From Ochromonas danica (lineage: Eukaryota; Sar; Chrysophyceae; Chromulinales; Chromulinaceae), in the NCBI GenBank assembly GCA_015146655.1, contig VKHL01000104.1, positions 39,536 through 103,535 of the forward strand: 64,000 nucleotides of DNA, written 5' to 3'. Numbering within the stretch: position 1 is the first letter of the stretch; each line of letters begins with the position of its first letter. Of the stretch, positions 1 to 64,000 are shown in pieces. Under the pieces are notes generated by a model that saw only the letters and a list, made by a program, of their open reading frames with translations, was not told the DNA's origin and searched no databases. The position numbers were made by a program, and so were the translations under genes.

Positions 1-3000
1 GTACCCACTGGACTGTCACCTTGTATCAGCGTGCCTTGGATATCAATTCCAACTATGTACTTGCTGGTCACTTGGTTACATTACAAGATCCTGATAGTTT
101 AATGTGTATCACTCTGGAAAGACCATTTCCTCTTGACACCATTGATGCCCCAGTGGTCATGGCGCCCAACCTCAAGACTAACACATTGGAAGGTGGAGAA
201 GGTACAAATCTCTTATGGAGTATCGAGAAGCTTAATGCAACCACTGGTGGGCCTATCTCAGTTGGATCAGATCTGGTGATTCTTCGCGATTTGAATTCCG
301 GGCGATACCTTCGAATTGATGAGGAAGGGGTAGTGGCTGTTCGTCATCGAACCGATGCATCAACCCTAGAATTCTTTCTTTCCCCGAAAAGCAGCAATCA
401 AATTACACCTTTGATTGAGAAAGATTCGTCAATTCTGATCTGCAGTGAGGGACTGTGGTTTGGTCAGGCAGAGAAATCGAAAAACCAGGTCAATGGTTTG
501 TGTGTTGGTCGATCAAATAGACTTCAAGCTGTTTCTTTACAATTAACTTGCATTGATCACAGCACATCGCTGATCAATGTCCATGTTGGCGTCCAGGCAA
601 CGGCCAACTTAAGGCAATTGATTGCTGCAGCAGAAGATTTCGAACGTGGTGTCATTCCTATTAAGGCTTTTGCGATGAATGTCAAAGCGAGTCTATCTGT
701 TTTAGAAAATGTGTGTTCTTTCTTAGCAATGAGTGATACCTCTGTCAGTGATGAAGCAATTGAAATTATGGGATCTTCTGATAAAGCCTCCATCACAGCA
801 CGTCAGAACATGGTGCGTGAACAGGGTCTAGTAGATGCTGTATTGGATGTTTTGGAACTCACTGAGCAAGGAGTGTTTGATTCAATTCAATCTCAGTATG
901 CTCGTTCTCAGAGAGGTAGTAAGAGCAGAAAATCTGCTCATATCGATGATCCCCTCACAGAAGATGAGCTTGATCGAACTGCTCCATTGTCCGCCAAACG
1001 GAAGAGCACTATGCGACGTACTCTTCTATCTAAGTTATCATTAAATAATACTATGAAGAATTTTGAAGAGAAGGGGCTTGGAAGTCCTTTGGCTGGTGGC
1101 AGTTCTCGTGCCAGCAGTAGAAGGAGAAGTGTGTCAGGTTCTGATTCGAGCGCTAAGGCCTCAGAAATGGCGTTGTCAAGACGAATGTCCATGTCAGCAG
1201 GTTTTGCAAATCTTTTAGAGGATGATGAAGAGCCAAATGCAGTGTTCAAGAGTTCTACTGATATTATACGAGAAAGTACTCCAACCTCACAACAAATGGC
1301 TCAGAAATGTTTGAAGGTCTTATTGTGTCTGGTTGTGAACAATTTTGCAACACAACTCTATGTTGCTGATCGTTTGCCAATTGTGTTAAATCAAGTGAAA
1401 GATCACAAACTGGCGGTTCATTGTGTTGAAGAATTGTTGAAAGAGAATCTCACAGTTTTACAAACAAAAGTGAGAGAACGAGAAATAGATATCTTTGTTA
1501 ACCTCTTGGGGAGTTCTGAAATGAGTGTGACCTTCTTGAAGCTCATTCAAAGTACTTGCAGTTGTCCCATGGGTGTTGATGCCACACAGCGTATGGTCAC
1601 TTACGCTCTCTTCGGACATTCCATTACAGAATTGGAGAGGTCTTACTCTGGAACCAGCAGGCGATCTGCTCTAATGCAGTCCATGTCTTTCAAGTTGAAT
1701 GTGAGCAAGATCGCTGTGGATATTAAACCAGGTCCTTTAGCGACATCTCGTAACCTTGTGATGAAGTTGTCCGCCAATCGAGAGAATTTGACCCCTGTCA
1801 CATGGAAAGACTTCAGTGTCTATTGTCCTGAAGATCCCATGGATCATGTTCTTGGATATGCTGAACTTAGCGAAGGATTGCCTGAGATTTATGTTTCTTG
1901 GACTATGAGGGGAATCGGCGGAGAATATTCCATGGAGAGCTTGTTTGGTACTCGTGATAAAGTTCCCCTCATGTCAGTTTGTGCAGCTGCTAGAGCAACT
2001 CTCATTAGTCGGTTTGCAAGAGGAGATGAACAGCAGGGAAAGTCAGGGACAGGAAGTGGGAGAAGGAAGCCATCCATTTTAATGCTTCAAAAGAAGAAGC
2101 CAGCTAAAACTTCTATGCCATCCCATGTTATGTTTGCTGGTCTTCCTGCCGCGACCACAAAGAAAACCCAAGTGGCAGAGTATCTTAACACACAATTGTT
2201 TCTTGTAGCAGATCTTTGTCTGGATCGTAACTACGTGGCTATTGGTATCCTTGAGACCATGTATGAATATGATCTCTTAGTTACGATGTTAAAGATGGAG
2301 ATGGGTATTCCAAGCAAATTTAAAGCTGCTGCATGTCGTATTCTCCGCACAATGTACATTGATCGTGAACCTCATGTTGCAGCTAAATTCCCTCAATATA
2401 TTCGCACTTCTGTATCTTTGGCAGAAGAAGCAGATTATTACTCTGATGGAGAAGAAGCTTTTAAAGCCAATGATCATTACAAATTTGCTCTTATCCAACA
2501 GATTATAGCTGATTATGTGAATGAGGAGCTTGATCCACATAATTGTGACGAACTTTCCGCTGAGATGATGGATCTTCTCTTTGCTCTCGTTAGCTTTGGT
2601 TTCTATGTTACCTCTCCTCAGATTCTTGAAGTTCTACGACCTCTTGTACGCATTCTTGATGAACATCAAAAAGTTCCTGCCAAGAGACTGGCAGCTGGTT
2701 TTGATTCTCGTGCCAACAACCAAAGCAGTCGAAAGTCCGGCTCTTCCAAACCTCGTAATAAGATCAAGTCGTCCAAAGTGGCTGTGTCTACAAAGCCAAA
2801 GAATTCATTAATACCTGGTGATTCTACACGCAAAATGAGTCCTAGTGCACATATGTTTGAACATGTGAAGGAGTCCATCGAAGTGGACAATGTCGCTCAA
2901 TGGCGTAAGGACTTCTTGGCTTTGACGGAGTCTGTGCATTGGTCACTCTTCACTATCTACATTGTCATTGCTTCCATTGTCTTGGTGTTTTATCAAATCC

Positions 3001-6000
3001 TCACGAGATCTAATCAATTTGATCTCTACCTCGCAAGTACAGCGTACTTTGCTTTTGATGTCATTATGCGTATGATGGCGTATAACTTGGTCTATCCTAA
3101 GTTGCGTCGTTTCTTTTATGATCCTTTTAACATTATGGATATTTGTATGGTAATCTTTGATATTATCTTGTTATCATTGGATTCATATGCAAATGATGTT
3201 GGAGCTGGTCGTACTGCGCGAAGCATTCGTATTATTCGTGTGCTTCGTCTTATTCGAGTCTTCCCAGTTGTCAATGCCATCACTCATATTACGCACGATG
3301 AATTTCAAGCTGAGAGTGATGGTTTTGTCACTCCTTCTCGATATCACAATATCCAGCCCATGGAGGTGAGTTCATACAATGCAATGCATAAACATTGTTT
3401 TATTAATAGTTTGGGTTAATTCTTGGGGGTTGACTGTGTGTAACATAGGCAAGAACCATAGTGAATATTTTAAAGATTCTCTCCATGTTTTATGATCGTA
3501 TTCTAGACAAGAAGTTAGGTGAGTGACTGTCTTACAATACACTACTCTACACACTGTGTTCTGATGGTGGGATTGTGTTATTTTGTCTTATAGACTTGGC
3601 TGTCAAGGCATTTTCTCAATGGTGTGATGAAATCAAAAAGAAGAAGAAAAGTGACCCCGTGGCTATTTTAAACAAAATGCTCAACTCAGAAGAAAGTATC
3701 ACAACAGAACTATCATCTAAGTTTGATAGTGTCTTATTAGATGTGGTGATGTATTCCGATACCAGCCTCACTCAACATGCGCTACAACTCTTAATGGTTC
3801 ATAAATCACACAAAGATCAATTTTTACAAATTGCAGAGAAAATCCAAATTGTTTATTCTCCTCGTATTGAAGCCATTTGTAAGAATTTGACTCAGATGGT
3901 ACGTGATTTAAAGAGTTTAGCAGAGATGTTTGAGATTTGGTGTGATTTAGAAAGTGAAGAAGATCAACGATCTGCTCATCGATGTGGAGAGATCTTAGGC
4001 AATATTAAAGGTTATCTCACTAATACCAATGATGATCGTACACTTGGTATGCGTAGTATTGTTTTAGTAGATGAAGAAGTACAACATATTCTACGTAACT
4101 TAGATGCTATGACAGCTTTCATGGCATTATTAGAAGCTTTATATGATGGTGGTCGTGAAGAATTAAGACCTCAAGTAGAAGAGATTATGAGAAGTTGTTG
4201 TGATCTCATTTGTTGGTTTATGAAAAGTTTAGATTCTAATCAAATGGTTGCATTTAAGAATATTGGTTGGTTTATGGAATTGATTGATGCTGGAATTAAC
4301 AGTTCCAGTGTAGTACGAATTATGTTAGAAGGCAATCATGGTAAGACTTTCCCTGTCTCTGTCTCAAACGTTCTCTCTCTTATCTAACCTGCTTCTTGTT
4401 CATTAGCACTGATTAAACAATGTCCTCGACGCTATCTGAATGAATGTGCACAAAAGATTGTCTTATCGGGTCGTAAACCAGAATATCTGGATCTCTTTGT
4501 TGGAATGACAGAATTCTCACGATTTGCTTTAACTACTATTACAGGTGTTGAAGCAGAGATTTCTAGTTATCTTACAGCAAGAGAATGGAAAGAACATGTC
4601 TTACTTTGGTGTTGTTCTTATGATTCAGAAGATTATCGTGAACGTAAGAAGGCTATGCAGAAAGTCAGCAAAAATGCTAACGGTCAAGTAACAGAAGATG
4701 ATCTAACACCTGATTTGAAATATCATTTACGTATTTTAGTCTTATTAGCTAATTGTAATCTAGGTCCAAAGATTCATGCGATATATCCTGTACAAGATCT
4801 ATTACATGCTATTGTTGATCCTGATACAATCTTCCCTGTCAAGAAAGCACTTTCTAATCTCTTAGTAGAAGTTGTAAAATCTTCTATTGATCGTGTTGAG
4901 AAATCAGATTCCTTTTGGCAATTATTAGAAGATATGGCCTTAACATTAGAGACTTTACCAACAGATTATGTGGAATTATCAAGAAGTCCAATTTTACGTA
5001 TACAACGTGGTGAATGGATTGAAATTATTGCTAGTTTGATTGTAAGTTTCTTTGAAGGATATGACTTTGCATTACATCAAGAAAGTCGTGAGAAGAGTAT
5101 TCGTAATCATTCTGCTGATCCACGGGTTATTATTGATCGACTATATAAGGCCATTAAGACTTTAGTTGAATATCATGGTGCTAAGTTAGGCAATGTCTTA
5201 CTAGATGAGTTAAGCTTTGCTCTCTCTTCTCTCAGTTTACATGTTGATATGGAGAATCTAGAGTTAGGTGCAAGTCCTGAACATGATGAAGAAGGAAATA
5301 TGAATGAAGCGAAATTACGTATTATTCGTTTACAACATCAACGTGCAAGTATCATCTATGCAGATGTACAACAAGTTTTCTTTCGTAAACAATTTGGTAT
5401 CTTCTTACGTACAATCAAAGAGATTACACCAGATTCTAGATGTGATGTTGTTACTTTCTTGAATCGTATTCCATGGATTAAAGATGGAATGGCAGAGAAT
5501 GAAGTTCGATTTGAACCACTTCTTAAGAAGCTTAGCACACATTTCCGTTCGATGATTAAACGTAGTGCAACTACACGTACATTAAGTGGTGATAGTGAAC
5601 AAGTCGTCGAAACATGTGAATGGTTATTACGATCATTACGACATCAATTAGAACATGAGATGAAAGCAACATTTGATAATATCACTGATGTAGATATCTT
5701 CTCAGTGGGTCATACAAGTCATTTACATGATTTATGTGTGGCTTTTAATGCTAATGGTATCACCTATCTATGTCTTGATCTAATTTGTATTGGCATTGAA
5801 CCAAGTGTACGTTCTGAAGCTATGCGATTGTTAATTGTTATGTTACTTCGTAATCCCTTGTATAGCACTATTCAACAAACCATCTATACCTATCTATTAG
5901 AAACAGACTCGACACTCTTCTTTGAAACTGTACGAGAAATGATTGAAAATATGAAATCTTGGAGTACAAAAGAGAATGAATCTGAAGCTGTCTTATTAAG

Positions 6001-9000
6001 TCAATTAGCAAATCAAGTGAATCATATTCCAGATGATATTACTGTACTTTACCTTTTACAAGCTTTATGTGAAGGTGAAGATTGTCGTATACGTGATCAA
6101 ATACGTGAACAAAAGGGAAATAGTAAAGTAGTAAATATTATTGAAGCTATTGCTTCTTTTGTAGGAATCTTGTCACATGGTGAGACAATGTCAAGTGCTT
6201 ATGTCATGTCTGTCTTATTACGCGTTGTATTAAGACTTGTACAAGGCCCATGCAAAGGCAATCAAGAAAACTTTGTCTTAAACTCTGAATTATTAATGGC
6301 ATTAAATCGTGTTATTCGTGCATTACGTCCTGCTAACTTACCTTTATCTGCTATTTGGTCACATTACCTGGAAGAAGTGAAAGAACATCTTGTAGAAGTC
6401 TTACGTGGTCTGATTGAAGGACAAGCAGAGAACTCACTTGTCTTTGATCGTGTGAGTAGTACCATTGATGTCGGTGTCTTACATATCCTCATTCTAGCTA
6501 ATAAGAATGATGATAGTTTACTCAAGAAGAATAAAAGTCCTTCTCAATTCCAATCTTATATGAAAAGTCATGGAAATGAAATGAATCAGTTAACTAAAGC
6601 ACAAGCGAAATATTTAGTCTTAACTCAAACACTTGGACGATCTGTAGAGAATTATCAATCTTTATCACGTGTTGATAATATTGAGAAGAATATTGCACAT
6701 GTTGATATTGTCTGGAATCAACGTGTTGAAACTGTACATTTCCCTATCCCAGCTTATGTTAAAGAACTAACAACAACTGATTTAAATGAAGTTGTGGAGA
6801 ATATGGATGATGTAGGTGCATCAAGAGAAATGAAACTAGCAGACTTCTTAACAAGATGTAAAGGACTTTATCAACGACTATTACATCAACAATTATTAAA
6901 GAAATATGGTCTATCTGACTTGTTTACGATTAAATATTATCTAGTACGATTTATGTTTGTCAATGCCTTAGTTATGAGTATTCTCTTATTAGTATTCTAT
7001 GGTACGACAAGTAATGGAGAGAAGTTAACACCTGCTAATGGTAGTGTCCTGTATTATACCTTACAACAAGGTGTTCGAAGACTCTTTGGGGAAGAAGACA
7101 CTATGTCCATGTCATCAGCTTCTCGTATGCTTGAAAGTGATGGAACAGAATATCCACGTGATCCATTATATATGGCACATTCAGTACATAGTGTCTTAGA
7201 TTGTTTGAATATTATTCAAATTATCTGTGCAATCTTTATTCTTCTGATTCTCTCTGTAGTAGAATTACCTGTTACCTTCTGTTCAGCATTAGAAAAGCAT
7301 AAGATTGTTCTAGAAGCAGTCTATTATACCTTACAAGAACCTTTACCAATTTGGTATATTATCTATCTGACTATGACCTTATTAGCCTTTTGGGTTAATC
7401 GAACTTTCATTACAGTTCTGTTATTAGATTGGGTTGTTTTAGATCCTACGACACAAGATGTTCTCTTAGCTATTCGATATCCTGTGAAACAATTGATTGC
7501 TACTTTGATTATCATTGTGATTGTCTTGAATATCTTTAGTAGTGTAGTTTTCGTCTTATATCGTGATCATGTTACAACTTTCCGTATTGTAGATCTATGG
7601 GATGCTTTGAAATTATGTATTTCTTATGGTTTCCGTGGAGAATATGGTGTTGATCATGAGATGGATCCAACACTTGGTGAGCGTATGGTTCTTGATGTGG
7701 TCTTCTACATTGTGGTAAGTATTACTTCTTCTGTTGCTACAACTATGACAGTTTGTATTATTGTCATGTCTTATCTTCTTCTTCTGTCTTGATGATGTTT
7801 CATATATATATCTTATAGGTGTTGTCGATTCTTCGTCATATCTTCTTTGCTATCATTGTTGATACATTTGGTAAATTGAGAGAGTTGAAGATGGAACGAG
7901 AGAATGAAGCATTAAATACATGTTTTATTTGTGGGATTGAACGTCATGAATATGATCGCATTGTCAGTCCTGGTACTGGATTAACCTTTGTTCAACATCG
8001 TTTATACACTCACAATACAGCAAGTTATATCTATTTCATTCTCAATATCTGGCAACAAAATCCATCTGAAGACAGTAGTTTGGAAATCTTCGTACGCAAT
8101 TGTTTGGCTAAGAAAGATGTTTCCTGGCTACCCACTGGCATTTTACAACAAGAGATTCTTGCTGAAGAAGCTGTTCAAAAGCAAGCATTAGGTAAAGATG
8201 GAAGTGGTGGTGGATTAAAGTCTGGACTTAATGGTTCCTCTGGAGGACCTGGTGGGGGAGGTGGAAATGGTGGCAATGGGGGAGGAGGAGGCAAGACCAG
8301 CAAATTGCTTTCATTACATGCTAAGTCAGGTGAAATCAATGGCAATAATGAAAACCACATGGAACTTCTTGATAAGATGAATCTCATGCAAAAGCAATTG
8401 TACAAGATCACCAAGTCTTTATCAGCGACTGAAGGTGGACAATCTCAATACCAAGCCTTACCCAGTCATCCACAACATAATGCTTCCACAGCATCAGAAT
8501 CACCAGCATATTTTGAAAGTCCAAAGTTACCAAGTAAGATGGCCTTAGCTAAGACATCGAGTCCGTCGGAGAATCCCTCCACGTCATCTTCTTTTATCGT
8601 CACACAAGCTTCATCATCTGAACTTTATGCTGCTGCCCATGCGGCAGTGACGAAAGTCTCTGGTGCTGACCACCAAGTACATGTTGTCTCTGCAGTACCA
8701 ACGGAGCCGATGGCAGTTATTATGGAGAAACATCCCAGAAGAAGTGATCCTCCCCCTCCTCAACTCACCAAACAACCTTCTAATGGTCCATCCCAACGTG
8801 AACAAACGGAGAAGATTATGGAATGTTTATCTAATCTTGGTAGTGGATTAACACAAGTTATGGATCGACTTGAGAAATTGGAAAAGAAGTTTATTAAGAG
8901 TCATAAATATCTACGACAACGTATCGATCAAAAGGCATCTTCAACTTATAGTATGGGAAATACTTTGGGTGAGTTGGGTGATAGTCAAACAGAAGAAGAA

Positions 9001-10197
9001 TCAAGTCCTAAGAAGGCAGTGCGTTCTCATGGTTATGCCTCAGCATATGCCATGACAGCTAACACGGATGATTTGCATAGAAGCAAATCAAAGAACAGAG
9101 GAGGATCTTCTGTTGATCCTGTCGTTCAACAAGTGAAGAGTCTATCTATGTTAAATCTTGATGATGCGCCAATCAAAGTGGTGGCTGAACCTGGTCAGCT
9201 TCCACGAGTCACTGAGCAGAGGCCTCGTATTTCTCCACGTGCTGCAGAGGAGAAGAAGTCTTCTTCTCCACGTGTTCCACCTCATGAGGAGAAAGGCAAA
9301 GACCATTCTCCTCGTCTTTCCCACAGAGAAGATGAGAAGAAGCTCTCTCCTAGAGGTGAACTTCCTCATTCTCATGTAGCTCGTGAGGAAACAAAGGATG
9401 AACTTCAACAACAGAGTAATCTCCACCATTCTCTTGATGCAATTTCAAAGCGTGTTGATGCCTTTGGCTTAGGACAAGATATTGAGTCTGAAGATAAAAG
9501 CGTCAACGATGTCAAAGAAGACGAAGACCCTATACTTGGTAGTGAGCTGAATCGTTTAGAAGAAGAGAAAGAAGAAGAAGAAGATCTGGATGAAAAGAGT
9601 GCCGACCAGTCGCATCGTGTCGGAGCAGAACCTGAAGAAGAATCCAAACCTGAGCCTGAAGAAAGTGTTCTTCCTCCATTAGATGCTCTTTCTCCTCCTC
9701 GATCTCCAAGAGCAGCCAAGGAAGTAACTCCAAGACAAGAGATTGTTGTTGAAGAGAAACCCCATCATCACGATTCCGACGAAAAGAAGGAACATCAACA
9801 TCAACAGCAGCAGCAGCAGCAGCAGCAGGAAGAAGTGGCTCCTGCCGAGTCTGAGAGTGTTGCCTCTTCTGCGCCACCTTCCCCTGAGAAAGAGGAAGTA
9901 GTCCCTGGCCAGTTGGAATCAGAAATGGAGTTACCAGCGGGGGGTGCGGGTGAAGTTCCACTTGAAAAGGTTGTTGAAGAAGTGGATGGACCCATTCTCA
10001 TCGAACAACAACAACATCCAACCTCTGCTGGAACAGAGGAGAAGCAAGAGCATACAGAACTATTACCTAGCAACGATGAGAAAACGACGGCAGCTACAGT
10101 AGAAGTGATTGACAATGAAACTCTAGAAAGTGGCAATGAGGAGAAGAAAGAAGATGTCCCTGTACAGGACGAAGTCTCCTCCCACCATGATGAGTAG
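1..10197 (+). CDS. IP3-receptor/ryanodine-receptor-like Ca2+ release channel with an added voltage-sensor-like domain (5' partial)
   Basis: Predicted intracellular calcium-release channel. Exons 3–3365, 3449–3518, 3594–4340, 4407–7714 and 7819–10197 join in one frame (3288 residues in the window); the frame is open to the left edge, so the N-terminus is missing. In order: MIR-like beta-trefoil sequence; RIH domain (residues ~190–560, with RQNMVREQGLVDAVLDVL); an IP3R/RyR central region (CLDRNYVAIGIL, MYIDRE); four membrane segments at 2940–3260 ending in an S4-like helix with Arg at every third position; a second RIH-type region (3594–4340); and a C-terminal pore domain (~6930–7890). S6 and the following IP3R signature (IIVDTFGKLRELK, then CFICGIERHEYDR) are clear. 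The aligned selectivity filter reads GEYGVD instead of GGGVGD. After about 8200 comes a ~650-residue Gly-, Glu-, Ser- and Gln-rich tail. The family assignment is firm. Whether it is gated by IP3, calcium or voltage cannot be read from the sequence. Confidence 0.9.
2940..3260 (+). other. Voltage-sensor-like four-helix module inside the channel gene
   Basis: Inside exon 1 the frame encodes four hydrophobic helices, roughly residues 980–1085 of the partial protein. S1-like: LFTIYIVIASIVLVFYQIL. S2-like: ends FDVIMRMMAYN. S3-like: NIMDICMVIFDIILLSL, with Asn and Asp. S4-like: RTARSIRIIRVLRLIRVF, with six Arg exactly three residues apart. This matches the S1–S4 pattern of voltage-gated cation channels. 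It is separate from the channel's own S1–S6 pore about 3.7 kb further on. IP3R and RyR proteins normally have only one transmembrane domain, at the C-terminus, so this module is additional. Function is inferred, not shown. Confidence 0.8.
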
Positions 10198-10895
10198 TAA
10201 ACTACTGCCTTGCAATTCAACCATCAGCCTAATAGATGATACAATGTAGCATATGATGTTGTTATATGCTTGTTGGTCTCGGCGGTTGATGGATTTATGT
10301 TATTACTGTGTGGTGGTTTTGTTTTCGTAACAGATTGGACAAGTTCCTGTCAAATGTAATTGATAAGTTCTTTATCAGACTTTATACTCGCATTCTTCTT
10401 TTACATTAAGCAGCATAGATAGTCAATAGCTTAGTTCAAAGCGACATACCATCAAGATGCCTTCAGTTAGATTCAGTCGAAGCCTTCAAACATGGATGAA
10501 TGACAGCATTAGTAGTTTGCATGGTGCCACAACATAGTGTTGCATGTTCTCACTATTGGGGCAAGACCAACAGTCAAGGGAGGTGCTTATTGATATTACC
10601 TTGTTATTGGATGATGTTATCCATTTTTCCCAATATGTTTATCCTTTCCAAACAGACAACCCCTACAACAACCACCACCAAGAACGCGAAGTTTTTGAGC
10701 AATTGAATCATTGAATCATATTTTTGAGTGCTTTTGAGCGATCACATGAAATCAAGTTTTTAAAAATCAAATCGTTAAAATTTACTCATGAACAAACGAC
10801 AGACTATCACAAACTCAAGACAACTAAATTGTAGAAACCTTTCCAGAGGCGGACAGCTTTAGAACAGGAACCTTCATGGGATTGTCAACAGGATG
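10198..10895. other. Intergenic region downstream of the channel gene, with the left copy of a direct repeat
   Basis: No gene recognised. It holds the presumed 3' UTR of the channel gene and, at 10441–10616, the left copy of a 176-bp direct repeat. A possible short reading frame crosses the repeat but is also present in the other copy and looks non-coding. Confidence 0.5.
10441..10616 (+). repeat. 176-bp direct repeat, left copy
   Basis: Identical as read to 11912–12087, offset 1471 bp. The right copy runs straight into the N gap, so the true repeat may be longer. The copies flank a 1.3-kb segment containing the orphan coiled-coil ORF and the inverted repeat. This could be a real duplication or an assembly effect of an unresolved haplotype. 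Confidence 0.85.
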
Positions 10896-11480
10896 TTATA
10901 TCTCCCAAACACCACCAGTCGCAGGGCAAGGATTATAAGCTTCTAAGACACTCAGCAAGTCTGTTTTGATTCTCACGGCAGCCAAAGCAAGCTGTTTTTC
11001 TTCTTCGTCGTTTCTCTCGTCTGCTTCGGAAGCCTCATTGACGTCTTCGCCAGTCAGTGCTTCAATCCATTCGTCTTTGGTCATCGCTGGCCTGATAGCA
11101 TGGGCGCCGAAATCTCCACAATCTTTGAGGTAGCTAATCGTGGCCAAATGATCCGTCGACAAACCGCGCGTGGAGAGAATTTTCGATAACTGTGCAGTGA
11201 CTTTTGGATCAGAAGTTTTTGAAATTGCGTCAAAATTGTGGTTTCCTTTTCTGAATTTAGTTTTGGAGCCACCCACCGCCTCGAGACAAATGTAGGCCTC
11301 AAGAATTCTGACAGCTTCGCGAACAGTAATTGGCTCATCACGTGCCTCAAGTTCACTAATTCTCTTTTCGTAATCATTCCGTTTGTTTCTCAACATCTCA
11401 TTTTCAGATTTCAACATCAAGTTCTCTTTCTGAAGTTCTTCCAAAGTTTGACGCAGGTTGTCGTTCTGTTCGACCAACAA
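10896..11480 (-). CDS. Orphan coiled-coil protein (fragment)
   Basis: An open frame of about 194 codons on the minus strand, without a clear ATG at its start. The first ~50 residues are a strong heptad-type coiled coil (LRQTLEELQKENLMLKSENE). A helical segment of about 100 residues follows (ILEAYICLEAVGG, LKDCGDFGAHA), then an acidic stretch and a Cys/Trp-containing end. The His/Gly-rich helical part is faintly like HEPN/DUF4145-type helical domains, but I do not claim that family. Upstream on the same strand, 11648–11926 encodes MSEADLRNHLKIILNENTQL, probably the N-terminal part of the same gene. No clean splice junction joins the two, and an inverted repeat lies between them. Probably a broken or mis-assembled member of a lineage-specific family. 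Confidence 0.45.
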   Translation of the reverse strand: MLVEQNDNLRQTLEELQKENLMLKSENEMLRNKRNDYEKRISELEARDEPITVREAVRILEAYICLEAVGGSKTKFRKGNHNFDAISKTSDPKVTAQLSKILSTRGLSTDHLATISYLKDCGDFGAHAIRPAMTKDEWIEALTGEDVNEASEADERNDEEEKQLALAAVRIKTDLLSVLEAYNPCPATGGVWEI

Positions 11481-11567
11481 ATGAGTACTGATAGCATTGG
11501 CGGCAATTCTCCGTTCTTTTCAGTGACTCTCTCCACATCGTTTGACAATCCATTATTTTATATATAT

Positions 11568-11758
11568 ACCGAGGCTGATCTGAGGAATCATTTGAAGTTC
11601 ATTCTCAATGAAAATACGCAACTAAAAATGCTGAATGGCGCCATCACTCAAAATATATTTTTTATATTCATTATACTTTCAGTGATGGCGCCATTCAGCA
11701 TTTTTAGTTGCGTATTTTCATTGAGAATGATCTTCAAATGATTCCTCAGATCAGCCTC
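11568..11758. repeat. Inverted repeat, ~80-bp arms around a ~29-bp AT-rich loop
   Basis: The arm at 11568–11650 and the reverse complement of 11680–11761 match over about 80 bp with one visible mismatch (T versus A in the middle of the arm). The loop 11651–11679 is nearly all A and T. Each arm, read outward, encodes the same peptide (EADLRNHLK, then ILNENTQLKMLNGAIT), so this is a fold-back of a piece of coding sequence. The flanks outside the arms differ. Confidence 0.85.
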
Positions 11759-11926
11759 GGACATATTGTCCACGTCAAGATGGGCCAATAAAAACTTTGC
11801 CGACATTCCTTTGCATGAATTTGTACCAAAACAAGTGTGCAGTTGAACTTCCCTCCGTTTCGCAGAAAAAATTAATCCCACTCTGTAGATACCATAATAC
11901 CAAAATTCAATGCGACATACCATCAA
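11648..11926 (-). pseudogene. 5' fragment of the coiled-coil gene, entering the inverted repeat
   Basis: A minus-strand frame encodes a short leader, then SEADLRNHLKIILNENTQL and a few more residues, and ends in the loop of the inverted repeat. It reads in the same direction as the coiled-coil ORF at 10896–11480 and has a similar Asn/Leu-rich helical style, so it may be that gene's first part. The second, inverted copy of the same piece separates them. I cannot find a splice pair that restores one frame, so I treat it as broken or mis-assembled. Confidence 0.35.
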
Positions 11927-12087
11927 GATGCCTTCAGTTAGATTCAGTCGAAGCCTTCAAACATGGATGAATGACAGCATTAGTAGTTTGCATGGTGCCA
12001 CAACATAGTGTTGCATGTTCTCACTATTGGGGCAAGACCAACAGTCAAGGGAGGTGCTTATTGATATTACCTTGTTATTGGATGATG
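11912..12087 (+). repeat. 176-bp direct repeat, right copy, ending at the gap
   Basis: Same sequence as 10441–10616. Ends exactly where the N run starts, which suggests the assembler stopped inside the repeat. Confidence 0.85.
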
Positions 12088-12272
12088 NNNNNNNNNNNNN
12101 NNNNNNNNNNNNNNNNNNNNNNNNNNNNNNNNNNNNNNNNNNNNNNNNNNNNNNNNNNNNNNNNNNNNNNNNNNNNNNNNNNNNNNNNNNNNNNNNNNNN
12201 NNNNNNNNNNNNNNNNNNNNNNNNNNNNNNNNNNNNNNNNNNNNNNNNNNNNNNNNNNNNNNNNNNNNNNNN
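12088..12272. other. Assembly gap (185 N)
   Basis: Run of N. It lies between a direct repeat on the left and the first of two 2.6-kb tandem units on the right, so the real distance and order here are uncertain. Confidence 0.99.
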
Positions 12273-14880
12273 AGAAGTCAAGGAGGTCTCGACTGCTGCG
12301 GATTAACGTGCTGCTGCTCCCCCCTGCTGCTGTGCACTTCAGACCACGTCACTGCTCTGGCTGCTCCTCTGGCCCAAAGCACTGCCTGGCCCACTCCCCA
12401 GTGCAACATTACAACAAAAACACAGCACAGCCCCATCTGTGGCGCCTCACTCATTCGCATTCTGCACTCACTGGAAGTGCCATACAAGTAGAAGATCTTT
12501 CGGTCTGTCCAATATATGCTCCCCCACTCCCTATATGATGATCGACTTGGATGACTCGCTGAGGAAAAGAAAAGGTCAGGAGATTTTATCCTCGGGTTGT
12601 AACAAGAAGAAACAGACAGCAGCATCGTGTTGCGACGAGGCTTCGCTCCACTCTTGTCCTTGTCTCGAGCACTATCAGAGATTCTTCGATGAGCTTCTTC
12701 GCGCCATCTCGGATCACAGCTTGGTGAGAGCACAAAGGGTGATGGAAGAATATTGTGCTGCTGATGTGGTGATGCAGAGCACTTACTGGAGCCGAGGAGC
12801 TGTCCCTCCAGCCTGTGGGACGGCCCCTGCTTCTTCTGGCGATCCCTCTCCTTTGACTAGAATAAGTCTCGCGAATGCGCAGAGTTTGGAAGAGAGTTTG
12901 CATTGTCTGGCGGATTTCTTGGAGTTGGGCAGGGAGTTGTGTGTATCTGCTCGGAATGGAGGGAAGATGCGATTGGGCAAGAAGAGCGATAGTCCAGCAC
13001 ATGCTCCCTCTTCATCTTCTCTGTCTTCTTCTTCTTCTTCTCCTTCCATGCTGTCTTCATCCTTGTCATCCACACTATTGCGTGGAGGAGAGGAGGGGCA
13101 GGAAGAAGGAAATGATTGGATTGGTCTTGGCAGTGTTCATGTGGAGGGTCGAATAGGTGTTGGGGTGAGAGAGAGGACATCGAATCGATGCTCTTTGGAT
13201 TCGGCTAAGCAGCAGGGACATGAGAAGAAGAACATTAAGAAGGAGAAGGAGAAGCAATGGTCATCTTCGACATCAGCTGGAATGACAACGAACGGAAGCA
13301 GGGAGGGAGAGGGTGGAACGACGCTCAGTGAGGCCTTGCTTGGATTGGCTCCCACTTCTGTAGCTGAACCATGGAACCTTCAACGGACGTGTCAAAGTCA
13401 CAGCATGGCGGACTCTTCGATGTCGGTTCCATCTTCCTTGACATTGTTGCTGTCAGACGCCCAACAAATGCATTTGACTCGGCCAGAAGGTTTGTTAGGG
13501 CTGTCTGAGGGAGACGAACCCCGTGAACAAGAACCAAAACAAGAAGAAGCTCCTGCAGGAGTCAACTCCAAGCAAGCGGTAGGTGAGCAAAGGAGTCGAA
13601 GGCAAGGAGGAGAGTTCAGTAGCGAGAAGAGGGAAGATGGACCTCGGATCATGAGAGAGGCCGACGCGGGAGAATATGATGAGAGAGGAGGCTGTGGAGG
13701 AGGACTGCGTTATGTACCGGTGAGGCTGAATGTATGGCTGATCTTTCATCGTGAGAGCATGAGGCTACAGATGGAGTCGTCGTCCCAGGAGAGTTTCCAG
13801 ATCAAGAAGATTGAGATCCACTGCTATGACAGCACAGACGCTGCAAGCATATGCTGAAAGAAGAAGGTTCGTCTCCCTTGCATCTATTAGTTGATGGATC
13901 TTTGGAGGAGCAGAGGATGACATCCATGTGAGCATATTGGAGGATATGAGTGAGAAGACTTATGGAAGGCTGCTGGATGGAGGAGATGACTGTGCGCTGG
14001 GCGATATGACGAAGTCTTCGTTGTTGGTGTTGACATATTATTATATTGTTCTCATATTGATTATGATATTCATTTAGATCTGTTTATCTATCCTTGCCGA
14101 ATATATCTAGAGCCGTTCATTGTCTGGTAGTTTTGTCGATCTGCTTGCGTAAGTTGGTTAGCCTCCCTGGTGTGACTGATGATTGAGGGTTGGTAGAATG
14201 AAATGAGAAAGAAGATGAGACAGAAGGGGAAGGGAAGCCAGATCTGTTGTTTTTCTCTCCATCTCAATCACTTTAGCATGAAGGAGCCTCTCCCGGTCTG
14301 GCAGCTGACTGTGCGCCACTCTGCAGTCAGACAGAAAGAAGGACAGACAGACAGACAGCAGGGAGTAGCTGAGACAGCACATGGGAGTAGCGTCTGATAG
14401 CAGAACTCAGTTGAGGAGGTTGGTGGAGAGTTCAAGGAGATGTGAAGCTTCCCATATGAAGCACACAAATCCCTCAACTTCCACTACAACAGACTGACTG
14501 AAAGAGAGAGTCAGGTCTGTCTGTGAATTTGAAGAGTAGGTTCAGAAAGTCTTACGCAAAGATAGGTGTGGAAGAAGTGATGGATCAAAAGTGGAGCTTG
14601 GAGAAGTGTAGTGGCTCTCCTTTCTGTTGGGTGGAGAGGAGGAAGGAATATCGTTCTCTGGTTCTTGGCGGAACAATCGATTGTGGAAGGCAGGAACCAC
14701 TAGGAAGTGATCATGATGGGTCAGCCTTTGCATTGACCTTCCCAGACCTTCCTATGCTTGCATAGATCGCTGACATTCTGTTTCAATCGCTGGTGGATTG
14801 CAATCTGTTTTCATCCATTGACATGAAGTGGTTGCGTACTGAAGGACTTTGGGAGGTTAGGGGTTTGGGATTTGGCGATA
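12273..14880 (+). repeat. 2.6-kb tandem unit, copy 1
   Basis: Matches 15406–18013 at a constant offset of 3133 bp. I see one substitution near the left end (G at 12291, A at 15424) and one at the right edge; otherwise the copies read as identical. The left boundary of copy 1 is lost in the N gap. Copy 1 is followed by ~525 bp of unique sequence before copy 2. Confidence 0.9.
12535..13857 (+). CDS. Hypothetical protein with a possible split NTF2/SnoaL-like fold, copy 1
   Basis: About 440 residues from the double Met at 12535; the frame is open further upstream but that part looks untranslated. A basic start (LRKRKGQE) and Cys-rich stretch come first. A helical segment follows, HYQRFFDELLRAISDHSLVR, then MEEYCAADVVMQSTYW, which looks like the opening helices of a SnoaL/NTF2-like domain. 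About 250 residues of Ser-, Gly- and Glu-rich low complexity come next, then a beta-like end (YVPVRLNVWLIFH, then IKKIEIHCYD) that would suit the strands of the same fold. The resemblance is weak and unproven. No intron is needed, though one inside the low-complexity part is possible. Confidence 0.5.
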   Translation: MMIDLDDSLRKRKGQEILSSGCNKKKQTAASCCDEASLHSCPCLEHYQRFFDELLRAISDHSLVRAQRVMEEYCAADVVMQSTYWSRGAVPPACGTAPASSGDPSPLTRISLANAQSLEESLHCLADFLELGRELCVSARNGGKMRLGKKSDSPAHAPSSSSLSSSSSSPSMLSSSLSSTLLRGGEEGQEEGNDWIGLGSVHVEGRIGVGVRERTSNRCSLDSAKQQGHEKKNIKKEKEKQWSSSTSAGMTTNGSREGEGGTTLSEALLGLAPTSVAEPWNLQRTCQSHSMADSSMSVPSSLTLLLSDAQQMHLTRPEGLLGLSEGDEPREQEPKQEEAPAGVNSKQAVGEQRSRRQGGEFSSEKREDGPRIMREADAGEYDERGGCGGGLRYVPVRLNVWLIFHRESMRLQMESSSQESFQIKKIEIHCYDSTDAASIC

Positions 14881-15405
14881 TTGCTCGGTTGGATTTCAGC
14901 ACATGTCATTCTCCCACTCTCACTGTGGATAATCGCTGTTTGGCTGTACTACGCTGTCCTTCTCCAGTTCTATGGTAAGTGCTTGACTTGAGATAGTTAA
15001 CTGTGTGACTTGGGAATTAAACATTAAAGTTTAAAACAACCTTAAGACCATTGGAATGGGTGTTTTCTCACCGGTCATAAGCAATTGACCTATTATATTG
15101 TTAACTGTTTTATCCCTCAGGCAAGTCTAGTCTCTGGTGGGAGACTTAACGAGAGGTCTGCTTAAGATAAGCTCGGTACGATGAGATGCTTCTAACGGAA
15201 TCAGTATATCACAAAACATCAAACAAGGACGAAAGCACCCAAACCAAATCTAACGTGAAACCAATCTGAGCTAACCCTATACACTGATGAAGTTATCAAC
15301 ATCAGCGGTGCGAATATAGTGATGACATCCATACTCTGATTGTCCTAAACTGATCTATCTCCCAGACTGCCCATTTGCCCATTTCTCAACAAGGGCAAGT
15401 CAGAA
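13858..15405. other. Non-coding remainder of copy 1 and spacer before copy 2
   Basis: 13858–14880 is the 3' part of the duplicated unit and includes a short (GACA)n tract near 14341; no convincing gene. 14881–15405 is the spacer between units; no gene recognised. The sequence just left of 15406 probably corresponds to what is missing in the N gap before copy 1. Confidence 0.5.
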
Positions 15406-18013
15406 AGAAGTCAAGGAGGTCTCAACTGCTGCGGATTAACGTGCTGCTGCTCCCCCCTGCTGCTGTGCACTTCAGACCACGTCACTGCTCTGGCTGCTCC
15501 TCTGGCCCAAAGCACTGCCTGGCCCACTCCCCAGTGCAACATTACAACAAAAACACAGCACAGCCCCATCTGTGGCGCCTCACTCATTCGCATTCTGCAC
15601 TCACTGGAAGTGCCATACAAGTAGAAGATCTTTCGGTCTGTCCAATATATGCTCCCCCACTCCCTATATGATGATCGACTTGGATGACTCGCTGAGGAAA
15701 AGAAAAGGTCAGGAGATTTTATCCTCGGGTTGTAACAAGAAGAAACAGACAGCAGCATCGTGTTGCGACGAGGCTTCGCTCCACTCTTGTCCTTGTCTCG
15801 AGCACTATCAGAGATTCTTCGATGAGCTTCTTCGCGCCATCTCGGATCACAGCTTGGTGAGAGCACAAAGGGTGATGGAAGAATATTGTGCTGCTGATGT
15901 GGTGATGCAGAGCACTTACTGGAGCCGAGGAGCTGTCCCTCCAGCCTGTGGGACGGCCCCTGCTTCTTCTGGCGATCCCTCTCCTTTGACTAGAATAAGT
16001 CTCGCGAATGCGCAGAGTTTGGAAGAGAGTTTGCATTGTCTGGCGGATTTCTTGGAGTTGGGCAGGGAGTTGTGTGTATCTGCTCGGAATGGAGGGAAGA
16101 TGCGATTGGGCAAGAAGAGCGATAGTCCAGCACATGCTCCCTCTTCATCTTCTCTGTCTTCTTCTTCTTCTTCTCCTTCCATGCTGTCTTCATCCTTGTC
16201 ATCCACACTATTGCGTGGAGGAGAGGAGGGGCAGGAAGAAGGAAATGATTGGATTGGTCTTGGCAGTGTTCATGTGGAGGGTCGAATAGGTGTTGGGGTG
16301 AGAGAGAGGACATCGAATCGATGCTCTTTGGATTCGGCTAAGCAGCAGGGACATGAGAAGAAGAACATTAAGAAGGAGAAGGAGAAGCAATGGTCATCTT
16401 CGACATCAGCTGGAATGACAACGAACGGAAGCAGGGAGGGAGAGGGTGGAACGACGCTCAGTGAGGCCTTGCTTGGATTGGCTCCCACTTCTGTAGCTGA
16501 ACCATGGAACCTTCAACGGACGTGTCAAAGTCACAGCATGGCGGACTCTTCGATGTCGGTTCCATCTTCCTTGACATTGTTGCTGTCAGACGCCCAACAA
16601 ATGCATTTGACTCGGCCAGAAGGTTTGTTAGGGCTGTCTGAGGGAGACGAACCCCGTGAACAAGAACCAAAACAAGAAGAAGCTCCTGCAGGAGTCAACT
16701 CCAAGCAAGCGGTAGGTGAGCAAAGGAGTCGAAGGCAAGGAGGAGAGTTCAGTAGCGAGAAGAGGGAAGATGGACCTCGGATCATGAGAGAGGCCGACGC
16801 GGGAGAATATGATGAGAGAGGAGGCTGTGGAGGAGGACTGCGTTATGTACCGGTGAGGCTGAATGTATGGCTGATCTTTCATCGTGAGAGCATGAGGCTA
16901 CAGATGGAGTCGTCGTCCCAGGAGAGTTTCCAGATCAAGAAGATTGAGATCCACTGCTATGACAGCACAGACGCTGCAAGCATATGCTGAAAGAAGAAGG
17001 TTCGTCTCCCTTGCATCTATTAGTTGATGGATCTTTGGAGGAGCAGAGGATGACATCCATGTGAGCATATTGGAGGATATGAGTGAGAAGACTTATGGAA
17101 GGCTGCTGGATGGAGGAGATGACTGTGCGCTGGGCGATATGACGAAGTCTTCGTTGTTGGTGTTGACATATTATTATATTGTTCTCATATTGATTATGAT
17201 ATTCATTTAGATCTGTTTATCTATCCTTGCCGAATATATCTAGAGCCGTTCATTGTCTGGTAGTTTTGTCGATCTGCTTGCGTAAGTTGGTTAGCCTCCC
17301 TGGTGTGACTGATGATTGAGGGTTGGTAGAATGAAATGAGAAAGAAGATGAGACAGAAGGGGAAGGGAAGCCAGATCTGTTGTTTTTCTCTCCATCTCAA
17401 TCACTTTAGCATGAAGGAGCCTCTCCCGGTCTGGCAGCTGACTGTGCGCCACTCTGCAGTCAGACAGAAAGAAGGACAGACAGACAGACAGCAGGGAGTA
17501 GCTGAGACAGCACATGGGAGTAGCGTCTGATAGCAGAACTCAGTTGAGGAGGTTGGTGGAGAGTTCAAGGAGATGTGAAGCTTCCCATATGAAGCACACA
17601 AATCCCTCAACTTCCACTACAACAGACTGACTGAAAGAGAGAGTCAGGTCTGTCTGTGAATTTGAAGAGTAGGTTCAGAAAGTCTTACGCAAAGATAGGT
17701 GTGGAAGAAGTGATGGATCAAAAGTGGAGCTTGGAGAAGTGTAGTGGCTCTCCTTTCTGTTGGGTGGAGAGGAGGAAGGAATATCGTTCTCTGGTTCTTG
17801 GCGGAACAATCGATTGTGGAAGGCAGGAACCACTAGGAAGTGATCATGATGGGTCAGCCTTTGCATTGACCTTCCCAGACCTTCCTATGCTTGCATAGAT
17901 CGCTGACATTCTGTTTCAATCGCTGGTGGATTGCAATCTGTTTTCATCCATTGACATGAAGTGGTTGCGTACTGAAGGACTTTGGGAGGTTAGGGGTTTG
18001 GGATTTGGCGATG
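15406..18013 (+). repeat. 2.6-kb tandem unit, copy 2
   Basis: Second copy of 12273–14880. Homology stops abruptly after 18013, where copy 1 continues ttgctcggttgg and copy 2 continues ttgcaaggtgga. Confidence 0.9.
15668..16990 (+). CDS. Hypothetical protein with a possible split NTF2/SnoaL-like fold, copy 2
   Basis: Same protein as the copy at 12535–13857; I see no amino-acid difference in the 440-residue frame. Complete identity over 1.3 kb means either a very recent duplication or gene conversion, or the same locus assembled twice. Neither copy carries a stop or frameshift, so both could be functional. Confidence 0.5.
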   Translation: MMIDLDDSLRKRKGQEILSSGCNKKKQTAASCCDEASLHSCPCLEHYQRFFDELLRAISDHSLVRAQRVMEEYCAADVVMQSTYWSRGAVPPACGTAPASSGDPSPLTRISLANAQSLEESLHCLADFLELGRELCVSARNGGKMRLGKKSDSPAHAPSSSSLSSSSSSPSMLSSSLSSTLLRGGEEGQEEGNDWIGLGSVHVEGRIGVGVRERTSNRCSLDSAKQQGHEKKNIKKEKEKQWSSSTSAGMTTNGSREGEGGTTLSEALLGLAPTSVAEPWNLQRTCQSHSMADSSMSVPSSLTLLLSDAQQMHLTRPEGLLGLSEGDEPREQEPKQEEAPAGVNSKQAVGEQRSRRQGGEFSSEKREDGPRIMREADAGEYDERGGCGGGLRYVPVRLNVWLIFHRESMRLQMESSSQESFQIKKIEIHCYDSTDAASIC

Positions 18014-18771
18014 TTGCAAGGTGGATATTCCACCATTTTTTATGGAATCGGTATGGATAGAGAAACGGTGGCGCAAGTGAATATCTTAGAATTCGGTGCT
18101 TACATTAGTTAATATGAACGTATTTCTTTTTTAACTTAAAATTTCCTTGTTGAATAGCGAAACCAACAACCAAATAAGAATGAGCTGTAGGCAGCACAGC
18201 AAAAGTTGGCCGTGATGCAGCGGGGCTTAGTGTTGTCAGTTTGCTGAATCTACGAACAATCCCTCGACTATCGTAACTGGGCAGCTTGCGTAAGACACTT
18301 TGGCGTAGTGCCAGGAAGCTCAAAGTGGGGTTCGTGTACGAGGATAGGCATGAGAAGTTGGCTTGCATTTTTAGAGGAACCATATCTTTGCATAACTTAA
18401 TTGATGAGATATCGGTGGGTTAAAGTAGTGCATCAAAGGGAAACAAGGAGATAGGTGATACAGAAGAATCGGATTGTCCTTAGCTGGAGGCATCCCATTG
18501 TTGCTTCAAACTCTGACCAGGGCAAGATGTTTCACCTCTTTCCTGACCAGAACACAGGCACCAACATTCTTCTCATAGCACTTTTCATTTGCCGGTTAAC
18601 TCAGCTTGTCGCCTAAGAGCATTACGCTGGGCCCCGACTAGCCCTTCTCCCGAGTCAGCTGAATGCCAAGCTCAATACAGATTAGACTTCCGCAATTACT
18701 AGCTATGCAAATAAAAAGTGCCAGAAGAAGAATGTGGACGGGATTTTGCCCGCCCTGCTGCTTGTGGTATA
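16991..18771. other. Non-coding end of copy 2 and intergenic region before mS35
   Basis: 16991–18013 is the 3' part of the duplicated unit. 18014–18771 is unique. A 92-codon minus-strand frame at 18105–18383 has no recognisable domain and I do not call it. No tRNA-like or snRNA-like element seen. Confidence 0.45.
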
Positions 18772-19010
18772 GCTGTGAGTGACGACAAGAAGTCTTTTGG
18801 GTGATTGAAGGAAACTAGAACCAAAGGTTGATGACACTTGTCAAACTTTATTCCACTTAATTTTACTCAACTGGTGTCTTCATTGTTAGTGGTGTATGTG
18901 TTTTGACGTTTCGATGCATTCCTCGATTATCTTTAGCATGAAAACTCCGTGTTTTATAAAAGTCTAATAAGTGTGAATAAAAGTCTTGAAAATGCTTTGT
19001 CACTCACAGC
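18772..19010. other. Intron-like unit with 12-bp perfect inverted-repeat ends
   Basis: GCTGTGAGTGAC at 18772–18783 and its exact reverse complement GTCACTCACAGC at 18999–19010. The ends contain GTGAGT and CACAG, so on either strand the segment looks like a GT–AG intron of 235 bp (18775–19009 on the plus strand). On the plus strand it would be a 5'-UTR intron of the mS35 gene, 70 bp before its ATG. The structure resembles published introner elements with terminal inverted repeats. Transcript evidence is lacking. Confidence 0.45.
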
Positions 19011-19079
19011 CGCAACAGCAAAGCAGAGAAGGGCAAAGCGATTTGCCATCAGAACGGGTTCGCCCAGTAAAATAAGAGA

Positions 19080-19881
19080 ATGTTAGCATTGAGAAATATC
19101 CTTGCTACGAGCAAGTCAACTATTAGACAGAGCAGCGCACGCTCTTTAAGTTCATTTGAAACCTATCGACCTAAATGGCCTATTGCTGATTTCAAGGAGA
19201 ATGAGCCCTTGCCTGTCCCTCCTGTGAGGACGATATCAGACGATAAGTTAAAGTTTACCATGTCTGCTACCATGGAAAGAGGAACTTCTATCTTCTATCC
19301 TCATTTAGATAGTCACCCTGGTGACATCAAAGTTCGTCTTGTGGTAAGTCCAATTTCCCTATCATACGGTGGTATTGTGTCATGATGACATGGATATCAT
19401 ATCACCAACAAGCTCATCGTTCATTGTTCGTGCTTTCCTTGTTCCTATTATTTAATTTGGTTGATGTTCACTTTGTGTTACTGTGATTATTTTGATTTTG
19501 TTGATTTTTGTTGTTTTAATTTTGTTACTGTGTGAATGTTAATTGCTTTATACTTGAGATGATGCTGTTGAATAATAATTGTTTTCATATTTCATATTAC
19601 CTTCTCTTCTGGGTTTTGTTCTTCTATTGATTGAATGGTCTATTCTCATTGGATAATTCTGTGAACAGGTCAAAGTGGACGACTTGGGTTTGTCAAGGGA
19701 GGAAATCCAAATCTTAATAGCATTTGTTGGGAAGAGGTTCAATTCTGGACGTCGTGAGCTGAAGCTGGTTGCTGACAAATTCCCTAACCGTGTGGAAAAT
19801 AAGCGGTATGTTACTCTTTTACTCGAGCAGATTATTGCCGAGGTGCGCAAACTCAATGCTGAGAGAAGCAACTACATGTAA
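19080..19881 (+). CDS. Mitochondrial small ribosomal subunit protein mS35
   Basis: Two exons, 19080–19343 and 19669–19881, phase 0, give 158 residues. The N-terminus (MLALRNILATSKSTIRQ) is basic, lacks acidic residues and looks like a mitochondrial presequence. The C-terminal half matches the mS35 (MRPS28/35) domain: a hydrophobic strand, then VDDLGLSREE, then FNSGRRELKL and DKFPNRVENKRY. It is a mitoribosome small-subunit component, probably matrix-located. It is short beside mammalian mS35, keeping mainly the conserved core. The intron (325 bp, T-rich) is longer than most here. The intron-like inverted-repeat unit at 18772–19010 lies just upstream. Confidence 0.85.
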
Positions 19882-20159
19882 ATGCTAAGCTAAGGCCAGC
19901 ATTGGCATTGCGACCTTTCCTAAAGGCTATGTATAGTTGTTGTGATTTGAGAAAGGCAGTGTCTTCCAGTCAGGTTGAGAGAGATCCTCTGACAGTGCCT
20001 TGGTAGTGAGTCTCAGTCATTCTTCACAGTGGTGTCACTGTCACTGCCATGCTATAGAATGAGTGCTACAGACATAAACAATAGTTAGCTGCCTGTCTTT
20101 ACAATTACTCTGTGCTATTAACCTAGCAGGAAATCCGAAGGAATGAGGAGGCAGGCAGG

Positions 20160-20556
20160 TTAGGCGACCAATTCAACTGACTTCTTGCTAGTAGCCGCCC
20201 AGGTCCTCAGAGCACTTTCCAGAGTAGCAGGTGGGACAGCATCTTCCACCACTACCTCAACAATTTTAGTCTCTAAATTAGCCTTCACTTCCTTAACACC
20301 TATCAGCGGAGTTAAGTTCAACAGGGAAGGACAACAGACAAAGTCTTATTATTGTCAGATGGATAATTCAAACGATCTTACCATCCACTTTGTTTAAAGT
20401 GCGAGTGACAGCATTTTGACAGCCAGAGCAAGTCATACCAACTTTGAAAGTGACTGTCTTGACCATTTTTCTTTTCTTTTCTTCTTGCACTACTTCACAA
20501 CTTCGGACTTGTCCTTTCCTTCCTCTCACAATTAAGGATTTACATAGTGTTGACAA
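20160..20556 (-). CDS. ATX1-like copper chaperone (HMA domain)
   Basis: Two exons, 20382–20556 and 20160–20299, intron of 82 bp, give 104 residues from the first ATG, or 74 from the internal Met at 20466. The domain is a single heavy-metal-associated fold: KTVTFKVGMTCSGCQNAV carries the CxxC metal site, and the rest reads LNKVDGVKEVKANLETKIVE across the junction. This is the ATX1/HAH1 family, which passes Cu(I) to P-type ATPases at the Golgi. The internal start gives the usual length. The 30-residue N-terminal extension is Lys/Arg-rich and may be untranslated. Thr occupies the position after Met-Gly-Val, as in the family motif MTCxxC. Confidence 0.88.
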
Positions 20557-20871
20557 AGGAATTGCATAATTTTCGTCGCGTTTCGTTTTAGATGTGAAAG
20601 GAAATGAAGATATGCCTTTTTTCAGTTTGAAGAAAGAAAGTCAATGAAGAGAAGAGAAGGGACTAACTACTGAGGTGTTTGTCTCAGTACGGGGTGGGAG
20701 AGTGTCTGACATGACATGACATGGCATGATGTCAGAGTGAGAGAGGATAGGATAGGATAAGAAGGATAGGATAGGAGTGGGGAGAGAGAAAGTAGGATAC
20801 TATCACTACTGTTCAGCACTGTTATTATCACCACTAGATCCCTTTCTCTCTTGTAGAAGACTGAGATAAAG
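20557..20871. other. Intergenic region with short tandem repeats
   Basis: Shared 5' region of the copper-chaperone gene (minus) and the DUF707-like gene (plus). Contains a (CATGA)n tract followed by a (GGATA)n tract at about 20706–20776. No other element recognised. Confidence 0.6.
20706..20776. repeat. Pentanucleotide microsatellites
   Basis: Imperfect (ATGAC)n at 20708–20735, then (AGGAT)n at about 20743–20776, in the divergent promoter region. Confidence 0.8.
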
Positions 20872-22029
20872 ATGAATTATCTTATGATCTTCTTCTTCTT
20901 CCTTCTCTCTTACTCCTCTATCATGAAGATAACTCATGCCTATGAGTCGAAAAAGTCTCTTTCCAAGCAAAGGTCCATCTCTAATAACCCTCCAAAAGTA
21001 CTCTATAATAAAGAGTATGAAGCCATTGCATTGGGTAAAATGGACTATCAGACCAGAACTAATCACTCTTCTTCTCCCAAGCGATCTCTCCTCTGTGTCA
21101 CCTTCACTCAACCTTCCCCTACGATCATCCCTCTTATACGAGATAATATTTATCATATGGGTCATCATTGTGATTGGGCGATTATCTTCTATAATGGAAC
21201 ACGTTCTGCTATTCGAAGTGTGTGTGACAATCTGAATAGTAGTTGGAGTAATGTAATCCATTGTCAACGGTCTCCTACCACTACTACGGAGAGATTTACG
21301 TTGGATGAGAAAACTAACTCGTTGATCCCTCTCTCTACTCCTAAAAGTGTTCTGTACCAGGACCTGCTACCCTTTTTACCCTCTTATTACCACGTGTTTA
21401 TCATGGATGATGATATCTCACTTTCAGACTTTAACTACACAGTCTATGATAAAATATGGAGATGTACATTTCCCAGAAAACCATTAATTACTCAACCATT
21501 GGTAGCTTCTCAAACACCTCAATATATTACCTATGTTAATTATCATAATTGGCAAAGGGGAGGTAGAGAGCGTGTTGTCGCCTCCTCAACCGGATTGATT
21601 GAGCAACAAGTTCCAATTTTTGACTCTAACTTTTTGCAGTGGTTTATTGAGCGAGTACTCCTGTGGACCATACCTTTTGCTTTGCAATATGGTGCTGATT
21701 GGGGGCATGATCGATCATGGTGCAAGGCAGCGAAGACTTATGCGCATTTCGTACTGAGTTGGCCTGCAGAGTCAGTGGTATGCGCGTTGATTACCAAAGT
21801 TCCGCCGGTTTATCATTTAAACATGCGATCGATGCATAACAAACGCTATCATCGTGAACTATTTCGTGCTAACGCTGCAATCGTACTGCAGAAGTACGTG
21901 GAGTTCTTTCCTTCATGGGTCTCCATTGAAGTTATCAGACCCAATAACCCTCTCGATGGAAGAAATCGTAATCTCTATCCTTTGTTCTACAACATGACCT
22001 ACTGTCCTGCCAACGTTACAATGAAGTAA
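20872..22029 (+). CDS. DUF707-like secretory protein, glycosyltransferase candidate
   Basis: Intronless, 385 residues. A signal peptide or signal anchor (MNYLMIFFFFLLSYSS) is followed by a luminal domain. A strand-helix unit (LLCVTFTQPSP) precedes a DxD-type acidic motif, VFIMDDDISLSDF, around residue 180. Then come ITQPLVA, a basic stretch and the block FALQYGADWGHDRSWCKAA. This order (acidic loop, SQPAL-like strand, then a Gly/Asp/Trp block before a Cys) is typical of DUF707, a eukaryotic family thought to be glycosyltransferase-like. Sugar donor and acceptor are unknown. Asn-x-Thr/Ser sites suit the secretory route. A decayed fragment of a close relative lies at 50306–50403. Confidence 0.65.
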   Translation: MNYLMIFFFFLLSYSSIMKITHAYESKKSLSKQRSISNNPPKVLYNKEYEAIALGKMDYQTRTNHSSSPKRSLLCVTFTQPSPTIIPLIRDNIYHMGHHCDWAIIFYNGTRSAIRSVCDNLNSSWSNVIHCQRSPTTTTERFTLDEKTNSLIPLSTPKSVLYQDLLPFLPSYYHVFIMDDDISLSDFNYTVYDKIWRCTFPRKPLITQPLVASQTPQYITYVNYHNWQRGGRERVVASSTGLIEQQVPIFDSNFLQWFIERVLLWTIPFALQYGADWGHDRSWCKAAKTYAHFVLSWPAESVVCALITKVPPVYHLNMRSMHNKRYHRELFRANAAIVLQKYVEFFPSWVSIEVIRPNNPLDGRNRNLYPLFYNMTYCPANVTMK

Positions 22030-22099
22030 TAGTAGGCATAGGTTACCTATGTGAATACAATAATCAAACATTAAATGAAATTACATGGTAGCAAGTGAA

Positions 22100-23028
22100 T
22101 CAGTCATCTGCATTGCTTGGCTTGGAGACAGTCTTAGGCAGGTCTATTGTTGAAAAATCGATGGTAATGACTTCTTGCAAAGAAGAAGTGAATTGCCGAA
22201 GCTTAACTTTGGCCATATTGAGCATTCGCCTCGATGCGATCATACTCGATACTTTGGCATATTTGTCAGACATGAAGACAACTTCACCAATACCGCTTTG
22301 AATGATGACCTTCGCACATTCATTGCATGGGAAGAGTGCTACATACATCTACCGCACATATCACATCAAATGAGTACCTTTATGAGACAGGGAGGTTTGG
22401 TTGGGATGGAGGGTAGCTTACCGTGCAGCCTTTGACATCGGCGCTGTTCTTGTTAAGAATCGCATTCAGTTCAGCATGACAGACGTACTACAGCAAGACA
22501 GACTGATATTATAACCAAGAAATCGACATGAAGAAAGAGGAGACTTACAGGATATTTGGTGTCTAGCTCATTGTCAGCTTCTCTATCCCATGGCAGTTCA
22601 TCATCACTACAGCCTTTGGGGAAGCCATTGTATCCTATGCCCACAATACGCTTCTCTTCATTAACAATACAAGCCCCAACTTGAGTGGAAGGATCCTTGG
22701 ACCTCATTGCTGACAAGAAGGCAACAGACATAAAATAGTCGTCCCAAGGGAGAGCGTTGGCTCGTTTGGCAACACGTTTTATTTTCCTTTCATTCTCCTC
22801 GCATGGCTCACAAAGCACTGCCACATCACTTTTCGATTCGACATGCTCTACAATCCGCTTCGTGCCAGCTACGGTGGGTAAGTCCTCGCTTTCCATTTCC
22901 TCAAACTTTGACTCTGAATGAACAAATTTGAATTCCATGGAATCGGAACACATTCCAATGGAATATGCTGCCGACATCTTGAAGTTAACTGATGTGAACC
23001 TCATGTTTGCAAAAGTTTCATGAATCAA
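22100..23028 (-). CDS. Deoxycytidylate (dCMP) deaminase
   Basis: Deaminates dCMP to dUMP, feeding thymidylate synthesis. Three exons, 22549–23028, 22422–22487 and 22100–22348, all in phase 0, give 264 residues. The catalytic domain begins near [19 protein letters not shown]. It has [11 protein letters not shown], the zinc-binding CHAELNAI block in the small second exon (His and catalytic Glu), and PCNEC in exon 3 (the two Cys ligands). All three zinc ligands and the Glu are present. The ~90 residues before the domain are acidic and poorly conserved; translation may start at the first Met or at the Met of MSAAYS (22977). Confidence 0.92.
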
Positions 23029-23652
23029 AGTAACTCACGTAGTCGGGAAATGGCCAGAAGTGCCAAAACCTGGGCAGCGAAAACAACAACGGTGATTATT
23101 ATCTGATCCTGATCAAGATAAATTATCTATCTACTCATCTGACCAGCCTTACATCTTGAATAACAATAATTCGAGTTAGTCTATAGCTTTCTCCTAACCC
23201 TAAACCTACACATAAATCGATATTCTACAAATCTCGTTCGCTTAAAGTTAAGATTACCGGTTATCTACGGCCACTGTTTACAATAATACAACTAACACTC
23301 ACTTAACTTCAAAAACAGCTGCAGTAAACATCATACCTTCGCTTCAAATCATTGTTTGATTGGAATAAGAATGATCAAAAACAACTGTTTCACTTGATAA
23401 GTTCTTGTTGATTTGGTGAGTTGTTTTTTATAAATACCTGGTTATTGATAAAGGCTATGATGGTAAAATTGACTGAAAAGCTTGCAAGAGAGTAATAAGT
23501 AATAAGTAAATAGGTTCTGATTTTAAGGGGAGAAGACAGCAAGCGAGAGAACAAGATCAGAAGTAGAGCGACGGTAAAGATTATAGGAAGTAAAAAGATT
23601 GATTATGAAGAGTTAGCCTACGGCTGGAAAAAATAGTAAAGCATCTCTAAGC
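23029..23652. other. Intergenic region upstream of dCMP deaminase
   Basis: AT-rich, no gene recognised. A short telomere-like CCTAACCCTAAACC stretch lies near 23193; two units only, probably chance or a telo-box-like promoter motif. Confidence 0.5.
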
Positions 23653-23925
23653 GAATGATGACGCAGGTGCGTATAGTAAAAGGCGATAGGCACATTTGCA
23701 AACATCACCATTCCGAGACATGTTTTCTTGGTAACTAAGTGTACAGAACAAGCACGAAGTGGGAGGACGACCTCACCCATGCGATGCCGTGTGAAGTTAA
23801 CTCTTCTCTTGCTGTATGCCCTTGTTCTTCCATCCCACATCCCATTCCAACTCAGTAATTGGTCAACATGAACAGCAATTGTATTAAACTTTGCTATTTT
23901 GCATTGAACAGCAAGTGATAGGAAG
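23540..23925 (+). pseudogene. Duplicated promoter and first codons of the SDR gene (broken copy)
   Basis: Resembles 23930–24340 at an offset of about 397 bp. It includes a copy of the SDR start, where MNSNYIGLYLFALTA in the intact gene corresponds to MNSNCIKLCYFALNS here. The similarity then stops at about 23920 as the next promoter copy begins, so only the 5' end of a tandem paralogue is left. An 81-bp block (23653–23733) is identical to 24050–24130, while the flanks are clearly diverged. Confidence 0.65.
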
Positions 23926-24049
23926 AGGGTGGAAGAACAAGAACAGATGAGAGAAGAAGAAAGAAAGGTAAAAGATGATAGGAGGTGAAAAGAATTGTTG
24001 ATGTGGAGGTTGGCCTACGGCCGGAAAAAATTAGAAAAGTTCTCTGAGT

Positions 24050-24130
24050 GAATGATGACGCAGGTGCGTATAGTAAAAGGCGATAGGCACATTTGCAAAC
24101 ATCACCATTCCGAGACATGTTTTCTTGGTA
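24050..24130 (+). promoter_or_regulatory. 81-bp block identical to 23653–23733, upstream of the SDR gene
   Basis: Lies 155–235 bp before the SDR ATG. Perfect identity here contrasts with many differences on both sides in the same duplication. That suggests a conserved regulatory block or local gene conversion. A minus-strand frame also stays open through both copies, so a coding explanation is not excluded. Confidence 0.4.
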
Positions 24131-24284
24131 GCAAAGCCCAAAGTACTAGTGAAAAGTGGGGAAATAACCTCACCCATACGATGCTGTGTGAAGTTAACTC
24201 TTCTGTTGCTGTATGCTCTCAGAATCTTCTGTCCCACATCATCATACCACATCACATTCCAACAACTCGAAGTAATTGGTCAAC

Positions 24285-25214
24285 ATGAATAGCAATTATA
24301 TTGGACTTTACTTATTTGCATTAACAGCTTGTATTACTACAGCATTTAAACATATTCGACCTGTCCCTAGTTCTCTTCTTTCTCACCTACGGAATGCAAA
24401 TAAAGATGACTATTCAATCGCTGATCAGAAAGCACGATATGCTAAAGCTATCGCAGAACAAAATAACAGAGTGACAAATATTGATAGTATCTATGATCCT
24501 TCCTTTGTAAAAGGTAAGAAAGTCTTGGTAACAGGTGGTAATCGAGGTATTGGCTTGGCTATTGCCAATGAGCTGGTTCGTCATGGTGCCCACGTCATCA
24601 TTACTACACGTCAACCTGCTCACCTTCCAGGTATTCAAGAAGTAAGTGATATTGATGTCACTGATGATTCTTCCGGGAAGAAGTTAGCAGATGCTCTAGG
24701 GAAGGAGTCAATTGACATTTTGATCAATAATGCTGGATATTTCTATGCTCCAGTTGAGACATTACAAACACTCAACTTTGCTGAAGAAAAGAAGATGATT
24801 GATATCTGTGCATTAGGTCCTTTAAGGATTACTTCTGCACTTTATAATGCTGAGCTTCTTCGTGCTGGTAGCAAGGTCATTATAATCTCTTCACAAGGTG
24901 GAAGTCTTGCTTGGAGATTAACACAAAATCCTGATGGTCATGACTATGGTCATCATATGTCTAAAGCTGCGGCGAATATGGCTGGTGTCTTACTCTCTCA
25001 AGAGTTGAAGAAAGCAGGTATTGCTGTAGGTATTCTTCATCCAGGATTTAACAAGACAGACATGACTAAGAAATACGAGGCGATCTGGGAGGAAGAAGGA
25101 GCTGTTGACAGCTCTGTTGGAGCTAAGCGTGTTATTCATGAGATTGGTAAGCTCTCACTAGAGAAAACAGGCAGTTTTATCAATTGTGAAGATGGCCTGC
25201 TTATTCCCTGGTAG
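24285..25214 (+). CDS. Short-chain dehydrogenase/reductase with a likely plastid-targeting leader
   Basis: 309 residues, intronless, starting at ATG 24285. A hydrophobic signal sequence (YLFALTACITTA) is followed directly by FKHIRPVPSSLL, which is Phe-led and basic. That resembles the signal plus transit peptide of heterokont plastid proteins. A classical SDR Rossmann domain follows: TGGNRGIG for NAD(P) binding, DVTD, NNAG, and ISSQGGS with the catalytic Ser region. The usual YxxxK active site reads YGHHMSK, so the residue four before Lys is His, with a Tyr two positions earlier. The substrate is unknown. A truncated duplicate of its 5' end lies just upstream. Confidence 0.8.
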   Translation: MNSNYIGLYLFALTACITTAFKHIRPVPSSLLSHLRNANKDDYSIADQKARYAKAIAEQNNRVTNIDSIYDPSFVKGKKVLVTGGNRGIGLAIANELVRHGAHVIITTRQPAHLPGIQEVSDIDVTDDSSGKKLADALGKESIDILINNAGYFYAPVETLQTLNFAEEKKMIDICALGPLRITSALYNAELLRAGSKVIIISSQGGSLAWRLTQNPDGHDYGHHMSKAAANMAGVLLSQELKKAGIAVGILHPGFNKTDMTKKYEAIWEEEGAVDSSVGAKRVIHEIGKLSLEKTGSFINCEDGLLIPW

Positions 25215-25502
25215 TCAGTCGTCCCCTGGCAGTTGTTGTGACTAACTTGTGGGCCATCATTGTCTCTGTTACTAACTGACTAACTAAGTAATACCACATG
25301 TCACTTGAGTGGAGGATACGGTTTGACAGCGTAATTCTTATTGTATCTTCTCCCAAAAGTATCTTCTATAGTTTGCATCTGGATTGATTTCTATTTAATT
25401 TATGCTTGAATGCACATCGTCAGCAGTTGACAACAACTCATCAGTGTTTGACAATACTGAACGAATTCTAACATGGGTAGGGATAGCGAATTACCATACG
25501 AT

Positions 25503-26787
25503 CTAATCATCATTTTGGAATTGCTCCACCTCTTTTGATTCAGCTCTGAAATGTTCAGTGAGGATAATCTGTGCTAGCTGATGAGAGATGGAGACTGCTT
25601 CCACCTTGTGTGAGAGATTCTCAGGTAATGGAAGAGTATCCAAGACAAAGACCTTGGTCAAAGCAGATTTTTCAATAGTCTCCGATGAATGCTCAGTGAA
25701 AAGACCGTGAGAAGCACAAACATAGACATGTTTCGCTCCAGCGGCCTTGAATCGCTCAGACAACACCGTGATAGTACCAGCAGTGTCAATGAGATCATCC
25801 ACGATAACAACATCTCCACCTTTAACATCAGGAGCAGTCTAGTGATAAGAATCCAGGCAATCAAGAAGAATAAGAGAGACCGTCATACTAAAAAGGGTTA
25901 TAGTAACATGACTTTACCTCGGAGAATGTAGTCAATTCATTTGCATCACAAGGTCCAGTGGAAGCATCAGCAGCAAAGTATGGGATAAATTTAACAGGCT
26001 TCGTGTAATGCTTTTGTAAAGCTTGCTGGAAATTGCGTGCTTTCTTAAATCCTTCAGCATTTGGTGTGACTACCGTAATAGGCTCTTTCAAAACTTTATT
26101 CTTGACAAGATGATCGATAAATAAGTCAGATGTCAAGAATGTCTCGACAGGGACAAGGTTATCAAAGAAGCAAGCTTCATGACCTTGACCAGGTCTCTGA
26201 AGATCTACTGCAATGATACGATCAACACCCAATGCTTCTAGCATAGCAGCAAAATCAGCTGCACCAGATGAAAGGAAACGTGAGTTATATTTAGTAGATA
26301 ATTGTGTGCCTCGTCGATGATGCTTATATCCAAAATAAGGAATGACAGCAATAATACGACGAGCATCTGATCGTCTCATACAGGATACCGTTAATAACAA
26401 CTCCATGATCGAGTCATTCACTGGGGCAGCACAACTTTGAATGACAAAGACATCTTTACCACGTACATTATCAGCAACTTGTACAGCAACTTCACCATCA
26501 GCAAAACGTGTTAATGTCATATTACAAAGTGGTACATTAATCTCTTTTGACACTTTCTCTGCTAAAGTCGGATGAGCAGTCCCAGTCACTAGAACTAATG
26601 AATCTAATGTCACAGGATTAGGGCGTCGAAATGTTTTGGGACCACTTCGTGTATTCACGGTACCAAAAGAAGGTCTTTGGATAGGTTTGCCACCATTACT
26701 CCCTTCCATTAAAGCAGAAGAAAACCCATTCAAATAACTCAAGGTCAAAGCAGGCAAACCACCTGTGATCAATAATCTTCTAGCCAT
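25503..26787 (-). CDS. Ribose-phosphate pyrophosphokinase (PRPP synthetase)
   Basis: Makes PRPP from ribose 5-phosphate and ATP for purine, pyrimidine, NAD, His and Trp synthesis. Two exons, 25918–26787 and 25503–25838, intron of 79 bp, give 401 residues. Both phosphoribosyltransferase-fold halves are present: TRFADGEVAVQV, VIPYFGYKHHRRGTQ, VDLQRPGQGHEACFFD and the PRPP loop VVIVDDLIDTAGTI. The segment aligned with the flexible YARQDR loop of bacterial class I enzymes reads YKHHRRG, so ATP handling or regulation may differ. The first ~60 residues are extra and could be an organelle-targeting leader (MARRLLITGGLPALTLSY). Confidence 0.9.
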
Positions 26788-27053
26788 GGCTTCCTACTAC
26801 GAATAAAATATAGCTCTCGAAAAGAGAGGTCGACAAAGACCCTTGAGGAGCAAGCGGTAGAGATGTCTAATTGCAAATGCGTTGTGTTGGCTGGTGTGTT
26901 GCTGGGCAGAAGGGAAGTGAGACGTTAGTAGTTATTATTGTATTGCGTGTGACGTATCTAGTACTACACTGCGCGGGGAATTCTAGAGTTTTCGTGTTTT
27001 CCATTCGATTTTATCTCTTTTGTTGTTGTTGGAGAGAATGACTGCTGAAGCTG

Positions 27054-27732
27054 ATGATAATAAATACTGTAATAACTAGACATATGCTTGGGTTATCTAG
27101 ACGATTCACTTTATCTAGTAGGCAGATAGTATACAATAGTGGTTGCTTTAGTTGTTGTTATAGTAATACAAAAAGACTTCTCTTTTCTTCTTCCTTCAAT
27201 ATTGAATCAAATGATAATAACAACAGCAGTAGTAGTAGTAGTAGACACCGTTGGAGTACACATGAAGATTGGCTTCTTAGACGAGGTGTATATAACTTTG
27301 GAACAGATTGGAAGCAAGTTGTCCTAGTCTATCTACCTCATCTCTCTGTTAGTCAATGTGCACACAGATGGCGTTTGTCACTTGATCCAAGTCATAAAAT
27401 TAGTTCTTTTACTGTAGAGGTCAGTCACAGTCAGACCGTCTTTTTATCACACCCCCTATCCCCTGTCCTACTTGAGTAATCAACAACTTTCCTACTTCAT
27501 CTCATCTCACTGTACTTTATTATTATCGTCACTATTATTAACTTACACCACCTCTCTCTTGAGTTATAATTTACTGATCTTTACCTTGACTTATTAATAG
27601 GAAGATAATAAACTAAGAGAGCTAGTTAGAGAATTTGGAGAAGAGAATTGGAAAGTAATTGGTGCCAACATGGAAGGTCGTCATCCTCGTGATTGCCGTA
27701 TGAGGTAATAGCTATACAGTGTGTGTGTGTGT

Positions 27733-27821
<89 letters not shown>

Positions 27822-28870
27822 TGTGTGTGTGTGTGCGCGCACGCTATCCCTTGGTATCTCGTCAAGTTGTGTCTCACTATATACTCTCTCTGTGTATGGC
27901 TAGATGGATCACCCTTAGTAGTAATGCAATGAAGAAAGAACATAAGAGAGAAAGCATGGAGATGATTTCCAAGTCATCTGATGATAGTTGTTCAGATGTG
28001 TCAAGCACAGAACTAAATCAATCCCCCTTATCAGAATCGACTAGTAATCTTCCTAGTCGGTCTCTAGTTTTTCCTCAGTACAAGCGTAACGTGAAAATGC
28101 CAAGACAAGTAGTAGAACGAAAATATGCTCAGACATCATTGAGTCGACCTCGTCAATGGACACCTGAGGAAGATCAACGACTTGAAAATGCAATTGAAGA
28201 AATTGGATTAAGAGATTGGACTGCTGTGGCTAAACTAGTAGAAACTCGTGATCGAGAACAGTGTCATCATCGATACTATTATCTTCGTCAATTAGGTGCA
28301 ATGAAACAACTTTGGACCTCCGCGGAAGATGAAACACTACGACTTGGTGTTGAACAATACAGTGAAGATGTGGAACCAAATTGGGCAGTTATTGCGACGA
28401 ACATTCCTCGACATACTGCACGTGACTGCAAAACAAGGTAAGATCTTTTGTAAAGTTGGATCAATCGAATGTTAATTGTTGTTGTTTCAAGGTGGGAATT
28501 CTATTTAGCACGACAATTGAATATGACACCTTGGAGTGAAGAAGAAGATGAAATACTAATAGCCTTGCGCAAAGAGAATCTTCCGCTATATCCTATCAGT
28601 CGGAAGTTACCTGGTAGAACGATAGAATCCATTAAAGCTCGATGTGATGAAATAGGAATGGGTTTCTATCAGGTAAAAGAGCCATGGTCAGAGGAAGATG
28701 TTAAAATTTTGAAACAAGCCGTTGAAGAGTTTACTGTAAATGGTAGAATAAATTGGAGAAAGGTTAGCAAAAGGTTGCCAGGAAGATCTGGTCGTTCAAT
28801 AGTGTGTAAGTACAATAATCTCGTGAAGCCTCGCCACGAAAAGTCTACTCCGCCCTCGACTAGTGATTAA
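27054..28870 (+). CDS. Protein with six MYB/SANT repeats
   Basis: Four exons, 27054–27419, 27601–27704, 27904–28437 and 28492–28870, give 460 residues. Six Trp-based MYB repeats follow one another: WSTHEDWLL; EEDNKLRELV (built across the first intron); WTPEEDQRLENAI; WTSAEDETLRLGV; WSEEEDEILIAL; and WSEEDVKILKQAV. Repeats of this number are seen in SNAPc subunit 4 and in some DNA-binding MYB proteins. The first 45 residues are Arg/Ser/Tyr-rich without acidic residues (HMLGLSRRFTLSSRQIVYN) and look like an organelle presequence, which would be unusual. A DNA-binding role is likely; promoter recognition by analogy with SNAPc4 is only a guess. Intron 2 holds a long GT microsatellite. Confidence 0.8.
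27719..27840. repeat. (GT)n microsatellite in intron 2 of the MYB gene
   Basis: About 118 bp of nearly pure GT with two TATG interruptions, ending GCGCGC. It makes up over half of the intron at 27705–27903. Confidence 0.97.
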
Positions 28871-29126
28871 TAGACCATGCTCTTGTTTATGTTGGTATCT
28901 ACATTTAATTGATCACTCTCTTGTAATACTAACAACACGCAAAAATGTTTTATTGAGGAGACAATCATCTTGCATGATAATTACATGCTATGTGTACTAA
29001 AAAGGAACTAAACTTCGTCCAACAAAAATTGCAGTTCGGTTCATAAAACCTCACAACAAAACTACCATTAGGCTGTTATATAGGAAGCAAAAAAACAAAC
29101 CATGCTAGAGGTGATTATTACTAGTA

Positions 29127-30759
29127 TTAGATGAGATTGTCGACCACAATTGCCAAACCTTGTAACACCACCTCCGCCACAATGAGATAAATGACAATCC
29201 ACTCTAACTTTACTGCATGAGCGTTCTCCATTTGTTGTTGTAAGACCTCTAACAACTCACGAAGCATATCAAGACGCTTATTGAGGATCTCAGTTCGACC
29301 ACTCATTTCCAAATAGCTGCTAACCTACACAAAGAAAGCAGAGAACAAAATAGGATTAAACGTGAGATAATAAGACTCATCAGGTTACACTAATATGAAT
29401 ATACCATTTTGTAATCGGATTCAAATATTTTCTCTTTCCAGAAGAAATCGGGTGTATCTAAACAAACACATCAAAAGTTAATCCAACGGTTCATGAAACT
29501 AGAGAGCTATCTAGATTAGTCCACTTACCGAGAATCTCAGTGTGTAAGTTAACATCATGACGAATAACAAAGACTTCTCCAATCATCATTCCTAACTGTC
29601 TTTCAGATAGATGTACTTTTCCATAAGCTGCTAAAGCTTCAGGAATATATTTATATTCTTCCACTTTCTGCTCAATACGAGCTTCAAAGATAGCCAAGAC
29701 ACTCGACTGGGCAATAGCAAAGGAAACTGCAAGTCTTTGTTTAGATAAGCTATCCTCTGGTAATGAGATAACATCATTGGCAATGGTGATAGACTTCTCC
29801 TCTGGTGAGATAACGAAAGCCATATCATCTTCACCTGACTCAAACTCCGTGGTGCCAACCATTCCTTTAGTCACAAACATGCGAATAGTTTTCAATAATC
29901 CGGCTTCTTCTCCTCGAGGGAACCCCCAGAATACAGCTGCACCAAAGTCAAAGACAAAGACTTCTCTTGCACCATAACCAGATAGACTGTGTGGCACTTT
30001 GTTTGGGTTGGAAGACTCTTGATTTGAATCCTGTCTAGAAAGAAGTTCACCTGTGGTATTTTTCTCTTGTACCTTTGACAATAAATAAGCATCTAAGCTG
30101 TTAAGTGCAGACTGTGTATTGCCCACATGAAGAGGGTTGGTTGTGGAACCTGGATTGCTACTACTTAATGTGAATAATTTAGGAGTTGTAGCATGTTCCA
30201 TTTCATCCTCTTTAGAACTAAAATTAACGATTGGAAAAGATTGACTTGCTTTAGATGGATCTTCTGCACCTGGTTTGTATAAGTGCAAGACATCATTGTG
30301 TAGTTCAAATTTCCAATCAAATAATAAATCTCCTGCTCCGACGAGATAATCCAATAACTTCTGAACATCAATCTCACTGGAAATGCAACAGAAATATACT
30401 CTCCTCTTCTTTCTTTTCGTTTGAAACTCACCTCCTTTCGAACGTGCAGCTAACTTCTTACGTTGACGACCTGTACGAACAACACGATTACCATATCCCT
30501 GATTTTCAGCAAAATCGTGATATGGGCTTCCTCCATTATCCAAATCGTCATCTGTATTTAGTCCATCATCACCAACACCTAAGGCATTAAAAGGTTGGCG
30601 AAAGCTTCCTGGTAAGGATGAAGCAAGTTGATAATATTGTCCACCTGGTCGTCGCCGACCATATGCTGCTTCAGAATCGGAAAAAGCATTATCAGTTGGT
30701 GTATCATGTATATGAAGATCTGATTGTGATCTTTCTTTCTTCTTTCTTGGAAACGCCAT
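29127..30759 (-). CDS. RMD1/DUF155 family membrane protein
   Basis: Three exons, 29529–30759, 29405–29457 (53 bp) and 29127–29324, give 493 residues. The first ~115 residues are charged and disordered, ending in a Lys/Arg-rich patch (KRKKRRVYFCC). The DUF155 domain follows, with VFVFDFGAAVFWGF, a Glu-rich segment and SEEKSITIANDVISL. The signature end is DTPDFFWKEKIFESDYKM, then EILNKRLDMLRELLEVL and WIVIYLIVAEVV, a single C-terminal membrane anchor. Yeast and mammalian relatives include RMD1 and RMND1; RMND1 supports mitochondrial translation. The N-terminus here lacks an obvious presequence, so it is closer to the RMD1/RMD8 type. Location is uncertain. Confidence 0.88.
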
Positions 30760-30990
30760 TGTTGCAAGTACAAGAGGAAATAGATGAACAGCCTACCACT
30801 CTCACTCAACAAATAGAAGATGATGACGATGTTGATGGTGAAGGAGAAAGGTTCGATTTCGATTGTGGTTTCCAAGTTTGGCTGGTGGAGATTGTACAGC
30901 AGGAATATCCCACGCAGACACGACACACTGTGTGGTTGCAGCCATTCACCCCTCTTCCCCTAGTATTGTCTTTGTAGTGGAGATACTAAG

Positions 30991-31160
30991 TAACTTACCT
31001 GTTCATGTCGTGGAGGCGGTCAAGCGGACCTCTGCACGTGCTGAAAGGGGGCCATTGCACTGGGTGAAAACCCTGCGGTCTCCAATCAGCACTGACCGGG
31101 GCAACCCGTGTCAATGGAATAATTTTTGACAGCTGGAGGATGCGTTTTACGCAACTCCAA
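30991..31160 (+). ncRNA. U1 spliceosomal snRNA
   Basis: The gap between the RMD1-like and GDPD genes carries all U1 landmarks in order. The 5' end is taACTTACCTG, complementary to 5' splice sites. A first stem-loop has the loop GGTCAAGCGG, which partly fits the U1-70K site. The second has CCATTGCACTGGG, the U1A-type loop. A third hairpin is TGACCGGGGCAACCCGTGTCA. An Sm site AATTTTTGA and a terminal stem-loop GGAGGATGCG/ACGCAACTCC follow. Total length ~170 nt, close to the usual 164. The two first bases differ from the AU of most U1 RNAs. Recognised by eye, without covariance scoring. Confidence 0.85.
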
Positions 31161-31940
31161 ACCCCCTTTTCATCCATCTCTTCACTCTTCTTTCTACTCT
31201 TTTTCTTTACATACGTTATCAATCTAACCTTCTTCGTCGTCATGCATTCGTTCACATTTTAATCTGAGACTATATGCAATTGAAACTGTCAACTTATGAA
31301 GTTAATGGGGACCGCTTTCATATTGGGATGTTCCTTTTTAAGTATTGCGAGTTAGAAGAGAAACAAGCAAAGGGGCAAGTACAATAACAGTTTAGAACTA
31401 TGACAACCGAACTGCTGATAGCATATGGGCTCAATTGTTGGCTTGTTACAACTAGAATTGTAACAAGCAAACAAATCAGCCCATGTACTATCTGAAGTCG
31501 GGATCTCGCAACTATCATAGCATAATTAGCAACTTGTATCATAATGCGTACGTTGATTTCCCTCAGGTTCTCATAAAGCAAGCCGAATCAAGACCCCATT
31601 CCATTAATCTCGATACTCTTGGATAACCCAGAATGTGGTTGATCAGCAATATTTCAAATACGACTTTATCAGCTTTCTATGAATATTGTCAACAGTTTCA
31701 GAAGCTGAAAAGCGACCAAAGCGCTACGGCAATCTGTCCTTTTACAAGATTTGTCATTCAATTTAATGTAATATGCAAACAAAGCGTGTACCACCGTACA
31801 CACTGGTTAATGAATGTTATGCAAATGACAACACACCAGTTGGCCGTGTTGATCATCTCAGTGTTAACTTAAGAGAGTATCCTAGAGTTGTGGGGAAAGT
31901 TGATTTTCCACTTGAACAGACACACCCGAACAAGCAGTCC
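31161..31940. other. Intergenic region between U1 and GDPD
   Basis: No gene recognised apart from an imperfect hairpin at 31425–31484. Frames open here are short and lack domains. Confidence 0.5.
31425..31484. repeat. 60-nt hairpin
   Basis: ATGGGCT and GCTTGTTACAA on the left arm pair with TTGTAACAAGC and AGCCCAT on the right, around the loop ctagaa. The middle 9 bp of the arms pair partly. Could be a small MITE relic or an RNA hairpin; nothing decides. Confidence 0.7.
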
Positions 31941-33017
31941 ATGAGAAGATTCTTAACCTCCTTCCTCACAACCACTCTCTTACTCACCACTTCTACCTCT
32001 GGAAAAACTATCTCAAAGATGATTGTGAAAATTGTTGGTCATCGAGGATATGGTGCCAGTGATGCTCCATTTAACGTGAAACGTGATCTCAATATGCGAG
32101 TTGTTCGACCAGTAGAAGGGACCTTGATCAGTCACCGTAAAGCACTAGAAGATGGTGCTTATGGTATTGAGATGGATGTTATAGAAACACTGGATAACTA
32201 TCTCGTAGGTACCCATGCAGATGAAGTTCGTCAACATGTCCTTGTCCCTTATGATGCTCCAGAGAAGTATATTGGTAGAATGACCTATGAACAAATTCGA
32301 AATATTCCTGTTGGTCCAGATGGGATAGGAAGAATCTCTCTATTGAAAGATCTGTTAGAAATGTTGAAAAGAGACTTCCCTGATCGATTGATTAATATCG
32401 AATTAAAAGGAAAATTAGGAAACATTGAAGACAATTCACAAACAACTCCTTCATTGGCAGAGAAAGTTGTCAAAGTGTTAGAAGATGTAGATTTTCCTTT
32501 TCAAAAGATAATCTTTTCTTCTTTCTCTCAATCATATTTACAAGATATGTCGAAAATATGTTCTCAACGAGATCATAGGGCATTTCGATTGGGTATGCTT
32601 TTTGAACCTTCTGCTGACTGTGTTGGTATGAGTCTTGCAAGCGATGGTCATAAGCTCTTCAAAGATCGTGATGATCTCAGTATTGCTCTAAATATGGAAA
32701 CTCTACGGCATGTTGTGGAAAGTATTCCTGGATTGACTAGTGTACATGCTGAGATTCGTTGTATTACACCTGATACGATGAAGTTTATTCGTGAACATAA
32801 TCTCTGTCTAGCTACTTGGGCTTTGAAAGAGTTATCTCCTTTAGACACCTCCAAGGAGGGACAAGTCTTTGCCAACGCCATCGACAATGTATTGCGGATG
32901 GCGGATGACGTGGGTTTGGAGGAATTGGTCATTATCACTGATCATATCCTTGATGTCAAGGACTATTTGTTCAAGAAGCATGCCATACAAGGTTGCTATT
33001 TGTATTCCACTGCTTAG
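31941..33017 (+). CDS. Glycerophosphodiester phosphodiesterase family protein
   Basis: 358 residues from the Met at 31941. The frame is open 168 bp further up, but this start gives a signal peptide (MRRFLTSFLTTTLLLTTSTS). The GDPD TIM barrel is seen in VGHRGYGAS (first catalytic His), GIEMDVIETLDNYLVGTHAD (metal-binding Glu and Asp, second His region), NIELKGKLG and, near the end, TWALKE followed by IITDHILDV. GDPDs split glycerophosphodiesters to glycerol 3-phosphate and alcohols. The second active-site motif is usually HD; here it is HAD, with one residue inserted, so substrate use may differ. Probably secreted or in the endomembrane system. Confidence 0.8.
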   Translation: MRRFLTSFLTTTLLLTTSTSGKTISKMIVKIVGHRGYGASDAPFNVKRDLNMRVVRPVEGTLISHRKALEDGAYGIEMDVIETLDNYLVGTHADEVRQHVLVPYDAPEKYIGRMTYEQIRNIPVGPDGIGRISLLKDLLEMLKRDFPDRLINIELKGKLGNIEDNSQTTPSLAEKVVKVLEDVDFPFQKIIFSSFSQSYLQDMSKICSQRDHRAFRLGMLFEPSADCVGMSLASDGHKLFKDRDDLSIALNMETLRHVVESIPGLTSVHAEIRCITPDTMKFIREHNLCLATWALKELSPLDTSKEGQVFANAIDNVLRMADDVGLEELVIITDHILDVKDYLFKKHAIQGCYLYSTA

Positions 33018-33381
33018 TATGTTGAACGTTTTCCCTATATAAGAGTTAAATAAGAGAGAATAAATAGTATGCCAATGCGATGTGTTGGCACCGTAAACGC
33101 CATAAAGATGATATAAGGTAATATATATCATTCTTAAAATCTTAATAGTTAGATACTATATCATAGGGTTGTTTAAACTAATCGTAAATAATCAATAACA
33201 CGTTAAAATCACATGTTTGTTGGTCTGGTCCATCTTAAACTCCAATAAAGCTCCTTATTTATTTAAGTGAAGCAGAACGACGACCTAATATAATTATAGA
33301 AAACAAATGAACCGACTAGTAACAACAGCAGGAAATCGCTTTCTAGATGCAAAAGCAAAGATGAAAACAAAAACAACAAAA
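33018..33381. other. Intergenic region between GDPD and the 5S rRNA gene
   Basis: AT-rich. Holds the GDPD 3' end and, at its right end, the T-rich stop signal of the 5S gene. No other element recognised. Confidence 0.5.
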
Positions 33382-33383
33382 AC
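33361..33383 (-). terminator. T-run terminator of the 5S rRNA gene
   Basis: On the minus strand the 5S sequence is followed by GTTTTTGTTGTTTTTG, two T5 runs of the kind that stop RNA polymerase III. Confidence 0.75.
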
Positions 33384-33499
33384 GATCGTCACGAGGGCTT
33401 CGCACGTGGTCACCCACCGTACTACTGGCCTCGCCTGAGCACGCTTAACTTCCTAGATCTGACGGGTTAGGGTGCAGTAGTGCTAGTATGAACGATCAT
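33382..33499 (-). rRNA. 5S ribosomal RNA
   Basis: Minus strand, about 114–118 nt. Eukaryotic 5S features are all present: CATACTAGCAC near the 5' end, the internal-promoter box A AGTTAAGCGTGC, GAGGCCAGTAGTACG, box C GGTGGGTGACC, and GAAGCCCTCGTG before the 3' end. The ends GATCGT and ACGATC form helix I. T-runs follow as a Pol III stop. Only one copy is in the window and no rDNA unit is near. The 5' end is about 20 bp from the first TERT Met I accept. It reads as an intact gene. Confidence 0.92.
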
Positions 33500-33517
33500 A
33501 CTGAAGACTCGTCCAAC

Positions 33518-36500
33518 ATGTTATATAAAGGCAAGTATTGGATAATGAGTGTAATTGTCTCAGATGTTATTGAAAGAAGAAGTGATTGCATGACCAAAAA
33601 GAAGATACCATCATGTCCTGTCAAGGCCATCTATCCTCATTCAATGTCTCTCTCGGAATATCTCACACTTCTTCTGCCACAGTATCTCATTCTTTACAAA
33701 GATGTGGATCCATTAGATTTCCAACATTTCCTGCAGGAAACTAAAGTAGTGCCTCCAGCTGAAGAAGAAGTGCAGTCTTGGACATCTCCTCCTCCTCCTC
33801 CTCCTGTGCATAGAATGGAAGGTCTGCATGCTGACCCTGCTTCGTCATCATCGTGTGACATGCGAGAGATGCTAAATCGTGCTATTCCTCATCTTCTTCG
33901 TTCACAACAACAGCAACAACATCGTCTTCTGACTCGTGATCAACAAAACTGTCTAACACTTGGCTATCGTCCTAAAGTCATGAACTCTCATGTAGTCATG
34001 AGGAATAGTATGAATGTGGAGGCATTCTTTGTCAACTCCGTCGCTAGTCTCTTCGAAAATGATCATTGGCAGAGACTTGTGGGGAGAATTGGAGAAACTG
34101 CTTTTCGACATTTACTATCTAATCGAATCTATATGAAGACTGTTCATGGGAGTTACTTACAGGTAGAGTGTATTGATCATCATCATCATCATCATATCAT
34201 CATCATGATGTATCAACAACCCCAAATGACTTGTTTTCATGTGTTAGATGTGTGGACCAACTTGTGTTGATCAGAATAGTCTTTACTTGGTTAATAAAGG
34301 TATCAAGAGTGGTGTGTCAGGAAGTACGACTATTCTTAGACATCGTATGCTATACAATACTCGTCGAGAAGGTGCTGGTTTACCCAAAACCTTTTGCTTT
34401 TTCAAAGTAAGTGTTCAGTATATGGAAGCACCGCTGTTTATCTTCTTTGCAAAGATCGATAAACCTTATTCTATTGTCTCTATTAGAAATCACTGGATCA
34501 AGTTGTTCAGGACATATTCGGATCTGAACGTTTGCCACAGAATGCTATTTTGCTTCCAACTCTTATCAATTCACTGTCTTCCTTAGTCGATCGTATGAAG
34601 AAACGATATCTTAGTTATGACATGGCAGCTGCAATGAGGAAGTTCTGTCATACCTATGCAAGTGAAAGCTATGATGTCTCTGAGATACATGGCCAAGAGG
34701 AACAGAAATCACCAGCAAAGAAGAAGACGAAGAAGCGAGGGTGTCGAGCTGGACAACATGTCCAAGACAATAAGAGACGACGCATGGCTCGATATTTGAC
34801 ACCTGAACAACGACAAGAACAATTTCCACAGCTATCACTTCAGCTTCAGTCAAAGTCTCATCCTCAACCCACACAGTCGTCTACACGTCCTAGTCCTCTG
34901 TACAAGTCTACTCCTCCAGTCATTCCTCTTGGAGATAAGCTGTTAGAGAATATGCTACACAATGTATCCAAGGACACATCCAATCAAAGTCAAGGCTATG
35001 CAACTCAAGAAGCCAGTCAACTTCTTAATGTCGACCTTGCTCTGGAACAGTATCGTGATGTACAAGTTGGTGGACAACCAAAAGAGAATCATAACAAGAG
35101 CAGCACAGTACGTCAAGGGATAAAGAGAAAGTTTCAAGCTCTGTTAAGTAGGCCTACCCCATCCAAGTCAGTTTCTGCTAGTCAATCTACAAAGTGTTCT
35201 GAACCAAAACAACAAATCGAAAACTCGTCTCGTTTACATCAACAACATCTACAAGATGATAGTGGACTGCATTTTCATTTGAATCGTCCCTTCCTCACTT
35301 ATGTAAGATATCGATCATTCTTATGAGTCGTCTATTGCTGTTATGCTGATAATGTGTTGAAAACATCATCTACTAGGTGGAGACTGAAGGAGGTATTCAT
35401 AGTGTGTGCACAGAAGTCAATAACAACAACAACAATGGAAATGAAGGTTTCCCTCTTTCCACCTCCTCAGACATTCCAGCAGTAGATAAGACAGTGAAAA
35501 TCAATGAGAAAAGAGAAATCTGGGAAAAGGCAATCCATCTCAATTGTGTGTTGGAATTGGTGAAGTCAATCTCAGGTCATGTATTTAGTTTGGAAGAGGT
35601 TTGGGGAAGTAGACACAATTTCAATCTCTTTATGAGAAAGATTGACATCTATCTCTCACAAGGACGTCAAGAATGTTTGACTTGTGCACAATTAGCATCA
35701 GGTATGCGTCTATCAGAGATGATTTGGTTAACACAATGGAAGGACAGATTACATCATAATAACAATCACCATCATCATGATGCTGCTACTACCACTACTA
35801 ACACTACCACCACTAACACAGCTACTAGTCAACAGAAAGACAAGAAAGAAGACGAACATCCAGAGAACAATAGCAGTAAAGCAATACAAGTCTTAGCAAA
35901 TGAACAATCATTAAATCTATTGCATTGCTTCCTTTATTTCATCTTTAATGACTTTATTAATAGTCTGGTCGGACAAACTTTTTATGTTACAGAAGTTGAA
36001 GGTCAAGGTTTAACATTGTTTTATTTTCATAAGAGTACTTGGTTTAATATGGTGAAGGATCATATGGAAGACTTCAAGAATCAATTCATTCCGGTATGAT
36101 ATCACTCTCTTTCGCTCTCTAACAGATGTATTGATTAGAGGTTAATGTTATGTTGTTGTGTTATGTTTAGTTATATTCCATGTCAAGACCAGGTCAAGAG
36201 ACAACATTTCAATCAATTGTCGTTCATCTTCATCCTCCTCCTCCCAGCATATCCAAATCACCTTCACGTACTATTGGTGGTGTTGTTGGTATAGCCTTAC
36301 CTGTTGAACCAAGTCATCCAACAAGCACTACTAGTCGAGGAGAATCGGTAACTGCTAGGTTTCCTCCTTCTGTTAGGGAAGTTAGCTCTCAAATGGTTAC
36401 GAACAATGGCAGTGGGAGTGTTAGAGCTACACCACCACCACAACTACAGCCTCTTCCTCCTTCTACCTCTGTGCTGTTTAATAAGCGGTTATCTTCTCTT

Positions 36501-39500
36501 CGTACTGACAGACCTCCCAATCCATCAACTGGTTCAAGGGAATTCTCTGTATTGACTCGTACGTCTAGTCTACCCAGTAGCTTATCTTATAGTAAGAGTA
36601 GTAGTAGCGGTAGTAGTGATATCAAGAGTAGTGATGTTGCTAGAGGAGTGTTGAGGACATCTAGTGGTGGAGTAGCTAATGATAGTGTTCTCACTGACCA
36701 AACTCTCGGCCATGGTGGTAGTGGTAGGGGTGGTAACAGTGGTAACAGTGGTAACAGTGGTAACAGTGGTAATGGTAGTGGTAACAGTGGTAATGGTAGT
36801 GGTAGCAGTGGTAGTGGTAGTGGTGGATCAGCCCTCATGCAACGTTCTCGGTCTTTACCCACTACATCGATCTCAACTCGACCTTCAGCGGGTGGTGGTT
36901 CATCTTCTTTATTTAATGCAAGTAGTAGTAGTATATCCAGCCATCATCGACCTTATTTCCCTCCGCTGACCTTCGACTTAGCCCATCCGTCCTCTAGTTA
37001 TCTTCGCCATGCAGTACCTGTTGTGCGCTTTGTCCCCAAGAAACAAACTGTACGAGCGATTGCTAATTTACGGATGAGAACCAATCATCATACACATCAT
37101 ACAATAGCAGGCTCATCATCAAGTGGTGGTAATCCAACAATCATCCCCAGCATGTCATCATCTTCATCGTCATCTTCATCGTCATCCTTACCAACTTTAG
37201 CACCACCAGCAGGTACAACAACAACAACAACAGCGGCAACAACTGCACCTGCTTGTGTTGTTAGTAACAATATGTTATATAATACTTTACATGTACTTAA
37301 AGCAATCTATGATCAAGTTCCATCATTAGGTGGATGTGGTGTCTTTGGTGCTGATGATATCTATCGTAAACTACGAGCTTATAAACAAGGTATAAAGAAG
37401 AAATATGGAACTAGCAATCAGAATGTACAGTTTTATATAGCTATTCTAGATGTTGAGAAATGTTATGATCATGTTCGAACAGATACTGTATATGATATTA
37501 TACAACATATTCTACGTTTCTATGGTCAACCTGGTCATGGTGAAGATGCTCTTATGAGATTAACGAGTTCATCTGAGGTGTATAACTCTCTTAATGAGAA
37601 GCTAACTAAAGCCTATAGCCATGGTGGCAGTGGTGGTAGTGGTAATAGTGAGTATTCTCAGCAGAGGACAAGTCAAGGGAATATGTTTAATCTCAGTCGT
37701 GGTAATAGTGTTGGTAGTGCTAGTTTAGCAAGTCGTGATGAACCTATTATCATTCATAAATATCAAATTATACATCCTCAGAGTAGAATTGTCTCAACAA
37801 CTCAACTAACAACTCTTCCTATCAATCATCACTCAAAGAAGAGGAAAGATAAGGATTGTCATGATGACAGAAGCAATAAACGAAAGAGTACCAACGGTAG
37901 CAGTAACAGCAGTAGTAGTAGTTGTCATGTCCATGATCAACAGCAACAACAACCTTCAGTAGGAGTATTTAACAAACCTGTTCGTTATGTCAATCTTATG
38001 GGAGACTTACTCCCTTTTGCTGAAGCAGGGAAAGCAATAGCTCAAGTTTATTCATCTAGTATGATCTCTGATAATGTGATTTACAATCAAGTCTATGTAG
38101 ATGATATCTTAAAGTTAGTGAGACAACATCTCTTTGGTCATATTGTACGTATGCCACTTCCATATAAACATCCTGGTAGTCGTGGTCGTCATGGTAGTTG
38201 TTTCTTTGGACAAGTTCGTGGTATTCCACAAGGATCAGTTCTCTCAGCTTTACTTTGTACAGTCTATTATGGATATATTGAACATCAAGTTTTCCATTTA
38301 AATCAATTTCCACAGTTATTAGTTAATGACAGTAGAGATGGATCAAAACAGATGAACAAGGAAGACAATGATGATGATGATGATGACGATGATGATGATC
38401 CATTAGGATTAAACAATGGTGACTCATTGTTACTAAGATGTATGGATGACTATTTAATGATCTCAGTGAAACCAAATCATGTCGAATCATTTCTAAACTC
38501 TGTCTTTACTACCTATCGTTCAGATTATAATATTCGTGTTAATCTACCAAAAGTGAAAGTTAACTTTCCTGTCAAAGTTCATGGATTACAAGGAGAAGAC
38601 ATTGTTTTCATGCCTCCTCCTTCTTCTCCTAGCCACCTTGACTCATCTAGTATACACAAGGAATGTAATAAGACTTCTTTGATGTCATGGTGTGGATGGT
38701 TAATTGATTACAGTAATGGTGATCTACAAGTTCGACCTGATTTTGATCGTATTATCAAATTAACACCAAGTATATCATCTGTTCCACAATTAAGACAATT
38801 AAAGAAAGTTGTTTGTAATTGGATTCGTATGAAATGTCATGCATTGATTCTTGATTGTCATAGTGATGGATTGAATCAAAGACAGACAGTGTGGGAGTCT
38901 CTATATCAAGTTTTTCAGATTGCTGCTTATCGTATGGCTGTGAGTGTGGATAAGTATCTTCATCAGAATAGAGGGTCTATGATATTACAAGAGCGTTTTA
39001 TTCGTCGTGTAATTCGTGAAAGTATTGTCTATGGTGCTCGTTTGGTACAAAGGCGTAGTCACAGTCGAATGATTCATGAGGAAATGTCCAAAAGTCGTCG
39101 ATTCTATCTGAATTTACAGGAAAGACGAGATGATGAAGATAGTAGCGAAGAGCTATCTCACGACGACGACGACGATAATGATGATGAGGATTGTGAAGAA
39201 GATCAAGGAAGTCATGGTCATACCACAACTGATGGCCATACCACTAACAATGAGATCAAGGAAGAAATCACGTTAAAAGAGGTAACCTATCTTTTTCTGT
39301 GAATTGTGTGGTCTTGTAGTAATCTGTGTTGTTCTTCTATTATGTAGGCAATGTTGATCGGTTGGTCTGCTTTCTGTCATGTTGCCAATGCAATGCAAAC
39401 ACGATCTTTCCTTCATCAACCATCTGTAAGGTCTTGGTTAGAGAGAGAACGTGATAAGGTGAAAGTTGATATCACATCTTCAAAGAACGATTCCATTCCT

Positions 39501-39563
39501 CAGACAGCTGCCGCCCTCGATCTCTTACACCATCTAGACCATCTCCCACCTATCTTCAAATGA
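33518..39563 (+). CDS. TERT: Telomerase reverse transcriptase (TERT)
   Basis: Six exons, 33518–34162, 34248–34406, 34487–35302, 35377–36093, 36171–39281 and 39348–39563, all phase 0, give ~1887 residues; human TERT has 1132. TEN domain: LVGRIGETAFRHLL and YLQMCGPT (across a junction). The RNA-binding domain includes the T-motif-like FYVTEVEGQGLTLFYFHKST. RT motifs: 1 (VRFVPKKQTVRAIANLRM), A (ILDVEKCYDHV, catalytic Asp at 37449), B' (GIPQGSVLSALLCTVYYGY), C (CMDDYLMIS, Asp pair at 38445–38450) and E (WCGWLID). A short thumb follows. Ser/Gly/Asn-, Pro- and Asp-rich insertions account for the extra length, mainly before motif 1, between A and B', and before C. A Met at 33488 is in frame but lies inside the 5S gene, so I start at 33518; 33590 is also possible. 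Confidence 0.95.
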
Positions 39564-39760
39564 AAACCACATTACCAAAATATACTATACTGTAGAACTT
39601 ACAGTACCAAGTCACTACTGAGAGAGAAAAAGGAGATATTAGATATCATTATTCATTAAAAGGACTAGCTAATTGATAACAAGTAGCTGGTAAGAGAGTG
39701 TGTGTGTGAGAGAGAGAGAAAGACAAAGGATAGACAACAAGAAGAGATCATCTAATTCTA

Positions 39761-40393
39761 TTATAATACAAAAGGGATCAGTTTGTTTGGAACATCTCGT
39801 ATATAAACCTTATAGGCATCTCCAGTAGTTGGATCAGTTAGAAGCATTTTTTCTTCTTCTGGAATACGTATCTTGAGTAAGACAAGTAACCATTGTAGCC
39901 AAGCTAAGAATCCAATGAGGTAGTCTCCACTCATGACGAGGGAGAAGGTGAGGAAGAGCACCATATTGGCAGCATAGCCTGGATTGCGTACAAAGGCATA
40001 CGGTCCACTACGAACAACTACTTGATGTGCTTGTATACCTAACTTTCTTGAGAAATACTTTCCTAAGATCTTCATAGCTGAATATCTTAATAGAAAGGCA
40101 AAGATAGTGGAAACAATAGCTAATCCACTAATGACAAAGGAATCATCATTTTCTACACCAGAGATAGGGAAGACATGCCAAGAAAAGCCTCTAGAGAGAA
40201 GAGGTAGAGTATAGAGGAGAAGGATAGAAGAGACAATGATGAGAGAGGAGTTGCCATGTTCTGCTTTGGGAATGTTGGCACCATCAGCTGCTGTCGTTCC
40301 CAATGCTTTGGCTTCTTTCGTACGAAGATTATTCTCCATAAATAACCAATAAAGAATATTACATCCTGTGATAATATAGGGTAAAAATGGCAT
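39761..40393 (-). CDS. ICMT-like membrane methyltransferase
   Basis: 210 residues, intronless, mostly hydrophobic with four to five membrane segments. The C-terminal half carries the family core: MKILGKYFSRKLGIQAHQVV, RSGPYAFVRNPGYAANMV, then RIPEEEKML and DAYKVYIRDVP. The pattern RxPxY...E-E..L...Y is that of isoprenylcysteine carboxyl methyltransferase and phospholipid methyltransferase relatives, which use S-adenosylmethionine at the ER membrane. Whether the substrate is a prenylated Cys or a lipid is not clear. It shares a divergent 352-bp promoter region with SURF1. Confidence 0.8.
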   Translation of the reverse strand: MPFLPYIITGCNILYWLFMENNLRTKEAKALGTTAADGANIPKAEHGNSSLIIVSSILLLYTLPLLSRGFSWHVFPISGVENDDSFVISGLAIVSTIFAFLLRYSAMKILGKYFSRKLGIQAHQVVVRSGPYAFVRNPGYAANMVLFLTFSLVMSGDYLIGFLAWLQWLLVLLKIRIPEEEKMLLTDPTTGDAYKVYIRDVPNKLIPFVL

Positions 40394-40745
40394 ACTTGTC
40401 CTTTTTAATCGTCTATAAGACTATACACAGTTCATCAATATAATGATAACATCCAAAATGATCTCCCCCATTATACTGTTTTAAGTTAATGATATGGTTA
40501 ATAACAAAGAATTTCATAGTTTTACAGATGTCTAGATCTCCAGATTCTCTCCCCTACTGCACTGGAAAGGGGTGCTTGTTTGTGTTTTTGTGTTTTTGCG
40601 TTTTTGTGTTTCGTGTTGTTGTTGCTTCATCATCAGTCAGCAGAAGAGGTGAGAGTCAAAGGGTCAACAACAAGGTGAGACTTGCAGAACAAAAGAGAAG
40701 AGAAGAAGAGAAGAAGAGAAGAAGAGAAGAAGAGAAATAGAAGGA
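40394..40745. other. Divergent promoter region, ICMT-like / SURF1
   Basis: T-rich tract with repeated GTTTTTGTGTTTTTG at about 40574–40610, then a (GAAGA)-type purine repeat at 40692–40737 directly before the SURF1 ATG. No TATA box called. Confidence 0.5.
40692..40737. repeat. GAAGA-type purine repeat in the SURF1 5' leader
   Basis: About 46 bp of AGAAGAAGAG units, ending 9 bp before the SURF1 ATG. Confidence 0.9.
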
Positions 40746-42077
40746 ATGGCGAATCGTTCTTGGACTAATTCAATGAAACAGTTTACACGTAGTTATTGGC
40801 AATCATATAAGAAACGAGCATTTTCTTCCACTACATCAACATCAACAACATCCTCTGGAGGAAGTGGTGGAGAAGAGAAGAGATCCATTCTTGGTCCTAT
40901 TGTCTTCACTGCCATTAGCTTAACTGCTGCAGGATTAGGTGTTTGGCAATCACAACGTTATTTCTGGAAAGTGGATCTCTTAAAGAATCTGGCAGATCGT
41001 ACAAAGGAAGATCCCATTCCATGGACTTCCTCCACCTTTGTTGACTTTATGACAGAAAGTGTTGTTACTGGAGAGGATGCTTTAGTTGGACGAAGAGTTA
41101 TCCTTAGTGGTGTTTACGACTTTGAAAATGGTTATCTGACAACTTGTTCTTCGTCCCTTTTCTATCAACATCTTCTTATTGCTGTTATTTCTTATCCTAT
41201 GGGTTTATTGTAGAGTTGGTTCTGGGATTGCGTGCTGCTCCACCTGGACTTGTCTCTGAAGCTGCTCAAGGCATGGGTACCAATCCTCAGGTTAGATGAT
41301 ATATGGTGACAGTTGTCTTCTCTTACTTATTCCTCTATCTTGTACGCAATGATTGATTGATTGATAGGGTTATTTCATTATCACACCTCTTAAAGTCCAT
41401 GACAAGTAAGAGTAACGACCTAGTGATTTGTTGAATGTTTAATGGATGATATGTTCTTCAGATTGACGGTATTTATCAACCGTGGATGGGTACCAAGGAC
41501 TGCGAAGAGTTGGGATCAACCACAAGGTACTGTTTTAGTCACAGCTCTTGTTGCCGAACCAGAGAAGGTAGGAGTTCATTGAAGTTAAGTTGAAAACTAT
41601 TGCATACCTCACCGATGATCTCACTTCAATAGGGTGGTTATTTTGCCCCCACACAAGATGACAACACAAAGAAATTGTTGTGGTTAGAGGAGAAAGTGTT
41701 GAAGAGTGCAGTGCATCGTTTGAATGGCAGCGATGTTGTTTGGCTGTTTGATGCGATTGCTGATGAAGGGAATGATGAACAGCTTTACAAAGATGCCAAT
41801 GGTCGATGGATTCCTCCTATTCCTAAGAAGATCGATTTATTATCACAGATGTATGTCCATCCGTCCACTCATCTTGCCTACGCTTTCACTTGGTAAGATT
41901 CACAATTAAAATGATGTAATGCAATGGACCACAAGCTCTTATGTGTGTTGTTGCGATATCAGGTTTTCTTTGTCTATCGCGGGATTCATCATGACCTACT
42001 ACAAGTTTCGCAATCCAAAAGCAGCTGCTGCCATAGCTAGAGCTGCCGCTTCTCGTGGCCCTGCTACAAAGAATTAA
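40746..42077 (+). CDS. SURF1: SURF1 cytochrome c oxidase assembly factor
   Basis: Six exons, 40746–41130, 41214–41290, 41368–41405, 41462–41567, 41633–41892 and 41963–42077, give 326 residues in one frame. A basic Ser/Thr-rich mitochondrial leader comes first. The first membrane segment ends in the family motif LGVWQSQRYFWK (GxWQxxR). Then GRRVILSGVYDF, a short exon GYFIITPLKVHDK, and FINRGWVPR, the conserved NRGWVP. The second membrane segment (TWFSLSIAGFIMTYYKFRNP) is built across the last junction. SURF1 acts in the mitochondrial inner membrane in insertion of heme a into Cox1. The first donor is GTTATC and the second GTTAGA; both are GT but weak. Confidence 0.93.
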
Positions 42078-42160
42078 CACTTAAATAATTAAGAATTAAT
42101 AAACAATGCGCTAGTGTTATCATCATTATTCATTCTTCATGACAGGCTTAGCTCTCTTCA

Positions 42161-44502
42161 TTATACGTTAGCTGCCTTGTCTTTATTTGGATAATCCATT
42201 TCGACAGATTCGCGCACAGATTGGATATTTTGGAGGTCGGCAACAAGAATTTCTTCCAGAAGAGCAGCGGATGGATGAGGAGCTTCATTGCCTGAGACAA
42301 CTTCCTTGACAATACGAGGCCAGAAGTTCTTGTTTTCATCATATTCGCGATATTTCAGCAATGATTGAATTCCAGTCTCTAGAGTAGATTGAATCTCTTG
42401 ATAGAGAATCTTGGCCTCTTTCTTACTACGACCACCAACTTCTTGTGTGTCAAAAGGTTTCATGAAGAGGAAATAGAAGCGAGATGGAGGAATAGGAGCT
42501 ACAAGAGGTGGAATTAGCAGATCTTTCAATGAGACATCGTTGGCCTTGGAGGTGTCATTGAGAGCAGTAAAGCCTTCAGGTCTTGCATGAGGAATGGCTT
42601 TAGCTCGTTTAACCGCATCGTCTCGCAATTTTGGCCACAGCCTTTGCATTTCTTCAGCTGATCCAATACCACAAATTCAGACGTACAGTATACACAGATA
42701 TGACCAAAGATGGATAAACTTACCATCAAATAATATTGCAGCGGACTCTGCTGCTCCAATTGCTGCAACTGGAACAATGATTGCATCAAGTTGAGCCGCC
42801 ATTCGAACAAAATCTGTTCGTTCTGGCCAAAAGAGTTTGTATTCTTCACCTCGAAAATGCAAAGCTTCTTTCGCACCACCTGGATAAAGCAAGACTGTTT
42901 CATTGTTTCTCAACAGCTATACATAGATAACAACAAAAGGAAGTTGCTCAAATTAAAGAAGGATTAACAATTCCAGCATAAGTCATGCAATGATCAGCCC
43001 TACCTCAAAGAAGTTGATGGGGGAAACTGGTACCGCTCCAAACTTCGACAAGGTCTGATAAGTTGCAGGATGAGCTAACCCTCTTATTAGTACTTTCTTT
43101 TCATCAATAAATCGTTTCACAAGGAGACTCATATCTAAACCAAGAAGTTGATGATTCCCCACAAACAAGACAGGTCTTCCTGCTTGACCTGTGGGCACAT
43201 AGTCAATGCCTTCATGAATGGATCCATCCTTATCAGTACTGAAGAAGACAACGCCCGAAGCTTTGAAAATAGGACCAAGTAATCTTTCCACATCTTGAAG
43301 CTCTCTTGATGTGGGGAAATCAGTTGCCAGACTATTCACTTGTCTCCTTAATACCAAGTCACGGAAAGCATGGAATTCGCCTTTCAAATCAAATGTTTGA
43401 TCCAATAGCGCATGTCCACGATGTTTGAACTCTCTTAACTTGATGACTTGTTTAGGATTAGTGGCTGCCTGGCTGAGGAGACGATAAAGACGTTGTCCTT
43501 CAGCAGCAGAGGGAAGAATGCGATCGTCACTCCCAATCAACAACAAAACTGGCACTCTGATGGAAGAAACCTTTCTTGTGTCTTGAATTAGAAAGCTTCC
43601 CGCTTCTAACCATTCTTTCATGCGGAACACCAATGTTTCTATTCAAAAGGAAAGATAGGATTACCATTACCTTTAATGATATGTACAGTTCAAAGAGTTG
43701 TCAACTAACCTGGTGGAAGAGCATAAGGAATCTCGAATAGTGGCTTGATTTGTTGCATAATAGCATCAGCAGCACTAGCAATCGATGGATTAGGTGGTAA
43801 TTTGCTGACTGCGTTCTTTACTATATTGAAAACTTGTCCCAAGGCCATCCCAGATGTCACCAAAGTGGAAATCCCCACAGCAGGATAGAGAGGTCCTGTA
43901 CTAGCAATATAAGGAGCAAGATTTCTCCATAAAGATCGATCAACTGAAGTTGCAGGGTTGACTAGTACAATAGAGTCTATGGTATCAGAATGTCTGCTGG
44001 CTAGATACGTGGCAACCAATCCACCGAAACTCTCACCAATTAAGATAGGAGGTTGTGGGAACTTCTTAATAGCTTCAAGTACTTTCTTTGCTATAGTTAG
44101 AAAAGAAGAACGATCATTTGGATCAACTTGTAATCTCCAACAATCATAGTCATCTTGTAGTTGACTGTAACAAGACGCACTGTAATCTCCCAACCCATCA
44201 AGACCTGGCAAGAAGATAATTGGTGGGTTCTTCTTCTTCTTTGATTCAACAGATGGATTGCTATGGAAAATGCGAAAGGTAGAGGTCTCAATCAGTATAG
44301 TTGGTGGTAAAGATGGCTCAGTTGGTGATGCCAGCTCAGAGACTGCCAACATTCTCATTGGTGCATTTTTACAATAAGAAAATCGTTTTCGAAGAGAATA
44401 AGGATATTGATGACGATGACCATAGCTTGGAAATGACTTCACCAAGACAGAAAAGAAATAGAAAAGTGCTATCCAATAACAGTAAGGTGACTTCTTCACC
44501 AT
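42161..44502 (-). CDS. Phytyl ester synthase / diacylglycerol acyltransferase-like protein, probably plastid
   Basis: Four exons, 43710–44502, 43004–43638, 42724–42916 and 42161–42657, give 705 residues from MVKKSPYCYW. An alpha/beta-hydrolase half has IIFLPGLDGLGDY, the nucleophile elbow LIGESFGGLVATY, LLLIGSDDRILP and a His in HRGHALL. An LPLAT-type acyltransferase half follows, with FVGNHQLLGLD (NH replaces the usual HxxxxD), YPGGAKEAL and RLWPKLRDD. This two-domain order is that of plant PES1/PES2, plastoglobule enzymes esterifying phytol and acylglycerols. The leader has a hydrophobic core (WIALFYFFSVLV) followed by KSFPSYGHRHQ, which fits plastid import in a complex alga. The frame extends 40 residues upstream to 44622. 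Confidence 0.87.
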
Positions 44503-44830
44503 TCTTGTTGGTTTCCTTTCTGTTGCATTTTGGGGACTCAGCGGGAAAAATCCGGTAATTCCATGGAATTCATCTCTGCCAATGCTGTGGAATTCCACAG
44601 AATGCAAATCAACAAAATCCACAAAATCCTAAAGCCGTTTTTTCGCACACCTCTGTGGCGGGGGTGGGAGGGGGGAAGTTCAACAAGACAGAAGAGACCC
44701 GAGCTGGAACACAGATGAGGAAAAGAGGAGAGCCCGAGACAGATATGAGGACCAAAACCGGAGACCGCTGCTCATTTCACGCTCACTTCGTTAGATTTTG
44801 TCTACGAGGACTCAATTGAGAATTTTAGCC
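44503..44830. other. Intergenic region, PES-like / permease divergent promoters
   Basis: No gene recognised. Contains a G-rich run near 44660. Upstream 40 codons of the PES-like frame (44503–44622) are in frame but look untranslated. Confidence 0.45.
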
Positions 44831-46832
44831 ATGCAAAAAAAGAAAGGATCGAGCAGAGCAACACAGTTTTTTATCTATGCGCTCGGTAGGTAAAAATGAG
44901 AATTTTTGATGAACTGCCGGCAATCTTACACTTGTCTGGCCTATTGTCTTCATGTTACAGGGATTGGCGTGATGTGCGGAAGACAATGCTTCAAATGGCA
45001 TGTTGGTGAGTGATAATTATTGACTGCATTAGATTGAGGCCTGAGAGCTCATCGCTTAATTGATTTAATGACAGGATTTGGGAAGTATGGCTTATACATG
45101 TACGGTCTGGTAGTCTTGATATACGTTCTCGCCTTCACCGCCTTAACCTACAGCTTTGCCGAGCTGGTTTCCATTGTTCCATTCTCTGGCGGATGCTATG
45201 GCTACTCGCGCTGTGCCTTAGGTCCCATGATGGGTTACATGGCTGGCATGTTCGAAACAGCAAAGTATATTCTCTATGCCTCCTTCAATATGTATCGTTT
45301 GGGCGATATCATGTACGAAGTCTATGGGTTTGACGAAAAGTACCAGATTGTGGTCTGGCTTGCCTTTCTGGTTGCCTTCAATCTTGTACACTACTTCCAA
45401 ACAAAGCTGCTGTGGTGGATCATCGCTCTTGTGGGCACTTCGGTCTTTGTTGTTCAGGTCATTTTTATCTTTGGAGCAACCAGTGAAGGATCGGTCGCGA
45501 ATCTCAGTGCTTCTCGCTGGGACAATGAGCCAATCAGCTTTGTCGAAACACTTCCCTATGCCGTCTATATGCTATCAGCTCTGGATGCGGTTCGTACATG
45601 CGTGGATGATCAGGTATGGTTGGTTTGATTTTTTTGTTTTTGGTTTGGCTTTCTGACATAAATCGCTGTCTCAGCAGGGTAGCGACATTGTTCCCAGAGC
45701 TTTGGTACATATCCTGGCTTGGTCGACGCTTGCTGGGTTTGCTTCCATTGTGGCTCAAGCTGCTTATGTATATGATGATAGTGCTCTTGCGAAGGAGCAG
45801 TATGCTTATAATGTTGGGCTGAGGATGGTATTTAATATGCGCGATGGAAACAAATTTGTGACTTTATTCGCCTTTCCCGGGTCATTGGCTTGTTGTTTGG
45901 GGTTTCTGTATTGCGCCTCTCGTCAAGTGCGATCGATGGCGAGTTCGGGTCTCCTTCCTCCCTTTCTAGCCATGGGTCAAGGTCAGAAGGTGAAAGACAG
46001 CAGTCAGCCGGTAGGTCAAGCGACCTCAGTCGTTCCAACCGGTGGAGTAGTACGCGAAAGTAGCGGTCGGAAGGGCGATGAAGATAATAATAATGACTTG
46101 GCGCATGGTCGCAAACCCACAATGGCAGTCTTTGCTACTTCTGTATTTTGCTTCAGTCTATTGCTCATTGGCTACTATGTCATCGAGGACTATAATACAT
46201 TGTACACTGAGATGGGGCAATTGTTGAACGCTTCCATGTATCAATTTTTGATGCTGTCTTATATCATATTTACTACTCGTTTTTCGAATATGGATAGAGG
46301 AATAAGAAGTCCTTTTGGAATACCTGGGGCTTTGTTTGCTATGGCTTTCTTTATGTTGTTATTTACTATTCGACTATATTACAATCCGGATACTAACACT
46401 GCCTATGGCATCACCTTGGTTGTGTTTACTGTTTCTATATCAGTATATTACTTTGTGGTGGTTCAGAAGCGTCAATTCTTTTCCAAGGAAGAGCAAGAAA
46501 AGTTCATGAAAGCCTATGTTGTCAATGGTAAGAATCTGCCCCAAATACTTCAATTCTTCTATGATCGAATAATAAGTCACCTTTCGTTATACTAATGATG
46601 AACATATATAGCCAATAAAACTCGCAAGCGAGGTAAAAGTGGAAGTAACAACAAGCAAAGCAGTCAGAGTTCAGGTGTTATGAGCTTTCTTGCCGGAGCT
46701 GTGGGCTTTATCCAAAATAATGCTTCTAGAGGAGCCAGTAGTCGCAGTCGTGCCTCCTCATTGTCAGCTCAAAACAAAGGTGGAGCAAGCAGCAATGCCA
46801 GCGTTGCTCATAATGCGGTGGCACCCGTTTAA
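44831..46832 (+). CDS. APC-superfamily amino-acid permease-like transporter
   Basis: Five exons, 44831–44885, 44961–45005, 45075–45613, 45678–46527 and 46612–46832, give 569 residues. About twelve membrane helices are seen. The N-terminal region reads RATQFFIYALGIGVMCGRQC, then TALTYSFAELVSIVPFSGGCYGYSRCALG, the APC-type block in TM2–TM3. Later come DIVPRALVHILAW, FPGSLACCLGFLYCASRQVR (the TM8 region common to permeases) and a long loop GQGQKV...GRKGDEDNNNDL. The C-tail is Ser/Asn-rich and basic. It probably moves amino acids or related amines across the plasma or another membrane. The substrate cannot be told. The Gly-rich TM1 motif of bacterial relatives is changed to GIGVMCG. Confidence 0.82.
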
Positions 46833-46916
46833 TTGTGTTGTGCGTCGTTGAAAGCAAAAGAAATTGCTTTTTGTTTCTGATTTAGTGTGTTGATCCTTAG
46901 ACGAGAGATCTACACT

Positions 46917-46940
46917 TCATTCTCATTCTCATTCTCATTC
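46917..46940. repeat. (CATTCT)n microsatellite
   Basis: Four tandem copies in the permease 3' flank. Confidence 0.9.
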
Positions 46941-47026
46941 CGCATGGTTTATTAGTTTTGCAGTTCGTTAGGAAAAACCAATTTTGTTGGTCCCTTCCAC
47001 AATATTGCTTTTTGATACCAATCCAA

Positions 47027-47112
47027 TCCTGTATAACTTTAGATGACAATTCTCTGATCCTGTATAACTTTAGATTAGACTGCTATTCTCTGATTCTGTA
47101 TAACTTTAGATG
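47027..47112. repeat. Three copies of an 18-bp motif
   Basis: T(C/T)CTGTATAACTTTAGAT at 47027, 47058 and 47095, each preceded or followed by CTCTGAT-like sequence. Spacing 31 and 37 bp. Probably a decayed minisatellite. Confidence 0.8.
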
Positions 47113-47701
47113 TATTCTCTGGGCTGTTCTTGATTGCATCATTTTATTTATTTTTGGCGAATGCTGTTGGGATATCTCATCTCTTTGATGATTAGCAATT
47201 TGATTATATTTTCATAGCTAACTACTTTCTCACAGCCACCATCTGACCAAATATTATAAGCAAAGTCTAATTAATAAAATCAAAATTCGGTTCTCCTCTG
47301 TTGGGCAATGTAGTTGCTTCTTTCCTTATCTCCACGGAAGAAGAAATGAAGTCATACACAACTATTTATTCTTGACAAAGGAGATGGGGTCTACAAGTTG
47401 TAGCATGATTGGTGGTGGATGCCTGTTGTGCTGTGAGGAAGAGAGGTGCACAGAAGCGCACAGTGCGCGGTGCAGAGTGTGGGTTGGCTGTGGATGGTGT
47501 GCGTGTCGTGCGTGTCGTGTGGTGGTTGAGGATGGCATGCATGCCTTGGGCGAGGGTGTGGTGGTCCACCCAAGAAGCCTTTGGAGAAGAAACACTCCTC
47601 CTTTTCCAAGAAGAACTGTAGGTCTTTCCTCACCTTCTCCTTCCTTTCCTTTCCTCTAGGACACATATTCTTGCTCTTACCTTTCAACGATTCTATTCAA
47701 T

Positions 47702-48451
47702 ATGGCACAGTTTTTGGCGCAAATCAACTTCTCTGAACCCTACTTCCCCTATGCTGTCTTCTTCGCATTTTTCAATCCATTCATTTGGAACTTTGTCGCA
47801 CGTATTGAATACAACACGAAGTTCTTTTCCAAGATTTCAGGAGACAAATACGTAGCTGCGTACATCTTCTCGGCCTTTATTTTCACTGTTGGCATTATCA
47901 GAGATGTTGTGTGAGTCTACTATTGCACTGTTATGCTGTGTTGCACTGCAGTTTTCTAACGATGTTTTCTGCTTATTTGATAGTTACAAGGCTGCTGTTG
48001 AGCGTCAAGAATCCAATGCAGAGTTGGCCAAGTTGCCCTTCATCGAGATTTTGGCTTATATTAGTTTTGCTGTTGGCCAGACTCTTGTGCTATCCTCCAT
48101 GTACCAGCTTGGTATTGTTGGAACCTATTTGGGTGATCACTTCGGTATTTTGAAGGATGCTCGTATTACTTCCTTCCCATTCAATGTCGTGGATCACCCC
48201 ATGTACCTTGGCTCCACTTTGAGCTTTTTGAGCTATGCTCTCCTCATGAAGAGTCCTGCAGGATTCTTTCTCACTGGGTGCGTTGCTGTGGCCTATTATA
48301 TTGCTGGTCTTTTTGAAGGGTAAGTGTAGCTATTGGTTGTGTATTCCTATATGCTTTCCTTCATTTACAATTGCCGCCTTTTATTTATAGACCTTTCACC
48401 GCCAACATCTACATCAACGCAGCCAAGAACCAGGGCAAGAAAGTGGAGTAG
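47702..48451 (+). CDS. Phospholipid N-methyltransferase (PEMT/OPI3-like)
   Basis: Three exons, 47702–47910, 47984–48319 and 48391–48451, each junction phase 2, give 201 residues. Four membrane segments. Core motifs are FNPFIWNFVARIEYNTKFF, a run ending LGIVGTYLGDHFGI, then FNVVDHPMYLGSTLSFLSYA (the HPMYLG SAM-binding type motif) and the end GPFTANIYINAAK. This is the family of phosphatidyl-N-methylethanolamine methyltransferase, which completes phosphatidylcholine from methylated phosphatidylethanolamine at the ER. It is the usual length for the family. Because only one such gene is in the window, whether it does all three methylations is not known. Confidence 0.9.
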
Positions 48452-48809
48452 ATTATTCACATTAGGCAAGTATCTCTGCACGAGGAAAGACAGTTTCACT
48501 AGGGAAAGGGAGGAAAAGGTGTGTGGATTGGTATATATAGGAAGGAAAGAGGGAGAAGGTGTATGCATGTGTGCAAAAGAGAAGTTCATATTCTTTTTGA
48601 TAACTAAGTAAAATATGGTTCTTCAGACAGTATTTTAATATCAAACACACCACAATATGCACCATCTTGTGGAGGCCAATTACCTAGATGGTCAAATACC
48701 CAGAATTTAGGATACACTCCCACTCATCCAAAACAAAAACAGAGAAATAGCAGCTGGTTTCTACTGGCTTCTCTTAAAATGCTTATCATCTAACTGGCAA
48801 AAGGAAGAC
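48452..48809. other. Intergenic region, PEMT-like / LRR
   Basis: 3' end of the PEMT-like gene and 5' region of the LRR gene. Nothing else recognised. Confidence 0.5.
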
Positions 48810-49542
48810 ATGTCTGAAAGACCAAGTTTAGAAGAGATCTATATTTTGACCAAAGGTTCCTTTTGGTACAGGAAATGGAATTGGTGTTCAGAAGAAAGGC
48901 ACGGGTTGTGGGAAGGTGTCACTGTGGACAAAGGGGGACACTTGCGAACACTTGACTTACGTCAGAATAACTTGCAAGGTAGTTTGGAGAGTGTTCAATA
49001 TCTTTCCTCGTTGATCAACCTAGAGGTATTAGTTCTCTCCTCTAATACATTATCTGGTTCTATCCCACCAACTGTGGGCAAGCTAACTGCATTAGTTACA
49101 CTTGACTTATCATGGAATAAACTAACAGGTTAGTATAGACGTGGTGTATATGCTTGTTTCATTCAGCAGTGATCGCAGTGCATACATCTCTATCTGTAGG
49201 CAGTATTCCCTCAGAACTCTACAGTCTGCATTGCTTGCAAGTACTGAGATTGGACAATAACAAGCTAAGTGGAGAAATCTCCAATGCACTAGCGCAATTA
49301 CCTAAACTTGTTCATCTTGATTTAAGCCGAAATGAATTCACAGGTTGGTGTTGACTAAATCACATCGAAACTCATTCTTGGCTTATTGACTTCAGAACGA
49401 TTGTTTAGGTTGTGTGCCTGATGTTGGCCATCGCCTTCTTTATTTGCGAGTACTCGATTTCTCGGGTAATCATTTTCAAGGATATGTTCCAAATAATGCC
49501 AGCGAGTTTCGAGAGATGCACGCTCGCTTTTTATCTTTTTAA
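48810..49542 (+). CDS. Small leucine-rich repeat protein
   Basis: Three exons, 48810–49128, 49200–49343 and 49409–49542, both junctions phase 1, give 198 residues. A Trp-rich N-terminal part (WYRKWNWCSEERHGLWEGV) is like the LRR N-cap of plant-type proteins. About six LRRs of the plant type follow, with consensus LxxLxLSxNxLxGxIP: LEVLVLSSNTLSGSIPPT, LVTLDLSWNKLTG, LQVLRLDNNKLSGEIS, LVHLDLSRNEFTG, LRVLDFSGNHFQG. No signal peptide, membrane segment or kinase domain is seen. Introns fall at the same place in the repeat, which suggests growth by exon duplication. Function unknown; probably a binding scaffold. Confidence 0.8.
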
Positions 49543-49667
49543 AACTTTTGTTTAAAAATATGATGAAATGAAGTGTTTCGTGTAGAAAAGAATAAGACTG
49601 AGCTTACGGGGATCTTCTTACTACCACAATATTTACAAGGGAGGAGGAGCTATACTAGACCAGGTGT

Positions 49668-49726
49668 GGTATGCTATGCTATGCTATGGTATATACTGTG
49701 TGGTATGGTATGGTATGGTATGGTAA
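49668..49726. repeat. Pentanucleotide microsatellite
   Basis: (GCTAT)n followed by (GGTAT)n, interrupted by ATACTGTGT, in the 300-bp gap between the LRR and LYR genes. No other element in this gap. Confidence 0.9.
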
Positions 49727-49842
49727 TTAAGAAGAGCGGCGAGTGATGACCTCCTCCTGGAGGGTGTTCACTTTTGTTGACATGAAGAACAGATAGCTGA
49801 GCTAATGTAGTGATAGAACAAGCTAAACGTCTCTTTCCCACA

Positions 49843-50121
49843 TCATGATGACTTCTCTCGACGTGGCATGGGGTTTTGTTCCAAAGTGATGGACCAGTTG
49901 GGAGACTTGTTCAACCGTAGGTTAGAATACATGGTCAGTTGAGAGAGACCTTTGGTTGCTACTGCTAAAGCTTTCTCAATCTCTTCTGCATTCTCTAATT
50001 TCGCATTATCACGAAAAGTTGCTCGTATTTCACGTGCAATTTTATCTCTTTTGATACTTGGAAAAGTTTTTGCTGCTCGTAGGATATCTTTGTATAATCG
50101 CAGCTTAGTCAGTCGATTCAT
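49843..50121 (-). CDS. LYR-motif (Complex1_LYR) mitochondrial protein
   Basis: 92 residues from the Met at 50121. The frame is open 48 codons upstream, but this start gives the normal size. The motif LRLYKDILRAAKTFPS carries the LYR signature (LYK here) and the typical Phe. Then REIRATFRDNAKLENAEEIE and a terminal LSQLTMYSNL fit the three-helix fold. LYR proteins bind the acyl carrier protein in mitochondria and serve complex I, complex II or Fe–S assembly. The exact member is not clear. Confidence 0.8.
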   Translation of the reverse strand: MNRLTKLRLYKDILRAAKTFPSIKRDKIAREIRATFRDNAKLENAEEIEKALAVATKGLSQLTMYSNLRLNKSPNWSITLEQNPMPRREKSS

Positions 50122-50712
50122 TCTATTCCCTTGTTTGTATTGAGTTGTTTTGTTTGATTGACTTCGGTCACTAGAAAAATGGTCAAAGGAAGAAAGAATA
50201 TCAAAGGATGGCAGAAGAAGAAGACCACTGCGCATGAGGCAGACAAGAGGCCAGGCTAGACCCAAACTCTAGGCCAGACTAGACCCTCGTAGACTGAACC
50301 CATGGCCAGTACTCCTGTGGACGATACCTTGCTTTGCAATATGACGCTGATTGGGGGCATGATCGATCACGGTGCGAGGCTTAAGCGCTTTTCGCACCGT
50401 GTTCTGTCTAAAGAGCTAATTAAAGAGGTAAAGAGGCAAGATGGGATGTTCAAAATCTGGCACTCTGTCTCTGTCTCTGGGTTGCTGTCTCTCTGTCTGT
50501 CTGTCTCTCTGTCTGCTGTGCAGCAGTGAAGGCAAAGCCACAGCAAGACTGAGAGATCCAATCTTCTTGCTATTATCGATTATTCCTTATCAATTATCTC
50601 CTTCTTCCATCTCAATTTCTCTATCTTTTACTCTTCTATTCGTTCTGTTAGTAAGTATCTATTGTTAAGACGGTGAAGAAACAAAAAGTTTGATAATAAA
50701 AAAGAAGATTGA
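50122..50712. other. Intergenic region with a DUF707-like gene relic and CT-rich tract
   Basis: Divergent 5' regions of the LYR and BEACH genes. Holds the gene fragment at 50306–50403 and a (TCTG)n-rich tract at about 50461–50520. A plus-strand frame from 50302 overlaps the relic but reads it out of its original frame. Confidence 0.55.
50306..50403 (+). pseudogene. Fragment of a DUF707-like gene
   Basis: Aligns to 21653–21757 of the intact DUF707-like gene. It starts at AGTACTCCTGTGGA, and includes GCTGATTGGGGGCATGATCG, which both share exactly. It has a 2-bp loss in a T-run, scattered substitutions (a Trp codon TGG is now CGG) and a further short deletion, so the frame is broken. This is a relic of a second copy about 29 kb away. 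Confidence 0.8.
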
Positions 50713-53700
50713 ATGAAAAGGTTATTCGCAGGATTTATTCGAAGTGGTTCAGACAGTAATGAATCTTCTCTGAAAGTTGTGACATCCAATAACAATCTAC
50801 CACCCTCTGAATCTATTGCGACTTCTACAACAACACCACGTCGTTCTTCTCTTCTTCGTCGTGGAATCAGTCGCAAGGCTTCAGGAGGAGTGCCAGCTGA
50901 TAATGTGCCAACATTGATTACCAATGCAGCAGCTACCTTAGCAGATGCACTACAAGAGATTGTAGGTGATACTACGAAACTATCAGGTGAAAACACAAGT
51001 GGATATGAGACATTACTGTGTATCTTGAATGATAACACGGATTTGGATGAAGTGGGGGAGATCTTGCAAGCCAATGGCATGGGCTGTATACATCTCCTCA
51101 TGACTCATCTTGACCATCCTAAATTCGTTGAATTATGCAGTCCAGTAGCCTTAGCTGCTGGATTATTTCAAGCATTACGGTTATTAAGAATGTATGAGAT
51201 CAAAATAGCCAAAACACAATTTGAACTGTGTATGGGAGGACAGTCTTCAGTAGCCGCCAACTCGCAACACAGTAGTGGTGTATCTCCTTCTATTACGATA
51301 CCTCCTTCTTCTTCTGCAAGCAGTACATTTGATGCGAGTTATAAGATATGTAAGATCTTGGAGAAGCTTTGTTCTCATTCTTCTGTTATTGAACAAATTC
51401 GAGCCAATTTAGTGAAGATTTTGACTTTCCCACTTTGTATCCTACCTTTACAAGGAAAGCATATTCAACAACATGCAGCTGGTGTTGTGCTTAGCATTTG
51501 TAAGACAGGCTTCACTTCACAGCAAGTTTGGTATCTTCATGATGTCCAATGTATTACCCATATGATTCGTCATCTCCATGAATTGACTACTGTGGCTAAT
51601 TATTCCCCTCTCAACTCTTCTCTATCACGATCGCCGTTGAACAATGCAACTCCAATTCGTCCCGTGTCGTTAAATTCCACAGAAGTTGGAAATCCAAATG
51701 CTGCCACAGATTATCTGTTAAGAGGACTAGCGGCAGAGACAGAAGGCATGTGGACAGTAGCTTTAGAGTGTTTTGTTAGAGTTCTTGCTGCTACAATTTC
51801 TATTGGATCCGTTTTATTAAATGATTTCGAGGCAGCTTTTGGTAATAAGCTCTTAGTTACCATTCTGAGGACTTCTTCCCCACAGAGATTTCTTAATGAT
51901 TTCAATATCATCACACAATTGCTCTTTGATCCCAATCGCAAAGAAGTAAATACACAACAAATTTTAATTCCTATTGCATCTACAGTACAAGATTTCCTTT
52001 ATGATGTGTTGGGTTTAGCAGCCTATTCTTCAAGTGGTTCATTGTTACAAGGGAAGACTGACATTGAAAGCTTGAAAGTGATTAGTGAGAAGATTCTTGA
52101 CTCTAGAAAGTCTTCTCATTTGCATGCTTGTGAATATATGATTCAAGGAATGGCTTATTCATTGCTCACAATGTATTCTAATGAGCCTATAGCATGTTTG
52201 GAATTAGAAGAAAGTTATCACTTCCTTCCTCTCCTGTTACTTTCTCTCCCTGCACTCTCCCAGACAGAAGTTATGTCAGCTGTCTTAACTACATTGAATT
52301 ATGTTTGTCAATGTATTGAAATACCTTCTATGATGATTATTAAAGCTCTATCCGCTGCTGCAGTTGTTGTTGTGGAGCGATTTCTAGAGAGTAACAACTT
52401 TGCACAAGTCATAACTTCACCCCATGCAGCAGAGAATTTAGCGATAGCAGATCATCAAATACAGCAGATGGAACTCATTTTCGTTTCTATTGAGGCGATC
52501 TGTCGAACTAACAAGAACTTTGTTCTTCAATTTTTGAAAATAGATTTATTTAGTTTTATTCTCAAAGCTCCTCTTCTCAAGTTTCAATATGATCTACCCA
52601 AATCTTTATCCTTATTAACAGAAGAGCCTATTAGCTACCAAGTCAATGCGAAATATCTGATCTTTTATGAACGTATCCTTTTGCTAGTCATGGAGTTGAA
52701 TGAGAAGAATGGATTAGCTGCACAATATCTCAGTGGTGCAGATTCTCCAACCTATATACTGGATATTGCCAAATCAATTCTTTTACAATATCCATATCGT
52801 TCATTTGAACAGAAGATAGAAGAACGAGGTAGCAATAGTAGTCATAAAAAGCGATTCCATCTGAGGTTCTTTTTAGTGCTGTTAAGGTGTTATGAAGAAC
52901 TTGCTAAAGCAGATGGTGATTGTCTATCTAATATTGTCATGATCTTACGCGATTTGATCTTAATCTTGGGCAGAGAAAGTCCTGAGAAAGTCAGTCATAT
53001 TTATAACACATTATGGTCGATTTGTATAGTCAATGAAGGTTATCATCGAACTTTCCTTTCATTGGATATGGTGGAAACAGCCATCTCTACATTAGCACTT
53101 GCTAAGCAAGTCTATGCGACAACACAATCGAAATCTTCTGACCTCTCGCTAACATTCCATTGGACTTTATGGTTTCAGTGTATTACGTCAGTCTTACGCT
53201 ATTTATCCATTCTCCTCTTCTATGCCTTTGAGAATGATTACAATGCTCGCTCATATCAAACCATCTATGGACGAGTTGCTCAAGTTTTGATTGAGACTGG
53301 AATCTTCACTAACGCTACCTATCGATTTCCCGCTTTAATTCTCATTTTACGATTTATAACGGTCTTCTCCAAAGATGAAGATATTATATACACCAAGTCT
53401 TTGGATATGTTGGCAGTTCTTCTGCCTAATTTGCCCATTGATTTGTTGGTTGTGCTAATTCGAAAACTTGAGAATTATACTCGATCGAACAAAGTCAATC
53501 TCAAGCGTATAGGAGATAATCATTTGCTGTCTAATTTGATTCATTCATTGAATGGATGTAGCAGTATTGGTAACGATGATTTTGAGTTGGTATTACCTCG
53601 AGCATTTGTAACATATTGTGTGAACAACAATTGGCATGCTGATACTATGATAGAAATTCTCCGATCTTGTGTCAAAAGACTGATGTTATCCAATGGTTCT

Positions 53701-56700
53701 GAGGCAGTTCTATCAGATGAGTTTTCATCTCAAAGTAATCCGCGATTATCGGTTGGAATTAGATCATTAAGTGAAAGTGAAAACCGCGGGTTAAATGATA
53801 ATTTCTATGGGCTTTCATTGCCAAATAAACAATCTCCATTTGAAGAAGTTCCTTATTTGGCAATTCCTCTTTATCCCAGCGTGGATGGAGATAGCAATGC
53901 TGCTGCTTCATTGGCCATGTTTTTCAACGAATCTACGGTGCCCATGCCTTCATCAGCATTGACTATTTCAACTTGGATTCGTGTATCATGCGATCAAGGC
54001 ACAGAAGCAGGTTTTGTTGTTCGTTCAACGGATGAAAATGCCTTTTTGTCAACTTCTGGAAGAGGCGTGCTAGCACTGAATACAATGATTCCCGTGGTTT
54101 CAATGGAATCAGCAGGCTCGAACATCCACCTTAGTATTGAGATTAATCCATTAACCGCTGATGCAGTAGTACTGTGCACCATGAGATCAGACCAAGCTAA
54201 TGCTTTCAATGATTATAATGAGAAGCAGGACTTGTTAGTGTTCAAACCCGCTATGGGATTGAGTATCGACTCACAGCATTGGACTCATTTTGCTGTGACC
54301 ATGAAACGGGTAAAGCGCTTTACGGCATCAAATCAGGTTCAAATCGCTTTGTATTTCAATGGCGTTCCTTGGATTCCTCATAGCAGCTTATCGAGTACAG
54401 CCAATACTCCTCCAAGGACCTCGCAACAAGGAGGTAACAACAATACCAATATTATTGGTGGGATCTTGAGTATGGATCCTCTAGGTGGTCAAAATGGCGA
54501 GATTCGACTTGGCTTACCCAAAGACTCGATGTACCATCACCAAGGCAAGTTTTCTCCGGAAGAAGCTATGCAAATGCAACAAGTCATTCTCGAAGTAGCT
54601 AATGTTGCTTTATATCAAGAAGCTTTGCAAAGCAAACAAATCTCAATGATCTTTTTGCATGGACCGGGATATGTCAAGATGCAACCAAGTAGTGACACAC
54701 CCTTGTTAGACAGTCTTCCAGCTATAGCTAGTCGATGTCTCACAGTAGCTCATGAAATGAGTAAGAATGCATTGATATATATGGATAAAATGGGGTTATC
54801 AGGCTTGGAATATATTGTTGAACCACGTTTGGAAAGTCATCCAGATTTGATAACTTCGTTCGAATTACCTCCTATTCCAATGCCTATTGTTTATATTCAT
54901 CCCTTTTATACTGCACCTGAACATATCATCTTACACAGTTTAGATACCATGGTTGATCGTAAATTAGCAGTTGCAATGGCTGAAGATGATGAAGTATCAG
55001 AAAGTGATAATACTGTCTTTGCAACTAAAGCTCGACTCAGTCGATCTATCTTGTTCAATGCGATTGATCTCGAAAGCAAAGTTGCTCTTGCAACTCTTTC
55101 TTCAGGTGGTTTTTTAAGTCGTTCTATTTCTGTTGGTGATAGTGTCAATTCTCTTGGTGGACCTGATATCCTCTTCCCTCTCTTACTCTATGCGAATACA
55201 GAGGAGTCTCTCTTAGCTGCTTTGAAAACTATTCGACAACACCTATTACGCAATAATGTAGCACTGAAATATATGCAAAGTCAAGGTTACCGTATGATGG
55301 CGTTCTTATTGAGTAATCTGCCAAGACAACTAGTCACAGTGCAAGTAATGGAAGAGTTGTTCCATTTCGCTGTCAGCACCACTTATAACCGATCTGGTCA
55401 AGAGAATATCCTCATTGTAGATAGTGCGGCCTTATTGCAGTTAGTTTTCAATCATTATCTTTGGGGTTTGAGAAGGTATTCCATTGCAGTGCGAGTTCTT
55501 CAATTGATCAAAGCTGCTGTATCAGATGACAAATATGCAGCTATCAATATTATGAAGTTGTCCTGCGTTGGAGTTGTCCGATGGGTGCTTCAAACAGGTT
55601 TATCTATTGTACAATCTCATCAACTGTTCGATAGAAGAACAGATGCGGGGCCTACAGAAGGTTTAGATGTCTGGTTCTATGAAGTTAAGACTGCCATGGA
55701 GTTAGCAGACTATCGAGATGAACCTGTTCTCTTCATGAAGGTTGTTGTCGATATCGTGAGAACTTTATTACGCAGTGAGCTGAAAGCGCGGGATTTAGAT
55801 TTGATCATGAGCATGGTTTTGTATACTTTCTTGCCCAGTCAGAACAACTCAGCTAATCTCACTGGGAGACCAAGAAATTATTCTTCCCAGGCATCCACTG
55901 GCCCCAAAGCAAAACATGACGAGGTTGCTGACGAGGAAGAGTCATTTGAACAGAATACCAACCCCAGCTCTACTCCCTCCCATTTACATCCCTTCTGTAC
56001 CTATCCTACTGCACAAGGAGAGCAGAGTTCACCTGAAAGTGGAGATAGTACTGGAGTTGTAAGGGAGAAGGAAGCTACTATTATGATAGAAGAAGATGAT
56101 GAAGAAATACGCTATCTCACTGCCTTGGAACTCTATAGGGTTTACTTGATTCGTTTGCTCTTCACGCTATACGATGATAACCTCGAAGAATTGCGACGTT
56201 CAAATCGTCGACCTAGTGCCCCCAAAGCGTTCAGCACAAAAGATCTTCATGATCCACAAAACACAAGCAATAACAATCTCACTTCGCCAAGTTCGTTAAG
56301 TCAACCTCCTTCCTCTTCTTCATCGTCCTCTTTACCCGCCAACATTGAGACGGATGCATTTAATATTTTCCGTCAGATTGTGGCTCCTCATGTCTTAATT
56401 GGTATGTTAGAACATTCAAGTGATGTTTCCACCACAACATTTGTTTTGAGACTGCTAGCGTTTCTATTGCAAAAGGACTCTTTGTTTAATCGTGATTTTA
56501 TTAATCAACGTGGATATCAAGTCTTATATCACATCATGAATGCCAAGGAACAGATTGAATTGCCTATCTTGCTACCTATTCTCAGCCTTTTGTTTCGTAT
56601 TCCCATTCAATTACTTATGCATCCTTATCAAATTAAGCATGTGGATAAGGTTATTCAGTTGATTGATTTGGAAGAATCCTTGGGTCCAAATGTTGGTGAT

Positions 56701-59700
56701 ATAACAGTTTTGGAGACAGCAATTCCGATGCTCACAATCTTTTACACAACGCTAAACAATGTTATAAAGTATTATAACAATCATAACCTTTCTTCCAGGA
56801 GAACAAGTAGCTCTGGTGGTATGAGAAATAGTAGTAAGATGAGATGGTATGAGAATATGAAGAACTTGCTGTTGAAAACCATTGATTACGCGTTAGATCA
56901 CTGTGCCTCTTTCCGCAGTCTTATGCAACATCTTTTCTCCCTGGAGACTCATATCAACACTTTGCTTGTTTGTACTAATGCCTATAGTGACTATGGAGCA
57001 CATATCTACGATAGTGTACATGACCTTAGCACCTGCCTTGAGGAAGACTACATCAATAACAATACGTCAAGAAAGGAGAAAATAGTTCGAAGTAGTGAAA
57101 ATTCTGATAATGTTGGAAGTGGTGGAAACATGGATGAATCCGAGGACTACAGGGCATTAACTATTGAGATCACTCATGAAATTGGTCCTATCTTATTGAA
57201 ACAATTAGAGAAGATTATGATTATTGCCTTGAAAGATTGTGACAATAACAAGATCCTCTACCATTTATTTGTCCTTTTCAATACTCAGATCTACTCGGCA
57301 AACTATGAGACTTCCTATCAACTTCTTATTGTCTCCACGTTAAAGAAAGTTATTCAATATCTATTTTCTACCAAAGCTTCTCCCTCGGTCGCAACAGTAA
57401 TGGATATGAATCTAGTCATCGCAATGAATAAGAACGTTCTCTTATTATTACCATTGTTACGATGTGGGTTTCTATACTATGAGACCATATATGGTTTATT
57501 AGAAGTTCTCATGGAAGGTTTTGTCAAATACTCTGTACTCTTTCAGAATATGGCTAAACCTCAGACTTCACCTTCACAAGCTCCAATAACGACACCTAAA
57601 GCCCAACAGTCCTCATTGGATCAACATCAGAACGCATTGAAAGAGTTAAACCTGAACATTCGCTATTTGACTATCTTTGCTTTGCATTTCGCTTCTCATC
57701 CTCTTCGTGGCTTAGTGAATGGAAGTATGACTTCCTTATCCAACAGTCGCTATCAGATCTTGACTTTCTTGCGAGATTATGCTGACTATCTGTTTTATTA
57801 CATCATCGACGATAACATTGATCCTAATATTCTGCGATTCGTCAATACAAACAAAATGACACTTTTAGCCCAGGAAAGTTTTTCAGATAAGTCAACCGCC
57901 TCCAGCTCTATGACAGGTGGTAATAGCGGCCTCGTGATTGGTGGAGGAGGTGGAAGTGGTGTATTGAGCTCCACGAGTATGAGCACGAGTGGGCTCAATG
58001 CTTCAACAAATCTCCTTGTCCTTGACACCATCGCCAACATGGCTGTGGGGGCAAAGAACATAAACAAAAACCTCTTATCCTCTAATGTCTATCTAAACAC
58101 ACCTTTGGTAGTCAACCCGAATCAAGTTGCCAGTCATGCCAATAACATCTTCACCCATAACCTGACCAACAACAACCAGAATATCAACTTCAATACCTAC
58201 AAACTGGAAAGGTCTAAGATTTGTAACATCTTTATCGTCTATCTCTTGCATTATACCTATCACTTGGTGTTGGAAGAAGACACTAATACACGTATACAAG
58301 CAACTCGTATCATCGCATTGCTCGTAAAATTACGTAAGTCCTACGTGGAAACCTTATTGTCCAATGCGTTACAACCAGCCAATGTGTCACAAGGAGGTAG
58401 TGGTGGTGCTAGTGGTAGTGGTGGAGGTAGCAGTGGTAACAATACCGTTGTAAGAGCAGCATCAGCGTGGAAGAGTAATCTGATGAATAACCAAGAAGAT
58501 GTTGATAGCGTCCCCCCTTCACCTTCTCCTTCAGGCAAGAATAGTCCCTTCTTTGCAGGAAATGCGACACCTGGAGGATTAGGAGGAAGTAATCACATGA
58601 CAATCGATGTTTATCGTGATGGTATCAGCAAGCTCATTCCAAATAGCTCTGGATATTATGATATTGATTTGCGTATGAGCGAAAAGAGTCAACGCCCGCA
58701 ACAGACCAACATGATGGTCAATAACGAAGATACGCGCTTTGCTGACTTCAGTTACTGGGTGAGTGAGTATGGGTATTATTCTGATAAGGTATTTGCTATC
58801 TTGACTTCTATCATCTCGTCAGTCTTACCTTCTTTTCAATTTGAGTATGAGGAGTGGGTAAAGTTATCGAAGATACAACTCCATATTGTTGATCTTTGGA
58901 CGATCCTCTATCCCAAAGACAATAATAGCACAGGTGGTGGTAGCAATACAAATTCTTCCAATAGTGGAGGAGTTGGAAGTGTTTCAACAGTTGGTGGAAT
59001 GGCAGCTGCAGGGGGTGGAGTTGCCAACAGTGGAGCAAGTCCAGCGGTGAATGCTTCGAATGATCAGCTCCTACCAACATCCATAGTCAATGCCAATGGG
59101 TTTAACCAAGCATTATTCTCAACCATTACCAATGCCAATCTCAATGCAAACAATTACTTGAACAATGCCCTGTACAATCATGTTCTTGATATCTATTCAC
59201 AACATCTTGATAACTTACAGTCAGCTCTGATTCGTCTTTACTTGAATAACAAGATCGGAGAGAAAGTAGGAAAGATGTTCTTGTATTGGTATCGAGATGG
59301 TATTCGTGATGTCGGTCTGGGTGGAATGGCATGGAAACGCTCTTATCAGACTCTCTTAGCCAGTGCTGTGTGGGGTCGATCACAACATCAACTTGATCAG
59401 CAACTTGACATACTTTTGCCCAATCAACAAGGCCTTAGTGACAGTAAGATGATTGTCAGCCAACTGCCTTCAGCTAATATTCCTATATTTGATCGAATCT
59501 TCCATAATATCTATGAAATCAATCGTCATCCAGTCTATCGTCTAGACTACATACTTGGACCAAATCTTACGAGACGCAGAATCATCCGCGACTTCACAAA
59601 CTATAAGAATACTTATTTTTCCAATGTAACAACTTCGATTATTGCTTCAAATGACAGCTTGGAAGAGAAGGATGATCAAGACCGTCGCTCTTCTAGAGAA

Positions 59701-62700
59701 AGTATCAACCAGTTGCTCAAGAAGGTTAAGAAGAAGGTATTGCATAGTGATATCACTACTCCTGTAGGGATCGAAGAGGAAGGTGATGACCTCATTGTCA
59801 TGAACGATGGACAAGTAGATGAAGGAGAAGGAACTGGTATGGTGTCCGCTATTGATGAGGAAGAAGGAGAAAATGTGACAGAAGGTCTCGAGGAAGAGGA
59901 AGAGTCTCTTTTGGCTAATACAGTAGAAGCGAAGCTTGCTACAAATACATCGTCTTCGCACCTGTCCAAAGGTGCTGCTGGAACAGTTCCTAAAGCCACT
60001 GCTACCCAAGTGTCACCAGCGGCGGCTGCTGTAACGACAACAACTAATTCTGCCCAAACATCAGCGGGCAGTAAGCCGATAACTGCTGTTGGTGCTGGTT
60101 CTTCAATCGTGGGTATGCAAATCGTCGAGCCTGGTCAGTTCCGCTCCCTTATGATTAAGGAGATTTTGAGGGCAATCATTGGCTTTTATGAACTCAAAAA
60201 ATGCCAATTCTACAATATCGAACGCATCTTTGGATTAGAGTCACAAATAGGTTTGTTGGTTCTCACTCCTTTGAATATTCATTTGATTTCTGGGTTTCGA
60301 TGTATTTCATCGGATATGACGAAATCTTTTAATGAATTAGCCTTTGATTATGCTTGCACACAAAATTATAGTAGCAAATCCAAGACCGCTAACAATAACC
60401 CTTCTGCAGCCGTTGGTGGCAATGGTAATAACAAAGAAGATGAGAAATACGCTGCTATCAATGCCATCTATAACGAGCACTTGCTTCAGTATGACCAGGG
60501 ATCAGTCTTTAGTTCTCATAATACCACCTATGGTGGTCTTTACCACAGTGTGCAATCTGACCACACGAATGTGATTGATAACGTTCACCAACTCTGTCAA
60601 GAGAATGGTTGGATGCACACATTATGGGTAGAAATGATGGAAAGTGAAGCTTTCTATGACAAGATCAAGATTGAAGAGGTAGGTACCATTCTTGTAATGA
60701 CCTTCCACGGTGCCATTAATATGATGGAATTACACCATTTGTTGATAGATTCATAGCTTCTTTAAGAGGCGATATCAATTAAGAAATGCTGCCATGGAAG
60801 TGGCAGATATTCGTGGCCATGCTGTTCTCTTTTCTTGTGCAACCGTAGAGGTGCGTACTATCCCTCTCTCCACTTCTCATAATGTCCAATGGTTATCTAA
60901 CTGATTTCCGCTCCTTGTCTAATATTAGCATTGTGACGAGATTCTTACCGCATTGATTGAACATGATCTTCCATACTGTATCTTCAACAAGTTAGTAGGA
61001 TTGAAGAATATACAGCTACTCCGCGGTGCGAACAATATCTACAACCGCTTGTTGCATATGTTCATCCACAATATCACAGTGTTATGGCAATCCAATTATC
61101 TTTCAAATTTGGAGTACCTTCTCTATTTGAATTCTGCTGCAGGACGATCCTATCTTGACCTCACTCAGTACCCTGTCTTCCCATGGGTAGTTGATGACTT
61201 CTCCTCTGCTGAGTTGGACTTCAATAATCCAGAAACTTTTCGCAATCTCTCCCTACCCATGGGATGTGTTGGTAGCAAAAGAAAAAGCCAGTATGTTGAA
61301 CGTTATAATATGATGGTGGAGCTTTATAACACAACGGATGAAGATGATCCCAATCGAGATAGTATTGAGAACATTCCTTTTCATTATGGTACTCATTATT
61401 CTTGTGCTGGTTATGTTCTGTACTATCTCATTCGATTGCAACCTTACACAAATATGTATATTACTTTGCAAGATGGACATTTGGACAAAGCAGATCGTCT
61501 ATTTTATAATATTCAATCTTCCTACAATTCTGCAGCCTATGAGAACTTGCAAGATGTGCGAGAATTAACTCCTGAATTCTACTATCTCCCTCATTTCCTT
61601 CTCAACATGAATCAGATTCACTTTGGTACAACTCAACGAGGTGAAGTAATTGACGATGTTGTCTTGCCACCTTGGGCTCAAGGAAGTGCACAATTGTTTA
61701 TTTATAAACACCGTCAAGCATTGGAATCCAAGTATGTTTCTGAGAACTTACATCATTGGATTGATTTAATCTTTGGATATAAGTCGCGTGGTAAGATGGC
61801 CATACAATCTATTAATGCTTTTATGCGAATTACCTATGAAGATGAGATCGCCGTGGACGAGATTGAAGATGAAGTAGTTCGCACAGCTCTCATTTCTCAG
61901 ATTAATAACTTTGGAATCTGCTGCCGTCAATTGTTCACCAAACCACATAGTTGCAAGCTTATTCCTGAAGTCGTGAAATATCTCATGGGTAGTGGTGGTG
62001 TTGGTAGTGGAATGAGCGGTGGTGCCAGTGGTATGCCTGGCGGTGTTGGGGGTGGAGGTGGAGGGTCTACTATTACAAGCGGTACATTGTCTGCGGTCGC
62101 TAACATGGGAGAGATTCTCGTCGAACCCGTCGCTCTCACTTGGCATTCTCATCTTTGCCCTCCTCTTTGTGTCATTGGTGCTTCTCAATTCACTATCTTG
62201 AATCGAGTCAGCCATCAATTAGTAAGCTATGTCATGGGCTTGAGAGGAGATGGAGTGGGGGATATCCGTCTTTTACCACGCGACAAGATTTTGGCGTGTC
62301 CTAACGACACTAAATTGCTCTCTTCCAAGCGAGCTTTGCGCTATGCTTCATTGCCCCAAGGCCTGGTTATTCAGAACCTTTCCACCATTTTAGGGCAACG
62401 CACTCTTGAAACAGAGAAAGAAGTGTCTTACCATGAAGCATTACATGGTAAGAGAATTACTGCTGTTGCTTCTTGCAAACAAGGAAAGATTATTGCAACT
62501 GGTTCTGAAGATTGTAACATCAAACTGTGGAATTTGTTGTCCGTTAATCAGAATCGTAAACTTTCCTTAATTGGGAGTCTTGCAGGCCACAAAGCAACTA
62601 TTTGCTGTCTGGATTTGTCTTCTGATTTGAATCTGTTAGTCTCAGGCTCATCAGATGGAGTGGTTTGTCTATGGGATCTCTTGCATCCCAGCTTGCTTTA

Positions 62701-63391
62701 TGAATTAGATATCGCTGCTGGACCAATTGTTTCTGTGGGGATTAACAGTATTGCAGGTTTTGTCTGTATTTTATTAGCTGATCAGCTACGAGTCTATACT
62801 ATGAATGGTGAGCTGGTGAGCTATATTCGGTTTTCTTTACGAGAAGAAGGAAGAGTAGAAAGTGGATCATTGCGTGATATTGAGTCTTCCATTGTTTGTG
62901 GAGAAGTGCATGCGCCTGGTTCGGCTTTAGTGGCAGTGCCATGTGGTGATTGGCAAGATGGTGTCGTGGCTGTGACTGGACATGTCAATGGCAATATATA
63001 TTTGTGGAAGCTCTCAAATGATCTCATTCAAACTGCTTATCCTATTCCTATCCATCTTATGGGTAAGAAGCCAACATCGCCGCAATCAACAGCTCCTTTC
63101 TCCATGCGCAGACTCTATGTTGCATGCTTGCCCAGTCCCAACAACCATCGCAGTGAGATCACTTGCTTGAAGTTGTGCAATCCTTCTGCTTCTGGTAGTA
63201 ACACAACTAACCGTAGTAGAGATGCAATTTGTCGAACTTTCACTGAATCGCGCAACTTGGAGCTCTTGGTAGGAGATCGAGAAGGATACGTTAGCAGATG
63301 GAGTCCATTGCGTTTGGACCAATTGTCACAAGCAGATCTGCTCTCCTTGTTGGCCACAGCGGTTGCTGCCAGTGACAATAACAATAAGTAA
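50713..63391 (+). CDS. BEACH-domain protein with PH-BEACH and WD40 repeats (neurobeachin/LYST-like)
   Basis: Three exons, 50713–60678, 60767–60850 and 60929–63391, give 4170 residues. The first ~3100 residues are mainly armadillo-like helical repeats with low-complexity inserts. A lectin-like (concanavalin A/LamG-type) domain lies near 53950–54670 (SALTISTWIRVS). Next, the PH-like domain (FRSLMIKEILRAIIG, RRYQLRNAAMEVADIRGHA), then BEACH: TVLWQSNYLSNLEYLLYLN, SYLDLTQYPVFPWVV, IPFHYGTHYS, ELTPEFYYLPHFL and PPWAQGSAQLFIYKHRQALE. At least two WD40 repeats follow (ATGSEDCNIKLW, VSGSSDGVVCLWD). BEACH proteins act in vesicle traffic and lysosome size. The exon 1–2 junction is set by frame: acceptor TTTAAG. 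Confidence 0.93.
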
Positions 63392-63900
63392 GATGAGCAA
63401 TACTTGGATTCGGGAGACTTGTGGTCATGAGGACGGTGGAGTAGGAAAGGAAAAAGTGAGGTAGATATCTTTGTATATAATAAAATCAATAAGACGACGT
63501 CTTCTCTTAGTTTATTGTTATGATGCTCAGACATTCCAGCTTACTACGAGTAAGCCTTTCCACGATATGGCCTAGTATTAGTATCGCAAAGTCAAAAATA
63601 AACAAAAAATGATAATCAAACACCACCACTCAACTCCAGAATCTCCACATTTAGTCCAACACGCCATCAATCATCTGTTCAGCCACCAATCAGCAATACC
63701 GGTCAACTGGCTGGTTAATGACAACAATCAACAGCGGAATACCATTAGGAATTCCTAGATCTACAGATCTAAACGCAAACGTAAACAAACAAAACAAGCA
63801 CATGTAAGGCCAGAACTCTAAATCTACAGAGTCCAGACTCCAAAACGCAAGCATCTAGATCTCTGTCAAATGCTCTCAGCAAGACGAGGACAAAAGATTG
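63392..63900. other. Intergenic region downstream of the BEACH gene
   Basis: AT-rich with a polyadenylation-like AATAAA at about 63479. Contains repeated CTAGATCTACAGATC-like words near 63760 and 63820; no gene recognised. Confidence 0.5.
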
Positions 63901-64000
63901 ATGGAAAGCTTTATGATCAAAGCATTGAAACGTCTAAGAAAGGAAATTCCTAGGCGGTTCAAGGATCTTCGAAGTCTTTGTGATCAGCTCTTAGGTGAGT
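63901..64000 (+). CDS. Probable first exon of a gene running off the window
   Basis: From ATG 63901 the frame reads MESFMIKALKRLRKEI, then PRRFKDLRSLCDQLL, and meets a strong donor, CTTAG|GTGAGT, after base 63994. The helical, basic sequence faintly recalls the N-termini of Sec7-type ARF exchange factors, but it is too short to name. The start is chosen only because it is the first ATG before the donor. Confidence 0.4.
   Translation, partial: MESFMIKALKRLRKEIPRRFKDLRSLCDQLLGE

Follow-up and report, generated by a model that had tools for sequence, protein, structure and literature searches.

Can a calcium-release channel carry a voltage sensor of its own? The question is raised by a gene at the start of a 64,000-nucleotide stretch of Ochromonas danica DNA (the window). 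In animals, the coupling of voltage to store release uses two proteins, CaV1.1 and RyR1. The gene described here, gene A, encodes an IP3R/RyR-superfamily protein of 3,512 aa in five exons, mostly within the window, with its ATG 670 bases upstream of the window's first base (L022:66). Spliced from the window and the upstream contig, the 3,512-aa frame is free of stops. All exons lie on the forward strand. Exon 1, whose window part is 1..3365, encodes the Ins145_P3_rec domain, the first RIH domain, the helical region and the entire S1-S4 domain. Exon 2 (3449..3518) is flanked by introns that are both GT-AG and is followed by exon 3 (3594..4340), exon 4 (4407..7714) and exon 5 (7819..10197), the last of which holds the end of the last pore helix, the zinc-finger domain, a long low-complexity tail and the stop. 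The reading frames and the order of the domains are read directly from the DNA, and the splicing is predicted.

Judged by its domains, gene A is of the IP3R/RyR type along its length, and there is no doubt that it is homologous to the superfamily. An N-terminal Ins145_P3_rec domain (PF08709, Pfam E 4.3e-30) is followed by an RIH domain, a helical region, another RIH domain, RIH_assoc, the C-terminal channel and a zinc finger, all on the forward strand. The two RIH domains (RYDR_ITPR, PF01365) lie at 1257..1610 in exon 1 (Pfam E 3.7e-8; C104:40792-41145 in the genome search) and at 4067..4339 in exon 3 (E 5.6e-6; C104:43602-43874), and RIH_assoc (PF08454) lies at 6041..6307 (E 3.1e-13; C104:45576-45842). 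A Pfam match to MIR (E 0.0011) scores 19.4 bits, under the cut-off of 25.6. Exon 1 matches ITPR2 with an E of 5.8e-36. The C-terminal channel domain (6941..7714), with hydrophobic helices and a pore of the IP3R/RyR type, was placed by hydropathy, RyR chains and paralogue alignment; the query 5900-7714 matches RyR chains at a whole-sequence E of 1.5e-5, with no stretch passing individually. The domain behind it (7819-8217) matches PDB ITPR2 at E 1.7e-14, and the ITPR2 alignment and the translation set the CxxC...HxxxxH motif of the IP3R/RyR C-terminal domain at 7921..8013. Its CxxC is present in all five paralogues of the genome and its second His pair in four of them, gene C having QN for the last HN. 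The IP3R/RyR-like C-terminus claimed by an earlier, sequence-only reading is confirmed by the ITPR2 and RyR matches and by the alignment to genes B to E. In the domain search that it had proposed, Pfam calls RIH twice and Ion_trans over the inserted helices, and leaves A's C-terminal channel without an Ion_trans call. Among the frames of A to E that were scanned, which for B, D and E are without upstream exons, Pfam found neither SPRY nor RyR-repeat domains; by these domains, the five proteins appear to fall outside the ryanodine receptors proper in those frames.

The animal receptors ITPR1-3 have the same domain order as A, including the CxxC/HxxxxH motif, and A differs from them by an S1-S4 domain in the helical region. 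This voltage-sensor-like domain (aa 1204-1315; 2940..3275, forward strand, as are its helices) is recognized by Ion_trans and by PDB matches to CaV3.2 (E 2.8e-13) and Ci-VSP (E 8.7e-6). Voltage-gated calcium channels are the top PDB matches, and the best 60 of 85 comprise CaV, NaV, Kv, VSP and CatSper chains. S1 (2940..3008) and S3 (3126..3182, with N1267-x-x-D1270) are supported by hydropathy, S2 (3015..3083) carries Y1239, F1240, D1243 and R1247, and S4 (3210..3272) carries six Arg spaced exactly three residues apart (aa 1294, 1297, 1300, 1303, 1306 and 1309), followed by Pro 1312. When the whole A protein was shuffled 2,000 times, a run of at least six Arg at this spacing came up once. The Ion_trans match covers positions 4-110 of 241 (E 5.8e-9 and 7.5e-9 in two runs); since it ends at 110, it represents S1-S4 alone, without S5-S6 or a pore. 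An exon of an ordinary voltage-gated channel (CaV/NaV/Kv) was rejected on these grounds, S5-S6 being missing after S4.

The sequence-only reading had described four hydrophobic helices ending in an S4-like helix with six Arg in frame in exon 1. The S4 series and its frame stand; strong hydrophobicity does not extend to S2, which stays under the threshold in a Kyte-Doolittle scan (19-residue, threshold 1.35) that flags S1, S3 and S4. Several solenoid helices are picked up by the same scan too, which makes hydropathy by itself unspecific. Four helices put both flanks on one side, which together with the loop charges (net +2 for S2-S3, net -2 for S3-S4) fits the expectation for a voltage sensor. 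Single-sequence structure models (pLDDT 52 and 58) predict four helices at low confidence, without reliable packing, and give weak structural matches. At the level of residues, A carries the hallmarks of a voltage sensor, namely the aromatic and acid of S2, the Asp of S3 and the Arg of S4, and the domain would presumably be inserted in a membrane.

The genome holds five IP3R/RyR-superfamily genes, A to E. The S1-S4 domains of A, B and C occupy one and the same place in the alignment, while D and E have the same flanks without the domain. In B, Ion_trans matches at 6-110 of 241, over the Pfam cut-off as in A; the domain of C is weaker and under the cut-off. Both genes lie on another contig than A, and each contains S1-S4 and both flanks in a single open frame, an uninterrupted one of 2,369 aa in B and one of 2,552 aa in C. 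Together with the shared position, these frames make a chance fusion of neighbouring genes very unlikely. The S1-S4 of B finds 23 PDB sequences at E <=0.1 (best E 0.0033), every one of them named as a channel of the voltage-gated type. Searched against the whole genome, the S1-S4 of A matches only itself and that of B (E 4.3e-5), so the relative closest to it in this genome belongs to a second release channel. Counted at every third position, the charges of S4 form an unbroken series of six in A, whereas B has four (one of them Lys) interrupted by a Pro gap and C has four interrupted by two gaps.

The flanks locate the insertion. Residues 942-1114 of A, just before S1-S4, align with ITPR2 720-898, and the sequence after S4 is solenoid common to D and E. 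The flanks of the B domain align with IP3R1 722-902 and 1059-1133. Since the IP3R1 helical domain is given as E693-L1102 in the accessible part of one article, which has its motions pass to the HD-ARM3 interface (PMC9663519), the insertion maps to this domain. By alignment, the position of S1-S4 is homologous in the three paralogues, and an IP3R/RyR architecture with an inserted voltage-sensor-like domain is well supported.

The pore of gene A is less regular. By paralogue alignment and translation, its selectivity-filter position (7637..7657, forward strand) reads GEYGVDH. A GGGxGD-like filter is the motif of the superfamily. B (GGGIGN), D (GGGIGD) and E (DGGVGD) are near to it, whereas A and C (MSGVNN) deviate, and on this sequence the conduction of Ca2+ by A is in doubt. 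The best S4 (A) pairs with an aberrant filter and a near-normal filter (B) with fewer S4 charges, which goes against a simple story. The IP3-contact residues include R504, K508, R511, Y567, R568 and K569 in the portion of the literature accessible (PMC9663519). These six positions were compared across the five paralogues, leaving out 267, 269 and 274. R511 is kept in all five and R504 in E alone, with Lys in D; K508, Y567, R568 and K569 are kept in none. With most of the compared positions lost, A to E do not appear to be IP3 receptors proper.

Of the earlier proposal that this release channel has a separate voltage sensor, the canonical-looking S1-S4 module in an IP3R/RyR-superfamily gene is borne out; that it senses voltage, is coupled to the pore and resides in a particular membrane is what we infer. 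We lean, with some reserve, towards gene A encoding a voltage-modulated calcium-release channel in a photosynthetic protist. In the presumed history of the insertion, the ancestor of all five genes would have carried S1-S4 in a linker within the cytosolic helical domain, after an N-terminus that resembles a ligand-binding region and ahead of the following solenoid; the domain would then have been kept in A and B, more weakly in C, and lost in D and E. S4 would shift with membrane potential and, by way of a short tether on its C-terminal side (some 20-30 residues), pull on the solenoid leading to the pore, in a protein whose canonical IP3 switch would be gone. A bolder version, one-chain excitation-contraction coupling, would place S1-S4 in the plasma membrane and the pore in the closely apposed ER or a different store; a single tetramer, with its four sensors, would then span both membranes and open the store when the voltage drops in depolarisation. 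The linkers, with some 90 residues ahead of S1 and some 20-30 behind S4, and the location within the cytosolic cap allow such bridging, which we nevertheless consider doubtful.

Several other explanations were considered. The inserted domain might be a membrane anchor or docking module without voltage sensing, which tethers the cytosolic cap or binds a partner, the arginines of A being partly a relic. Arg-poor S1-S4 domains are found in many TRP channels and at the C-terminus of IP3R/RyR themselves. The uneven S4 registers of A, B and C would suit an anchor, as would the fact that D and E manage without the domain and the lack of reliable packing in the structure models, but A retains the S2 aromatic and acid, the S3 N-x-x-D and all six S4 Arg, its matches are headed by voltage-gated calcium channels, and six exact Arg repeats would be hard to maintain without selection. 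An anchor is a real possibility, although less likely than the favoured reading. Considerably less probable is that A, as a paralogue in decay or with a regulatory role, has ceased to conduct Ca2+ and serves as a voltage-sensing subunit in heterotetramers with B to E. Its filter, unlike those of B, D and E, its C-terminal channel uncalled by Pfam and its branch, by far the longest (1.7-1.9), point in this direction; against it, the frame is intact, and RIH_assoc, the last pore helix and the zinc-finger motif are conserved.

A permeation path within S1-S4 itself, which would make A a release channel joined to a proton channel of the Hv1 type, seems highly improbable. A pore-less S1-S4 is indeed the Hv1 plan, and the S4 motif of protist Hv1 is RxWRxxRxxH in the accessible text of PMC10377628. 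However, the S4 of A is without Trp, its S1 span is without an acidic residue and hence without the S1 Asp of Hv1, and no Hv1 chain occurs among the best 60 of its 85 PDB matches; as both motifs fail, this candidate was rejected. Least credible is an artefact in which S1-S4 derives from another gene or a mis-joined contig. The gene model is known here from DNA alone, and B, D and E share long identical tracts in the genome, which can confuse assemblies. Yet A is ~28% identical to B and shares no exact 40-mer with it, while the domain sits at the same aligned position, and B and C, on another contig, hold it with both flanks in one frame; a two-gene artefact was rejected on these grounds.

Among known systems, the muscle pair of RyR and CaV1.1, in which a release channel is acted upon by a voltage sensor, may be a model for how A works; the CaV1.1 sensor is a separate plasma-membrane protein, whereas the sensor-like domain of A is in the same chain. 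RyR bears insertions between its N-terminal and later solenoids. Ci-VSP/TPTE resembles A in joining a pore-less S1-S4 to a non-channel effector, but this effector is a phosphatase, for which no Pfam match was found in the scanned frames of A. The S1-S4 of VSPs is N-terminal, in contrast to the mid-chain domain of A. Protist relatives of IP3R/RyR with extra domains include the oomycete ITPR homologues and PKDRR, whose additions, in the accessible parts of the two articles, consist of ankyrin repeats, a VirB10-like domain and, on PKD channels, RyR domains, none of them a mid-chain voltage sensor (PMC7399828, PMC4820453). CRC-I to VI of Paramecium form an expanded release-channel family with altered domains, C-terminal transmembrane helices and a six-span topology, voltage being unmentioned in the main text of the article as accessible (PMC3213138). 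IP3 receptors have been reported in brown and green algae, diatoms excepted, in the accessible part of a further source (PMC11085791). For the alga studied here, a light-harvesting query matched multi-domain LHCI chains of 9vfj best and XLH12, FCPI and VCPI chains at lower rank, which hints at an alga with chlorophylls a and c but does not place it firmly; a short 18S pattern gave no match. In the literature searched, with subscription journals mostly outside its scope and sources accessible in part, no voltage-sensor domain within an IP3R/RyR is described. No relatives were found in viral and prokaryotic DNA collections, and absence there is silent on other algae.

If the favoured reading of gene A as a voltage-modulated release channel is true, another eukaryote would have combined both functions of the animal pair in one chain. 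Such a channel would offer a compact system for the study of voltage control over store release, and the release channel would join the effectors attached to S1-S4 domains. Giant channels with a voltage-sensor-like domain in mid-protein could then let one molecule tie the release of internal calcium to the voltage across a membrane.

Gene A, the gene under study, starts at an ATG 670 bases upstream of the first base of the window and ends at window 10197. Its five exons (-669..3365 with position 0 counted, 3449..3518, 3594..4340, 4407..7714 and 7819..10197) are separated by four introns, all GT-AG, and join into a stop-free coding sequence of 3,512 aa, with splice sites inferred from frame, consensus and homology. 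The window spans C104:39536-103535; the source assembly comprises 31.2 Mb in 337 contigs, and its 47 matches to the chlorophyll-binding family identify the host as photosynthetic.

By its domain content, A is a protein of the IP3R/RyR superfamily. Pfam profiles place Ins145_P3_rec (E 4.3e-30) and a first RIH domain (E 3.7e-8) in exon 1, a second RIH in exon 3 (E 5.6e-6) and RIH_assoc in exon 4 (E 3.1e-13). MIR, which the sequence-only reading had also proposed to search for, scored under the Pfam cut-off, and the C-terminal channel gave no Ion_trans call. In PDB searches, exon 1 matched ITPR2 (E 5.8e-36), and the stretch from RIH_assoc to the pore matched RyR chains with a whole-sequence E of 1.5e-5 and weaker, no single stretch passing. 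The last helix and zinc-finger domain also matched ITPR2 (E 1.7e-14), which agrees with the earlier description of an IP3R/RyR-like C-terminus.

The Ion_trans match lies at aa 1204-1315 (window 2940-3275; E 7.5e-9) and, spanning profile positions 4-110 of 241, covers S1-S4 only. A 162-aa query gave 85 distinct PDB sequences at E up to 1; CaV3.2 was the best (E 2.8e-13), and the best 60 of the 85 also included Ci-VSP (E 8.7e-6) along with chains of NaV and Kv. Y1239, F1240 and D1243 occur in S2 and N1267 and D1270 in S3. The translation bears out an S4-like helix with Arg at six consecutive third positions; shuffling the protein 2,000 times produced a run of six at this spacing once. As for the four hydrophobic helices originally described, S1, S3 and S4 pass the hydropathy threshold, as do several solenoid helices, but S2 does not. 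Four main helices appear in two single-sequence structure predictions of low confidence (pLDDT 51.9 and 58.2), and fold searches were uninformative. The net charges of the S2-S3 (+2) and S3-S4 (-2) loops are as expected if both ends of the domain are cytosolic.

ITPR2 720-898 aligns with A aa 942-1114, and IP3R1 722-902 and 1059-1133 align with the flanks of the domain in paralogue B. Given the limits stated for IP3R1 in PMC9663519 (helical domain E693-L1102, ARM2 L1103-G1567), these alignments place the insertion within the helical domain, on the stretch of chain that joins the ligand-binding region to the next solenoid. That paper also reports that motions of this kind are passed on to the HD-ARM3 interface. 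A linker of about 90 residues leads up to S1, and about 20-30 residues separate S4 from the return of conserved sequence.

The genome holds five RIH_assoc places and ten RIH places, two per gene. Besides A on contig C104, there are four paralogues on contig C3: B (117.0 kb), C (57.2 kb), D (106.8 kb) and E (272 kb, minus strand). In the five-paralogue alignment, the flanks of the linker are common to all; A, B and C carry S1-S4 in it, and D and E a short non-matching stretch. Ion_trans exceeds the Pfam cut-off there in A and B, falls under it in C (20 bits, E 4.3e-4) and was not found in D and E. The C domain is absent among the 26 genome-wide Ion_trans matches, and its PDB matches are weak, the best being an unrelated transporter. 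Domain and flanks share one open frame in B (2,369 aa) and C (2,552 aa), so no splicing assumption is needed for either. Searched against the whole genome at E up to 0.01, S1-S4 of A gave two matches, itself and the S1-S4 of B, the latter at E 4.3e-5 with 29% identity across query positions 8-105; the two domains therefore most likely share one origin.

A five-taxon tree groups B, D and E with support 100. Without near-identical columns, D and E pair weakly (support 46); with them, B and E pair (support 84). On this tree, which has no outgroup, the simplest history would be a single ancestral insertion followed by one or two losses. B, D and E (L018, L019 and L020; C3:117-125 kb, 106.8-114 kb and 272-264 kb) also share identical DNA tracts of 860 (B/E), 719 (B/D) and 740 bases (D/E), against protein identities of about 44-50% elsewhere, which suggests that gene conversion took place very recently or that the tracts stem from the assembly.

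Elsewhere in the window, a 516-aa open frame occurs in two copies about 3.1 kb apart (12307-13857 and 15440-16990), identical across all 1,551 bases; the first has no Pfam match. A run of N lies within the contig at 12088-12272. A 1,043-aa frame (36171-39302) is a probable TERT, judging by one match to the C-terminal extension of telomerase reverse transcriptase (E 7.8e-7) and another, slightly under cut-off, to RVT_1 (E 1e-6). A 3,347-aa frame (50713-60756), with no Pfam match at E 0.001, precedes a BEACH/WD40 frame (60929-63391; BEACH E 4.3e-108) and is possibly the N-terminal part of the same large BEACH protein.

Six IP3 contacts given in PMC9663519, all outside the second trefoil (contacts 267, 269 and 274), were compared. 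R511 is retained in all five paralogues and R504 only in E, D having Lys there; none of the five keeps K508, Y567, R568 or K569. Since most of these contacts are changed, canonical IP3 gating is unlikely. The selectivity filter of A (window 7637-7657) reads GEYGVDH, unlike the GGGxGD-type filters of B (GGGIGN), D (GGGIGD) and E (DGGVGD); C has MSGVNN. At every third S4 position, A has six Arg, B the series K, R, R, P, R and C the series R, R, T, R, L, R. The best S4 is thus paired with an odd filter in A, and a near-normal filter with fewer charges in B; for function, B is the better test object.

Most likely the domain acts as a sensor: S4 would shift with voltage and pull on the solenoid, biasing pore opening. 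The ER presumably sustains little voltage, and such a sensor would therefore be most plausible where the plasma membrane touches the ER, or else in a voltage-holding membrane of another kind. The leading alternative is that S1-S4 serves as an anchor without voltage sensing, and both the uneven S4 charges among the paralogues and the loss of the domain in D and E speak for it.

Superfamily and domain are both known; their combination was not found in the literature searched, which included oomycete, Paramecium and diatom/brown-alga papers and mostly lay outside subscription journals. With the sensor located where plasma membrane and ER meet, the channel would do in one chain what CaV1.1 and RyR1 do as a pair.
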